Part shown: piece by piece, positions 1 to 64,000 of the stretch | Layout: every line of letters starts with the position of its first letter | How positions within the stretch are numbered: the first letter of the stretch is position 1 | Assembly (NCBI GenBank): GCA_963555705.1 | Contig: OY743187.1 | Coordinates: 16,196,133-16,260,132, forward strand | DNA: 64,000 nucleotides | From: Ligustrum vulgare | Taxonomy: Eukaryota; Streptophyta; Magnoliopsida; Lamiales; Oleaceae | Reading direction: 5' to 3' | Position numbers and translations under genes: made by a program | Notes under the pieces: model-generated | The model's input: only the letters and a program-made list of their open reading frames with translations | The model's database searches: none | Told to the model about the DNA's origin: nothing

Positions 1-1522
1 TAGCATCTGGGAAATTCCTTGGATTCATGGTGAATAAGAGGGGAATCGAAGCTAATCCCGAAAAAATCAATGCGTTGTTAAACATGTAGTCGCCTCGAAA
101 TCCAAAAGAAGTGCAAAGCTTAACGGGGAGAATTGGGGCCTTGAATCGATTCGTCTCAAAATCCACTGACAAATGCTTACCATTTTTCAAGGTCCTAAAG
201 CGGGAAAGCGATTCCGATGGACACCAGAATGTGAGCAGGCTTTTGCTGACCTGAAAGCATCTTTGGGACGGCTCCCATTGCTATCAAAGCCAAAGGCTGG
301 CGAGCCTCTCTACCTATATTTGGATGTGTCTAAAGAGGCTGTTAGCTCGGTGTTGGTCAGAGAGGAGGATGGGAGTCAGTTCCCAGTATATTATGTGAGC
401 AAAGTCATGCTAGATGCCGAGACACGCTACCCAGATATGGAGAAACTTTCTCTCTCATTAATCACAGCCTCTCGCAAATTTCGTCCCTACTTTCAGGCAC
501 ACTACATACGCGTGCTCACCAACTTTCCCATGAGACAAGTGTTGCAAAAACCAGACGTATCTGGGAGGTTACTGAAATGGGCGATAGAAATCAGCCAGTT
601 CGACCTACATTATGCGCTTCGGACCGCCATAAAGGGTCAAGCGTTGGCGGACTTCGTAGTCGAATTCACACATCCACCGGAAGTCGAGATGGTTGATAAC
701 ACAGATGACAGCCAAGAGTGGAAATTGTTCGTTGATGGGTCCTCGGATGAGGGACGATCCAGTGCAGAAATATTGTTAATAAGCCCAGAGGGGTTTAAAG
801 TACACAGTGCGGTCCGCTTTGAATTCAAAGCCTCAAACAATGTTGCTGAGTACGGGGCGTTATTAGCTGGGCTAAGACTTGTAAAAGCTTTGAAGATTAA
901 GTCCGTAGTGGCGAATAGCGATTCACAGCTCGTTGTAAGTCAATTCAATGAGCAATTTTCTGCTAAAGAACCTTCTATGGTCGCTTACTTGAAGAAAGTA
1001 AGAGATTTGGCTGTGCACTTCGGAAAAATGGAGTTACAGCACATCCCCAGAACAGAAAATTCCAACGTCGATGCTTTGTCCAAACTAGCAAGCAGAGGTG
1101 ATTCAGAGCTACGTAATCTAATCCCAGTTGAGCTCATGTTGACTTTTTCTATTGAGCCAGGACCGGAGATTTTGGCAGTAGAAGAAGAGGGATCCTGGAT
1201 GAATCCCCTGATCTCATATTTGAAGCATCAAACATTGCCAAATGAGCCAGAGGCACCTCGAAAATTCCAAAAATACGCTGCGAACTTCGTACTCTTGGAT
1301 GACCTAATTTATAAGCGGAGTTACACCTCCCCTTTACTGAGATGTGTAGGTCCAGAGGAAGGAAGATATATAATGAGAGCAATCCATGAGGGCATATGTG
1401 GCAACCATGCCGGGGCATTATCGCTAGCACGGAAAGTCTTTAAACAGGGATATTTTTGGCCTACGATGCGAAAGGACTCCCATGACTTCGTGCGCAAGTG
1501 CGATAAATGCCAGAGACACGCG
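1..1522 (+). pseudogene. pol: Gypsy pol, part 1: RT end, RNase H, second RNase H, integrase zinc finger
   Basis: Positions 3-~188 read as the end of RT in one frame with a TAG at 87-89 (CAG in relatives would fit). A frameshift near 185-195 moves into the frame read from 173 to 1522. That frame has the RT-linked RNase H (YLYLDVSKEAVSSVLVREED), then a second archaeal-type RNase H starting at KLFVDGSSDEG, with the later motifs AEYGALLAGL, NSDSQL and DALSKLAS. It ends in the HHCC zinc-binding region of integrase (HEGICGNH ... CDKCQ). The reading frame is cut at 1522 by the solo LTR and resumes in phase at 3374. The early stop and frameshift show the copy was already decaying. Confidence 0.85.
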
Positions 1523-2049
1523 TGTTGACCTATTGTCAATTTGACCTTATTATTTTGATTATAACAAACAAGAATTTATTGTGTTGCTAACAAGTGTGCT
1601 TCAAGTGTTTCATGTAATGATAAATATTCAAAGCACTCAATGTCCAAATCGTCTCTCAAGGATATAAATCAAAATTATGTGATCAAGCACATGAGACGCA
1701 AAGAAGATCATGAAAGAATTAAAGATATTCAAAGATCAAAATTGAGGTTGAAAAGCATGACATGAAGATCAAGAATTCAAGCATACAAGATTAGAGTTGA
1801 TTTAACATATGTAAAGGTATAACACTCTCAATCTTTAGCGATGAAATTCAACGAGCTCGAAAATGATTTTTATGCATCAAGAAACTTACATGAAAATTCG
1901 TCACTTGCATAAAATATTTTTATCTAAGTCAAGATTGTCTTTCAAATGTTATTTGATCTTAAATCATGATTATACTATGTTAAACCACTTTGAAAAACAA
2001 GTTAGAAACCTAAAAATCGAACATTTTCATGTTTTTCCAAAAGTCAACT

Positions 2050-2190
2050 TTCGGTCAACCGAACTATTCCGGTCGACCGAACGTTTGGTCAACCGAAATT
2101 TTTCGGTCAACCGAAAGTTCAACGGTAAAATGTGTAACGGCTATATTAATGATTCGGTCGACCGAAACTCCAAATTTGGTCAACCGAAAG
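2050..2190. repeat. Cluster of TTCGGTCRACCGAA palindromes in LTR U3
   Basis: Six copies of a 12-14 bp palindrome of the form TTCGGTC(A/G)ACCGAA lie in about 140 bp, ending some 25 bp upstream of the LTR TATA box. Examples are at 2050-2063, 2085-2098, 2101-2116 and 2153-2166. They may be binding sites for a dimeric regulator or foldback DNA. Confidence 0.8.
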
Positions 2191-2214
2191 TTGCTGAATT
2201 TGAATATTTTGATC

Positions 2215-2222
2215 TATAAATA
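2215..2222 (+). promoter_or_regulatory. TATA box of solo LTR
   Basis: TATAAATA directly follows the palindrome cluster, placing U3 to its left. Transcription would start around 2250. Confidence 0.6.
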
Positions 2223-2856
2223 GCCATTTCATTCACATTCATTTACAACAACTTAGAAAACATTTTATACAAACTTTCTTGTGAAAATTTATTGTTCTTA
2301 CTTGGTTTATATTCATCTATTATTTTCATAAAACTTTGATTGATCTAAACTTTGTTTTATCAAATTTATCAAAGTTTTTGGAAGAAAGTTTTGTGAAGAT
2401 TTTTGGTTTTATATTGTTTAAACTTCTTCAACATCTTCACACTATATTGGAATTGAAGTGTAAGTCTCTCTTTGCTCTAAACTTGTTTTAATCTTTTACA
2501 AGAGAGAAATTCCAATTGAGGAACTTTGATTATTTGTGCTACAATTTTCATTATCATTTGATTCATCAAAGTTCCATTGCCTAAACACTTTGAGTTTAAC
2601 TTATTGTTAATTATTCAAGTGTGGCATCTCTTGGTACTTAATTTGATTCAATATTTTAACAAGAGATCATTTGAAAAACTTTGTTTGATTGCATCGAACT
2701 TTTCATTATCATTTGCATCAAAGTTTTTCTCTAACACTCGAGCTTAATTCATTGCTATCTATTGAAGTGTTAGCCTAACTCTCTCGGTACTTAATTTGAG
2801 TATATCATTTGTCAAGAGAGTTATTTCAATTGTAAATTCAATTCATTATATCTTAT

Positions 2857-2952
2857 GGTTTCGAGAGCCTTGTGAAAACTCGATTGATTGGTTTCGAGAG
2901 CCGTGTGAAAACTCGATTGTTGGTTTCGAGAGTCGTGTGAAAACTCGATTGT
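2857..2952 (+). repeat. Three-copy ~32-bp tandem repeat in the solo LTR
   Basis: The unit begins GGTTTCGAGAG and ends AAACTCGATTG, and occurs at 2857, 2890 and 2922 with few changes. GAG and CTC within each unit could pair. It lies in the R/U5 part of the LTR. Confidence 0.8.
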
Positions 2953-3373
2953 AAAGGATAGGCGCTCCTTGTTGTAAGTCGCCTAAGGATTTGGTACTCC
3001 TTGTTGTAAGTTACCAAAATAGTGGATTTGGCCTTGCTCGTGACGGAGAGCTCGGTAACGGGGGACGTAGATCACGTTGGTTGATTGAACCTCCATAAAT
3101 CGCGTTTGCATTCTCTCATCCCTTTTACTTACTTACATTGCACTTACTCTATTCTATCAATTCATATTGTGCAACACTATATCTAAGTGCTATACTTGCT
3201 TGATCAATTAAGTTTACACATATATAGCACACTACATTGATAGTTTAGTTACTTGTAACACTACGTGCTCATAGTTGTACCCATTGGTTTTAAGTTTGAT
3301 ATTATTTATCGAAAAAGTTTTATAAACCAATTCACCCCCTTCTTGGTTAGTTTACTCTTGGGCTAACAACGCG

Positions 3374-4282
3374 GCCATGCCACATCAGCCGCATCACAAG
3401 CTAACCGTGGTGACTAGCCCTTGGCCTTTTGCAAAGTGGGGGGTTGATATTATCAGCCCTATGCCTAGGGGTGCTGGTAACAATTGCTTTGCGATAGTGG
3501 CAATTGATTACTTCACCAAGTGGGTCGAAGCGGAACCTTTTATGAGGATCACCGAGGCCAACACCACCAAGTTCATTTGGAAGAATATCATATGCCTGTT
3601 CGGAATACCACACTCGCTGGTTAGTGACAATGCGAAACAGCTCAAAAACAGAAGCGTCGATGAGTTATGCGACGATTTGGGAATTAAGAAATTGTTCTCG
3701 TCTCCACATCACCCACAGGCCAACGGACAGGTCGAAACTGTGAACAAAACCATAAAAAATACCCCAAAAAGGAAGTTGGAATCCAAAAAGGGCGCATGGG
3801 TAGATGAACTCCCACAAGTGTTATGGGCGCTTCGAACCACTACGCACACCGCTACTGGTGAAACACCTTTCTCATTGGCATATGGAGCCGAGTCGGTATG
3901 TCCCGTTGAAATTGGGATCCCTTCACTTCGACAAATTCATTACGAAGAAGTTAGGAACGAAGAAACGCAAAGGGCCGGTTTAGATTTCCTCGTGGAAAAA
4001 CTGAGTGATTCCCAAGTGGTGATGGCCAGGTACCAGAAAAAGATGGCTCGATACTACAACAAAAGAGTGAAAAGTCGACGCTTTAATATTTGGAACTTGG
4101 TCCTCAAAAAGGTTCTTCCTTCAACACAAGAACCAGGAGTAGGGACTTTAGGTCCCAACTGGGAAGGCCCTTACAAAGTCTTTGTCAAGGTGGTACCCGG
4201 AACGTACATGATTGAGGACCTATATGGAGTACCTCTATGTAATCCTTGGAACACGGACCACCTTCGTCGTTATTTTCAATAA
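3374..4282 (+). pseudogene. pol: Gypsy pol, part 2: integrase core and C-terminus
   Basis: This continues the pol frame after the solo LTR. Integrase core residues are visible: D in WGVDIISPMP, D in LVSDNAKQ, and E in HPQANGQVETVNKTIK, giving a D,D(35)E pattern. ATGETPFSLAYG and the C-terminal PWNTDHLRRYFQ are typical of Tat-lineage integrase ends. The usual DNG(T/A)QF has become DNAKQLKN, a sign of drift. The stop at 4280-4282 is the natural end of pol. The upstream half is separated by the solo LTR, so no full protein can be made. Confidence 0.85.
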
Positions 4283-5377
4283 ACCAAATTCCTCCTCTAT
4301 GATTGCAGCATTATCATGTGATTTCATAAAATCATGGGTGAGCTACGTTGAAGATTATGCCAATTTCTAAATTAGATAAACATAATGGATAAACGCAAGT
4401 TTCGATATTATTTTGGTCGTAACACCATACGTCTACGCTATGCATGAAAATTGTTAAAAACAAGGGACTCTTATAAAGCCCACACGGCAATCACTGCGTA
4501 AGAATTGAGTGCGTTGGCACCATGAAAAGGGGTTCATATAAACTCGCTTGCATAGGTCCTACAAAGTGTGATTTAAGAAACGTTCAAATGATCGTCAAAA
4601 TCAGATCTCACTGGTAAACCTGAATGTCTCGAACCACTCAGATCTGAGGGACTGTACTCATTCACCATGCAATACGTTTGAAAAGACATTTGCGTTTGGA
4701 AGCATTCAAATTTAATCAAATGTTGTCATATAAACCAAAACTTTTGGTCAAAATCAGATCTAATCAGCAAACGTGGGTGCATTAAGCTACTTCATACATG
4801 CAGAGCACTTCCTTTTACGAAGTGTTAAACGTGTCCAAAAAGTGTTTAATACTCTCATACATATATTCAGGCAAAGCGTTTGCAAAACACATGTGTACTA
4901 AGTACTGTGTATAGATTGAAAGTGATCACGCCATCCACAGGAGTTCATACAAATTTATAAACGCAGTTGTTACCATCCACAAGAGTTCATACAAATTTAT
5001 AAACGCAATTGTTACAAAGTATAAGGTAAATGGCACAAAAGTTGGTCAAAATCAGATCTAACCAGCAAACGTGGATCCGTTAAGCTAGGCAGATCTGAGG
5101 GACTAGAGGGCACATATTATCATACAGTTCAAGAAAGTTTTACATCATCATACAAGACATTTATAATTACAAGGCATCCGCACTTGGAAACACTCATGCT
5201 TAAACAGTTTGAAACGTTGCTGCCAAAATACTGGGCAAAATATGAATAAGTTATTTCATTCATAAAATTAAGGCATTTACAAATTGAATGAATGTTGCAT
5301 TTACAATATCAGGTGCCGGAGCACTTACACACAAAAAAAAAAAAAAAACCCAACGATAAGGTAAATACAGGAGAGGA
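4283..5377. other. Spacer between pol and the antisense gene of element 1
   Basis: No coding potential. It holds repeats of a block with GTCAAAATCAGATCT and, further on, CAGATCTGAGGGACT (about 4594-4655 and 5044-5105, partial near 4747-4800). The GAGGGACT string also occurs in the real polypurine tract at 9326-9339. An A-run at 5334-5348 lies just beyond the stop of the antisense gene. Confidence 0.7.
4931..5014. repeat. Two-copy 42-bp direct tandem repeat
   Basis: CCATCCACAGGAGTTCATAC starts at 4931 and recurs at 4973 with a couple of substitutions. Both copies run to GTTGTTA or ATTGTTA. Confidence 0.85.
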
Positions 5378-6291
5378 TTATTGCGGAGGGACATCTTCTG
5401 AAAAGCCCTTGCCAGATGCATCCAGTGGATCCACAGGAGCATCTTGAGGCTCGGGGTACAAGGCTTCAATGAAGGACAGGTCCAAAGTCGGAAAAGCTTC
5501 CTTCACGTCCCCCAAAATCATCCTAGCCCCTAAGTTCCCAAAGACCCTCTGCATAGCCTCGTACTCTGGGGTCTCTTCAAAAGTGTTTTTGAAGTTCTGG
5601 ACAGCCTCAGACACTCTGGTACTTAAAGCATTCTCCACCCGTGTCGTGACAGTCTGCTCCAGAACCTCAGTGGTCCTCGTTTGCATATGCCTCTCCAAAT
5701 AGGTAAGGCCCTCCTCCGCCTTTGCCTTAGCCTCCAGCTCCCTCCCCAATTTTTCATTGGCTACTGCCACCTCAGCTTCCAGCCTGGACTTGGCTGCATT
5801 AGCAGCAGTCAAAGCATCAGATGTGATGGACTGTGCACGATTGGAATCATCTAATTTTTTGCACAGAACCGCCAAGTCTGATTCAGAGGACCGAAGGTCA
5901 TGCTTCAGTTTATCATTGTCCTCCTGGAGGCGCTTTGCATTATCCCTCTCTTCTGAGGAAGACTTCCGGGCTATGGCCAGCTGGGTTTTTAAATCATTAA
6001 TCTCCTTTAGCATGTTGTCCCGCTGCGCCTCGTTCACGGACGATTCCACCTCGTCAATGAGGGCCAGCGCCCTGGCATTCATGGCCTTGGCAAGGAGCGG
6101 CTTATGGGACGGACTGGCACTAGAAGAGAAGGCGGACCAGCCCTCCGTCCAAAATTGCTCAGTTATAAATGCGGCCCGGGCTGGAGGTGAACTGGGGGAG
6201 TCAAACAGTGAAGGGCTGAAAGTGACATCTCTGGGGAGAATGCTGGTTTTAATATGCTTGAGCTCTTCTGCCCCCTCCGGTGTCATCTCAT

Positions 6292-6722
6292 TAGAGATGG
6301 CAATGGGCCGAGCCGAGCCGAGCCAGCCCATTAAGCTCGCTGCTTGGCTCGTCTCTAAGACGAGCCGAGCTTCGGCTCGGCTCGTTACTCAGGGTCAAGC
6401 TCGGCTTGGCCCTTGAGCTCGTGGCTCGCGAGCCGAGCCGACTCGCGGCTCGTACATAAATTTTTTTTTTTCATTTTTTTCATTAAAATTAATATTTTAT
6501 TTAAAAAAAAACGAGTCCACGAGCCGAGCTCGTGGGCTCGGCTCGTGGCTCGTGTTTCACGAGCCGTCTATGTAAAACTAGCCGAGCTCGGGTCGTTTTA
6601 GGATTTGCTTGTTTTGCTCATGAACGAGCCCATGAGTTGGACGAGTCGAGCCGCTCGTGGCTCATGATTTGACGACCCGAGCCGACGAGCCGGCGAGCGG
6701 CTCGGCCCTTTTGCCATCTCTA
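6292..6722. mobile_element. Non-autonomous hAT-type MITE with GAGCCGAGC subterminal repeats
   Basis: The ends TAGAGATGGCAA and TTGCCATCTCTA are exact 12-bp inverted repeats. They are flanked by catctcat (6284-6291) and cacctcat (6723-6730), an 8-bp duplication with one change. The 8-bp duplication and TAGRGATGGCAA-type ends indicate the hAT superfamily. The arms are packed with GAGCCGAGC/GCTCGGCTC repeats in both orientations around an AT-rich core. It encodes nothing. Element plus duplication is 439 bp, not a multiple of three, so it breaks the antisense gene it sits in. Confidence 0.9.
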
Positions 6723-7222
6723 CACCTCATAGGCCAAGTCTGGAATGGGCACAGACGGCTCGTTCTCCAAGTCCTCAATCATCGGCGGCGGAGGTGGACT
6801 CCTTGCCCTTACCCCTTTTAACCTCTTCAAGGGAGCGGGATCCTCCTAGGATGCGTGCTCAGGCATGTCCTCGGATAGAGAGGATGGGTCAGAAACATCC
6901 TTAGCCTCCTTTTCCCTCTTAGAGCCCCCTCTGTCAGACATTTTCCCTTTCCCCTTTGGAAGGACTCCTTTAGGATCAGCCTCCTTTTCTGTGCTAGGCT
7001 GCTGGGGGCCCACAGGCAGCAGAGTGGGCGGTGGCCGTAGGGCTGGAAGAGGGCCCTGAAGTTGGGTTGTAGACGCTTCGAACACTTCCTTTGCCACTCC
7101 AACTTGCAAGTTGGCCAGGACCGTTTTCTGCCTTCTTTCAATTTCCCTGCCGTGGCGCAGGGCAGGAGGGATCTTCTTAGCCATGAGACCCTTTAAGGAG
7201 ATCTTCGAAAATTCCTTGGAAC

Positions 7223-7297
7223 CTAGCAAGGAAGAGGAAAATGAGGCTACGAATAGAAAAAGCATAAGATGAAACAGTAATAGGGAAACGAACTTAC
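7223..7297 (-). other. Probable intron 2 of the antisense gene
   Basis: It starts GTAAGTTCG and ends CTTGCTAG, 75 bp, phase 1. It has no in-frame stop, so an unspliced reading shows a false hydrophobic segment. Confidence 0.6.
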
Positions 7298-7432
7298 TCA
7301 TAGCTCGCATAAGACCGTGTTTAACAAATAACTTGTTTTGCTGAATGACCCCTTGGAAAGTGCCCTTGTAAGCAAACAAACGCCTCACTGCCGTTAGGTC
7401 TGCGTCGGGGAGGAGGCGAGCAAAAGTGTCCC

Positions 7433-7541
7433 CTGCCATAAACCGATGACATGTTAGTAAGCAACCAAGAAAAGTGAATGAAAGTTAAAAGAGCAAAAGA
7501 CGCGTGACACTTAAAGACTCTAAAACAAGTACAAGACTCAC
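7433..7541 (-). other. Probable intron 1 of the antisense gene
   Basis: On the minus strand it starts GTGAGTCTTG and ends TTTATGGCAG. It joins exons in phase 1 (…CCTA|GGGACA…). The methionine codon at 7439 falls inside it, so it is not a real start. Confidence 0.6.
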
Positions 7542-8353
7542 TAGGTACGGAAAGAGTTCGAGAGACTGTAATTTCTGGACTAGGGTCCACAGGAGAACTC
7601 TGTCACTCCCCAGCAACCCAGAACCACTGGTTCCTCCAGTTCTTTATTGAGGTGGGGCGATGATGACAGGAGGGTAAGAGCCCCTGGGAGACAAGTAATA
7701 TCAATCCTTGACGTCCGACCTCACGTCTCTCTCCTTCTAACTGATTTCTTTGAAGTATAGAGAGTGTGAATGATGTGCAGTGAGATGGGATGATCAGGGT
7801 TGACCTCTTGCCACACCAACCAAGTGCCCACAGCCTGTGTCCAGAAATTGGGGGCCAGCTGGTAGGGGCATGGGTTATAGCTTCTGAGCAACGCCCTGAA
7901 AAAGGGGTGCAGGGGAAGCCTCATCCCGTAAGAAAGGGCATCGTAGCATATGGCCGCTTGGCCTGGAGGAGGGCTGCAAGGTCGACAAGAAGGTGTAGGG
8001 TGCACCAATTGGACCCCTTCTGGCAGCCTGAATTTTTCCGAAGCCCCGGCCAAATCAACCCTTCAGATTTCAGTAGCAATCTCACTGCTCTTCCATGACT
8101 CTAGGTTTGGATCAGGATCAACGTGGTAGCCCGAAACATTGTTAACCTGGTCAAACCAATCCTCTACCTGGGCGATCTCCTCTACGGTCAGACCCAACTC
8201 TTCCCTATGTGCCCTAAACGGGGCCCTAACGATTAAGCCAAGGTCCTGGTGACCTGAAGAAGAGCCTGCCGCCCCTTCTCTCCCTAGATCCCTGTCTCGT
8301 TTGCTCCGAAGCTCTGTCAAAGATGCCTCCTCCTCGGATGACAGATGAGCCAT

Positions 8354-9339
8354 GTAATTCTGATGTTTTTCTTATTCTCTATCAGAATCACTCAAATAAA
8401 TTATGCCACTGGTTTTCCTATTTCTCCTCTTCATCTGCTCCCTAAAGAAGTGGGAACTAAAAACCGATAAAGAGATGGGGCAGAAACCTCTGACGGGAAC
8501 CGCCATTGCTAACATTTCCTGTGAACCCGTTCCCCCAACTCTTTCCATTTTTTCTTTTGTTTTAAAGGTGGGTCAGACTCAACAAAAGAAAAACAAGGTG
8601 CAAAAACAAATTTTTCAAACCCACAATGAGAAACTAAAAATAGAAAAGTCTCGCATATACAGAGACCAAGAGATTTACCTTCAAAGGACGAACGCTTGAA
8701 ATTGTGCACTTGGAATGAAGAACTCGCCAGTAAAATCTGTGGAACGTTAAGGGCGGGTGCTGGGTAGAAAACCCTTGAAGAGAAGACTCGAAACTCGCAA
8801 GAAAGAGAAAGACGGTACAAGCTTTCGCCAGAGTATTGCTGCAAGGATTTTTAGAAAATGGTAAAGGGGAAATAGTAAAATGGAGGATTTATAGGGATCC
8901 CAATGATCTGGATTCCTTGGTTTTTGTGAGTCGTATGATTAATGTGGTTAACCCATGCTTCTTGGAGAATGGGCTAATCAAAGCGCCAGCCGTCAAAGGG
9001 AGGGACAAAACCATTCGGCTACCATAGTGAGTACCACGCGCTGCAAAATGCCACTCCCATCACCTTTTATATATTTCTTGGGAACCAACGACAATAGCCC
9101 CCTTATTCATTAAATACGCCGCCTAAGATACGCGCTAGTGCGTCCCAAACCTTCACTCAAGAGAGAAAATCCGAAGTAGGAGGTCGGCTTCACACCAAAC
9201 CCAAACCTCCAATAAGGAAGGTCGTCCTAGGCACCAGGTCTGCGGCATCATAGGAAAGCCACCATAAAAAAGTTAGTGCCTCGGGCGTACAACAAATCCT
9301 ACACGTCCATGAATGATCGCTTCGGATTTGAGGGACTAG
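8354..9339 (-). promoter_or_regulatory. Leader and promoter region of the antisense gene
   Basis: A minus-strand TATAAAT (8887-8893) lies about 530 bp before the ATG at 8353. A possible donor (GGTAAATC, near 8675 minus) and acceptor near 8375 suggest a 5'-UTR intron. The rest of the stretch shows no coding sequence. Confidence 0.45.
9326..9339 (+). promoter_or_regulatory. Polypurine tract of Tat element 1
   Basis: GATTTGAGGGACTA abuts the 3' LTR start and would prime plus-strand DNA synthesis. Confidence 0.65.
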
Positions 9340-10011
9340 TGTTGAATTCAAGCCCAAAGAGAGGTACAGTGATCCACTAGCAAGGGCCCAACTAAGGCCC
9401 AACGGACCTTGACCCATAGCTAAGGCCTGAAATATCGCCTTGGGTCCGATTCCGAGGTGGTGTGTCAAGCGAACCTTGTTAGCCGAACTGATTTACGCCT
9501 GGCCGATGTGCTTTATACTCAGCCGGGGCGCTTTACGGCAGTGACCATAAGAGAGATAGAGTCAGAGATGGGACACTGCCTTTACCAAGATGTGACAGGC
9601 GCCCATCCCCTACGAAATGTAGCAATGATTAGGTCAAAAAGCAAGGTTGTCACCTCCAAGAGTTAGGGTGAAGACAAGTGTAAAGTATGCCACGTGTCAT
9701 GATCTGAGATAACAAGTTCCTCTATAAATGGAGCACACTTGCCTCCAAGAAGGGGGTTAGCATTTTCTTACTCTTAACAAGATATATTTCTCTCACTCCC
9801 TTTTCTCTCTTTTACACATTTACCTCTCCCGCACCCAATATATATTCGCCTAAAATGAGTACTGACTTTGGCATCGGAGTGCAAACGGAAGCCACCTCGG
9901 CCCCCTTTGCAAACTCTGATTGTTTGTCACAGTGCGCGGGAGATCCACGTGTTCAAGAGGGAGGAGCTGAGACGTGTTGGTCCAAGGTTCAGCCGGATTT
10001 TGTGGTCAACA
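9340..10011 (+). repeat. 3' LTR of Tat element 1
   Basis: It is 672 bp, starting TGTTGAATTC and ending GTGGTCAACA, so the first and last six bases are inverted (TGTTGA/TCAACA). It follows a polypurine tract. It contains a G-box CACGTG (9691-9696) and a TATA box (9723-9730). The partner 5' LTR lies outside the window. Confidence 0.85.
9723..9730 (+). promoter_or_regulatory. TATA box in the 3' LTR of element 1
   Basis: TATAAATG lies about 30 bp downstream of a CACGTG G-box, the expected U3 promoter layout of a plant LTR. Confidence 0.6.
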
Positions 10012-10143
10012 GCAATTATTATGTTCGAACTTTGTACTATTTAATAATTTAATATTGTATTTAGAGTAGTATGTGAGTGTTTTAGCATTTATGTTTAGAA
10101 AGCTTCAATTTGAGCTTTGTTAAAATTTTAGACTCACATATTA

Positions 10144-10323
10144 GCAACTGTTCAGAAACTCATTTAAATGAGTAGCCACCATTAATTTCGTAGTTCGAGG
10201 TAAGTAAGATTTGTGTTTAAAATTGGAGAGAGAAAATGTATATAATTAAAAAGTTATATAAAAAATTGTGTAAAATTATAAATTGTAATGATGACTATTT
10301 AAAATGAGTTGTCAAACAGAGGC
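10144..10323. mobile_element. Tourist-like MITE
   Basis: Its ends are inverted (GCAACTGTTCAGAAACTCAT; ATGAGTTGTCAAACAGAGGC). The core GGTAAG...TTGGAGAGAGAAAATGT is shared with other copies in the window, at 29185, 56462 and 62727 among others. It is about 180 bp and non-coding. Confidence 0.6.
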
Positions 10324-10865
10324 TAATTTGTTGAGAAATTGGACTACTAAAATTCCCAACACAAATAGCAACGATAAAAATATTTCCCCAGACTCCGTTT
10401 GATTAAAATAGGAATTAACAATTCAAACAAACCAACTCACAAACAATAGAATATTGAAATACTAAATGATAATGTGATAACAGCAATGATTATTTAACGT
10501 CGTAAAACTCTCCAATGAGAAGGGAAAATTGACGGGACAAACTGACAATTTCACTATTACCAAATATAGGAATATAATATTTTATTCTCTAAATTTTTTG
10601 TCCTAAATCTAGAGGTAACTCAATACATACATTCAAGATACAATTTTGGCAACCCTAATATACATCATCTATACAATAGATGAAACCCAACAACAATAAA
10701 TACAATATAGATTAAATAGCCCCCAAAATCATTCTAAGATAATTCTTAGAGAAATCAAGTTGAGAACGAAATTTTTTTTGTTTAAAATATAATTTAAACT
10801 AAATCTTTAAAAAAATTAAATTTAATAAAAAAAATTAACTTTCTATTAAATTTAATTTTTTTAAT

Positions 10866-10973
10866 TTGAACGGGATGGATCGGAGCAGATCGATGCCCCT
10901 CCGCCCGTCCCCGATCCGCTAATCAAGATTTTTTCGGATCGAATCGATTGATTGGATTTTTTTGTCATCTCTA
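10866..10973. mobile_element. Fragment (right end) of an hAT MITE
   Basis: It ends ATTTTTTTGTCATCTCTA, the inverted form of the left end of the complete element at 57161. It carries the same GATC/CGATCC-rich subterminal sequence. I could not find the other end. Confidence 0.6.
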
Positions 10974-11609
10974 AAGGAAGCCCAGCATCTCATTTGATTG
11001 GGTTAGGCACTAACTTAAATGAAATTGCACAAAAGGTCCTTGTTGCTTAAAATAAATGATGACCCAATTAAATATCCAATGGGCTGGACTCTTTTAAGCC
11101 CAACACAATTGTAACTTGTCTAAGAATTGTTACACCAAGAAATGTTACTTTTATGCTGTTAGGTAAATTGTGATTTAATTTGAAAATTGCAGTCCAAACC
11201 AAACTGTATACTTCAAATATGAGGAAATTACAAGGAGTCCTATTTTTAGAGATCAAATTTCAACAATCAAATTATAAGTTTTACATTTCACAAATCAGGT
11301 CTTAATTATCTATTTAATTATAATAATAAGATTATTATTAAACCAAAATATATCACCCCAACCCCTAATTCAATTTTGACACTATTTCACACCTTCTTTC
11401 TGCACCACATTCCAACAGCACAACATATTCCACACTCTGGCGGCACCATCCCACCCCGTCTAGCAGCAGCGGCGCCCAAGCACTAACCCCACACTCTAGA
11501 AGCAGCATTTACAGGCACCGCCAGCAAGATCCGGTTAAAGCAGTGATGAACCTTACAGCAACGATAGCAGTGCGACGAGCTCCGAGGTGCAATCACGCCT
11601 CACAGTAGC

Positions 11610-12346
11610 TGTTGAGAAATTTCCTTTCTCAAATGAAATATGTGCTATAACGAAGTTAACACAAAAATCTTGCAACAAAGAATCAAGAAGAAAAAATTGC
11701 AAAATGACTTGAATCGCAAAGAATGCTGTCCTAAAAGCGAAATTTGCGCCCTCTCTAAATGAGAATGCTAAAGGGCCTCCAAGTAAATTGATTTAGCGGA
11801 TTTCAAGCTTCAAACCAAGTATCAAATAGCACAATTGATAAACTTGGAGAATAGGAACAAGAAGAGCAAATTTTGAAGATTCTAAGTATAAAATTTTGGA
11901 ACTTTTGGATGATAATCACTATTGAAGGTTAGATAATCAAAAGGTTGTTCAAAACATGAATTCTATACCTATTTATAGAATTCTATCATCCGTATTCATT
12001 GTTCATGCAACTCTTCACGAAAGAGTGCCAAAATTGGTTGAAAAGGTGCTTGAGAAATTCTGAAAAATTTCTCCAACGGTCGAATTTTAACTCCACGTGA
12101 TCGCCGGTATGAATCTCGCGCGATCGCGCAATGCCTCAAAAATTTCTGCAGTGAATAAATCACTTGACCACGCGATCGCGTGGTTCTTCATTCTGGCCGG
12201 ACCTTTAGGTCCGGTCCGGACCATTTGGTCCGTCCAGTTGTATTTGGTCCGGTTTTTGCACTTTTTGGACCGGTTCCTTATATATTGGACCGGTTCTCGC
12301 ACTTTTTCAACTTTATATTTATATAGTTGAACAACATTTCATAAAA
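11610..12346 (-). repeat. 3' LTR of minus-strand Copia
   Basis: 737 bp, ending TCAACA at 11610 on the minus strand. Its first bases read TTTTATG where the other LTR has TGTTATG, so the canonical TG is lost. CGCGATCGCG and GGTCCGGACC-type palindromes lie at about 12100-12300, upstream of a TATAAATAGG box near 11965-11976 (minus). Confidence 0.9.
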
Positions 12347-12506
12347 ATCCCCCACTTGTTCAAATATATGAACACAACTTAGAATCATAAACGATGCCAC
12401 CCATAAAATAAGGTATCTTTCGATTTTAACCTTATATTAGTGCTAATATTGCAAAGTAATATCGAGATCCCAGGTAGCCTTGGATTTGAACCAGTTATCC
12501 CTTATG

Positions 12507-13344
12507 TGATGTGATCCGGACCAGGCATCGAGGGGCGAAGTCGAGCCATCGGCAATATGACAATGATCTACGTGCAAAACGGAGCAAGTTCCGTGTTGGG
12601 ATCGAGCCGAGAAGGGGAAAGGATCGAGCCGAGGCAGGAAATCAAAAAAACAGGCAGAAACTTATTCACGACCGTAAAGATATTCCTCACGGCCGTAAAA
12701 ACTGAATTTGAAATCTTTACGGCCGTAACATATTGATCACGGCCGTAACGGCTAATTGAAGATTGAGACAGAATATTAGTTACGGCCGTAACTCAAGAAT
12801 TTCCAGATTTTCCGGATTTTTCAATTAATTTATTTCCTTTTATTATTTTAGGTTATTTTCCTATTTTAGAATTTTAGCATAATTAGAATTCTATTTTGAG
12901 TAATTAGATGCTAGGTTTTCTTGCTTATTTATACGCTTTTTCATTATTGTAAACATTAGACAAGTTTGAGTTGATTAATAAAATTTGTGAGAGGATTCTC
13001 CAAAATTGAGAGGTTGATTTATTCCCTTTTTCTTGAGCTTATCAAAAATCCGTTCTTTGTGGCGTTCTTCCAGCAAACTTATCAAATATTCGCAAGAATA
13101 TTTGTGGCGTTTCCAAATTCGATACTTATCAAGGGAATTGACAAGTCCTTGTGGCGTTCACCAATCTTGGTTCTTCAATCCGCATCGCCATAAATTGCGT
13201 CGTGATTGTCGGGTCAAGGCTTTACCGTCGTTCTATCCTTATTTATCGTTGTTTGTCTTGTGTCGATCTGATTTAGATCTTTCCTAGGTTTTAATTGTCG
13301 TTATTCCGCGTGTTCGACGAGATTCCCCGACTGGGATCGCGTCA
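12507..13344. mobile_element. Solo LTR in the 3' end of the Copia element
   Basis: It starts TGATGTGATCC and ends GGATCGCGTCA: 11-bp inverted ends that differ by two C/T transitions. The flanks ttatg (12502-12506) and tcatg (13345-13349) form a 5-bp duplication with one transition. It is 838 bp, with no internal genes and no second LTR. It has four or more TTACGGCCGTAA palindromes (12668-12793) and a possible TATA near 12922-12932, suggesting plus orientation. Superfamily not determined. Confidence 0.75.
12668..12793. repeat. Cluster of TTACGGCCGTAA palindromes
   Basis: About five full or near copies of ACGGCCGTAA occur in 126 bp inside the solo LTR, about 130 bp upstream of the probable TATA. 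Confidence 0.8.
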
Positions 13345-13751
13345 TCATGACATTACCGGCGATATCGCACACGTGAACATTCTTGCTCAATATGTTCCAC
13401 ACGATTTACTTTGACGCGTTAATGGCCTTGCGTCCATCCGAGTTCATGAACTTTTCAGAAAGTAACTCCAAAACTTTCCTTGAAGCGGCACCACTTCTAA
13501 GTTCATATAGGAGAAATTCTTACAGTGTCTTGGTAACTTTTAAAGACACTTGTACTAATTACTGAATTTCTTTAAGATTTGTTCAACCTTCCAAACAGTT
13601 ACCCCAGCACTTGTATCCTTAGGATAGGGCCTTAAAATAATTTTTAAGTGCTGCAACAATTCACTTATCGAATGACTTGTTGTTACCCTTTGAACCCGTG
13701 AATTACTCATTTCGTAATGACAGGTAGGGTTGCCGTCATTGGTGAATTTTA

Positions 13752-16700
13752 TTATAGGAGTTTTAGCCCCATCCTACTCGATGTTTGTCTTACCAACTCT
13801 TTGGTAAGTGGTTTTGTGAATGGATCAACCAAATTTTCACTTGACCTCACATAGGTAAGTGATATTATTCCATCCTTTATTAATTTTCTTATATAATCAT
13901 GTCTAAGACTCATATGTCTTGACTTTCCATTGTAGACTTCATTATAAGCCCTTGCTAGAGTAGCTTGACTATCACATAGTATAGATATTGAAGATTCCTT
14001 CTTCGTATCCAATGGAACTTCATAAAGAAGATCCTTAAGTCATTCTGCTTCCTTTCCAGTTTCGGCTAATGCAACAAACTCGGATTCCATAGTGGAATGT
14101 GTTATAATTGTTTGTTTCTTCGATCTCCAAGAAACAGCACCACCTCCAAGTGTAAACAACCATCCCGAGGTTGATTTATTTTCTCCAGCATTTGATATCC
14201 AACTTGCGTCGGTATATCCTTCTAATATTGCTGGAAACTTGGAATATTGAAGTCCAAGGTTTTTAGTTCTCTTTAGATAACCAAGAACTCTTCCAATCGC
14301 TTTCCAATGCTCAACACTTGGATTGCTAGTAAACCTACTAAGTTTACTCACGGCAAATGCAATATCCGGTCTCGTGCATTGAACTGCATACATTAGACTT
14401 CCAATTGCACTCGCATATTCGAGTTGTCCAATAGCCCTTTCAACATTCTTTACAAGTTTAATACTTGAATCAAATGGAGTATTTGCCTCTTTAATGTTCA
14501 AATGTTTGAACTTTTCAATCACATTCTCAATATAATGTGATTGGGTTAATGCATACCCCAACTCATTCTTGATCACTTTTATACCCAATATGGTATCCAC
14601 TTGACCAAGATCTTTCATATTGAATGTTGACGATAGAAACCTCTTCGTTTCTTTTATGCCATTCATGTGATTACTTATAATCAACATGTCATCCACATAC
14701 AAACACACAAATGTAACAAGTTTATCACAACTTTTAATATATAAACATTTATCTACCACATTATGTGAAAAACCAAAAGACATAATTGTATTATCAAATT
14801 TCTCATGCCATTTTTTGGGAGCTTATTTTAAACCATATAGCGATTTAATAAGTTTACAAACTTTATTTTCATTACCCGGAAGAACAAAACCTTCCGGTTG
14901 TTCCATGTAAACTTCTTCATCTAATTCTCCAAAAAATGCAGTCTTCACATCCATTTGATGAACATGCAAATTAAATATAGAAGATGGTGCAAATAGTATT
15001 CTAATAGTAGTGATCCTAGCCACCGGTGCATAAGTGTCAAAATAATCAATTCCTTCCTTTTGTCGAAAACCTTTAGCAACTAATCTTGCTTTATAGGTTT
15101 GGATTGAACCATCGGTATTGTATTTCCTTCGAAATACCCACTTGCAACCAATGGCTTTTGATCCAGCCGGTAAATCAACAATCTTCCAAGTATTGTTGGA
15201 CGTTATAGAATCCATTTCATCATTGATAGCATCCTTCCAAAATGTGCTATCTCTAGAAGTCATTGCTTCTTTATAGGTTTTAGGATCACTATCAATTTGA
15301 AGAACATATGGAATTGTTCTTACTATATCTTCCTTTACGAGAACGCTTGCTTCTTCGAGTTTCACTAGTCTCAATTACATCTTGGGTAGATGTTTCTAGT
15401 GATTTAGAAGCCGGAAATTCATTTTGAATTTCTATTGAATTTTGAGGAATATCATCAACGCTTAATGAATTCTCAAAAAATTTCACATCTTGTGATTCTA
15501 TAATCACATTGGATATTAGATCAAGTAGCCTATATGCTTTACTATTTATAACATATCCAACAAAAGCACTCTTGATCCCTCTTGGTCCTAGTTTTGTCCT
15601 ACTAGGATTGGTGTTTTTATAATAAGCCAAACACCCCCACACTTTAAAATATCCAATGTTAGGCTTCCGACCTTTCCACAATTCATAAGGTGAAACTTTA
15701 AGTTTCTTAGAAGGAATTCTATTATGTATATGACACGCGGTAAGTAATGCCTCACCCCATAAGTAATTAGGCAAGTTAGACCTTGTTAGCATAGCATTTA
15801 TCATCTCAACTAAGGTTCTATTTTTCCTTTCCGCCAGGCCATTTTGTTCCGGTGTTCTAGGTGCACTACATTGGTGTAAAATACCATGTTCTTCACAAAA
15901 GATATCAAATTCTTTAGAAAAATATTCACCGCCTCTATCACTTCTAAGAATTTTAATCCTTTTATCCTTTTGATTTTCTAATTCACTTTTATATGCTTTA
16001 AACATATGAAAAGCCTCATTTTTATGTTTCATTAGATAAACATAACAAAATCTAGAATAATCATCAATGAAAGTAATAAAATATTTATTACCACCCCTTG
16101 TTAATATGCCATTAAGTTCACAAATGTCGGTATGAGCTATGTCAAGAATATAAGATGATCTTACTACACTTTGAAAAGGTTTTTTAATCATTTTGGACTT
16201 AGTGCAAATTTCACATTTTTCATACTTTGTAAAATCACAAGATAGCATGCCATTTCTAATCATTCTATGCAAAGTAGAATATCCAACATGTCCTAATCTA
16301 TCATGTCATAAATCTAAAGAACACACAAAGTAAGAAGAATTTATTTTATTGATTGCATTGTCAATAGTACACAATTTGACCATTCCATTAGTGGAATAGC
16401 CTTTACCAACAAAGAAACCATTTCGGGACAATACAAGTTTTTCCGACTCAAAAATACATTTCACGCCCGGTTTTCCCAACAAATCACCACTTACAAGGTT
16501 TCTATTCATATCCGGCACATGTAAGACATTTGTAAGAGTTACAACCTTTCCGGATGTGAATTGAAGATCAACATTCCCTTTGCCTATGACTTTTGAACAA
16601 TGTTCATTTCCCATTTGAATTTGTTGACCATCATCAATCTCTTGATAGGTCTTGTATAGGGATTTGTCATAGCAAACATGAACGGTGGCGCATGTATCAT

Positions 16701-17671
16701 ACCACCATCTCGGAATTTTTCCTTTGACAGAATTCACTTCACTTATAGTAGCAATAATTTCATTCTTGTCAATGGAATTAACCTTGCCTCCAAAATTGCT
16801 TTGTTTTTTATGTCGACAATCTTTCGCAAAGTGGCCGAATTTTCCACATACAAAGCATTCTCCCTTGGGCTTCTTTTTGAATTTGTTGTTGTTGTTGCTA
16901 GTAAACTTTCTTTTGTTTACTTTGGTCACTTTGTTGTTCTCCAAGGCATTGGCTTTAGAAGTGCTAACATGGGAATGTTCAATCCCATCTCTTGCCCTCG
17001 ACTCTTCCTCAATTCGGAGATGTTTTTGAATTTGCTCCATTGAAAAGTCTTCGGAGTTGTGAAGAATTTTCTTCCTATATCCTCTCCAAGTAGAAGGAAA
17101 TTTTGCAATAATTGCTCCTACTTGAAATGATTCCGGAAGTTCTATCTTCACCGCTTTTAATTTATTGACTTCACTTGCAATTCATGAACTTGGGGTAATA
17201 GGGGAACATTTTCCAAAAATTTAAAATCAAAGTACCTTGTTATATAAGGAATTTTGTAGTTCCTTCCTCTTCGGCCTTGTACTTGTTTTCAAGTGCATTC
17301 CAAATTTCTTTTGCAGATTTAGTGTTGGTGTACAAGTCGTAAAGACGATCCGAAAGTGCATTCAAGATATGACCATGACAAATAAGTTCGTCTTCTTCTC
17401 GCTTCTTTCGATCAATCCTTGCTTGTTCGGTATCTTTCTCGGAAGGTTCTGGCAAGTCTTCCAAATTGGGATCAAGGATATAGAAGATTTTCAGCGCCGT
17501 TAGTAGAAACTTGATTTTGTCTTGCCACCTTGTGAAGTTGGTGCCATCAAAATGACCCAAGCGAACCAAGTCTTGATTCATCAATTTGATTGTTTCCATG
17601 GTTGTGTCTCCTTCGGTTGCCATCGCAGAACAAATTTCGCTTTTAGATTGTTGAGAAATTTCCTTTCTCAA
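13752..17671 (-). pseudogene. gag-pol: Copia gag-pol polyprotein, multiply broken
   Basis: Gag begins near 17629 (MATEGDTTMETIKLMNQDL) with a UBN2-type region. Two frameshifts near 17160-17240 separate it from the CCHC knuckle CFVCGKFGHFAKDC. The protease motif is WWYDTCATVHVC, with C where DSGA/DTGA has G. Integrase follows (HDRLGHVGYS, TDICELNG, RSDRGGEYF, EQNGLAERKNRT), then RT ([14 protein letters not shown]) and RNase H ([11 protein letters not shown]). In-frame stops fit TGG to TGA in the HDRLG and GKEAE regions, and CAA to TAA after SLYGLK. A frameshift near 15340 separates integrase from RT. These are typical C-to-T decay changes. Confidence 0.88.
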
Positions 17672-18385
17672 ATGAAATATGTGCTATAACGAAGTTAACA
17701 CAAAAATCTTGCAACAAAGAATCAAGAAGAAAAAATTGCAAAATGACTTGAATCGCAAAGAATGCTGTCCTAAAAGCGAAATTTGCGCCCTCTCTAAATG
17801 AGAATGCTAAAGGGCCTCCAAGTAAATTTCTTTAGCGGATTTCAAGCCTCAAACCAAGTATCAAATAGCACAATTGATAAACTTGGAGAATAGGAACAAG
17901 AAGAGCAAATTTTGAAGATTCTAAGTATAAAATTTTGGAACTTTTGGATGATAATCACTATTGAAGGTTAGATAATCAAAAGGTTGTTCAAAACATGAAT
18001 TCTATACCTATTTATAGAATTCTATCATCCCTATTCGTTGTTCATGCAACTCTTCACGAAAGAGTGCCAAAATTGGTTGAAAAGGTGCTTGAGAAATTCT
18101 GAAAAATTTCTCCAACGGTCAAATTTTAACTCCACGCGATCGCTGGTATGAATCTCGCGCGATCGCGCAATGCCTCAAAAATTTCTGCAGTGAATAAATC
18201 ACTTAACCACGCGATCGCGTGGTTCTTCATTTTGGCCGGACCTTTAGGTCCGATCCGGACCATTTGGTCCGTCCAGTTGTATTTGGTCCGATTTTTGCAC
18301 TTTTTGGACCGGTTCCTTATATATTGGACCGGTTCTCGCACTTTTTCAACTTTATATTTATATATTTGAACAACATTTCATAACA
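17649..18385 (-). repeat. 5' LTR of minus-strand Copia
   Basis: 737 bp, TGTTATG...CTCAACA on the minus strand. It shares the palindrome cluster (18135-18345) and TATA box with its partner at 11610-12346. Confidence 0.92.
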
Positions 18386-18601
18386 ATAGCGGCGCTCAAC
18401 TTCGCTATCATCGATAGTGTCATTAACGTCCTCTGATGTAATGTCGTCATCTCAGTTGATAGTAGCCTGTGATGCCAGTGTGGTGGTGGTTGTGCTGGTG
18501 GTGGAATCGATTGTGATGGTGTCAATGTGCCAACTTTGGTGAACAGATTGGTGGTGTCGTAGCAACAGAAGTACCACCGCGCAGCGCTGGGTTCCTACCA
18601 C

Positions 18602-18656
<55 letters not shown>

Positions 18657-19064
18657 CACACACACACACACAACTAGATCTGTTCCTTTTTTTTAATTTG
18701 GGGATGTTGATTGCACGAAGCATGTGCTCTGTGTGTTGTTCAGATAACGATGTATGGTGATTGTGGTGTGGCGATGCGGGAAGATGGTGGTGTTAAAAGT
18801 TGATGGTGGAAACTATGGTGAGTTGTAGGCCGTGATGGCCTAGTTGATGGTGGGGGCAGGGTGTTGGGGGTTGTGGTGGTGGTCAAGATGTTTGTGTTGT
18901 GTTGGAAATGAAGGTGTTTGTGTTGTGTTGGCAGTTATGGTGGAGGTGGTAGTGAATGACGGTGGTCATAGGACAGGTAATGATAGTGGTGGTTTGGATG
19001 GTGGTGGTGTGTCGGCGCCAACGCAGTGGTTGTGGGGTTAGTGAGGGTGAGGGTGAGGGTGAGG
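18386..19064. other. Non-coding flank with simple repeats
   Basis: A (CT)n run at 18606-18653 followed by (CA)n at 18656-18672, then GGT/GTG-rich sequence to about 19064. The apparent reading frames come from the repeats. Confidence 0.7.
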
Positions 19065-20170
19065 GCGAGGGCGATGAAGTATAATTTGTGACCTTTAATT
19101 GGATTTTGTGACCTAATAATTTGACATTTATGACCCAAAACAAAGTTGTGACCAATTAATTAGTGTGACCATAATTTATGACCTATAAGATTTATGGTTT
19201 GTAATCGAGAAATAGATTGTGATCAATTAAATCGATAATTTGAACCAAAAAATGAGTCGTGACAAAAAATTTAATAAATTGTGACTGTGAAATAAACTGT
19301 GACATATAGAATTTGTGATATGTGATCAAGAAAACTTATGATTTGTGAAAATTGTTACCTAAAAAATTCGTGATTTGTTCCGGAGAAAAAATTGTAACCT
19401 ATGAAATTTGTGATTTCCAACCAACGAGAAAGTTGTGACTCATAATTTGATAAGTTGTAACCAATTAATTCGAAATTTGCGACCGAGAAAAAATTGTGAC
19501 CTACAAAATTCGAGATTTGTGACCAAGAAATAAAAATCACGGTCACAAATTCTAAAAATGAAGGTCAAGACTTATAAGTCTCTGTTTGGCAAACTAGTTT
19601 TTAAACATGCTTTTTATTACACAATTCCCCAAATCACTTTTTAACTATACACATTTTTTCTCTCCATTTTTCAACCACGCATTTTACCTAGAAAACATAA
19701 AAGAACATATTTTTAAACAAAAACATTTTAACAAACAGAGGCTAAAATTTGTGATCTATGACCCAAAAAAATATTTGTTACCCTTATTTTCATAAATTAT
19801 GATCGAAAAATAAGTTGTGACCTGTAAATTTGTAATTTATGATCGAGAATAAGTCGTGACGTATAAATTTTTAATTTGTGACCGAAAAATAAGTTGTATC
19901 CAAATATTTACGACCAATAAATTAGTTGTGAGTCATATTTATGACCAAGAAATAAGTCGTGACCTTTAATATTTGTAATTTGTGACCGAATTTTAATTTG
20001 TGACCGATTAATTTGATAATTTGTAATAAAAAATAAGTCGTGACTTGTAAATTTATTATTTGTGACCGAGAATTAAGTCGTGACCAAAATATTTTATAAT
20101 TTGTGACCGAAAAATTTCATAATTTGTGACCTATAAAATTTGTGATTTGTATGTTACCATAAATTGTATA
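19065..20170. repeat. Degenerate GTGACC repeat field
   Basis: About 1.1 kb in which a loose 35-45 bp unit, roughly AATTTGTGACCGAGAAATAAGTCGTGACC, recurs many times with heavy drift. It is interrupted at 19579-19743 by a Tourist-like MITE. Confidence 0.7.
19579..19743. mobile_element. Tourist-like MITE inside the repeat field
   Basis: The ends TCTCTGTTTGGCAAACTAGT and ACAAACAGAGGCT are inverted. The inner TTTTTAACTATACACATTTT and TTACCTAGAAAACA match other copies in the window in reverse orientation. Confidence 0.6.
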
Positions 20171-22383
20171 ATTGTGACATCAACCTATTTAATTACCTAT
20201 TTTTTATATAAAAACCTGATTTTTGCATTAAAATCACAAATTTCTTAAATTTTAAATTCCATCTTTTAAACTCCTTATTCATGTATTTATCCCTTCAAAT
20301 ATAGTGAGGAAAAGGGGGATTGATTTTGCTTTTCGAGTTAACCCGTTTAAAGAAAAAACCGAGAGGGTTAATTTCACTCTCTAATGTAAAAAATAAACTA
20401 AACTGAATTTTACTTCTCAAAGAAGAAAAATTGAAAAATACTATGTTCTTCCCTTGACTCCTCCAAAGCCGTTGGTTCCCCGATCAACAATGGAGTGACA
20501 TTGCTCGTCATCTCCCCGACTACACCGCTTGTCCATCTCAGACCGCCTACTAGGAATTGTTGTTGGGTTTTCTTCTTCTTCTTCTTCTTCTTCTCCTTCG
20601 TGTGCAGCGACGGGAGGCAGTGGATCTTGACTCTTCCTCGCACTAATTTTTTTCCTTCGTCGCATCGATGGTCGAAGCAAATTTATATGCGTTGAGTGTG
20701 CGGCGATAGTGCTGGTTATTTGAAGGTGGTGAGGTGGAGAGGCAGTGATTGTTGCAGTGCAAGGTTGGTGGTGTTTGGCGGTGGGGCGGGTGATTTGAAG
20801 ATTCTATAGTGGATGTGAAGTAGTGGTGGTGCGGTGTTGCTGGTGCGTGGTGGTGGTGGTGATGGTGATGTTGCGGTTTCTGTGAATCTATAGTGGTGGA
20901 GTGTGGTCGTGGTGTGGTGGGTATGATATGGTGGCGGTGGTTCAGTGTTCGATGGCGAGTGGTGATGGTGGTGGTTCGATGGCGGGTGGTGGTCAATGAT
21001 TGTCTTTGAGACAAAGTATCATTAAAAAAAAAAAAAAAGTATAAAGTTTCAAACTGTGATACTGAAATTTCGTCCAAAGTATCATAAATATTTGATGAAG
21101 TTTCGATTATGATACCAAAAACTTGAAGTATCATGTTGTGATACTCTAAAAGTATCTTATGATACTTAGATAAAACAGTATTTTTCCAAAAAAAAAATAA
21201 ATAAATAAAGTATTTTTCAGTGATTATTTCAAATGAAGTAAGTTTCAATTATGATACCAAATGTTGGGTATTTTTCCAAATGCCCCAAACCGATATGTAC
21301 AAAAATTTGCAACAATGCATCATTCACATTCGTGAAATTGCCTTCTTCATTCAAGAAGTAGCCACCCCGGCAACCGTAACCATCGTCCTTAATTGAAACA
21401 TGGTACTAGGTATAAAAACACGAAGTGACACTTTTTAATCTGAACGTTTTTCATCTTTAATGGAGATTTTGTTTCCAAATTTGATGCCCTCTTCTTATCT
21501 TTTTACATTGATCCTCATCAACAATAATTTGTTGGCATTTTCTTTACTACTCAGGGCTAGAAATTAGGTGGAAGAATGAACTTTGGAGCATTAGGATTTC
21601 ACGCTTGTACATGTCCCTTTCAATACTTAAGATCTTGATATACAGCTCAGTTCCTCTAGCATCGAATTGTGGGCATCTTTCTTCTAGTCTGCTACTCGTA
21701 CATTAACAAGGGAAGTTGTCCTTCAAAGAGTCAAATTTGACTTGGCCTGGTCTACTCTTTCATCTTTTGCCTAAGTTACCTCTTTGCAACTTTTTCATCA
21801 TAGAGTAAACCAACTCTTCAAGAAAGAACATATTTAATATTATCACATCCATCTGCTTCACGATTTTGCCGTTTTACTTTTACATAGGTTTCTTCACCCA
21901 CTTCTTTCCCAATATTCTCTTATCTTCCTAGGTTGTTCTTATAAACCGAATACTTTATATCATTGATCAATGAGTGGGGAGAAATCATCTACGGTCATGG
22001 AACACTGATAAACTTGGTATTTCCATCACTAGGAATGAAGGTACAAACACAATTTCTACTTTCCTATAATGTCAGCATCTCAAAATAGTCATTCTGAATC
22101 TCTGATAGTGGTCTCTTAAAGAGCCCGAATCCAAAATCTTTATATCTACTAAATATGAAGCAGGGAACAAAGGTATTCAGTTCTGTTGCAAAATAAAAAA
22201 ACACAGGATACCAGACCAAGCAGCGTGGTTATTAAGGGTAAGAGCAAAACTTCTGTCCCTTGTCACGCTTTATCACAGGAAAGGTATGTCTAATTTCGTT
22301 TTGGTTTCGTCGATGTTTGAAATGAAATGAAATGAAACAGTACAGTAATTCCAAATCACAGTTGCAGAGGCTATATCAACACT
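20171..22383. other. Non-coding DNA with microsatellites
   Basis: A (TTC)n run at 20570-20604, GGT/GTG-rich sequence at 20700-21000, and a stretch rich in GATACTTT/AAGTATCAT motifs at 21005-21180. From 21260 to 22383 I see no gene or recognised repeat. Confidence 0.55.
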
Positions 22384-23085
22384 CCATGGCCTTGACCTCA
22401 GATGGCCAGGGCCCATAACCCCAAGTGAAATGCAATATGTAGAACAATGTCCTAGCTAAATATCCCGAGTACTCAAATGCCCTTGTGGGACAAAACAACC
22501 GATCTTTGCATCAAAGATAAGTTCTCAGATCCCCATCCAGATCGGGGACTTCATCTCAATCCCTGAAATTCAAGCTCGAAATAAAGTTCTGAAGCACTGC
22601 GGATTACCAGATGAGGAGTATTTAGTTCTTTTCACTCAGAACTACAAGGAAGCAATGATGTTGGTTGGAGAGAGCTACCCATTCTTCAAGGGGAGCTTCT
22701 ATATGACTATTATTGGACAAGAAGCTAATTGTGCGACGGAATTTGCAAGCTATAAGGAATCAAGTCATTGTGGCACCAGAGACTTGGCTTGATTTAAGGA
22801 TTAAGGGATCACAACTCGGCCATTAATTCAGAAGAAAGTGCAAGCACACTGCCAAAGGACTATTTTCTTACCCAACTGAAGTGAAGGAACTCAATACTCT
22901 ATGCATTGGATTTCAGAAGCCCATTGTGGAACGTTCTGCTCGATGCAACTGCCTTTGTTGTAGGGGAAGATCAGCTGAATCACACTCCATGGGCCAGATT
23001 TCCTACTCTGCAGTCTTAATAATACAAATGCTTATTCTTCAAAGATTACCTGCCTTCAGTTAGGAGAAAATCCTTTTTGACATGT
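22384..23085 (+). pseudogene. Fragment of a molybdenum-cofactor-sulfurase-like PLP-dependent protein gene
   Basis: Short in-frame pieces in shifting frames match a plant family of class V aminotransferase-like (molybdenum cofactor sulfurase-like) proteins. Visible pieces are HGLDLRWPGPITPSEMQYVE, HCGLPDEEYLVLFTQNYKEA, MMLVGESYPFFKGSFYMTII, VIVAPETWLDLRIKGSQL, FRRKCKHTAKGLFSYPTEV, YSMHWISEAHCG and PDFLLCSLNNTNAYSSKITC. At least four frameshifts and several stops intervene. No introns are apparent between the pieces, so it may be a decayed processed copy or a single-exon fragment. I recognise the family from memory and could not search it. Confidence 0.6.
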
Positions 23086-24746
23086 CATCAGCATCACAAA
23101 TGGATGAATAAATCGAATTGCAAACCTGTGAGAGAATATTCAAGTACGCCACTTAAGGAAATGAAAACTCACACTTCATAAGGTATCAAGAAACAACTGC
23201 TGCTAATTTCTATCTATACTACTTTTGGAATAGCATGATATTTCCTTCTCTTTGGACCTCAATCCTCGTTATTGATAAAGAGTCTTGCATATTTCCTACA
23301 GCTAAACTAGCTACCTCATTTTACAAGGTTACAGGGCAGTGATAAGTCTGAAACAAAGATTATTGTTTAGAGATAAGCTCCCCTAACCTCTAGTTTCCAG
23401 CATTCTTGTTTTGGATATTCAAAAGTAAAATCAATTACTGGATTTTGATAATCGTGTGTAATCAGAACAGTGTCTAAATGAAACAAAGAACTCTAAAAGC
23501 TAGTTAGGAAGATGACAAAGGGACGAAAAAATGGTAAATTGATTTTCTGCACCTAATCATTTCATAATGAACTAGAATACGGGATGCTACAAATCTTTGT
23601 TTTGTTTGCAACTTGCCATGTGCTACTAGTAGAGAGGAAAATTGGTGGTGTCTGCACTTGTGCATATGCTCAGTAGTGGTGTTGAGAGGTTTAAGGACCT
23701 AAATGAAATGCATTTGCACTTTGTCCAGAAAACTAATATATTAGCATCTTCAAATCAATCTTTTTCAATTCTAAAGAATCTATTCCATCCTATAAGCATC
23801 ATATGTACAGACCTTTAAGGTAAGATGAATATAAAAGGATCCACTAAAATATCATATATGCTTGCACAGTAGAATTGCATACCGATAATTACGGATTTTT
23901 TTATAAAGCTTGTTTACTTTATTAAAATTTGTCAGTCTCAACAGCCAAAGGCGCAAAGTATAATGTCTTCATATACTGCTGCAAAAATAGTTTACATCAA
24001 CATAGGCTACAAAACTGAGAGATCTTCACTGAACAACCATTCTCAAGTGTGTGAATCTTTGTATGGTTTCTATTTAGTTTTTGGTAAGTTATATTCCCAC
24101 GGCAACAAACTTCAAAATGGAATAGAGTTTACTAGAATCCATTTACAAGTACTTCCAGCAAAGCCAGTTCCTTGAGCTCCCTTTTCATTTGTAATCAAAG
24201 GTACCATAGCTAGCAGACAGACCTCTAGAATCAACAACAGTAATTAGCATTACCTACCAAAATGGCTTTTCTAATAGCAGAAAAATTTTGGAAGATGCTT
24301 CCAGGGTTATGTTTTCAATTGGGATCTTATTCAAAAAGAAAGATATCAAATATATGGAGTTTTATTTGTATAATATGAGAAAGATCTGATCCGCAAAGAC
24401 CATTATTGAGAATTATTTGATTATTTGATTTGTCTTTTTCGAGGAAGAGGTGAACTGTGCGGAATAACTTGCTGGGAAAAGCATTTTCCCCAAGCCAAGT
24501 CTAATCTATCAACACTGAACCAATACTACATTATTCGAAAAGAGGTTATACATAGTTCAAGTTGCACGTAGAAAATTCACTTTAGACCAGTCAACAACAG
24601 GAACAAAATAAAGTATAGCTAGTCTTGCAATAAACAAAACATAGGATACAACTAACTTGTAAAACTAAACTCTGAAACTCGTCCTTATCTGCTTACGAGT
24701 TATGTAGACAATTTAACATCTAGAACCAGTTCTGGTGCTATTTGTA
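23086..24746. other. Intergenic DNA downstream of the ALS gene
   Basis: No coding sequence or clear repeat seen. The part nearest 24746 should hold the 3' UTR of the minus-strand ALS gene. I could not fix a polyadenylation site. Confidence 0.5.
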
Positions 24747-26726
24747 TCAGTACTTATTTCTTCCATCACCCTCGGTGATCACATCTTTAAAGGCTCCCCC
24801 ACTTGGGATCATAGGCAAAACATGTTCTTGATGCGGTACAATCACATCCAATAAATATGGCCCGGGTGTATCTAACATCTTCTGAATTGCAGACCTGAGA
24901 TCATCCTTCTTTGCCACGCGTGCTGCAGGTATATCACAAGCTTCTGCAAATTTCAACATATCTGGGAAAATCTCTGACTCTTTGGAAGGGTTTCCAAGAT
25001 AAGTATGAGCCCTGTTAGCCTTGTAGAAGCGGTCTTCCCACTGAACCACCATGCCTAAATGCTGATTATTTAACAACATAATTTTAACAGGAAGATTTTC
25101 CACCCTGACCGTAGCAAGCTCTTGCACATTCATGATGAAACTCCCATCGCCATCAATATCCACCACGACACAATCAGGTCGTGCAACAGCAGCTCCAATT
25201 GCTGCAGGAAGTCCAAAACCCATAGCCCCCAAACCACCCGATGTCAACCACTGCCTAGGCCTATTGTACTTGTAATATTGAGCAGACCACATTTGATGCT
25301 GCCCAACACCGGTACTAATAATTGCATTCCCACTAGTCAGCTCATCAAGAAGCTGAATTGCATACTGAGGAGGAATGGCATCTTCAAATGTCTTGTAACT
25401 CAAAGGATACTTTATTTTCTGATCCTTTAGCTCCTGTCTCCAGGCAGAAAAACTAAGCTTAACCTTTTCTTCTCTCCCTTTCTCCTCCAGTATCGAATTC
25501 AAGCCCTGCAAAGCCAATTTAAGATCTCCACAAATGGACACGTGAGGTTGCTTGTTCTTTCCAATCTCAGCAGAATCAATATCAATGTGCACAATCTTAG
25601 CTCGGCTAGCAAAAGCCTCTAACTTCCCAGTCACACGATCATCAAACCGAACACCAAAAGCAAGCAACAAATCACTCTTGTCCACCGCATAATTAGCATA
25701 AACAGTTCCATGCATTCCAAGCATTTGCAAGGAAAGCTCCTCATCCGAGCAAGGATAAGAACCAAGACCCATCAAAGTACTGGCAACAGGAATCCCTGTT
25801 AGATCGACAAACCGCCTCAACTCCTCACTTGAATTCAAACACCCACCACCTACGTAAAGGACTGGCTTTTTTGACTCAGATATTAACCTCACTATTTGCT
25901 CTAAAAGCATCTCACTCGGGGGCCGTGGCAACCTAGACACGTAACCAGCTAATTTCATTGGTTGGTCCCAATTAGGAACCACCATTTGCTGTTGTATATC
26001 CTTTGGAACGTCAATCAAAACTGGTCCAGGTCTCCCCGATTTAGCAATATAAAATGCTTCTTTCACAATTCTAGGAATGTCCTCCACGTCTAAAACAAGA
26101 TAATTATGCTTGGTAATGGAACGTGTCACCTCAACAATAGGCGTTTCCTGGAAGGCATCAGTGCCAATCATCCTCCGGGGAACCTGACCGGTGATGGCCA
26201 CGAGTGGGACACTATCAAGCATAGCATCGGCCAATCCAGAAACCAAATTCGTAGCTCCGGGACCGGACGTAGCAATACAGACCCCAGGGACGCCAGACGC
26301 CCGAGCATAGCCTTCAGCAGCAAAAACTCCACCCTGTTCGTGGCGGGGGAGGACGTTTCTGATAATTTTAGACCGCGTCAGTGCCTGGTGAATCTCCATG
26401 GACGCACCACCAGGGTACGCAAAAACGTCAGTCACGCCCTCCCGCTCAAGGGCCTCAACAAGGACATCGCATCCTTTTCGAGGTTCACCAGGAGCATATC
26501 GGGAAATGTAGGTCTCTTGGGAAGCTTCCTTTCGTACGGGTGAAGCAACATTGGTAATTTGCAGACGGCGTTTATGAGAGAGGCGGGGATTCATGCCATT
26601 TGGTACTTGGGAATGGAACTGGAGGGCAGATCTTGAAAGGAATTGTGACGATTTGGAGGAGGATGAGGAAGCAAAATGGTGTTTGGAAATAGGGGAGGAA
26701 GCGGACGACGGGACGGCGGCCGCCAT
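24747..26726 (-). CDS. ALS: Acetolactate synthase catalytic subunit, chloroplast (AHAS)
   Basis: The 659-residue intronless frame is full length for plant ALS. It catalyses the first shared step of branched-chain amino acid synthesis: 2-acetolactate from two pyruvates, or acetohydroxybutyrate from pyruvate and 2-oxobutyrate, using thiamine diphosphate, FAD and Mg. The Ser-rich residues 1-70 look like a plastid transit peptide. The ThDP glutamate is E130 (RHEQGG), and the ThDP/Mg motif runs from GDGS (526-529) to NN (553-554). Sites where plant ALS substitutions confer herbicide resistance all carry the sensitive residue: A108, P183, A191, D363, R364, W563, S642 and G643 (Arabidopsis 122, 197, 205, 376, 377, 574, 653, 654). 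No damage seen. Confidence 0.97.
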
Positions 26727-27490
26727 CTTTGACGGTGGAGAGAGAAAACGAAGGTTGTGTGTCGCTGGATTTTTGTTTAGGGTTGTGGAGTGGGGGAAAT
26801 CTTTGAGGACGACAAATCTTCAGACTTCAAGCATATCTAGAGAAAAGTTTTGTTGGAGGTTATCCAATTTATGGATTTATTTCATATTGGTCATTAAACT
26901 TTAATTTATTTTAATATGATAATCTAACTTATATTTATTTTTTCATCAAAAAAAAAAAGAAAAACTTATATTTATTTTTTAATTTTGCCAACTTATATAA
27001 TTTCATTTCATTTCAATTTTATCATCGGAAGTTCATAATTTGGTTGATGGAATTCATGATGATGCCAAGAAACTTTGGACTTGATAAGTTCAATCAAAGT
27101 TGAAGTCTTATTTGACAAGTTTTGTTCAAAATTATTTTTTCTCATGTTCATTTTCGATCACACATTTACACAATATTTGGAAATCATTTTTTGAGCAATG
27201 AAATTCATATAAAGGTGGTTAAATGCAAAAAAAAAATTGTATATTATTTTTGATTTTTATGTCTTTATCTCAGTAAAAAGATCAAATGCCAAATCATTTT
27301 ACTTTTCTCAAATTAGAAAATATGTTGTTGAAAAGTTATTTTAAGAAAATATTTGTAATTAAAAAGTGATTTTAAAAAAATTTGTTGTTTATAAATAATT
27401 GTCAAACACATGCTAATATATTTTACACATAAACCTAAAACATTTTCATATTTTTAGTCATACATTTTTTAAAAAATTAACTATTTCACT
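26727..27490. other. Upstream region of ALS
   Basis: The 5' UTR and promoter of the minus-strand ALS gene should lie here, but I see no decisive TATA box. From about 26930 it becomes AT-rich, with MITE-like pieces near 27290-27420. Confidence 0.5.
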
Positions 27491-27493
27491 TTA

Positions 27494-27648
27494 GGGTGTG
27501 TTCGGCTAACACATTAAAATGGCAATGATTATCCAAATTAATTTAAACAATTTCTCAAATCAATTTTTAATCATACATCTTATTTAGAAAATTCAAATAA
27601 ATAAACATTATAATTCCAATTCCCTTGAAATTGCAGCGGAACACAGCC
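27494..27648. mobile_element. Tourist-like MITE
   Basis: The ends GGGTGTGTTCGGC and GCGGAACACAGCC are inverted repeats. It lies next to TTA on the left and TAA on the right. It is about 155 bp and non-coding. Confidence 0.65.
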
Positions 27649-27687
27649 TAAAATAGTTTTAAAATAGGGGCTAAATGTAGTTTTATC

Positions 27688-28795
27688 TATGGGTGTAAAC
27701 AGTTTGATTTTGGCGGTTTTTGATAATTTTTCAAATCAAATCGTTTAAAGCGATTTGACTTTTTTCCAACCCAACCCAAACCATTTCATTTCCTAAATCA
27801 AACCAAATCAAACCATTTTTTGCGGTTTGGTGCGGTTTTAAACCGCGGTTTGCAAACGAAACTAAATTAATATATGTACATTGAGTTAAAATAACTATTG
27901 AAATAGAATTTTAAATGAAGACATCAAAATTAATTGCAAATAACCCAAAGAAATTATGAATATATGTTATAAGACTAACAAAATTAAAACATATAGGTAA
28001 ACAACTTCTAATATAGATACAAAGGCAAAGGCACAAACACAAGCAAATGATCACAATAATATCAAAAAAAACATAATAGATAACACAAAAACACAAACTA
28101 GTGATCACAACATTACAAAATAGATTTATTGATTCCAAAATAGATACAAAATAAGCAACTTCCAATACAATTCTAAAATGTTTTGCCTAATGGTAACTTC
28201 CTTTGACATTGTAAAATGCTAAAGCGCTTCAATCTTTGATAACCATGTTTCACTACATTTTAATTTTAAATACAAAAAAAAAATAAAAAAAATAAAAAAA
28301 AATTATATTACAGTTAACTAGCAACAAAAGAGAATCACCCTTATGGCTCGGGACTTGAATGAAGCTTATGATTCTTTTTTGCAGTCTCCAATTATCATCA
28401 ACCTAATGAGCAATCAAACACAAGTAACTAAGATTTTGTATTGATGTCCAACAGTCAGTAGTCAAAGACACTCTATGTTTACTCAAATAATCCCTTAGTT
28501 TTTTCTTCTCTTCAAGAAAAAGTTAATATATATCTTTAGCAACTATCACTCTTGAAGGAAATACAAATGTTGGAAAAAATATCTTGTAAAAAAATTAAAT
28601 TTTAATTGTATTTGTTTGGCGGAATGGCGGTTTGAAACGAGTTTTGAAAAATGAAACCTAAACCAAACATTTAAAAGCGGTTCGGTTTGGGTCAAACTCG
28701 AAACGTTGACGGGTCCGCGTGGATCCGAACCAACGGTTTCGAAATTACGATTTCATTTCGATTTGACGATTTGGTGGTTTCGTTGTACAGCCCTA
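27688..28795. mobile_element. Non-autonomous hAT-type element, 1.1 kb
   Basis: The ends TATGGGTGTAAACA and TTGTACAGCCCTA are imperfect inverted repeats. They are flanked by gttttatc (27680-27687) and attttatc (28796-28803), an 8-bp duplication with one change. The subterminal regions are rich in GCGGTTT/AAACCGC motifs. The AT-rich core has no transposase frame. Confidence 0.8.
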
Positions 28796-28803
28796 ATTTT
28801 ATC

Positions 28804-29560
28804 TTCCGAAGTTGTTTTGTCAAAAGTATTGGTTAAATGGTTCATTGGTCAAGTTACAAATTCCGCAAATTTTTGTTTAATGTATATTTTTCAACAAAAA
28901 TCATATGTTAGAAGGACGTGCGAAACAAGCTTTAAATTTTTTGCAAATAAATAAATAAAACATATTTAAATATTTTCAAAATTATTCTTGGTCAATTAAG
29001 CTTATGTTGCAACTTTTTTATTTATTAATAAATAAAGGGTAAAATATGTCATTAAAAAATGGATTTGAAAATTGTGTAATAGAATATTAATTTGTAGATG
29101 TGTATTGTTTATGATCTTGACCTTGTTCAAGTTTATAAACAAATTTACAGAGGCTAAGGTTTGAGACATCTTTGTTATAACTTAGGCTATGTTTGGTTGG
29201 TTATGGTGTCAAATTAAATTTTGTGTTGGATTTATTTGTATTTTTTAGGTAAGATGTAAGGTTAAAAATTGGTATAAAAAATTGTATAAATTAAATTTGT
29301 TGTCTTTTTTGTCTTTTAGTCAATTAATTTGTCAAATTAAATCAAACCGAACGGAGCCTTAAAGATTTGAGATGTATTTGTTATGATTTAAAGATTTAGA
29401 ACTATATTATATTTTTTGAAATGTTTGGACTTCTGCTGATATTAATATTAAATTTATGTGGTGTAGAATGGACCCGCGGTGAAGAGTTGATTGCAAGTTG
29501 ATCTGGCGGCTGCTTAGGAGGAGCATTGGACTTGGACCATTATTGTCGGACTTTCTAGAT
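28804..29560. other. Non-coding AT-rich DNA
   Basis: No gene seen apart from the MITE at 29185-29358. Confidence 0.6.
29185..29358. mobile_element. Tourist-like MITE with TTA duplication
   Basis: The ends GGCTATGTTTGG and CCGAACGGAGCC are inverted. TTA occurs on both sides (29182-29184, 29359-29361). Size, end type and 3-bp TTA duplication point to the PIF/Harbinger (Tourist) group. Confidence 0.75.
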
Positions 29561-29563
29561 TTG

Positions 29564-29996
29564 GGGTGTGTTCGGCAATGATTTAAGCACCGTTCGACAA
29601 CCTATTAATTTGAAATTATTATTTTGATTTAATTTATATAATTTTTCATACAATTTTTTAATCATTCACATTTTCTCTTTTCAATTTTTAACCCCACATC
29701 TTACCTCGAAAACATAAATAAATCAACAAATTATTTAAATTATTTGATTTGACAACAAACATTCCATTTATTTTCAAAAAAAAAAGATACTGAACAGTGC
29801 CTTAATTTGTAATAATTATTTTAATTTAATTTACACAATTTTTCATACAACTTTTTAACCATTCACATTTTCTCTCTCCAATTTTAACCACACATCTTAC
29901 CTCGAAAACACAAATAAATCAACAAATAATTTAAATTCTTTGATTTGACAACAAACATTCCATTTATTTTACAAATAAAAGATTTTGAACACACCC
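29564..29996. mobile_element. Tourist-like MITE, outer copy
   Basis: The ends GGGTGTGTTC and GAACACACCC are exact inverted repeats, with TTG on each side. It is interrupted by a second MITE of the same family (29586-29801). Confidence 0.75.
29586..29801. mobile_element. Tourist-like MITE, inner copy nested in a related MITE
   Basis: The ends AGCACCGTTC and GAACAGTGCC are inverted with two mismatches. TTA flanks both sides (29583-29585, 29802-29804). Its interior is nearly the same as the outer copy's. Confidence 0.75.
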
Positions 29997-31113
29997 TTGA
30001 TTTGCCTATATATATATATATATATATATAAATTAAGTTTCTAATAAATTTTAATAAAAGTTAACGAAATGTGTTATAAAAAAGTTGTGAATCTTATGAA
30101 ATATTTAAAATTGTTATTACTAAAACATGATCTTTGTATCCATCTATTTATCATCCATGTTAACTTTATTTTAATTATCTTTCAATATACACAATGCATA
30201 CAAACAAAGTCAATATTAAATTTCAAGTCGAATTCCACCAATCAATCGGGCTCTAGTGCCCGTGAATGGCGTCCTTCTCCTTCACAAGCATATGAGTTGA
30301 GCCCCACCATGTGTCTGTGCCCCAAAAATCTTTGCCCCCAGTTCATGTGCTTGCGAAGGGCACCACTATGATGTCGTCTTTCACGGACAGCAGAGCTACT
30401 TTGTTCCACTAATTTTTTGACCTAAAATAAATGATTTTCATGGGAATGGATAAAATAAAAATTTGTTGTTTTCAAGATAAAATATGTGATTAAAAAGTAT
30501 TTTGAAAAAATGTATTGTTTATAAACAAGTTACCAAACAAAAACGTGCAAATTTGATTGGAAAGAATGTTTAGTAAAAAGAATTTATGGTCGTTAGCCTA
30601 TGAAGTTGGAGTTCTTAGGATCCGTTTGACATATTTTTTGTTTTACTTTTTAAAAGAGTTTTTTGAGAAAGTTATTTTACCTTTTATGGGAAATTACTTT
30701 TTGAAAAATCTTATTACTCTGAAAGTTCTTTTAGAGAAAGTTTCATTGGACTAACTTCCTCTAAAAGTTCTTCTCACTAGGAGAAATATGTTCCTAAAAT
30801 TAGTCAAAGGAGTTTAAAAGTAATTTTTGGATCTCAAAAACATTTTTTAACTTTTCAAGACCATTTTAAATGGGCCCATAGTCTTTTTCACACGAATAAT
30901 TCTAGTCACTCAGGTACTTATATTCAATTATCTAAATAAGTTGAGACATGAAGTTTTAGTTTTGAAGATTTGGAGAGACAAAACTACTGAAAATGATATA
31001 GTGCTCACAGTGAACAATTTTTATGGTACTTATTGTATATAGTCAAGTGTCCGACTAGTGAAACAATATTTAAAATGTCGAACACTTGGCAACTATATAC
31101 TTGTCAGGATAAC
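29997..31113. other. Non-coding AT-rich DNA
   Basis: A (TA)n run at about 30008-30030. The stretch 30425-30545 resembles the Tourist-like core. No gene seen. Confidence 0.55.
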
Positions 31114-31365
31114 TGTTGAAATGACCGTCTTCTAACTATTCCTATCTGAAGACACTAGGTCGTTCACACAATGTGGTCTCCAGGTCGTTAGTGTGTGAAA
31201 CATCGCATCTGGGTCTCAGAGCGACTTGTCCTTCAATGGCCTAGGTGTCATGCCATACATAATTGGACCTGAATGTTAGATCGTTCGAGTCTTGATGATC
31301 TGAAAATGACATCTTTTAGTTTCTATGTTAGATCATATGTTACGTCATCAGGTCATATATCAACA
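31114..31365 (-). repeat. Probable 3' LTR of Tat element 2
   Basis: On the plus strand it reads TGTTGAAATGACC...GGTCATATATCAACA, with inverted ends. It is followed by ATTGCCCCTAGAAG, whose complement is a purine-rich tract. At 252 bp it is short for this lineage. The partner LTR was not found. Confidence 0.5.
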
Positions 31366-31592
31366 ATTGCCCCTAGAAGCGTCCTAGATTTAGTTTCACT
31401 TTTCTTTTGGTTAGACTCAAATGGCATAGAATTTGGAAGTTGATAAGGATGATGCTACGTGTCAATTCGTCATATGACACGGGACAGTAAGTATCTAAGG
31501 TGTGCATTGCCATTTATCATTTCATTCATTTCAATCTTGCGTCTTGACATTGTCTCTTCAAATTTCGTACATTCATTTAATTTTTGTTATCT

Positions 31593-31600
31593 ATATAAGG
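31593..31600 (+). promoter_or_regulatory. TATA box of antisense accessory gene 2
   Basis: TATATAAG lies about 170 bp upstream of the ATG at 31766. The place matches the antisense promoter inferred in element 1. Confidence 0.45.
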
Positions 31601-31765
31601 ATGCCTTCACTCCACTTTTTTGGTTTTGCTTTGCAAAATCTCCCAGAGAATTTCACATGTTGTATGATCCAATATCCAATCTCTACAAATTTCAGTTACC
31701 TTTCGGACATTCTGAACCCCAGCCTATCTATATTTAGGTATTCCACTTTCTACTTTAGTTCAAAT

Positions 31766-31887
31766 ATGAGTGGTTCTGATAATGAGGCTACTAAGGTAGA
31801 TTAGTAGGAAGTTGCAACGAAGAGTCTGAGTAAACACTAAATATTAGTTTAGATGAGTCTATTCACCTTGAATCTAGGGATCACTGT
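31766..31887 (+). pseudogene. Antisense accessory gene 2, 5' piece
   Basis: It starts MSGSDNEATKVD and then meets two consecutive TAG codons (31802-31807). Further on, SIHLESRDHC is readable in another frame. The piece ends at the target site of the inserted element and continues at 41953. Confidence 0.5.
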
Positions 31888-34800
31888 TATAGCGACCCAG
31901 AATTTTTATGCAATAAATAATTATTTTAATATTTAGAAAATTGAGTCGCTATTGTTTTGAAATTAATGCCGCGACGGATTCGTCTAGCCAAGTCAAGAAA
32001 TATCGAATTTGTTCGATTTTAAATTAAAATCCGAATTTCTAAAATTATGTTATTATAATTATTTATTCAAAGTATTATTTTCAAAATCATTTTGAATTCC
32101 AAATTTATTAAAATATCTCAATTTTCCTTATTCAAATTATTTCAAGTCCAAATACGTAATTCAATTTTATCTCAAAATTTATTTATTCTCAAATTATTTT
32201 CAGTCCAAAGTATATCTGTTTTAAATACATTTCTTAATCAAAATTAGTCTAATTTTCAATGGATTACTTCCCACGTTTTTCATCTTTATTACATTATTAA
32301 GCACCTACTCTACTCATATTCCCCATGTCCCCATTAATCATTTTATTTTCTTTCTTTTTCCTTTTGAGCACGCTACTCACCATCATCATCACCAGTTCAC
32401 AGCCCAAATAACCTTCCATGTGCAAAACACCTTTACAGCTCCAATAGCACCACCAACGGACCGATGCAACCACTGTACTTATCCACCCCTTCATCAATAT
32501 ATCATTACCTCCTGCAGCACCTCAATCACAAAAACCAACTCATGGCCAATTTAACAACAAAGTTCACAATCTGCTTCAATCACCAATTTGCTGCCAAAAC
32601 CTCCCTCATTCCAGCAAGCATCCAAAACTCGACCAACGAACCAGCGCCGGCAACCAGCCACCAAATCAGTCATTGCCTTAACCATGTTCAACCAAGTAGC
32701 CACCTGCACCAAGCTCCATCTCCATCCCAGACGAGTGCAACCACAGTCCACCCACACTGCCTCACCGTCCATCACTCTGCCACCACCTACTGCAACTGAC
32801 CAGCCATCATTTTCAGGCCACCAATCAACCACGAAACCAACCAATTCAATAAGTCATCACTACCTGAAACAACTCAACCGCCTGCAGCACCCCCAAAATC
32901 ACGGCAAACCCACCTCCAAATCCTTAGCAAATCAAACCCATAAACCAAAAATAAGACCTAAACCCAATAATAGACGAACCCCGGCACTTACCTCAACCTT
33001 AAGCCCTTCGCTGCCAGATTTAATACCGGAGATTAATCGCGATTCAAGCCTAGTTTAGCCTCGGTTTTTATCCCCATCTCACACCAAACTCTTTCAAAAC
33101 CGGAACCCCTTCTTTGCCGCACCTTACGCCGGTGTCTCGCCGGCGTTTCTTCAGTAGAACCACTGCCCAGCTTTCGTCGGCCGGTTGAGAGAAACGGGTA
33201 GAGAGAGAGAGAGTATGGATTTTGAGAGAGAGAGAAGAGTAAAGTTTTAATATTATATTTTTTTAATTTTCAAAATTTGCAGATTGGTTCCCCAAGTTTT
33301 TAAAGGTTTTTCAAATCAGTCCTTAACTTTTAAAGTTATCCATTTCAGTCCCAAAGTTTTAAATGATTTTAATCAGCCCTTTCATTTTAAAAATCTGATC
33401 AATTCAGTCCTTACTGATTTACTTTATTTGATTTTAAATCCCAACTTTTCAAAATATCTATTTTAGTCCCTGAACTTTCAGAAGTATTCATTTTAATCCC
33501 TCAACTTTCAAAACATCAATTTTAGTCCTCAAATTATAATTTATCATTTTGAACTATATATTCGATAGACTAAAGTGACTTATTGGCTAAGACGAAGCGT
33601 ACGGAGAATTTAAAGAAATTGAAGTCATTCCCGCTCAACTTTGCACTCGTCGGATTTGAGGTAGACTCTCACTTATTAATTGATTTAAATTATGATTTCA
33701 TATAAATGTCATGTGACTTGTGAAGAGTTATTTTTATGAAAGGAAATGAAAATGTATTTTCATGGAAAGAACAATGCGTAGACTCGCACTTATTAATTGA
33801 TTTAAATTATGATTTCATATGAATGTCATGTGACTTGTGAAAGTCAATTTTTAAGAAAAGCAAGTATGTTTTTATGAAAGGTAAATATACCTTATGTTGT
33901 TATGAAAAGTAAGTATGTTTTTATGAAAAGAAAATATACTTTATGTTTTTACGAAAAGTAAGTATACCCTATGCTTCACGAAAATGTTTTTTTGGATCAT
34001 TGCTATGAAATCAATCTACCAAGATTGTTTTGGGTCCCATATGATAAGTTATGATATGTTAAGGGGACCGGAGTTTTAGTAGCGCTACACATAAGAATTC
34101 TTGCCACGAAGTTCGGTAACATTCTTGTGTCTCCTATGTTTATGAGGATTTGCCACGAAGTTCGGTAAAATTCCTGTGTTTCCATATGTTTATGAGGATT
34201 TACCACCTAAGTTCGGTAAAATTCCTGTCGCATATGTTTATGAGGATTTCGATCCTATCTTATGTTATGATGCAATTGATCCCTATGAATTTCAAAAATT
34301 ATGCTTGGTATACTTACTACATAAGAATTCTTGCCACCTAAGTTCGGTAAAATTCTAGGATTTCGATCTTATCCTATGTTATGATGAAAACTTACTGTTA
34401 TTATGATTTTACTGCATAAAGAATTCTTGCCACCTAAGTTCGGTAAAGTTCTTGTGTCTCTTTATGTTTATGAGGATTTTAAATCCTATCTTATGTTATG
34501 CTTTCAAAAGAAATTATGCTTGGCATAATTAAAATGTTTTTATAAGTATATGATTTTCAAAGAGCTGTTTTCAAAGAGCTATTTTCAAAGAGCCTATGAT
34601 TTTCACAATATGTCTCGTGCTGTAATGCACAATATGAATTTTATCAAGAGCAGTTTTATAAAGAAGCTCTATCAATGCCCGTTTTATAAAGAGCCGGGAT
34701 TTATGTGTTTAATCATCTTATAAATTAAATTAATTTGCGATGAGTCTACTGAGTATTTCCCCCATGAAATACTCACCCTACTTTTTAACAGTTTTGCAGA

Positions 34801-35140
34801 TTTCGGAGACGGTGGCGAGCGATGAATGATGGTGGCAATAATTGTTAAAAGGTTGAAAGTTTGACGTTAATGATTTCCGTATTTTTTTCCAAACAATCGA
34901 ATAATTTAGAGAAGTTCATTTATTTGAGAAATTATGACATTGTCAATTTCTTTACAAAATTAATGGTTAGATTTACTATTTCAAATGGTTTCATAAATGT
35001 TTTCAATTTTATCGGCCATTACAGTTTATTTAATGTTGCCAAAAATGAATTTCAACTATTTCTTCCGCAAAAATATTATTCGAAAAATTTAGACAGAAAA
35101 TGACGTAGTGAATCGGGTATACGGAACTCGGGGCGCTACA
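31888..35140 (+). repeat. 5' LTR, 3,253 bp
   Basis: It begins TATAGCGACCC and ends GGGGCGCTACA. The inverted ends would match TGTAGCG, but both LTRs start TA, giving a TA..CA terminus. It holds AT-rich sequence, a C-rich stretch (32450-33060), 'CAGTCCTTAACTTT'-type repeats (33290-33530), and about five copies of CACCTAAGTTCGGTAAAATT (34100-34450). Confidence 0.95.
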
Positions 35141-35143
35141 AGT

Positions 35144-35155
35144 TGGTATCAGAGC
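35144..35155 (+). promoter_or_regulatory. Primer-binding site, initiator Met tRNA
   Basis: TGGTATCAGAGC is the standard complement of the 3' end of plant tRNA-iMet. It lies 3 bp after the 5' LTR. Confidence 0.95.
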
Positions 35156-36083
35156 TAGTCTGCGTTTCTGTAGACTGGAAAAATTTTCAAAAAGAATTTT
35201 AAGAAATATTTTCCATTATAAGATTTTTATTGATGAAGATTGCCACTGCCATCATTCGTTCCACCAACTCCGAGGTAAAGAAGTTTATGATATTTAAAGT
35301 TATTTCAGTATTTCGAATACTCATTTTATTGATTTATGAGAAAGAATGAAGAGTATTTCGGATACTTATGATTTATGAGAAATAAGAATGTATTTCTTCG
35401 AAAATAATGATGTTGTTATGCTTTGTCATAACTTATATGCTTTAATGTATGATTATGAGAAAATTTTTAAGAAAGAAAACGAGTGTTGAGCATAATGGGA
35501 ATAATATGATTTAAGAATGATTTTTAAATAATTTTTGTCCTCGAGTTAGAAATGATGAACCCTAGATGGACTTTGCATAATTGATTTTAGACATGGCATA
35601 TATTTATAAGTATGAGTAATCTTTTGAGCCAATTAAGGTATGGAAGGAAATGATATTGTGATATTGAAAAAAAATATGATTTGAAATTGTTATGTTGAGG
35701 AATTATGAATGGAATTATGAGATATTTTTGATGATATTGAAGTGTTGGAATCGTTTTCAATATTTTAGATCGTTGTGATCAAATGTGGAGTTATTTGTTA
35801 TTGTGAGTTATGAAGTATGCTTATGTTTTGGGATAAGTCCAAATTACAAGGGAGACTCTGTTCAGAATTTTATCAATTGAAATTAAGAGCATGATATGAT
35901 AAGCATCTACTAAAGAATTAAGGTTAGACATGCAAGTTCATTTACATCACAAACGAGATTTAGTAGATGATAACAGAAATTTTATTATTTTCTCATAAGG
36001 AGAACACACAAGAGTCACACTGGAAAGGAAATTCATGAAACACACAAAAGCAAACGAGAGAAGCATGGGATAATCCTCAAAAT
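35156..36083. other. Leader region of the non-autonomous element
   Basis: AT-rich and non-coding. The start resembles the untranslated leader of Gypsy elements, but no gag frame follows. Confidence 0.6.
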
Positions 36084-36315
36084 GAGAGATGTGTTTCCGG
36101 AGTAGCCGTATCCTACCACCTCTGATCTTTTGAGGAAAATAAAGAAACCTTCAAAGAGGTGTGTTTCGAGAGTAAGAATACTCCATAATCTACCACCTTG
36201 GATCTTTGAAGTACACACAAGATTTAAACATTAAGGAAATCCTAGTAAATGGAGGGGTGTCTCGAGAGTGAGAATACTCCGTACTCTACCCCCACCTATT
36301 CTAAGATTCAAAGAG
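36084..36315. repeat. Three imperfect repeats with hairpin potential beyond the LOG stop
   Basis: Copies near 36084, 36156 and 36250 share GGTGTGTTTCGAGAGT, then ACTCC, then CTACCACC. Each can pair AGGTG with CACCT, and GAGT with ACTC. They lie just 3' of the LOG gene on its own strand, where a 3' UTR would be. Confidence 0.65.
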
Positions 36316-36961
36316 TTAAATTTACATTAACCGGACTCCATTTTCGCTTGATTCCCCTTCCTTGCGACCAATCTATTTTAACTCCTGCTGGATCTTGTAT
36401 TGAGATATATGACTGCAGCTTATCCAGTAGTTCATCAATAGTAGGAGCAGAAATAAGAAGCCTTCTGGAAAATGGAGAGATGAATCCCTGTTCCACAGCA
36501 TAATCAAGAAAGGTTAACAAACCATCAAAGAAATTGTTAACATTCAGAAGCCCAATAGGCTTAGTATGGAGATCTAGTTGAGCCCACGAGGTAATGTTAA
36601 AGATTTCTTCTAAGGTACCAAAACCTCCGGGCAGGGCTATAAAGGCATCAGAACCATATAGCATACAAGTTATGCGTTCATGGATGGATAAGGTTTGAAC
36701 TTCATGCCCTCGTGTTTTGCCTGCAACATCCACCAAAGGGACATGTATGACACCGATTACTTTTGATTTCTCTGCAAGAGCAGATTGGGAAACACAACCC
36801 ATTAGACCACTGCTACCACCCCCATATACAAGAGTGATACCTTTTTCTCCCAGTTTCTTTCCAAGATCTACAGCCGCTTCTAGATAACCGAAGCCTTTCC
36901 CTACTTTTGATCCACAAAATACACAAATAGTTTTGATCTGTCGAAGTTTTGGTGCTTCCAT
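36308..36961 (-). CDS. LOG-like: LOG-type cytokinin riboside 5'-monophosphate phosphoribohydrolase, element-borne
   Basis: A 217-residue intact frame from ATG 36961, full length for plant LOG proteins. These release active cytokinin bases from their riboside monophosphates in one step, in the cytosol. Visible motifs are VFCGS (14-18), YGGGSSGLMG (46-55) and PGGFGTLEE (111-119) with its catalytic glutamate. In the substrate loop the arginine R96 is kept, but the next two residues are IT where plant LOGs have KA (HERIT rather than HxRKA). Plant LOG genes normally have several introns and this one has none, suggesting capture through RNA. It lies antisense to the element, with its own TATA-like box at 37036-37044. 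Activity is untested. Confidence 0.88.
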   Translation of the reverse strand: MEAPKLRQIKTICVFCGSKVGKGFGYLEAAVDLGKKLGEKGITLVYGGGSSGLMGCVSQSALAEKSKVIGVIHVPLVDVAGKTRGHEVQTLSIHERITCMLYGSDAFIALPGGFGTLEEIFNITSWAQLDLHTKPIGLLNVNNFFDGLLTFLDYAVEQGFISPFSRRLLISAPTIDELLDKLQSYISIQDPAGVKIDWSQGRGIKRKWSPVNVNLTL

Positions 36962-37035
36962 CTTTGATAGTAAAGAAGGGAAAACTTACGAAGAAGATGT
37001 GATTTTGGGATGCCTGAACTATGAAATATGTTTGG

Positions 37036-37044
37036 CTATTTAAA
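37036..37044 (-). promoter_or_regulatory. TATA-like TTTAAATAG before the LOG gene
   Basis: On the minus strand GCTTTAAATAGCC lies about 75 bp upstream of the LOG ATG. CATAGTTCAGGC follows and resembles TAGTTCATGC downstream of the matching box before the neighbouring gene. Confidence 0.5.
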
Positions 37045-37261
37045 GCCGGAAAAATTTACTGTTTTTGATTGATTCTGAAAAAGTAAAGATTTACTTTTGA
37101 CAAAATCAGCCCACTTTTGAAAATTTTATCGTATCGAGGCTGTCACCTTTCGGCGATTAAATATTTTATTTCCAGCTTTATCAAACCTCGAGAAAGGAAA
37201 AATATTTTTTTATTTCCAAAACGCGTTAAAGAAAGCAGCAAAATATTTTAAAAGATTTACC

Positions 37262-37813
37262 TTATATCATTGCTGAACTGCCAGAAGCCTCATTTTGTAA
37301 AACAGACTGGCAAACAGGATCTTTCGATATTATATTTTGGAGACTATAACGATTTTTGTCCTCGTTAAACTGAGCGTATAAGGAGAGAAGTTCACGTTGT
37401 ACATAACCACTTGGGTGCGTCTCAAGAGTCAGTCGAATATCATCCAAAGACTCCTTACTCAGTCCACCCTTTATGAATTCGATTTTATCATCCCGATTAG
37501 TAGAAGAATATCCTACTGATTTGCAACGTGTATTACAGTTCCAACGAGCACATTTGTAGCAACCACCCAGTCTTTTTGCTCTTCGTTTCTTTGCAAACGT
37601 GATTTTGCCTAAACCAGGCATGTGCTTTGGAAATGTTGATGGTAATTCACCAGATAGTCGAACCTTTGCTTCTATCAACCAGCGAACATCTTCTGGAATA
37701 TCATGAGCCATTAGCAACCTAAATCTTTCGAGCCTTATTCTATAGATCTTTCTCAGATCATTCATAGGAAGACTGGAATAATACTTGCGAATGTTAGAAA
37801 GGATGATATCCAT
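37262..37813 (-). CDS. Basic Cys-rich protein resembling plant-virus nucleic-acid-binding proteins
   Basis: 183 residues from ATG 37813; a TTG 15 bp upstream is in frame but not a likely start. A charged, mostly helical N-terminal half leads to a basic run (KKRRAKR, 75-81) directly before C85-X2-C88-X4-C93-X3-C97. Later residues are charged. A basic run followed by a small Cys cluster is the layout of the nucleic-acid-binding and silencing-suppressor proteins of Betaflexiviridae (carlavirus and vitivirus type), and the spacing here is close to those. The protein is longer than most of them. The match is by pattern memory only. A plant zinc-finger origin is possible. It reads in the same direction as LOG, 300 bp upstream of it. 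Confidence 0.55.
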   Translation of the reverse strand: MDIILSNIRKYYSSLPMNDLRKIYRIRLERFRLLMAHDIPEDVRWLIEAKVRLSGELPSTFPKHMPGLGKITFAKKRRAKRLGGCYKCARWNCNTRCKSVGYSSTNRDDKIEFIKGGLSKESLDDIRLTLETHPSGYVQRELLSLYAQFNEDKNRYSLQNIISKDPVCQSVLQNEASGSSAMI

Positions 37814-37845
37814 TGTTTGATGATTCAACCTCTTCCCAGCATGAA

Positions 37846-37855
37846 CTATTTAAAA
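37846..37855 (-). promoter_or_regulatory. TATA-like TTTTAAATAG before the Cys-rich gene
   Basis: It lies about 33 bp upstream of ATG 37813 on the minus strand. This would leave a very short leader if it acts as a TATA box. Confidence 0.45.
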
Positions 37856-38557
37856 GCGCAAGGATATGAATGAATCCGCGTGATTTGTGTTACAGTAAGA
37901 AAGGATGGAATAAAATAATGGATAAGAGGAGACAAGAATTAATGCGCCGTTCACTTTCTTGATAAAAGAAAGATTTGATGATGGGATTTGAGATTTGGAA
38001 TATTTTCTTGGATTATGGGTACTGATATTTTGTTATAATAATGATAATCATGGTATAGTGTGATGATACGTGGAAAGTGAATTGAGGACCGTATCGAATT
38101 AGAGTTAATACGTATATACAAGTGAAAGAAATACTTTGCAGGAAATGTGATGACATTTAAGTAAAGAATTTTAGTTATTTGGAAGATATTTGTTTACTGA
38201 ATTTTGGGTTACAAATATTGGAAAGATAAGTTAATGATATTATGTTGATATGTTATTGGGTATATTACGTAGAGAGAATATTCAGGTAATTCTTTGATTA
38301 TTTTGGGAATATTCGATGATAAGAAGAAAGGAAAAATTATTATGATATGATATGTCAGTAAAGATTTGTTGAAATTTTAGAGATATATACAAATATTTGA
38401 GGTCACATGATACGATGATAAGTGACAGGTTACATGAGTAATACAAGATATGATGAAATATCACATACGATTGGGAATTTTCATTTTGATTCAGAAGAAT
38501 TTATGAGTAGACACATATGTCTATAGAAAAGTCCATGTTCTTAAGAAACAAAGTGAT
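37856..38557. other. Interior spacer of the non-autonomous element
   Basis: AT-rich, no coding sequence seen on either strand. Confidence 0.6.
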
Positions 38558-38685
38558 GCATTTAGTCAAAGTCCAGTGGGTTAAATATGGTAGCGATGAT
38601 GCAACATAAGAGAAAGAAGAGATTCTGATTAAGTATTCAGAAATCATAAGATTAAGTAAGTTTAATTTCGAGGACGAAATTATTT
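38558..38685 (+). pseudogene. pol: C-terminal remnant of a chromovirus-type Gypsy pol
   Basis: VQWVKYGSDDAT then a stop, then EKEEILIKYSEII and SKFNFEDEIILRG are recognisable as the end of a chromodomain-bearing Gypsy polyprotein. The fragment sits directly before the polypurine tract, as the natural pol end would. It indicates that the element derives from a Tekay/Reina-like Gypsy whose coding region was lost. Confidence 0.7.
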
Positions 38686-38699
38686 TAAGGGGGTAAGAT
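38686..38699 (+). promoter_or_regulatory. Polypurine tract
   Basis: AAGGGGGTAAGAT directly abuts the 3' LTR. Confidence 0.85.
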
Positions 38700-41600
38700 T
38701 ATAGCGACCCAGAATTTTTATGCAATAAATAATTATTTTAATATTTAGAAAATTGAGTCGCTATTGTTTTGAAATTAATGCCGCGACGGATTCGTCTAGC
38801 CAAGTCAAGAAATATCGAATTTGTTCGATTTTAAATTAAAATCCGAATTTCTAAAATTATGTTATTATAATTATTTATTCAAAGTATTGTTTTCAAAATC
38901 ATTTTGAATTCCAAATTTATTAAAATATCTCAATTTTCCTTATTCAAATTATTTCAAGTCCAAATACGTAATTCAATTTTATCTCAAAATTTATTTATTC
39001 TCAAATTATTTTCAGTCCAAAGTATATCTGTTTTAAATACATTTCTTAATCAAAATTAGTCTAATTTTCAATGGATTACTTCCCACGTTTTTCATCTTTA
39101 TTACATTATTAAGCACCTACTCTACTCATATTCCCCATGTCCCCATTAATCATTTTATTTTCTTTCTTTTTCCTTTTGAGCACGCTACTCACCATCATCA
39201 TCACCAGTTCACAGCCCAAATAACCTTCCATGTGCAAAACACCTTTACAGCTCCAATAGCACCACCAACGGACCGATGCAACCACTGTACTTATCCACCC
39301 CTTCATCAATATATCATCACCTCCTGCAGCACCTCAATCACAAAAACCAACTCATGGCCAATTTAACAACAAAGTTCACAATCTGCTTCAATCACCAATT
39401 TGCTGCCAAAACCTCCCTCATTCCAGCAAGCATCCAAAACTCGACCAACGAACCAGCGCCGGCAACCAGCCACCAAATCAGTCATTGCCTCAACCATGTT
39501 CAACCAAGTAGCCACCTGCACCAAGCTCCATCTCCATCCCAGACGAGTGCAACCACAGTCCACCCACACTGCCTCACCGTCCATCACTCTGCCACCACCT
39601 ACTGCAACTGACCAGCCATCATTTTCAGGCCACCAATCAACCACGAAACCAACCAATTCAATAAGTCATCACTACCTGAAACAACTCAACCGCCTGCAGC
39701 ACCCCCAAAATCACGGCAAACCCACCTCCAAATCCTTAGCAAATCAAACCCATAAACCAAAAATAAGACCTAAACCCAATAATAGACGAACCCCGGCACT
39801 TACCTCAACCTTAAGCCCTTCGCTGCCAGATTTAATACCGGAGATTAATCGCGATTCAAGCCTAGTTTAGCCTCGGTTTTTATCCCCATCTCACACCAAA
39901 CTCTTTCAAAACCGGAACCCCTTCTTTGCCGCACCTTACGCCGGTGTCTCGCCGGCGTTTCTTCAGTAGAACCACTGCCCAGCTTTCGTCGGCCGGTTGA
40001 GAGAAACGGGTAGAGAGAGAGAGAGTATGGATTTTGAGAGAGAGAGAAGAGTAAAGTTTTAATATTATATTTTTTTAATTTTCAAAATTTGCAGATTGGT
40101 TCCCCAAGTTTTTAAAGGTTTTTCAAATCAGTCCTTAACTTTTAAAGTTATCCATTTCAGTCCCAAAGTTTTAAATGATTTTAATCAGCCCTTTCATTTT
40201 AAAAATCTGATCAATTCAGTCCTTACTGATTTACTTTATTTGATTTTAAATCCCAACTTTTCAAAATATCTATTTTAGTCCCTGAACTTTCAGAAGTATT
40301 CATTTTAATCCCTCAACTTTCAAAACATCAATTTTAGTCCTCAAATTATAATTTATCATTTTGAACTATATATTCGATAGACTAAAGTGACTTATTGGCT
40401 AAGACGAAGCGTACGGAGAATTTAAAGAAATTGAAGTCATTCCCGCTCAACTTTGCACTCGTCGGATTTGAGGTAGACTCTCACTTATTAATTGATTTAA
40501 ATTATGATTTCATATAAATGTCATGTGACTTGTGAAGAGTTATTTTTATGAAAGGAAATGAAAATGTATTTTCATGGAAAGAACAATGCGTAGACTCGCA
40601 CTTATTAATTGATTTAAATTATGATTTCATATGAATGTCATGTGACTTGTGAAAGTCAATTTTTAAGAAAAGCAAGTATGTTTTTATGAAAGGTAAATAT
40701 ACCTTATGTTGTTATGAAAAGTAAGTATGTTTTTATGAAAAGAAAATATACTTTATGTTTTTACGAAAAGTAAGTATACCCTATGCTTCACGAAAATGTT
40801 TTTTTGGATCATTGCTATGAAATCAATCTACCAAGATTGTTTTGGGTCCCATATGATAAGTTATGATATGTTAAGGGGACCGGAGTTTTAGTAGCGCTAC
40901 ACATAAGAATTCTTGCCACGAAGTTCGGTAACATTCTTGTGTCTCCTATGTTTATGAGGATTTTCCACGAAGTTCGGTAAAATTCCTGTGTTTCCATATG
41001 TTTATGAGGATTTACCACCTAAGTTCGGTAAAATTCCTGTCGCATATGTTTATGAGGATTTCGATCCTATCTTATGTTATGATGCAATTGATCCCTATGA
41101 ATTTCAAAAATTATTCTTGGTATACTTACTACATAAGAATTCTTGCCACCTAAGTTCGGTAAAATTCTAGGATTTCGATCTTATCCTATGTTATGATGAA
41201 AACTTACTGTTATTATGATTTTACTGCATAAAGAATTCTTGCCACCTAAGTTCGGTAAAGTTCTTGTGTCTCTTTATGTTTATGAGGATTTTAAATCCTA
41301 TCTTATGTTATGCTTTCAAAAGAAATTATGCTTGGCATAATTAAAATGTTTTTATAAGTATATGGTTTTCAAAGAGCTGTTTTCAAAGAGCTATTTTCAA
41401 AGAGCCTATGATTTTCACAATATGTCTCGTGCTGTAATGCACAATATGAATTTTATCAAGAGCAGTTTTATAAAGAAGCTCTATCAATGCCCGTTTTATA
41501 AAGAGCCGGGATTTATGTGTTTAATCATCTTATAAATTAAATTAATTTGCGATGAGTCTACTGAGTATTTCCCCCATGAAATACTCACCCTACTTTTTAA

Positions 41601-41952
41601 CAGTTTTGCAGATTTCGGAGACGGTGGCGAGCGATGAATGATGGTGGCAATAATCGTTAAAAGGTTGAAAGTTTGACGTTAATGATTTCCGTATTTTTTT
41701 CCAAACAATCGAATAATTTAGAGAAGTTCATTTATTTGAGAAATTATGACATTGTCAATTTCTTTACAAAATTAATGGTTAGATTTACTATTTCAAATGG
41801 TTTCATAAATGTTTTCAATTTTATCGGCCATTACAGTTTATTTAATGTTGCCAAAAATGAATTTCAACTATTTCTTCCGCAAAAATATTATTCGAAAAAC
41901 TTAGACAGAAAATGACGTAGTGAATCGGGTATACGGAACTCGGGGCGCTACA
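38700..41952 (+). repeat. 3' LTR, 3,253 bp
   Basis: Same length and start (TATAGCG) and end (GCTACA) as the LTR at 31888-35140. About 8 substitutions and no length change seen by eye. Confidence 0.95.
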
Positions 41953-44253
41953 ACTGTACCCTTTCACTTGGTGTTCAACCCTTTAGGTCTATCCATCACA
42001 CTCAATTACCTTGTGATCCATCTACATCTTCACCTAGAGATCGAAACTATACTGAGACACGAATATTACCTTTGAGATCTATCCCGTTTTGGCACATCAG
42101 TAATTATCTGTCTCGTATTAGTGAAGATGATCTGATGGAGTGGCATATATGTATAGGATTCCTCATTTCGTTTTATTTTTTGTTCCTTTTAAAGACGAAT
42201 GGGTTGACCAATCTCCCAAAGGTTGTGAGGCTGCAACTAAGCTCATGTAGAGGTCAACCTGGGTTTTCCTCATCCCCGATTTCACTGGGTATTCAACCCT
42301 TTAGGTCTATCCATCACACTCAATTACCTTGTGATCCATCTAATCTTCACCTAGAGATCGAAACTATACTGAGACGCGAATATTACCTTTGAGATCTATC
42401 CCGTTTTGGAACATCAGTAATCACCTGTCTCGTATTAGTGAAGATGATCTGACGGAGTGGCATATATGTATAGGATTCCTCATTTCGTTTTATTTTTTGT
42501 TCCTTCTAAAGACGAATGGGTTGACCAATCTCCCGAAGGTTCTGAGGTTGCAACTAAGCTCATGTAGAGGTCAACCTGGGTTTTCCTCATCCCCGATTTC
42601 ACTGGGTGTTCAACCCTTTAGGTCTATCCATCACACTCAATTACATTGTGACCCATCTACATCTTCACCTAGAGATCGAAACTATAATGAGACACGAATA
42701 TTACCTTTGAGATCTATCCCGTTTTGGCACATCAGTAATCATCTGTCTCGTATTAGTGAAGATGATTTGACGGAGTGGCATATATGTATAGGATTCCTCA
42801 TTTCGTTTTATTTTTTGTTCCTTCTAAAGACGAATGGGTTGACCAATCTCCCGAAGGTTCTGAGGTTGCAACTAAGCTCATGTAGAGGTCAACCTGAGTT
42901 TTCCTCATCCCCGATTTCACTGGGTGTTCAACCCTTTAGGTCTATCCATCACACTCAATTACCTTGTGATCCATATACATCTTCACCTAGAGATCGAAAC
43001 TATAATGAGACACGAATATTACCTTTGAGATCTATCCCGTTTTGGCACATCAGTAATCATCTGTCTCGTATTAGTGAAGATGATTTGACGGAGTGGCATA
43101 TATGTATAGGATTCCTCATTTTGTTTTATTTTTTGTTCCTTCTAAAGACGAATGGGTTGACCAATCTCCCGAAGGTTGTGAGGCTGCAACTAAGCTCATG
43201 TAGAGGTCAACCTGAGTTTTCCTCATCCCCGATTTCACTGGGTGTTCAACCCTTTAGGTCTATCCATCACACTCAATTACCTTGTGATCCATCTACATCT
43301 TCACCTAGAGATCGAAACTATACTGAGACACGAATACCTTTGAGATCTATCCCGTTTTGGCACATCAGTAATCACCTGTCTCGTATTAGTAAAGATGATC
43401 TGACGGAGTGGCATATATGTATAGGATTCCTCATTTCGTTTTACTTTTTGTTCCTTCTAAAGACGAATGGGTTGACCAATCTCCCGAAGGTTGTGAGTTT
43501 GCAACTAAGCTCATGTAGAGGTCAACCTGGGTTTTCCTCATCCCCAATTCATAACTGATTTATAAGGCACTAGAGATTAGCCCTTTCTCAGATCAATCTG
43601 AATGGATGGAGGAAGATAATAGGCTTCATAATTATTCGAAATAAGTTAGGATACAGATTTCCCAATGTGAACGACTTTGACTTAATATTTCACTTTCTGA
43701 CTAATGGAAAGGACTCTGGCTAGTATTACGCCATGGCTAGACCACGACCTTGGGGTGATTTGATCTTTGGCCTGTCGAATTCCACGGAGATTGGAAAGAT
43801 CATTGGTTCTACATTGGAGGTCATTGGCAGTGCATAGAAAATCATGACGAACTGGATTCTGTTGTCCATACATGTTTCAGAGCTTACAGTACGTTTTAGT
43901 TACTTTCGATCTGCTTTTCTAATATTGATTGTGTCTTATTTTGCAAACCTACCATTGTTGAACAATCTGTCGAACTTGAGCTAAAGTTGGAGAGAGCTCA
44001 TCACATCGACGAATTTCAGAGATCGTACAAAGAGTTAATTACAAAAGATAATATGTACCAAGTTGGTCTAATTGTAGCTCACCCTACATTTTTCATTCCA
44101 CAGCCTCCAGGCTGTAAGTAGATTTATAGTGATTTCGCTCTTCTTAAAATCAGAACTGGCATAATTTTTTGTTTGCGGGCCAATAGAAGAGGCAAAGGCT
44201 AACTAACTCTAGGAAAAAACTCTCCACAGGTCAAGGACCTCCACCTCCAAAAT
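41953..44253 (+). pseudogene. Antisense accessory gene 2, middle piece with five-fold tandem amplification
   Basis: This continues the gene split at 31887. 41970-43556 is a five-unit tandem array (described separately) of one coding stretch. A meaningful piece in one frame is PHFVLFFVPSKDEWVDQSPE, typical of the Transposase_28-type family. From 43557 there are remnants of the middle of the gene, with many stops, ending in STGQGPPPPK. The Copia element at 44254 interrupts it. Confidence 0.5.
41970..43556 (+). repeat. Five-copy ~318-bp tandem repeat
   Basis: Units start near 41970, 42289, 42605, 42922 and 43241 with GGTGTTCAACCCTTTAGG and differ by only a few percent. The period is a multiple of three, so one frame stays open across several units (42389-43558). 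Confidence 0.95.
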
Positions 44254-44761
44254 TGTGGAAAATAAAGCCATTTGTTGAATTTGGTGAGCCAACTTTGTTG
44301 AATTTGGTAAGCCACCAATAGCCCACAAATTTAGCCTACAATCTAGTCTATGTTCACACCTATTTTATTCCTTCCATTCTTGATTTTTTGTCCAAACTTT
44401 CCCTATAAATAGAGGGCAAAACCTCAATGGAAAATGCACTAAGTAGAGAGGAAAATAGAGAGTGGAAGTAGTAGAGAGAAACATTTGTGAGTAGAGAGAA
44501 AATTAGAGAGAAATAAATTGTTTTCTCCTAAGTAATTTCTTACTTTGTTTTCTCCTATTACAAGATAGGTTAAATATTGTTATCTCCTTGTATTTAGAGA
44601 GAAGGTTATTGTAATTCTCCTACTATAGTGAAATCCTCCTATACTTGCCCGTGGACGTAGCCATTATTGGTGAACCACGTAAATACTTGTGTTCCATTTT
44701 AACCGCATTTTCTCAATTCCACTATACTTGTTGACCAACGCGATCCATGCCTTTCCTAACA
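44254..44761 (+). repeat. 5' LTR of the Tork-like Copia
   Basis: TGTGGAAAAT...TTTCCTAACA, 508 bp, with CCCTATAAATAGAGGG (TATA) near 44402-44416. Confidence 0.95.
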
Positions 44762-44763
44762 AG

Positions 44764-44775
44764 TGGTATCAGAGC
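44764..44775 (+). promoter_or_regulatory. iMet primer-binding site
   Basis: TGGTATCAGAGC, 2 bp after the 5' LTR. Confidence 0.95.
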
Positions 44776-44919
44776 CTGGTTACATCTTTTGAAATTCTTA
44801 GTATGCTCTGTGGTTGCAGCTTTGTCTGATCTTCCACATCAGAAAAGATTTCTTGAGATTGTTTTGCGTAGGGTTGGTGTTCACTATCACTCGGTATTAT
44901 TACCAAGTCGTGAACAAAA

Positions 44920-47900
44920 ATGGCAGCAAAGTATGAGGTTGAAAAGTTCAATGGGAACAATTTCTCGTTATGGAAAATGAGAATAAAAGCAGTTTTGAGA
45001 AAAGATAACTGTTTGGCGGAAATTGGAGAGAGACCCGCGGATATCACTGACGATGACAAGTGGAATGAGATGGATAGAAATGCAATTGCTAATCTACACT
45101 TAGCACTTGCTGATGGAGTATTGTCAAGTGTGGCGGAAAAGAAAACAGCAAATGAGATATGGGACACCCTAACGAAGCTCTACGAGGCCAAATCATTACA
45201 CAACAAAATTTTCCTAAAGAGACGGCTTTACACCCTTCGGATGATGGAGTCAACTACAGTGACAGACCACATCAACACCCTCAACACTCTATTTTCACAG
45301 CTCACATCAATGGGCCATAAAATAGAGGCAGGGGAACGTGCTGAAATTCTACTTCAAAGTCTACCAGATTCGTATGATCAACTCATCATCAACTTAACTA
45401 ACAACATAGAAGATCTAGTCTTTGATGATATTGCAGCTGCGGTTCTTGAAGAGGAAAGTCGGCGCAAGAACAAGGAGGACAGACTATCTAGTTCACAGCA
45501 GGCGGAAGCCTTGACGATGATGAGAGGGAGATCAACGGAACGTGGCCCCAGTGGGAGTCATACCTAAGGTAGATCTAAATCCAGAAGTAAGAAGAATGCC
45601 AAGTGTCATTACTGTGGCAAGAAAGGGCACTTAAAAAGGGATTGTTGGAGTCTTAAGAGGAATGAAGAAGCCAAAGGGAAGGCACATGAGATACCAAAAG
45701 CTCAGGGTTGTGTAGCAAGCACCTCATATGATGGCGAAGTTTTATACAGCGAGGCAACGACTGTTGTTGAAGGCAGAAAGCATTTCAACGATGTCTGGCT
45801 CATCGATTCAGGAGCGACATGGCACATGACACCAAGGAGAGAATGGTTCCATCAATATGAACACATCTCAGGAGGTTCAGTGTTTATGGGAAATGATCAT
45901 GCGTTGGAGATCGTTGGTATTGGTACTATCAAATTTAAAATGTATGATGGTACAATTTGCACTATCAAGGAGGTTCGGCACGTAAAGGGCTTGAAGAAAA
46001 ATCTATTGTCTTTGGGACAACTAGATAGTATTGGGTGCAAAACCCATGTTCAAGATGGGACTATGAAAATAGTCAAAGGCGCGCTTGTGGTGATGAAAGC
46101 AGAAAAGATAGCTGCAAACCTGTACATGCTTAAAGGAGATACTCTACAAGAAGGAAAAGCATCTGTTGCATCGGCAGGTTCAGTAGAAGAATTAACAATG
46201 ATGTGGCACCGAAAACTTAGCCACATGTCTGAACGTGGTTTGAAAATTCTCTCTGAACAAGATCTTCTTCCAGGGCTCAAAAAGGTATCATTACCCTTTT
46301 GTGAGCATTGTGTCACTAGTAAGCAGCACAGATTGAAGTTTAGCACTTCTACTACTAGAAGTAAAGCTATCTTGGAATTGGTTCATTCTGATGTTTGGCA
46401 AGCACCGGTTATGTCCCTAGGAGGTGCAAAATATTTTGTATCTTTTATTGATGATTACTCCAGGAGATGTTGGGTGTATCCAATCAAGAAGAAGGCTGAT
46501 GTGTTCGAAGTCTTCAAAATCTACAAAGCGCGGGTAAAACTTGAATCTGAGAAGAAGATCAAGTGTTTGAGGACGGACAATGGAGGAGAATATACTGGTA
46601 ATGAATTTAATATTTTTTGTCAACAAGAAGGTATTAAAAGACATTTCACGACGGCATATACTCCACAACAAAATGGAGTGGCAGAGCGGATGAACAGAAC
46701 ATTGTTAGAAAGAACGAGAGCAATGTTGAGAACTGCAGGGTTAGCTAAATCATTTTGGGCTGAAGCAGTCAAAACCGCCTGTTATGTGATCAACCGGTCA
46801 CCATCAACCGCGATTGATCTGAAGACGCCGATGGAGATGTGGACAGGGAAGCCAGCCGATTATTCTCACTTACATGTCTTTGGAAGTCCTGTGTACGTTA
46901 TGTACAATGCCCAGGAAACATCAAAGTTGGATTCAAAATCCAGAAAATGCATTTTCTTGGGGTATGCTGATGGAATCAAGGGGTACCGCCTGTGGGATCC
47001 CACTGCCCACAAGGTGATAATCAGCAGAGACGTGATATTCACGGAAGGCAAGGTACAAGAAAATGATAGCACTTTAGAAAAACCAGAAACTACTACGGTT
47101 GAAGTTGAAGTTGAAAATAGAGAAGAACAAGAAGTCTGGGATTCTTCTGAAGCAGTACCGGAGCATGAAGAAGGAGAACAAGCTGAGTTTACAGTTCCTG
47201 AAATCAGACGATCAACTCGGGAGAGGAGAGAACCAGCTTGGCACTCTGAGTACATTATGGAGAGCAATGTTGCATACTGTCTACTGACGGAGGATGGAGA
47301 GCCATCAACTTTCCATGAGGCTTTAAATAGTCAAGAAGTTTCGCAGTGGATGGAAGCTATGCAGGAAGAAATTGAGGCTCTTCATAAAAACAAGACATGG
47401 GATCTTGTTTCGCTACCACAAGGAAGGAAAGCCATTGGAAATAAATGGGTCTACAAGATCAAATGTGATGGAAATAACCAAGTGGAGCGGTATCGTGCTA
47501 GACTGGTGGTAAAGGGATATGCTCAGAAAGAAGGCATTGACTTCAACGAAATATTCTCTCTTGTTGTTCGACTCACGACAGTTCGAGTATTATTGGCGAT
47601 GTGTGCTACATTAGACTTGCACCTGGAGCAGTTAGATGTGAAAACTGCATTTCTTCATGGTGAGCTTGAAGAAGAAATTTATATGCTCCAACCATAAGGT
47701 TTTGAAGAAAAAGGAAAAGAGAACTTGGTTTGCAGGTTGAACAAATCTCTATACGGTCTCAAACAGGCGCCGAGGTGTTGGTATAAGAGATTTGATTCCT
47801 TCATCATGAGCCTTGGATACAACAGACTTAGTTCAGATCCTTGTGCTTATTGCAAGAGATTTGGTGATGGTAATTTCATTATCTTGCTGTTGTATGTTGA

Positions 47901-48858
47901 CGACATGTTGGTAGCAGGCCCCAACAAAGATTGTCTCAAAGATTTGAAGGCACAGTTGGCTAGGGAGTTTGAAATGAAGGACTTGGGAGCCGCAAACAAG
48001 ATTCTAGGGATGCAAATTCACCGAGACAGAAATAATAGGAAGATTTGGCTTAGTCAGAAGAACTACTTGAAGAAAATCTTGCGACGCTTCAATATGCAAG
48101 ATTGTAAGCCAATTTCTACCCCTCTTCCTATTAATTTCAAGTTATCCTCAAGTATGAGTCCTAGCAGTGAAGCGGAGAGGATGGAGATGTCTCGAGTACC
48201 GTATGCATCAGCAGTGGGTAGCCTAATGTTTGCTATGATTTGTACAAGACCAGACATTGCACAAGCAGTGGGAGCGGTCAGCCGATATATGGCAAATCCT
48301 GGTAGAGAGCATTGGAATATGGTGAAGAGGATCCTAAGATATGTCAAGGGTACCTCAAATGTTGCATTATGCTATGGAGGATCAGAATTTAATGTTAGAG
48401 GCTATGTAGATTCAGATTATGCAGGTGATCCTGATAAAAGCAAGTCCACCACTGGATATGTGTTTACTCTTGCTGGAGGAGCTGTAAGCTGGGGTTCAAA
48501 ACTGCAGTCTATCGTGGCTACTTCTACGACGGAAGCAGAATATGTGGCGGCTACACAAGCTAGCAAAGAGGCAATATGGTTGCAAATATTAATGGAAGAA
48601 CTCGGACACAAACAAGAGAAGATTTCTCTATTTTGTGATAGTCAGAGTGCTTTGCACTTAGCAAAGAATCCAGCATTTCATTCAAGGACGAAACATATTA
48701 GAGTACAATATCACTTTGTACGAGAGAAGGTGGAAGAAGGAAGTGTGGATATCCAGAAGATCCATACGGAGGACAACCTAGCGGATATGTTCACAAAGCC
48801 GATCAACACTGATAAGTTCACATGGAGCCGATCCTCTATCGGCCTAACAGAAGCATAA
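44920..48858 (+). pseudogene. gag-pol: Copia gag-pol polyprotein with two premature stops
   Basis: From ATG 44920 one frame of about 1,313 codons runs to 48858, broken only by TAA at 45565-45567 and TAA at 47695-47697. It shows, in order: UBN2-type gag (MAAKYEVEKFNGNNFSLWKM), CCHC knuckle (CHYCGKKGHLKRDC, after the first stop), protease (LIDSGATWHM), integrase (HRKLSH ... CEHC; HSDVW, TDNGGEY, GVAERMNRT), RT (YGLKQAPR, LLLYVDDMLVAG) and RNase H (GYVDSDYAGD, TTEAEYVAA). The second stop replaces the glutamate usual in the LQPEGF motif. No frameshifts were found. It cannot move by itself but could be a donor if the stops are bypassed. Confidence 0.93.
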
Positions 48859-48926
48859 GCAGCATGAGAATGGCAAGTGTGGGAAGGATGGCAGGTTGTA
48901 ACAAAAGTGACTTTAAGTGGGAGAAA

Positions 48927-49434
48927 TGTGGAAAATAAAGCCATTTGTTGAATTTGGTGAGCCAACTTTGTTGAATTTGGTAAGCCACCAATAGCCCACA
49001 AATTTAGCCTACAATCTAGTCTATGTTCACACCTATTTTATTCCTTCCATTCTTGATTTTTTGTCCAAACTTTCCCTATAAATAGAGGGCAAAACCTCAA
49101 TGGAAAATGCACTAAGTAGAGAGGAAAATAGAGAGTGGAAGTAGTAGAGAGAAACATTTGTGAGTAGAGAGAAAATTAGAGAGAAATAAATTGTTTTCTC
49201 CTAAGTAATTTCTTACTTTGTTTTCTCCTATTACAAGAGAGGTTAAATATTGTTATCTCCTTGTATTTAGAGAGAAGGTTATTGTAATTCTCCTACTATA
49301 GTGAAATCCTCCTATACTTGCCCGTGGACGTAGCCATTATTGGTGAACCACGTAAATACTTGTATTCCATTTTAACCGCATTTTCTCAATTCCACTATAC
49401 TTGTTGACCAACGCGATCCATGCCTTTCCTAACA
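48927..49434 (+). repeat. 3' LTR of the Tork-like Copia
   Basis: 508 bp, nearly identical to 44254-44761. The two differences seen are GATAGG/GAGAGG and TTGTGTTCC/TTGTATTCC. Confidence 0.95.
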
Positions 49435-49439
49435 AAAAT

Positions 49440-50297
49440 GACATATCGCCAATCCATCCATGCCTAATGCTGACTCTTTAAGGACATCTGATTACATTGG
49501 TAAAACTGTATTGGAGACTCCTCCCTATATATATGTTGTTCTCCAATCTGCCCCTATTGGTGGAATTCAATTTTTAAGGAGAACACATTGCCTAATCTAC
49601 CGAGACGGATACTGTCGAGGGAAAATTTCCCAGGCTTTGCGGGATGTAAGGAGGTCTCGTAGTCCTAGATATTATACATTGCCTGTTCTGTCCGATAGGG
49701 TTCACAACTCTTGAGACATGCTTAATAGAGGGTGGACCAAAAAATATGAAGTCGTGAATTCAATGCAAGATCTACTTTTATCTACTTCAAGCAGCTTAAC
49801 CATGCTTGCTTTCACTCAGAATTATCTCTCCTATACTAGATTTACGGCCATTGAGCAAGTGGAGCTATATGACATACTAATCAGCCAGCTCGTCCATGGT
49901 AGGGACTTGGCCAAAGCCTTGGAAACGGGACATAAAAGGCCACTTCGAAGAGGAAACTGAAAGAGGACTTGGACAAGTCCAGATCTTAAGGGAAGAATGG
50001 AAGGCTTAGCTTGAAATGGAGAAGAACGCCAAGCAGGAAGCTGAATCCAGGGTTGAAGAACTCGGGTCTTCCAATGCTGATATCATTGATCATTTCAATG
50101 ACTCCACCGAGTACCAGATCGATCAGACCAATACATACATAATGTCTCTAGAGACCACAATTGATAAGGTTCAGGCTGCAGATCCAAACTTTGACATCCA
50201 ATTCATGAACGAGTTGTGTGAACCGAATAAAGAACATGCCAAGGCAATGGAGACTCTTAACCAATTAGATCTTATCACCTCTCCTTCTAATAATTAG
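49440..50297 (+). pseudogene. Antisense accessory gene 2, 3' piece (coiled coil)
   Basis: This is the part beyond the Copia insertion. Short frames from 49460 and 49718 lead to a charged, helical C-terminus (NAKQEAESRVEELGSSNADI, 50028 on) that ends at TAG 50295-50297. A coiled-coil end is also what the antisense gene of element 1 has. Several stops separate the frames. Confidence 0.5.
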
Positions 50298-51079
50298 GAT
50301 TTTCTTTTGTGAATCTTTTACGAACTTTGGATCCCACCTTAACGATCTAACGCCCCTCTGTAAATCAGTGTTAACATGATATTTATGTGATGTGACTTCT
50401 CAATTGACCCTACTGGTTTAAACTGTTAAAATAATTGGTTTTTTGCATATATGTATGACCTGATTATTCGATTAATATCTAGTAACGAGCTATTAAAATG
50501 GTATTTGTGCAAGATTTGATATTCGGAACCATTTGATTATTTAGTCCTTGGAAATATCGTGGGTTCCTTTATGATGGACTGATGATCTAGAATAAGTCCA
50601 GTTATTTAGTCATATGGAACTTCATTTGCTCTTTTGTAATTGACTAACGCGATTTTACGATCTAGAATAAGTCCAATTGTTTAGTTCTGGTGAACATTTT
50701 GAGCTCTTTTATGATGGATTGGTGCAACGACACAGTCTGGAATAGTTCCAATTATTTAGTCCTATAAAAAATTCGTGAGATCCTTTATGACAGACTGGTG
50801 CAATGGCAAGATTTGGAATAAGTACAATTATTTAACATGAAGAAACTTCTGGGTTCATTTTTTACGGACTGATGCGATTGCTCGATCTTAACTTGAGAAG
50901 TCCAATTATTTAGTCATAAGAACTTCATGAGTTCCTTTATGATGGATTAGTGCAATTGAAAATCCGGTTTACCTTGGCTACATTTGAGTTCATTGGCATT
51001 TGAAATTGACTTCATTCATAGTGCTTACTATGTTTGGTCTTTCATTGATCAATAAAGGTTTTCTGGAAATAAAGATAAT
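50298..51079. other. Spacer between antisense gene and pol of Tat element 2
   Basis: Non-coding. It contains the repeat array at 50535-50960. This is the same kind of repeat-bearing spacer as 4283-5377 in element 1. Confidence 0.6.
50535..50960 (+). repeat. Degenerate ~80-bp tandem repeats
   Basis: About six units with GGAATAAGTCCAATTATTTAG, a variable link, then TTCCTTTATGATGGATTGGTGC. Units are strongly diverged. Confidence 0.7.
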
Positions 51080-51548
51080 GATAGTACTTCTTCAAGTGTT
51101 ATGCATTCCATGGGTGTGCCAACGTCTTTCCTTCCAAAGATTCTAGCTCATACGCTCCATTTGTTAGTGTTCTTGCTCTTTTATAAGGTCTCTCTCATAA
51201 CTGGGCCAATGTCACTTATTTGCTTATAGCATGCATTTTGGAGCTTTGAGTCATATCTTTTTTCTTTAATCGAGTCTGGATTGGATTGGAGCATCACATC
51301 ATTCTCTTCTTCTGAATAATATTTGGTCTTGCATTACGAGATCTCAATTTCTACATGGATGACAACTTAGGTTTTGAAAGCTAGGGTAAATAAAGTTTAC
51401 TTGTTGTTATCTTGCAAATAGTTCTTTATGACCACAACAACCCAGGTAGTTCGTCAGCACATACTCCTTCCAGGTCATCCAGTTTTGCCTTCAATATGTG
51501 TTTCATGATTTTGTTCAAGACTGTTGAATTAATCCAATCTCGCAAGAC
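51080..51548 (-). pseudogene. pol: Integrase C-terminal remnant of Tat element 2
   Basis: On the minus strand the integrase frame resumes after the insertion at 51549-55925. Readable pieces are NKIMKHILKAKLDDLEGVC, DELPGLLWS (then a stop where Tyr is usual) and, after a decayed stretch, AYELESLEGKTLAHPWNA and HLKKYY, the typical Tat-lineage pol end. It matches the integrase of element 1 in family, not in close sequence. Confidence 0.75.
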
Positions 51549-52416
51549 ACAATATGATTAGCAATGTAATTGAATCAATACATAAACAATATAATTAGGC
51601 AAGTAATGATAACTCCCTTTTTCAGCGAATTAGCGGACTGCACAGGGTGAAATCAAGGGCTCAAATTTCAGCCCAATCCCCTACAATGGTAACACCACTA
51701 CCCGCCTAGAGAACACTCCAAGACAATCCCCAAACCGGCCAAGAGACCCACTGCCAACACACACCTCCCACACAAGGTAAACCGAGCTGCACAGAGGAAG
51801 AACCACCACAAGGAACCGACAGCACAGAGGAGGAACCACCACAAGGAACCGCACAAGGTAACCACAATAAGGCTCGGCCACCACAAGGCTCGAACACCGC
51901 CTCCCCTAAACCAAGAACAAGGCTGCCTAACAAAGGAAACAAGAAGGCACAACCAGAAAGAACACGGAACACTGTTGACAGCAAGGGCCGAACACAAGAG
52001 AACCGAATCAAGAGGCGCACAGAGAGCACACGGTGGTGGTCACCACGATGGAGGGAGTCGGTTTCTCACAAAGAGAAAAGGGAAGGTGTCGTTTCTTCAC
52101 AGAGAAGAGGGGGAGGGAGTGTCGTGAGAGTGAGCGTTCTAACGAGCCTAAGAGGGGGGTGTGGGTAGATATAGGTTTAGGGTTTAATTAGGGAGCCCTA
52201 ATTAAATGGGTCGTCTTGAAGCCTACCCATCGAGCAATAGGGTCGAGACCCAATTAAAACCTCGACGTGGGTAGTAAATCTCTTAGCGCGTGGGCTACCT
52301 AATTGTGGAGATTGGGCAATACTTCGATCATGGGCCGAGGGCCTATGAAGCTTAAAATCCGACACTGTTTATTATCATTACCCCCGAGGTTTGATTGTGA
52401 CCAAAAAATCCCAAAA
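51549..52416 (-). repeat. 3' LTR of the gag-only element
   Basis: 868 bp. On the minus strand it begins TTTTGGG where the other LTR has TGTTGGG, after a polypurine tract AAGGTGGAGGTT. Rich in ACCACCACAAGG-type short repeats (51780-51900). Confidence 0.85.
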
Positions 52417-52430
52417 AACCTCCACCTTGG

Positions 52431-53529
52431 TTCCAATCGAACCTTCAACACCAAAACACCTAGTTTATTAGTTGTACAAAACAGTTCCAAACGAGTTAGA
52501 ACTCAACATACATTTTTCAATGTTTCACGTTAGAAACATATCCCATACCTGCTAACAGTACTCACCAAAGGGCTAAGGTAAAAACCAAGAGTACACTAAA
52601 TCATAGCGAGCCAAACTATGCATTTATATCACATTAGCAAGTAATACAACCTTAGACAAACAACACATGCTTTCTAAAGACAAATGTAAACAAATTACAT
52701 TTCCACATGAGTCAATCAAGAGCATTTAATAACACAAAGCTATAGGTGACTCCACAAATTCGATAAGAGCACATCAAAGGCAAACCACAAATCTTTTCAC
52801 CAAGTTCACATAAAGAACTTAACATTAACACCAAGTTAATCAAACAAGGTCAACACAAGTAACGTATGTAAATGACCCCCAAGAAAAGATATAACCACAA
52901 TTACCTCATTCCAAAACCGATGTAGCTCTCCTCTCACCGCCATCTATGCTCACTAGACTACTCAACAATCATATCTAACTGGTAAACTACTAAGATCCTA
53001 AGACAATGGATGTACCTCTATCACAACCTCACTACTAGAAGTTAAACCTCGACTCTCCACCTCACCTAGAGATAATAGTAGCGTCCTCCACCTAATCGAG
53101 ATCCTCACAGATAGAGTTAGACAAGACATTTGACAACCTCACCTCTCGTGATCTACATGTCAAAAACACACACCCCCTAGCATGTCACCAAATACACTCT
53201 TAGGCATCTATTCCAACCTTACCAGCTAACCCTCACTTCTAACATAACTACTGAATACCCATCCCACCAAAGGAACACATATGATCTATATTGTGAGAAC
53301 ACACACAAAGTATCAAAACCTCACACCAAACCCAACCACCATGCATGTAACCATGTTATACACAAAATAACATATCACACTCAAATTCATGCAAATGTTG
53401 AATCAACGCAAATGAAATGCAACATAAAGAATGCAACCGAATAAAGTGACCACACACATGCAAAATGGTAAAAAAAATCAATCAAATGCACACAATTATT
53501 CAGTAGTAAATACTAGTGAGATTAGAACA
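52431..53529. other. Non-coding interior of the gag-only element
   Basis: C- and A-rich, no reading frame of note. It lies between the gag stop and the polypurine tract on the minus strand, the place pol would occupy. Confidence 0.65.
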
Positions 53530-54363
53530 TCAATAAACTCCACTCGGATCAGCTTCCGAGTAAGTAACTATATTGACCCCATTTCTATCCCCATCTCCTA
53601 TTTTGTTTTTCTCTCCAGGGCAGTCTCTCTTATAATGGACAGACCTACCACAACCATAGCACTTCCTTCCCTTCGCCTTACCCTGTGACTTAAAACTACT
53701 TCCACCCTTCCATCTATTACCCTCATTGTTTGAGTCACCTCTGTTTTTAACATGCCCACCTCGCATCATGTGGATCTCACCACTACTACCCCTCACATCT
53801 CTTTCAGCTTTCACCTCCCTCTGCCTACTTTTCAAGGAATCAATGACAATTTCAGGTGTAAGAGTATCCCTCCCATATTTTATAGCATTCTTAACCTCTT
53901 TATAAGTGTCAGAAATAGCATTTAACAATATAACAGCTTTATATTCTTCAAGTACCTTTTCACCACAGTTAGTGATGTCTTGCACAAGTTTGTTAAAGAC
54001 ATCCAAGTTGTCATCTAAGTCCTTAGAGGGATCAATTTTGAAACTGAAAAAACTTTCAAGCAAGTAAAGCTTATTAGGAGTAGACTTTGACACATAAAGC
54101 TCTTCCAATTTGTCCAAAAGTTCTTTAGTGGTATCATGTTTACCCACTTTACGTAAAACAGAGTCAGATAGATGCAAAATGATAGAAGTATATGCCAGTT
54201 CATCAAAATCCTTTTTCTCATCAGCAGTCACAGTATTTGGGAAAGAATTTTCAATAGCTTTTGAAATCTTTTGTTGTACCAAAATACCTTTCATTTTCTA
54301 TTGCCATATAGAAAAATCACCTTTACCATCGAAGATGTTCAATTCAAAACGATGTGCAGACAT
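53530..54363 (-). pseudogene. gag: Copia-like gag with one premature stop
   Basis: From ATG 54363 it reads MSAHRFELNIFDGKGDFSIW, then a TAG about codon 23, then continues in the same frame to 53530. The middle is a UBN2-type gag (LEELYVSKS..LYLLESFFSF) and the C-terminal part has a CCHC knuckle CYGCGRSVHYKRDC (V in place of the usual G before H). It would package RNA. A start at the next Met (54294) gives 254 residues lacking the N-terminus. Confidence 0.8.
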
Positions 54364-55045
54364 CTTAACAAATAAGAATCACACAGCGCAATATAAGCAC
54401 CACACGGAAAATCACACAGAAGATCCTAAAGGTTGCAATATACGCCGTTCTAAATTCCCAGGATTCCGTGAAACTCAAGGATCTCAGGTCAAGGGAATTT
54501 TCGACACGGGAGTCTAGGTGACAGTTCTAATAATAGTGCAACAAGCAAAATAATCACAAAAGATATCACAAGACAAACAGCTATGAAAAAAAAAAACACA
54601 GGTAATGTCAAATAATTCCTATAACTAGCAACAGGCAACCGCAAGCCTAATGGTCACCCCACACGATGACCTGCTATTATTGGAATTTAAGAATTTCAGC
54701 CAATTTACCAGAGCGGACCTTTCTGAGTCCGTAATATGGAGAGATGTGAAATTATTTATCGTTTTATGTTTTGCAATTAGCGATCTTTGGAGCGTAAGTC
54801 AGCACCAAGCTCGAGAAACTCCAAAATATTGCCTAACCAACAAAAACGGTAAAACACCAATTAAATGATAATTTTCAATCACGAAGAATTTGAAATTATA
54901 ATTGAAATCAAATAATTTCGAACGACAAAAACAAAACTAATTTTCACTTAATGAAAATTAAATTAGGGAATTAGAAAACTCAATCAATGAATTCCAATAT
55001 TGATTCAATTCAGCCAATCGAGCCTCAATAATGCAACGGAAGTAA
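54364..55045. other. Leader of the gag-only element
   Basis: Non-coding, AT-rich. No standard primer-binding site next to the LTR at 55046. Confidence 0.6.
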
Positions 55046-55925
55046 ACAATATGATTAGTAATGTAATTGAATCAATACATAAACAATATAATTAGGCAAG
55101 TAATGATAACTCTCTTTTTTAGCGAATTAACGGACTGCACAGGGTGAAATCAAGGGCTCAAATTTCAGCCCAATCCCCTACAATGGTAACACCACTACCC
55201 GCCTAGAGAACACTCCAAGACAACCCCCAAACCGGCCAAGAGACCCACTGCCAACACACCACCTCCCACACAAGGTAAACTGGGCTGCACAGAGGAAGAA
55301 CCACCACAAGGAACCGACAGCACAGAGGTGGAACCACCACAAGGAATCGCACAAGGTAACCACAATAAGGCTCGGCCACCACAAGACTCGAACACCGCCT
55401 CCCCTAAACCAAGAACAAGGCTGCCTAACAAAGGAAACAAGAAGGCACAACCAGCAAGAACACGGAACACTGTTCACAGCAAGGGCCGAACACCGTGACC
55501 CACAAGCAAGAACCGAAGCAGGAGGCGCACAGAGAGCACACGGTGGTGGTCACCACGATGGAGGGAGTCGGTTTCTCACAAAGAGAAAAGGGAAGGTGCC
55601 GTTTCTTCACAGAGAAGAGAGGGAGGGAGTGTCGTGAGAGTGAGCGTTCTAACGAGCCTAAGAGGGGGGGTGTATAGATATAGGTTTAGGGTTTAATTAG
55701 GGAGCCCTAATTAAATGGGTCGTCTTGAAGCCTACCCATCGAGCAACAAGATCGAGACCCAATTAAAACCTCGACGTGGGTAGTAAATCTCTTAGCGCGT
55801 GGGCTGCCTAATTGTGGAGATTGGGCAATACTTCGATCATGGGCCGAGGGCCTACGAAGCTTAAAATTCGACACTGCTTATTATCATTACCCCCGAGGTT
55901 TGATTGGGACCAAAAAATCCCAACA
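55046..55925 (-). repeat. 5' LTR of the gag-only element
   Basis: 880 bp, starting TGTTGGGATTTTTTGG on the minus strand. It has small indels relative to its partner, for example near 55495-55515. Confidence 0.85.
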
Positions 55926-55930
55926 AAGAC

Positions 55931-56230
55931 TTCAACTTTTCCATTGGCTTGTGGATGATTTGGTGTATAATAGTGCTTTTTGATTTTCAATTCTTCACAG
56001 AATGACCTTTTTTTTTTTTTGCTTTCGAGTGTCTTCTCAACTCAGCACCAGTCCATTGTTCAAGTGCTAGATAATTTCATCCATGATGCTCGTTCTTGAG
56101 TCAATTGCCATCATTGAAATTTCAGCCTCTGTAAGGGTTGAGGACCGTGCTCTGCATATGGTCTTTAGTTGGTAACTTTGGTGTCAAGTTATACCTTCAT
56201 TGACTCACACCATTGAGCATGAAGAGGCAA
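55931..56230 (-). pseudogene. pol: Integrase/RNase H remnant of Tat element 2
   Basis: On the minus strand CEELKIKKHYYTPNHPQANG carries the integrase core, cut at its end by the gag-only element. It appears joined by deletion to decayed sequence of the region just upstream in pol (pieces resembling MAIDSRTSIMDEII). Beyond 56230 nothing is recognisable. Confidence 0.65.
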
Positions 56231-57160
56231 GTAATTTGAAATACTTTATTACCATTGTCAAACGCTCATTCTTCTTTCAACTTGTTTATTGTTTCTATCG
56301 TTTAATCAATTTCGTACTCATAAAGTTATAGTCATATATGTTTTAACCTAGTAATTTCATTTATTTTTGTGCCTAATAATGAAGGAAGTTTGAGTACAAT
56401 AGAAATTATAAATGATTGATTTGAAATTTGTGTTTACGGACAAGTTTACAATAATAACTTAGGGTCCGTTCGGTTGGGCTTCGGCCAAAATTAATTTGTA
56501 ATCATTAAAAAAATTTAAATTACACAATTTTTCATACCACTTTTTAACCATCCACATTTTCTCTCTCCAATTTTTAACCCTTCATCTTACCTAGAAAACA
56601 CAAATAAATCAACAAATAATTTCAATTCTTTGATTTGACACAAAACATTCCATTTATTTACAATTTAAATTTAAAAGAACAGGCCTTATTATTCTCAAAT
56701 TATATCAATTACTCAGTATTGTTCATTAATTTTTGTTCTCAGTACGTTAGATGATGAAAATTTGATGATTACTACAGTAAATGACTCTTTTGAAATTTTA
56801 CTTCTTAATTCTTAATTAATGGTGATCATGGTTTTATTGTACATGTTGAGTAACTATGCTTATACTAATAGTTATTTATATAGTATTTTGCAGCTCAATA
56901 GTACTTTATCATATTTAATTGTCATTGAATTTTAAGTTATTTTCTGCTATCGGATACCATCACAAAAAGCAACAAGGACCAATCTATGATATCGAATCAG
57001 CACAAGTGGATTGTGGTGAATACAAGCGATCGTCTAAGAGTAAGAGAATAAATAAAATCTTACGTTTAATTATAAGCAAAAAAAGTTATACAGAACTAAC
57101 GAGAGCGACTGTCGCCTTAGCAAGGACTTGAATCGGTCCCTAGAAATTGATGTACTAGAC
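56231..57160. other. Non-coding DNA with a MITE
   Basis: AT-rich; contains the MITE at 56462-56685. No gene seen. Confidence 0.55.
56462..56685. mobile_element. Tourist-like MITE with TTA duplication
   Basis: It starts GGGTCCGTTCGG and ends GAACAGGCC, flanked by TTA (56459-56461, 56686-56688). The interior is almost the same as that of 29586-29801. Confidence 0.75.
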
Positions 57161-57815
57161 TAGAGATGACAAAAAAATCCGATCCGTCCGGTCGATCTGT
57201 CGACCCGATCCGATCCGATCCGAAAAAATCCCGATCCGTGGATCGACGGATCGAAATTTATGTGATCCGCCCCGATCCGAAAATTTACGGAGCGGATTTG
57301 GATCGGGGCTGATCCGATCCGCGATCCGACATTTTTTTTAATATATTTTTTTTATCATGTATAAAAATCTAATATGTAAATTTTGTAGTAAACTTTAATT
57401 TCTGGGAATAACCTGCAATCTTTGCATTTTAAAGAAAACACATTTTTCATGTTCTTCATTTGAAGAAAGAATTCCAATAAGTGATGGCAAAAAACTCGAT
57501 CTGTTGAATCAGCGAATCGACCTCTATACGTCAACGTCTTGTTTCAATAAAATAAATAAAAATTAATAAAATAAATAAATTTTCTAATTTTTTTTAAAAA
57601 GATTTAATTTAAAATATATTTAAAAAAATTAAAAATAAATAAAAAAATAATTCGACGGATCGGTCCACGGATCGATGGACCGATCTGCCCGACCCGAACC
57701 CGATCCGCCCCGAGCCGACCCGAAATTTGACGGAACGCGGGGCGGATCTGGATCGGGCCAAAAAGATTCGAGACGGGGTGGATCGGGGGTCCGATCCGAC
57801 CCGTTGCCAACACTA
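57161..57815. mobile_element. Non-autonomous hAT-type MITE with CGATCC subterminal repeats
   Basis: The ends TAGAGATGACAA and TTGCCAACACTA are imperfect inverted repeats. They are flanked by an exact 8-bp duplication tactagac (57153-57160, 57816-57823). Both arms are dense in GATCCGATCC/CGGATCGG and the core is AT-rich. 655 bp, no coding sequence. Confidence 0.9.
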
Positions 57816-57823
57816 TACTAGAC

Positions 57824-58744
57824 ATATTGGTTTAGTGTTGATAAAGGATAACGTTATCATTTACAATATTTAGAGCATCCTCAATCGTTATCTATAATAG
57901 ATATTTTTAGCGTTTTACATTCTCAAAGTCATCAGAATGGTCTCCAATGATGGAATATAAAGCGGATGTAGTTTAGAATTTCGGCAAAACATGTAAATTT
58001 AGATGCAAATTTGCATCTTCTTTTACATCTTCTAATGGAACAAAATCAACCCAAAAAGCTATCAGTCCATAAAATCTTGATGTGAGATATACAACTTAAA
58101 TTTATTATATTAATTTACATTACAAATTGAGTTTTTTTAATATTAATTTGCACATTTTTATTTTTTAATATTTCTTTTATTAACCAAATTTAGAATTTTT
58201 TATATCAATTTATCCGTAATATTTATATATGAAAAAATAAAAAATTAAATTAACATAAAATTTACAAGCAATTTTTTTTCCCGCAAAAATTGAATTGAAT
58301 TACATCTATTCATTAGAAAAAAAATTTAATTTAAATCCACCAAGTTATAATCATATAAATAGAGATGTAAAAGTGATTTCGAATGTGTTAATTTATAAGC
58401 ATGTGTTCGTTAAAGGGAATATTTTACTTTATAAACCAAGTTATAATCTACACAATTTCTCTTATAACTTTTTAACCCTATATTTTTTTTCTCTCTACTT
58501 TTCAACAACACATATTAAAAAAAAAAAACCAAATTGTAATTTGAAAGTTGTTACCAAACAATTTTTTTTAGATCATGATTGGAAATGCCCTTGAACATAT
58601 GTTTGACTTTCGCACCATTTGGCGGCGTGTGGTCTTTTTTTTTTTCTAGGTAAGATGTATGGTTGAAAATTGAAGAGAGAAAATATGTGTGTTTAAAAAA
58701 TTGTTTGGAAAAATGTGTTTTTAATAAACTGGTTTATAAATTGT
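57824..58744. other. AT-rich DNA with MITE-like pieces
   Basis: Pieces resembling the Tourist-like core are at 58395-58565 and, in the opposite orientation, 58620-58744. I could not define clean ends. Confidence 0.5.
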
Positions 58745-59700
58745 AATCTATATCTATATTTTTTTATATAAAAATAAAGTTTTTACCAAAAATAACACAC
58801 ACACTTTTCCCGTCTAAGTGCACTTACTAAATTTGGAAAGGTTTTGCCAATACAAAAACTAAAAAATAAATGAAAAATGATTGCATTTTAGAAAGTATAA
58901 TGATTGCGAATTTGAATTACACTTTTGAGCACTACATGTATTTGTTCCCAAATAAAAAAAATAAAAATAAAAACATTTTTAGCACTGCTAAATTATATAA
59001 AAAATAATGGTATTTAAATTTTTTTTTTAAAAAACAAAAAATGTGATGTTTTCAAGGTAAAAATTAGTAATTGAAAAGTAGATAAAAAATATGTGTGATT
59101 AAAAATATTTTGTCAAACAGAGTTGCTTCGTTCCAATTTCTAAAAAGAACAATTTAAAATTCTATATAATCTTATTATGAATCTTAACTTCAATTTTTAT
59201 TTATTTATTTATTTTTTTTGTGAAAAATCTATATATATATATATATATAAACAAAGTCTTTACAAAAAATAAAGCACACACACTTTCCCGCCAAAATATT
59301 CTTGCTAAATTTGGAAATGTTTTACCAAAAGCACAAAAAATTAAAAAATAAATGAAAAATGATTGCATTTTGGAAAGTGTAATTATTGCAAATTTGAATT
59401 ACACTTTTGAGCAATACATACATTTGTTCACAAATAAAAAAAAAAAAAAATCGTTTTTAGCACTGTTAAATTATATAAAAAATAATTGTAGTTAAATTTT
59501 TTTATTTAAAAACAGAGAATGTGATGTTTTTGAGGTAAAAATTAGTGATCGAAAAGTGGAAAGAAAAATATGTGTAATTAAAAAGTAGTTTAAAAACGAG
59601 TTTTTTAAAAATATTTTGTCAAATAGAGATGTTTCGTTCCAATTTCTAAAAAAGGACAATTTAAAATTCTCTATAATCTTATTATGAATCTTAACTTCCT
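58745..59700. repeat. Diverged two-copy tandem duplication, ~470 bp unit
   Basis: 58750-59208 and 59222-59698 share long stretches in the same order: ACACACTTTCCCG, AAATGAAAAATGATTGCATTTT, AATTTGAATTACACTTTTGA, AGCACTG.TAAATTATAT and CTTCGTTCCAATTTCTAAAA. They differ at many sites. The second copy begins with a (TA)n run. Confidence 0.75.
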
Positions 59701-61223
59701 TTTTTTTTTTTTTTTTTTTTTTGGAAAATATGAAAAAATTACATCAAAATCATTATAAGTCTAATTTAAAAAATAAATAGATAATTGTCTATTGTTATAA
59801 AAAAGTATTCAATATCCGTAATTTAGAAATTTTGTTAAATTAATTAAAAAAAATTATTCAAAAATATTCTGCGTAATCATAGTATAACTAATTTGGTAAA
59901 GTAACATTAAATTATTTCTAAAGATATAAAATTATATTATAAAATGTGTTGAAAAATATTTAAATAACTCGAAAATGTTTTAGTTTAAAGAACGAAAAAT
60001 ATTTTAGTTTAAAGAACTTAAGAACATTCCTTATATTGTGTATTTTTTTTTATAAGTTTTTCAATTATATTATATAAACAAATAAAAAAATTTAAATGAC
60101 TAATTTAAAAATCTTCTTTCAAATCGAATAATTTCATACTTGATTGAATATAATTTTCTATCATATATAATGACAATTAACAATAGTTAGAAGTAATCAC
60201 TCTCGCATGTTGGAATGTATTTGAAAAATCCTACGGGTAACTATCAGTGTTAAATTTATGTTTAAGCATGTGTTCGATAAACTTGTAAAATTGGTTTACA
60301 AACTATTTTATAAATCACTTTTTTAATCATACACATTATTGTATTATTTTGAAGTCGAAAAATATGTAATATAGGCGTCAGCGAAGATCTCAACAAGAAG
60401 TTTAATACAATATAACAAGTGAGAGTAAACTGTAAAAATATTGTCCGTAAAATCGTCCAAAAGATCAAATGTCAAAGTTTTAATTTATATTTTTTACTTT
60501 ATTTTAAATTATATCATTTAAGTTATATAATACTCCGTATTCAGAAAACCTGAAATAGTTCGACCTGAAATAGGCAACAAGTCAAGTCATGGTTCGAAGA
60601 TTGAATCGGGTTATACCGGGGTCGAATCGATTTTAATTAAAAAATAAATAATTATTTCAAAGAACAGAAAAATTTCTAAAAAAAAATATTTTAAAAATAA
60701 AACGACATGTACTCATTTGTAGTAAAATTAAATAAATAAAAAATATAACAACAATATATTCTTTACCAATTCAAAAGCAAATATAGATTTATGGTTGTAA
60801 ATAATTTAATATATATAAAAAAAAAAGATAAAAATAACTTATTTTAGAAAAAAAAATTTAGCAAACAAATAAATAGTAAATAAAACTTTTTTTTGAAGAG
60901 ACAAATAATTTTAAAAAGAAAAAAAAAAACTTATAATGATTATAATTTCTTATTTTTTATTAGTTTTGTAAATATTGCATTTCCTATTTTAATTACTTTT
61001 TTTTTAAAATTTTGAATTCGATATAAAATATTATTGTACTATATTTTTATTTAATATAATTATATAATTAATATATTTTTATAAATTTTGTTTGAAATCA
61101 TTATAAAAACTAATCGCACAAGTGAAAATTATAGTTATTGACTTAAAAAACACAAGGTGACTTTTTTCAAATCTTCTTAAACCGTACACGTTTCCTAATC
61201 TCACTTTCCAGAGACACGCTCAG
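59701..61223. other. AT-rich DNA upstream of SEC61-gamma
   Basis: A T-run at about 59701-59721; otherwise very AT-rich with no gene. The last 100-200 bp should be the SEC61-gamma promoter. Confidence 0.55.
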
Positions 61224-61230
61224 TATAAAA
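61224..61230 (+). promoter_or_regulatory. TATA box of SEC61-gamma
   Basis: TATAAAA, 61 bp before the ATG, leaving a leader of about 30 nt. Confidence 0.6.
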
Positions 61231-61284
61231 TGGCTACGCTTTAGTCAAAACCCCAAACTTGAGATCTGACGAAGAGAAGAGGAG

Positions 61285-61593
61285 ATGGATGCTTTGGATT
61301 CAGTTTTCGATCCACTAAGAGATTTCGCCAAGGACAGTATTCGTCTCGTCAAGCGGTGCCACAAGCCTGATCGTAAAGGTACAAATCCTGTATCCTCATT
61401 GTACAAACCGATATTTCTGTTATTAAAGGTTAAATTTATGAATGTAATATGATTTGTGCCTTTTTATGTATGTGTAGAATTCACGAAGGTGGCGACTCGA
61501 ACAGCGATTGGGTTCGTGGTTATGGGATTTGTTGGATTCTTTGTGAAGTTGATTTTCATTCCCATCAATAACATTATTGTTGGTGCTACTTAG
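61285..61593 (+). CDS. SEC61G: Protein transport protein SEC61 subunit gamma (two exons)
   Basis: Exon 1 is 61285-61378, intron 61379-61477 (GTACAAATCC...GTGTAG, phase 1), exon 2 is 61478-61593 with stop TAG. The product is 69 residues, the normal size. It begins [20 protein letters not shown] and has a basic cytosolic stretch ([13 protein letters not shown]). It ends in one membrane-spanning helix (about residues 38-60, [20 protein letters not shown]). SEC61-gamma is the small tail-anchored subunit of the ER translocon, clamping the two halves of SEC61-alpha. A further donor-like GT at 61600 suggests an intron in the 3' UTR. No damage seen. Confidence 0.95.
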
Positions 61594-62480
61594 TTCTTTA
61601 GGTATCCTCCTTCATTCGTAATTTCTCCTCTGATCTGATACGATTACGAATACTATTTGGATTTTATGTTTCGTGAAGTATTGGATTTAGATGTCTGGCA
61701 AGGTGTTTATAAACAAACGGGGTAGGTGACTGGTGGTGAAGTGGGTAGTAATGGTATGTTCTATGAAATGTGCGTATAAATAGTTTATTTGACTAAAGGT
61801 ATTTCTCATCGAGGTGATTATAAACACAGAAAAATGAGCCAAAGATAGGCTTTAATTTGGTTAGCCTCTGAATTTCAATAAAATCCTTGCTTTTTAACTG
61901 GCTTCAGGCATGAAAAGTTAAATCATGATTAATAAACTGTGATTTGACTCCCATCTATGGGAAGAGTTTAACAAAGAAATTTAATTGTCGATAATTAATC
62001 AAAGTATTGCTTGATGGGATGAGTTGCTTTAATTCTATGGTTCCTATTAGGATACACTTCAATCTGGTGCAGTGAACTTTGTTTTTATAAAAAAAATAGA
62101 ATTGGATCTGATAAACTTGGGCTGAGGTGGTCTCTCAAGGCATATAAGAGTAGGTTCATGTAAAACTCAAAGTATCGTTGTTTAATTATCCTTATGTTTG
62201 GATTTGACGATACAATACCATAATCAAAATGTACAACTGCCCAAGCGACAAGACTTCATAAATGTAGCCATTGGAGCCATTGTAAAAATCAGTGATAAAG
62301 GGGCTGAAGTTGAGGTCCCAATCTAAAAGCATGGAACTCACCTGGAAATTCTTAGAATGAAATTACTCTGGTTTTTTTCTCGAGTAGTATAGTAAATTGC
62401 CTTGCCTTGCTTTGTCTACATCTAAAAGTCAAAGCAGCTGTACTTTTACAATGTGTTTGGCAGAAGTTTGTTGATAAATT

Positions 62481-62634
62481 TTGTTTATAAACGGCCACGT
62501 GACAACATTTTATTCGAAACATTTTTTTTTTTTAAAGTCAACAATTTTGGCTGGTTAAAGATTCTCGTGAATCATTTTTTACTTTTCTAAAAAATGGAAC
62601 AATGAAATGTTGTCACGTCGCCATTTATAAACAA
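62481..62634. repeat. Foldback (long inverted repeat)
   Basis: TTGTTTATAAACGGCCACGT at 62481 continues to 62515 and is the near-exact complement of 62600-62634. The arms are about 35 bp around an 84-bp T-rich loop. CACGTGAC and GTCACGTC occur in the arms. Confidence 0.8.
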
Positions 62635-62726
62635 TATTTACAAATAAGCATTCATAAATAGGTTTCCAATGTACTAACGGATAACTCCATCTTGAAGTCA
62701 ATTTTTACAGCCTAGTTCAAGATTTA

Positions 62727-62901
62727 GGTACCGTTTGGCAGCTCATTAAACCGATTATAATGGATTATTTGTATTTTCTATGTAAAATGTGTGGTTGAAA
62801 ATTGGAGAGAGAAAATATGTGTAGTTAAAAAGTATTTTGGGAAATTATGTAAATTAAAAAAGGTAATCATTGCCTTTTATAAAGAGATGCTGAACACATG
62901 C
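62727..62901. mobile_element. Tourist-like MITE with TTA duplication
   Basis: It starts GGTACCGTTTGGCAGCTC and ends GATGCTGAACACATGC, flanked by TTA (62724-62726, 62902-62904). The core has GTGTGGTTGAAAATTGGAGA as in other copies. Confidence 0.7.
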
Positions 62902-63496
62902 TTAAGGGGTATTTGCTTGTGAAATAAATTAATGAAATTTTTTGTTGGTGTCAAGGTTAAACACAGAATGATCTTGATCTGATTTCTTTTATTTCTTGTT
63001 TGAAGCAATAATTTTTAGATATGCTTTTTCAAATTGAAGTTCCAGCATGATACCAAGGAGAGCCTGTGTCAGCTGCAGCCCACTGTACTGTTGCAAATTT
63101 GCAATCCCACAAGCACTTAGACCTTAATCATATTAACAAATGTAGAAGCCTGTTTTATGCATTCCCAGCCATTTCATGCAAAACCTAAGAAGCACGAGTT
63201 AATTCTAAACACTAAAGTTCTAAAAACTGGCCTAAAATTAACACTGAAAGGTAGAGGGTGTCAAGTGTCAGAGGGTCAAATCTAGATCAAACCCCTATCG
63301 GTTTTGCTAGCAAATTGGTTGCTTTAGGGGTGAATTGGATGGGTTAGGTTGAGAACCAGACGATTCTTAGATGATTTTAATGGATTCTTGATTTCTGGAC
63401 TTTTGGCCTACAATAGGATACTTCTTGATTTTTTCGAGATGAACTGACTAGTTTGGTCAATAACACTGCTCAAAACAAGAATCCATAAACACTTAG

Positions 63497-63776
63497 TGAT
63501 GGAGATAGATAAAGATAGAGTTTAATTAGGATTTTTTGACAAGAGTTCGATTTCAAATATGTGATTTAATTAGATTAGATTAGTTTAATGTTCTATAGTA
63601 TTAGAAGTTCATTTAATTTCAATTTCTTTCCCTATAAATAGAGGGATTATTCATAGCAGTTTACACCCTTGATTATATGAATAAAAACTTATTTTCTTTG
63701 CATTTCAATTCTTCTCTTCTTGGATCCTATTTTCTCTTCTAGTTCATAATTGTTTGTTATCAACTTATATGCATCA
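63497..63776 (+). repeat. 5' LTR of a Copia element running off the window
   Basis: TGATGGAGAT...TATGCATCA, 280 bp, with inverted TGATG/CATCA ends and a TATA box (CCCTATAAATAGAGGG near 63633-63648). A near-standard primer site follows. The other LTR lies beyond 64000. Confidence 0.7.
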
Positions 63777-63786
63777 TGGGTCAATT

Positions 63787-63798
63787 TGGCATCAGAGC
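63787..63798 (+). promoter_or_regulatory. Primer-binding site (iMet-like)
   Basis: TGGCATCAGAGC differs by one base from the usual TGGTATCAGAGC and lies 10 bp after the LTR. Confidence 0.65.
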
Positions 63799-64000
63799 AA
63801 TTTGTTTTTCTTTGGCCTTCCTCAAATTCAATAAAATTCACTCCTTGAACCAATCCTTTTGTCATCACCTTCCATCACTCATCAAAGCCCTACAACCACC
63901 TTCATACAAAAAAAAAAAAAAATTGAATAGCAAAAAGTACAAGAAAATTCGTTTTCATAGTAGCAACAGTGATTTAAAAAAGCGAATTATAACAGTTAGT
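63799..64000 (+). other. Leader of the right-edge Copia element
   Basis: Non-coding start of the element interior; the window ends before any gag frame. Confidence 0.5.

Follow-up and report, generated by a model that had tools for sequence, protein, structure and literature searches.

The question raised by this locus is why an LTR retrotransposon should carry, antisense to itself, two intact genes, one for a LOG-type enzyme and one for a protein resembling plant-virus nucleic-acid-binding proteins (NABP), and whether the pair is maintained. The window, a 64,000-nucleotide stretch of Ligustrum vulgare DNA, contains at 31888-41952 a young non-autonomous LTR retrotransposon with gag-pol undetected; it has two LTRs, a target-site duplication (TSD), a primer binding site and a polypurine tract, and belongs to a dispersed multicopy family (Table 1). 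The LTRs differ at 8 positions, 6 of them transitions (K2P 0.0025), which at substitution rates of 1.3e-8 to 7e-9 places the insertion about 0.1-0.2 Myr ago. The 5' terminus is TA, not TG, and the AAGGGGG tract ends six bases before the start of the 3' LTR as set by the TSD; the primer binding site, which we take to be of tRNA-iMet type, and the polypurine tract presumably resemble those of Tekay/Del-type (chromovirus) elements. A preliminary description had named the LTRs, the duplication, both priming sites and the two antisense frames, all of which are borne out; the scrap of pol that it also mentioned is not, as the limited query sets used (a tblastn search with open reading frames taken from the remainder of the window and from four other genomic stretches, and a Pfam scan covering 10 of the element's own frames) gave no gag/pol similarity or domain.

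Table 1. Features of the element in window coordinates, in order of position
Feature	Position	Strand	Basis or remark
Target-site duplication ACTGT, 5' copy	31883..31887	.	read from sequence
5' LTR, 3,253 bp, TATAGCG...CGCTACA	31888..35140	+	99.75% identity to 3' LTR
Primer binding site TGGTATCAGAGC, presumed tRNA-iMet type	35144..35155	+	sequence
LOG-type gene, 217 aa, single uninterrupted frame, antisense to element	36308..36961	-	Pfam
LOG C-terminal VNVNLTL, variant of LxLxL (EAR-type) tail	36311..36331	-	motif comparison
Spacer between LOG and NABP genes, presumed LOG promoter inside	36962..37261	-	
TATA-like TTTAAATAG, 83 nt upstream of LOG ATG	37036..37044	-	exact in 56/57 main-family rows
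NABP/CRP-like gene, 183 aa from ATG, antisense	37262..37813	-	frame open to TTG at 37828
CxxCxxxxCxxxC motif (CYKCARWNCNTRC), directly after basic stretch KKRRAKR	37523..37561	-	motif comparison
TATA-like TTTAAATAG, 41 nt upstream of NABP ATG	37846..37854	-	exact in 57/58 rows
3' internal tail, common to apparently cargo-less sister form	37915..38698	+	
Polypurine tract AAGGGGG	38687..38693	+	sequence
3' LTR, 3,253 bp	38700..41952	+	LTR comparison
Target-site duplication ACTGT, 3' copy	41953..41957	.	read from sequence

The LOG-type protein, identified as such from the start, shares with plant LONELY GUY enzymes the Lysine_decarbox family of Pfam (E 4.8e-33), the PGGxGTxxE motif and, in the region of that motif, an Arg and a Glu that are invariant in a 24-row alignment; it also has PDB matches to two Arabidopsis LOGs. 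PGGxGTxxE is present in 57/57 main-family copies, in 107/120 nearest relatives (taken as element-borne by protein likeness and not independent, many being from Reevesia and Populus) and in 108/120 host LOGs (the top 120 hits of a single LOG3-type search). Unlike LONELY GUY proteins, the window LOG is diverged, lies in a single uninterrupted frame and lacks a host-conserved lysine; by a simple pattern, this residue is found in 118/120 host LOGs, absent from all 57 main-family copies and missing in 71/120 nearest relatives. The EAR motif is LxLxL or DLNxxP; most of the nearest relatives differ from LONELY GUY by a basic stretch and an LxLxL tail, the latter occurring in 93/120 of them versus 0/120 LOG3-type host proteins and in 3.4% of shuffled LOG tails, and the window protein ends in VNLTL, as its family does, not in LxLxL. 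In a tree whose sampling of other host LOG subfamilies is one LOG8 piece, the nearest relatives form a group apart from the sampled host LOGs (support 100/100), with a branch of 0.89 separating the element type from them. Host annotations of Populus, Diospyros and Reevesia enter such proteins as genes.

The NABP-like protein matches plant-virus nucleic-acid-binding families (PF05515, PF01623), modestly for the window protein and more strongly for its relatives, in keeping with the layout first ascribed to it. The window protein scores 26.1 bits against Viral_NABP (cut-off 23) and 22.5 bits against Carla_C4 (cut-off 20.9), modest values above the curated thresholds; Viral_NABP is matched at E <= 0.01 by 85/90 relatives (best 5.7e-9) and Carla_C4 by 82/90 (best 1.5e-8), and the Cys motif is found in 105/120 relatives among the matches listed. 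Neither family is matched by any of five reversed NABP sequences, which reach up to 20 bits with an unrelated family. As in carlavirus p12 and the Cys-rich proteins of allexiviruses, mandariviruses and vitiviruses, a basic stretch is followed by the Cys motif; in contrast to these, the protein is retrotransposon-borne, and its C-terminal half is conserved although it lies beyond the part that matches the viral families. Silencing suppression and transcription-factor activity are reported for members of the viral Cys-rich group in PMC7588395 and PMC12172455. Two scans of IMG/VR viral contigs, one with a sequence and one with an alignment, returned no NABP relative, and none was found in the PDB; two structural models have mean pLDDT of 61 and 70, and at this low confidence there is no match to viral structures at E <= 0.001.

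The pair is not a one-off capture. The host genome (1.385 Gb) contains 5,886 matches to a LOG tag and 3,706 to a NABP tag (39-base tags, <=3 mismatches), and 2,455 matches to an LTR/PBS junction tag; reversed patterns of the tags give 0. LOG and NABP are retained together in the copies examined, which are mostly young: both are matched in 66/68 loci picked by protein likeness and present in 13/13 copies picked by the non-coding spacer (query 36975-37250). In the protein-ranked set, LOG is intact in 61/66 copies with a LOG match and NABP in 61/68, and LOG distances track NABP distances (r 0.63, p 0.001, 37 copies). The earlier picture of a transposable unit that spreads an intact LOG together with a viral-NABP-like gene thus holds.

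Both genes are under purifying selection, and the neutral decay that would have marked a one-off capture is not seen. The spacer-picked copies were used for this estimate because protein-ranked copies are biased toward low dN; among these 13 copies and the window, LOG has 19 synonymous and 5 nonsynonymous changes (omega 0.11, P 1e-6) and NABP has 17 of each (omega 0.40, P 0.007), against a neutral synonymous to nonsynonymous expectation of about 1 to 2.4. LOG is the more constrained gene of the pair. Shared (non-singleton) changes are 12 synonymous to 0 nonsynonymous in LOG and 10 to 3 in NABP; NABP singletons (14 nonsynonymous, 7 synonymous) are near neutral, as dead copies would give. The constraint is spread over many dispersed copies. 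A conserved TATA-like box, a putative promoter element, precedes each antisense gene; when 152 nine-base windows are compared across a region whose mean diversity is 0.174, the NABP box is the most conserved. The region around the LOG box is conserved throughout, and the exactness of the box in 56/57 rows discriminates little.

A diverged LOG-NABP pair in sense orientation is found in a second setting of the same genome (L069-L072), which we presume to be Athila-like from a motif after pol; its LOG and NABP are 51-58% and 61-65% identical to those of the window. A 552-bp direct repeat (L069/L070) was considered as the LTRs of this carrier and rejected, its ends being unlike LTR ends. Between the two types, in protein-ranked copies with their bias toward low dN, median dS and dN are 1.55 and 0.36 for LOG and 2.06 and 0.34 for NABP, values near saturation; the median dN/dS is about 0.23 for LOG and 0.16 for NABP (uncorrected pN/pS 0.42 and 0.39). 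The Athila-like LOG has the motif PGDFGTLEQ and a pN/pS of 1.08 among 7 sequences. Relatives of both proteins occur in rosids and asterids, those of NABP being listed from Orobanche, Striga, Populus, Acer and Xanthoceras, and four Orobanche gene models contain both domains (P0015, P0018, P0021, P0115). Contig sizes of 8,723 bp and 4,511 bp are each common to a NABP and a LOG match, which is suggestive only; the two-domain models are the better evidence of linkage. A recent capture by one element is contradicted by the second carrier, by the relatives in other plants and by the separate position of the LOG group in the tree.

Sister elements that share the 3' internal tail also exist and amplify; their interiors, compared beyond their first 1.1 kb, are apparently cargo-less, and the supposition that the pair is present in all elements sharing this LTR end was dropped. 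Given these sisters, the LOG-NABP pair is probably dispensable in cis. The sister form would fit the LARDs, with which the window element has in common long LTRs, a primer binding site, a polypurine tract and undetected gag-pol; a LARD has no coding interior, however, and the window element has two selected genes. Conserved antisense genes are also known from Grande (gene23), RIRE2, Retand (TRP28) and PvRetro13, and that of maize Grande has its own promoter (PMC7264820). Those elements encode gag-pol and carry the frames in the interval from pol to the 3' LTR; apart from a TRP28 or SMC domain, no clear relatives of the frames have been reported, whereas both window proteins have recognisable ones; Pfam gives LOG and viral NABP families only in the two genes, with no Retand-type TRP28 domain. 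Antisense genes of plant LTR elements are reviewed as mostly of unknown origin and without clear protein similarity (PMC7264820), and an unknown virus is floated as a source in a later paper, PMC11963269. A LOG domain inside LTR elements is already in print: a LOG (YgdH) domain is recorded in Gypsy elements of Citrus and Populus trichocarpa (PMC9289625, citing Steinbauerova et al. 2011). The available part of that paper does not mention a viral-type partner, an antisense pair, own promoters, an EAR-type tail or a selection test; its screen, as described there, began from reverse transcriptase and would therefore miss RT-less elements like that of the window. The LOG and NABP pair is unreported in the literature found.

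We regard it as somewhat probable, from sequence evidence, that this is a high-copy non-autonomous retrotransposon with a selected antisense two-gene module, copied in trans, whose proteins act on the host cell. An autonomous Gypsy relative would do the copying, and both proteins would be made from the antisense promoters. The NABP may work like the carlavirus and allexivirus Cys-rich proteins, binding nucleic acid in the nucleus, weakening RNA silencing and turning on proliferation genes; the LOG is predicted to release active cytokinin, and may act in or near the nucleus through the basic and EAR-type tail of most relatives. The combined effect would be to promote dividing, meristem-like cells, where the elements are expressed and a new insertion can be inherited, and benefits delivered in trans would explain the persistence of apparently cargo-less relatives. 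A wider form of this proposal is possible but rather doubtful: at least two retrotransposon lineages would share a trans-acting host-reprogramming module, selected at the element level across eudicots, that joins a plant-virus-type protein, both transcription factor and silencing suppressor, to a cytokinin-activating enzyme that has gained a nuclear co-repressor-binding tail and pushes cells to proliferation and weak silencing, much like viral accessory proteins.

The pair could instead serve replication of the element itself, with NABP as a nucleic-acid chaperone or a regulator of the element's transcription, LOG as an oligomeric SLOG-fold scaffold and enzyme activity secondary. Regulatory roles are proposed for the Retand and Grande antisense proteins, and the window's family keeps the motif region while losing one host-conserved lysine; this reading is nonetheless unlikely, as PGGxGTxxE is kept as often as in host LOGs and LOG is more constrained than NABP. 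Antisense transcription as the function, with double-stranded RNA controlling copy number and coding incidental, is suggested for antisense ORFs in PMC7264820 and would agree with the conserved TATA-like boxes; codon-position pattern and substitution counts indicate selection on protein, and we hold this to be very improbable. Equally remote is selection on host use, by which some copies have turned into host genes and others are by-products: the Populus, Diospyros and Reevesia annotations speak for it, but constraint over many dispersed copies, young LTRs and thousands of tags point to selection at the element level. That there is no function, copies from recent bursts of one or a few masters being intact by descent alone, has some appeal given the age of the window copy and the amplification of apparently cargo-less relatives; youth alone cannot yield the LOG substitution counts, and the between-type dN/dS also opposes it, leaving this reading very unlikely.

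If the host-acting module is real, retrotransposons act on growth hormone and silencing together. Recognisable relatives are known for each protein, and one of the two is of viral type, which makes their functions open to direct test. The annotations of several genomes enter such proteins among the host genes, and counts of the LOG gene family could be too high as a result.

The LTR element of the window carries a two-gene antisense module that is mobile and under selection. Its two LTRs differ from one another at eight positions, an ACTGT duplication flanks the element, and both the primer site TGGTATCAGAGC and a purine tract are present, in agreement with the preliminary description; the element is complete, and at the rates used for LTR dating (1.3e-8 to 7e-9) the insertion is ~0.1-0.2 Myr old. 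The 3.56 kb interior contains two long frames, both opposed to the element's own direction: a LONELY GUY-type gene (LOG) of the cytokinin-activating enzyme family, encoding 217 aa, and a viral nucleic-acid-binding-protein-like gene (NABP) of 183 aa, which has the motif CxxCxxxxCxxxC in addition to a basic stretch. These intact antisense frames had been described beforehand, together with a scrap of pol that was not recovered; limited query sets gave neither gag nor pol similarity in the element.

Coordinates of the element, its neighbors in the window and related host loci
Feature	Position	Strand	Details
LTR element	window 31888-41952
5' LTR	window 31888-35140		3,253 bp
LOG	window 36308-36961	minus
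Spacer	window 36962-37261		non-coding
NABP	window 37262-37813	minus
3' LTR	window 38700-41952		3,253 bp
86-bp unit	window 33661-33863 and 40473-40675		two copies in each LTR, separated by 117 bp
Tandem repeat	window 41962-43549		five copies of 315-318 bp, beginning directly behind the 3' target-site duplication; a 389-aa frame runs through
Copia element	window 44250-49435		513-bp LTRs 99.4% alike; long gag-pol frames
LTR pair	window 11610-18387		98.1% alike; copia-type gag or pol pieces within
LTR pair	window 51549-55927		95.4% alike; copia-type gag or pol pieces within
Thiamine-pyrophosphate enzyme frame	window 24750-26819	minus	open, 690 aa
Conserved frame upstream of the pair, second carrier	L070:1277-2068	minus	matched in 7/10 loci L009-L018
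Sister without listed cargo, L086	C1:9556600-9558000
Sister without listed cargo, L087	C1:52268800-52270200
Head-to-tail elements	C23:10311325-10338630
Head-to-tail elements	C22:1306460-1326780

Other host copies are numerous; matches fall on contigs C1-C23 and C36 of the host assembly (1.385 Gb, 51 contigs). A 39-base LOG tag, allowing up to three mismatches, has 5,886 genome matches, an NABP tag 3,706 and an LTR/PBS junction tag 2,455, each with 0 for its reversed-pattern control; the three counts are not directly comparable because site variability differs between tags. All 150 scored LOG matches (the best of 9,446 candidates) are full length without a stop. Both genes are matched in 66 of 68 loci from protein queries, the window's own copy included, and L018 and L025 are without LOG; the LOG frame is intact in 61/66 and the NABP frame in 61/68, a set that favors intact genes because it was ranked by protein likeness. 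The non-coding spacer was therefore used as a query (1,219 candidates, 40 scored), and in the resulting sample, 13 of 39 listed non-self copies, both genes are present throughout; the LOG frame is broken in L079, and indels affect L075 (close to the start of LOG) and L077 (in NABP). LOG and NABP distances are correlated across 37 copies (r 0.63). Elements with cargo are often arranged head to tail at ~6.2-7.1 kb, in the C23 and C22 stretches of the table and in others, up to five consecutively among the matches listed; this spacing, roughly one LTR plus one interior, looks as if LTRs were shared.

Substitutions among the 13 spacer-picked copies and the window, leaving out codons with more than one difference, bear out the maintenance of both genes as cargo: in LOG, 19 changes are synonymous, 5 are nonsynonymous (each confined to a single copy) and 1 is to a stop (omega 0.11, P 1e-6), and NABP has 17 synonymous and 17 nonsynonymous changes (omega 0.40, P 0.007). 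Changes common to more than one copy number 12 synonymous vs 0 nonsynonymous for LOG and 10 vs 3 for NABP; the NABP singletons (7 vs 14) are near neutral, as expected of single dead copies. Variation is highest at third codon positions, and pooled pN/pS within the main family of window-type copies is 0.15 for LOG and 0.28 for NABP in the larger, biased protein-ranked set (990 pairs each). Per-base difference in the spacer-picked sample rises from spacer (0.006) through LOG (0.010) to NABP (0.016), the spacer being less diverged because copies were picked by its likeness.

The TATA-like nine bases TTTAAATAG, which may mark antisense promoters, lie 41 nt upstream of the NABP start in 57/58 rows and, identically, 83 nt upstream of the LOG start in 56/57. 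The region before NABP is variable, and of its 152 nine-base windows this one is conserved best; at LOG their conservation says little because the whole upstream region is conserved. An upstream TATA-like match occurs in 1/9 for each gene in a second carrier (loci L009-L017), where a diverged pair is sense-oriented.

This second carrier encodes LOG at 51-58% and NABP at 61-65% identity, with one broken LOG copy (a 48% identical piece). In L071 and L072 an integrase frame precedes the pair and shares its strand, which puts the pair where env-like genes are placed; seven further loci have the pair downstream of another conserved frame, which matches no Pfam family above its cut-off. LTRs of this carrier were not found; judged by the sequence linking integrase and pair (AAGCGCTTAATGGGAGACAACCCAT in L014), which resembles Athila elements, it may belong to that group. 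Between types, median dN/dS is ~0.23 for LOG and ~0.16 for NABP, at dS of 1.6 and 2.1 that are near saturation, and uncorrected pN/pS is 0.42 and 0.39. Within the second type, NABP pN/pS is 0.40 (6 sequences) and LOG constraint is not seen (1.08, 7 sequences); the motif of LOG is PGDFGTLEQ here, or PGDFGALEQ in the case of L014, and because of this motif and ratio, LOG may be decaying in the Athila-like type.

On contig C1, 66 of 97 listed exact LTR/PBS junctions have a LOG or NABP match in the right place and on the right side among the matches listed (LOG at 53, NABP at 57, both at 44), a fraction that is a lower bound because mostly exact tags were listed; below 57.36 Mb, the reach of the exact LOG list, 40/59 junctions have cargo vs 3/59 in the wrong direction. 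Two of the 31 C1 junctions without listed cargo, L086 and L087, were read for 1.4 kb each from 1.1 kb inside; these stretches contain neither LOG, NABP nor a frame of at least 80 aa, and have a 3' tail in common with the window from 37915 on. These sisters, which share junction and 3' tail, are apparently cargo-less, so the pair is probably dispensable in cis.

Relatives of NABP, known here as proteins alone, number 237 at E <= 1, and the 120 listed include Orobanche, Striga, Populus, Xanthoceras and Acer. NABP and LOG domains occur together in four gene models of Orobanche (hypothetical proteins P0015, P0018, P0021 and P0115), each probably a fusion of the two element genes. Viral_NABP is matched by 85/90 relatives and Carla_C4 by 82/90 (E <= 0.01), and either family by 0/5 reversed sequences; reversed controls did, however, score up to 20 bits against an unrelated family, so that the window protein's 26 bits (Viral_NABP) and 22 bits (Carla_C4) are modest by themselves. 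Listed relatives of LOG (120, also proteins alone) include dozens from Reevesia (Malvaceae), five each from Populus and Xanthoceras and one from Diospyros; the aligned relatives (A2) share 50-93% identity with the window LOG, and 120 listed host LOGs, one conifer included, share 74-98% with Arabidopsis LOG3. An unrooted 42-row tree splits 30 element-type from 12 host LOGs (support 100/100, branch 0.89), one Xanthoceras row being closest to the host side.

LxLxL, the EAR type of co-repressor-binding motif, occurs within the last 14 residues of 93/120 nearest LOG relatives vs 0/120 host LOGs (shuffled-tail control 3.4%), although the 93 tails are not independent events because many rows are near-copies. 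Common forms are KRKLDLTLRL and KRKLNLTLSL; the variant KRKWSPVNVNLTL is seen in 52/55 window-family copies of at least 210 aa, and LDLELRL or LDLELKL in 6/7 full-length Athila-like copies.

The element would be mobilised in trans, with LOG and NABP expressed from their own promoters; nuclear NABP may dampen silencing and alter host transcription, LOG would raise active cytokinin, with its tail serving nuclear partners, and the element would gain through dividing, less silenced cells. The weakest point of this mechanism is the enzyme activity of LOG, in view of a missing lysine. Viral members of the NABP family are described as silencing suppressors in PMC7588395 and PMC12172455, where p12 of chrysanthemum virus B is also reported to activate transcription in the nucleus and is linked to hyperplasia. 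PMC9289625, which cites Steinbauerova 2011, describes the LOG-type domain YgdH from consensus Gypsy elements of Citrus and, under a looser filter, of Populus, and antisense ORFs are treated in PMC7264820 and PMC11963269 as mostly of unknown origin. A LOG and viral-type pair in a retrotransposon was not found in titles or abstracts of the open-licence literature among the matches listed, and cytokinin, LONELY GUY and YgdH do not occur in the main text of PMC13317346, a 2026 gene-capture review. Elsewhere in the window, the thiamine-pyrophosphate enzyme frame is probably host acetolactate synthase, a name we infer.
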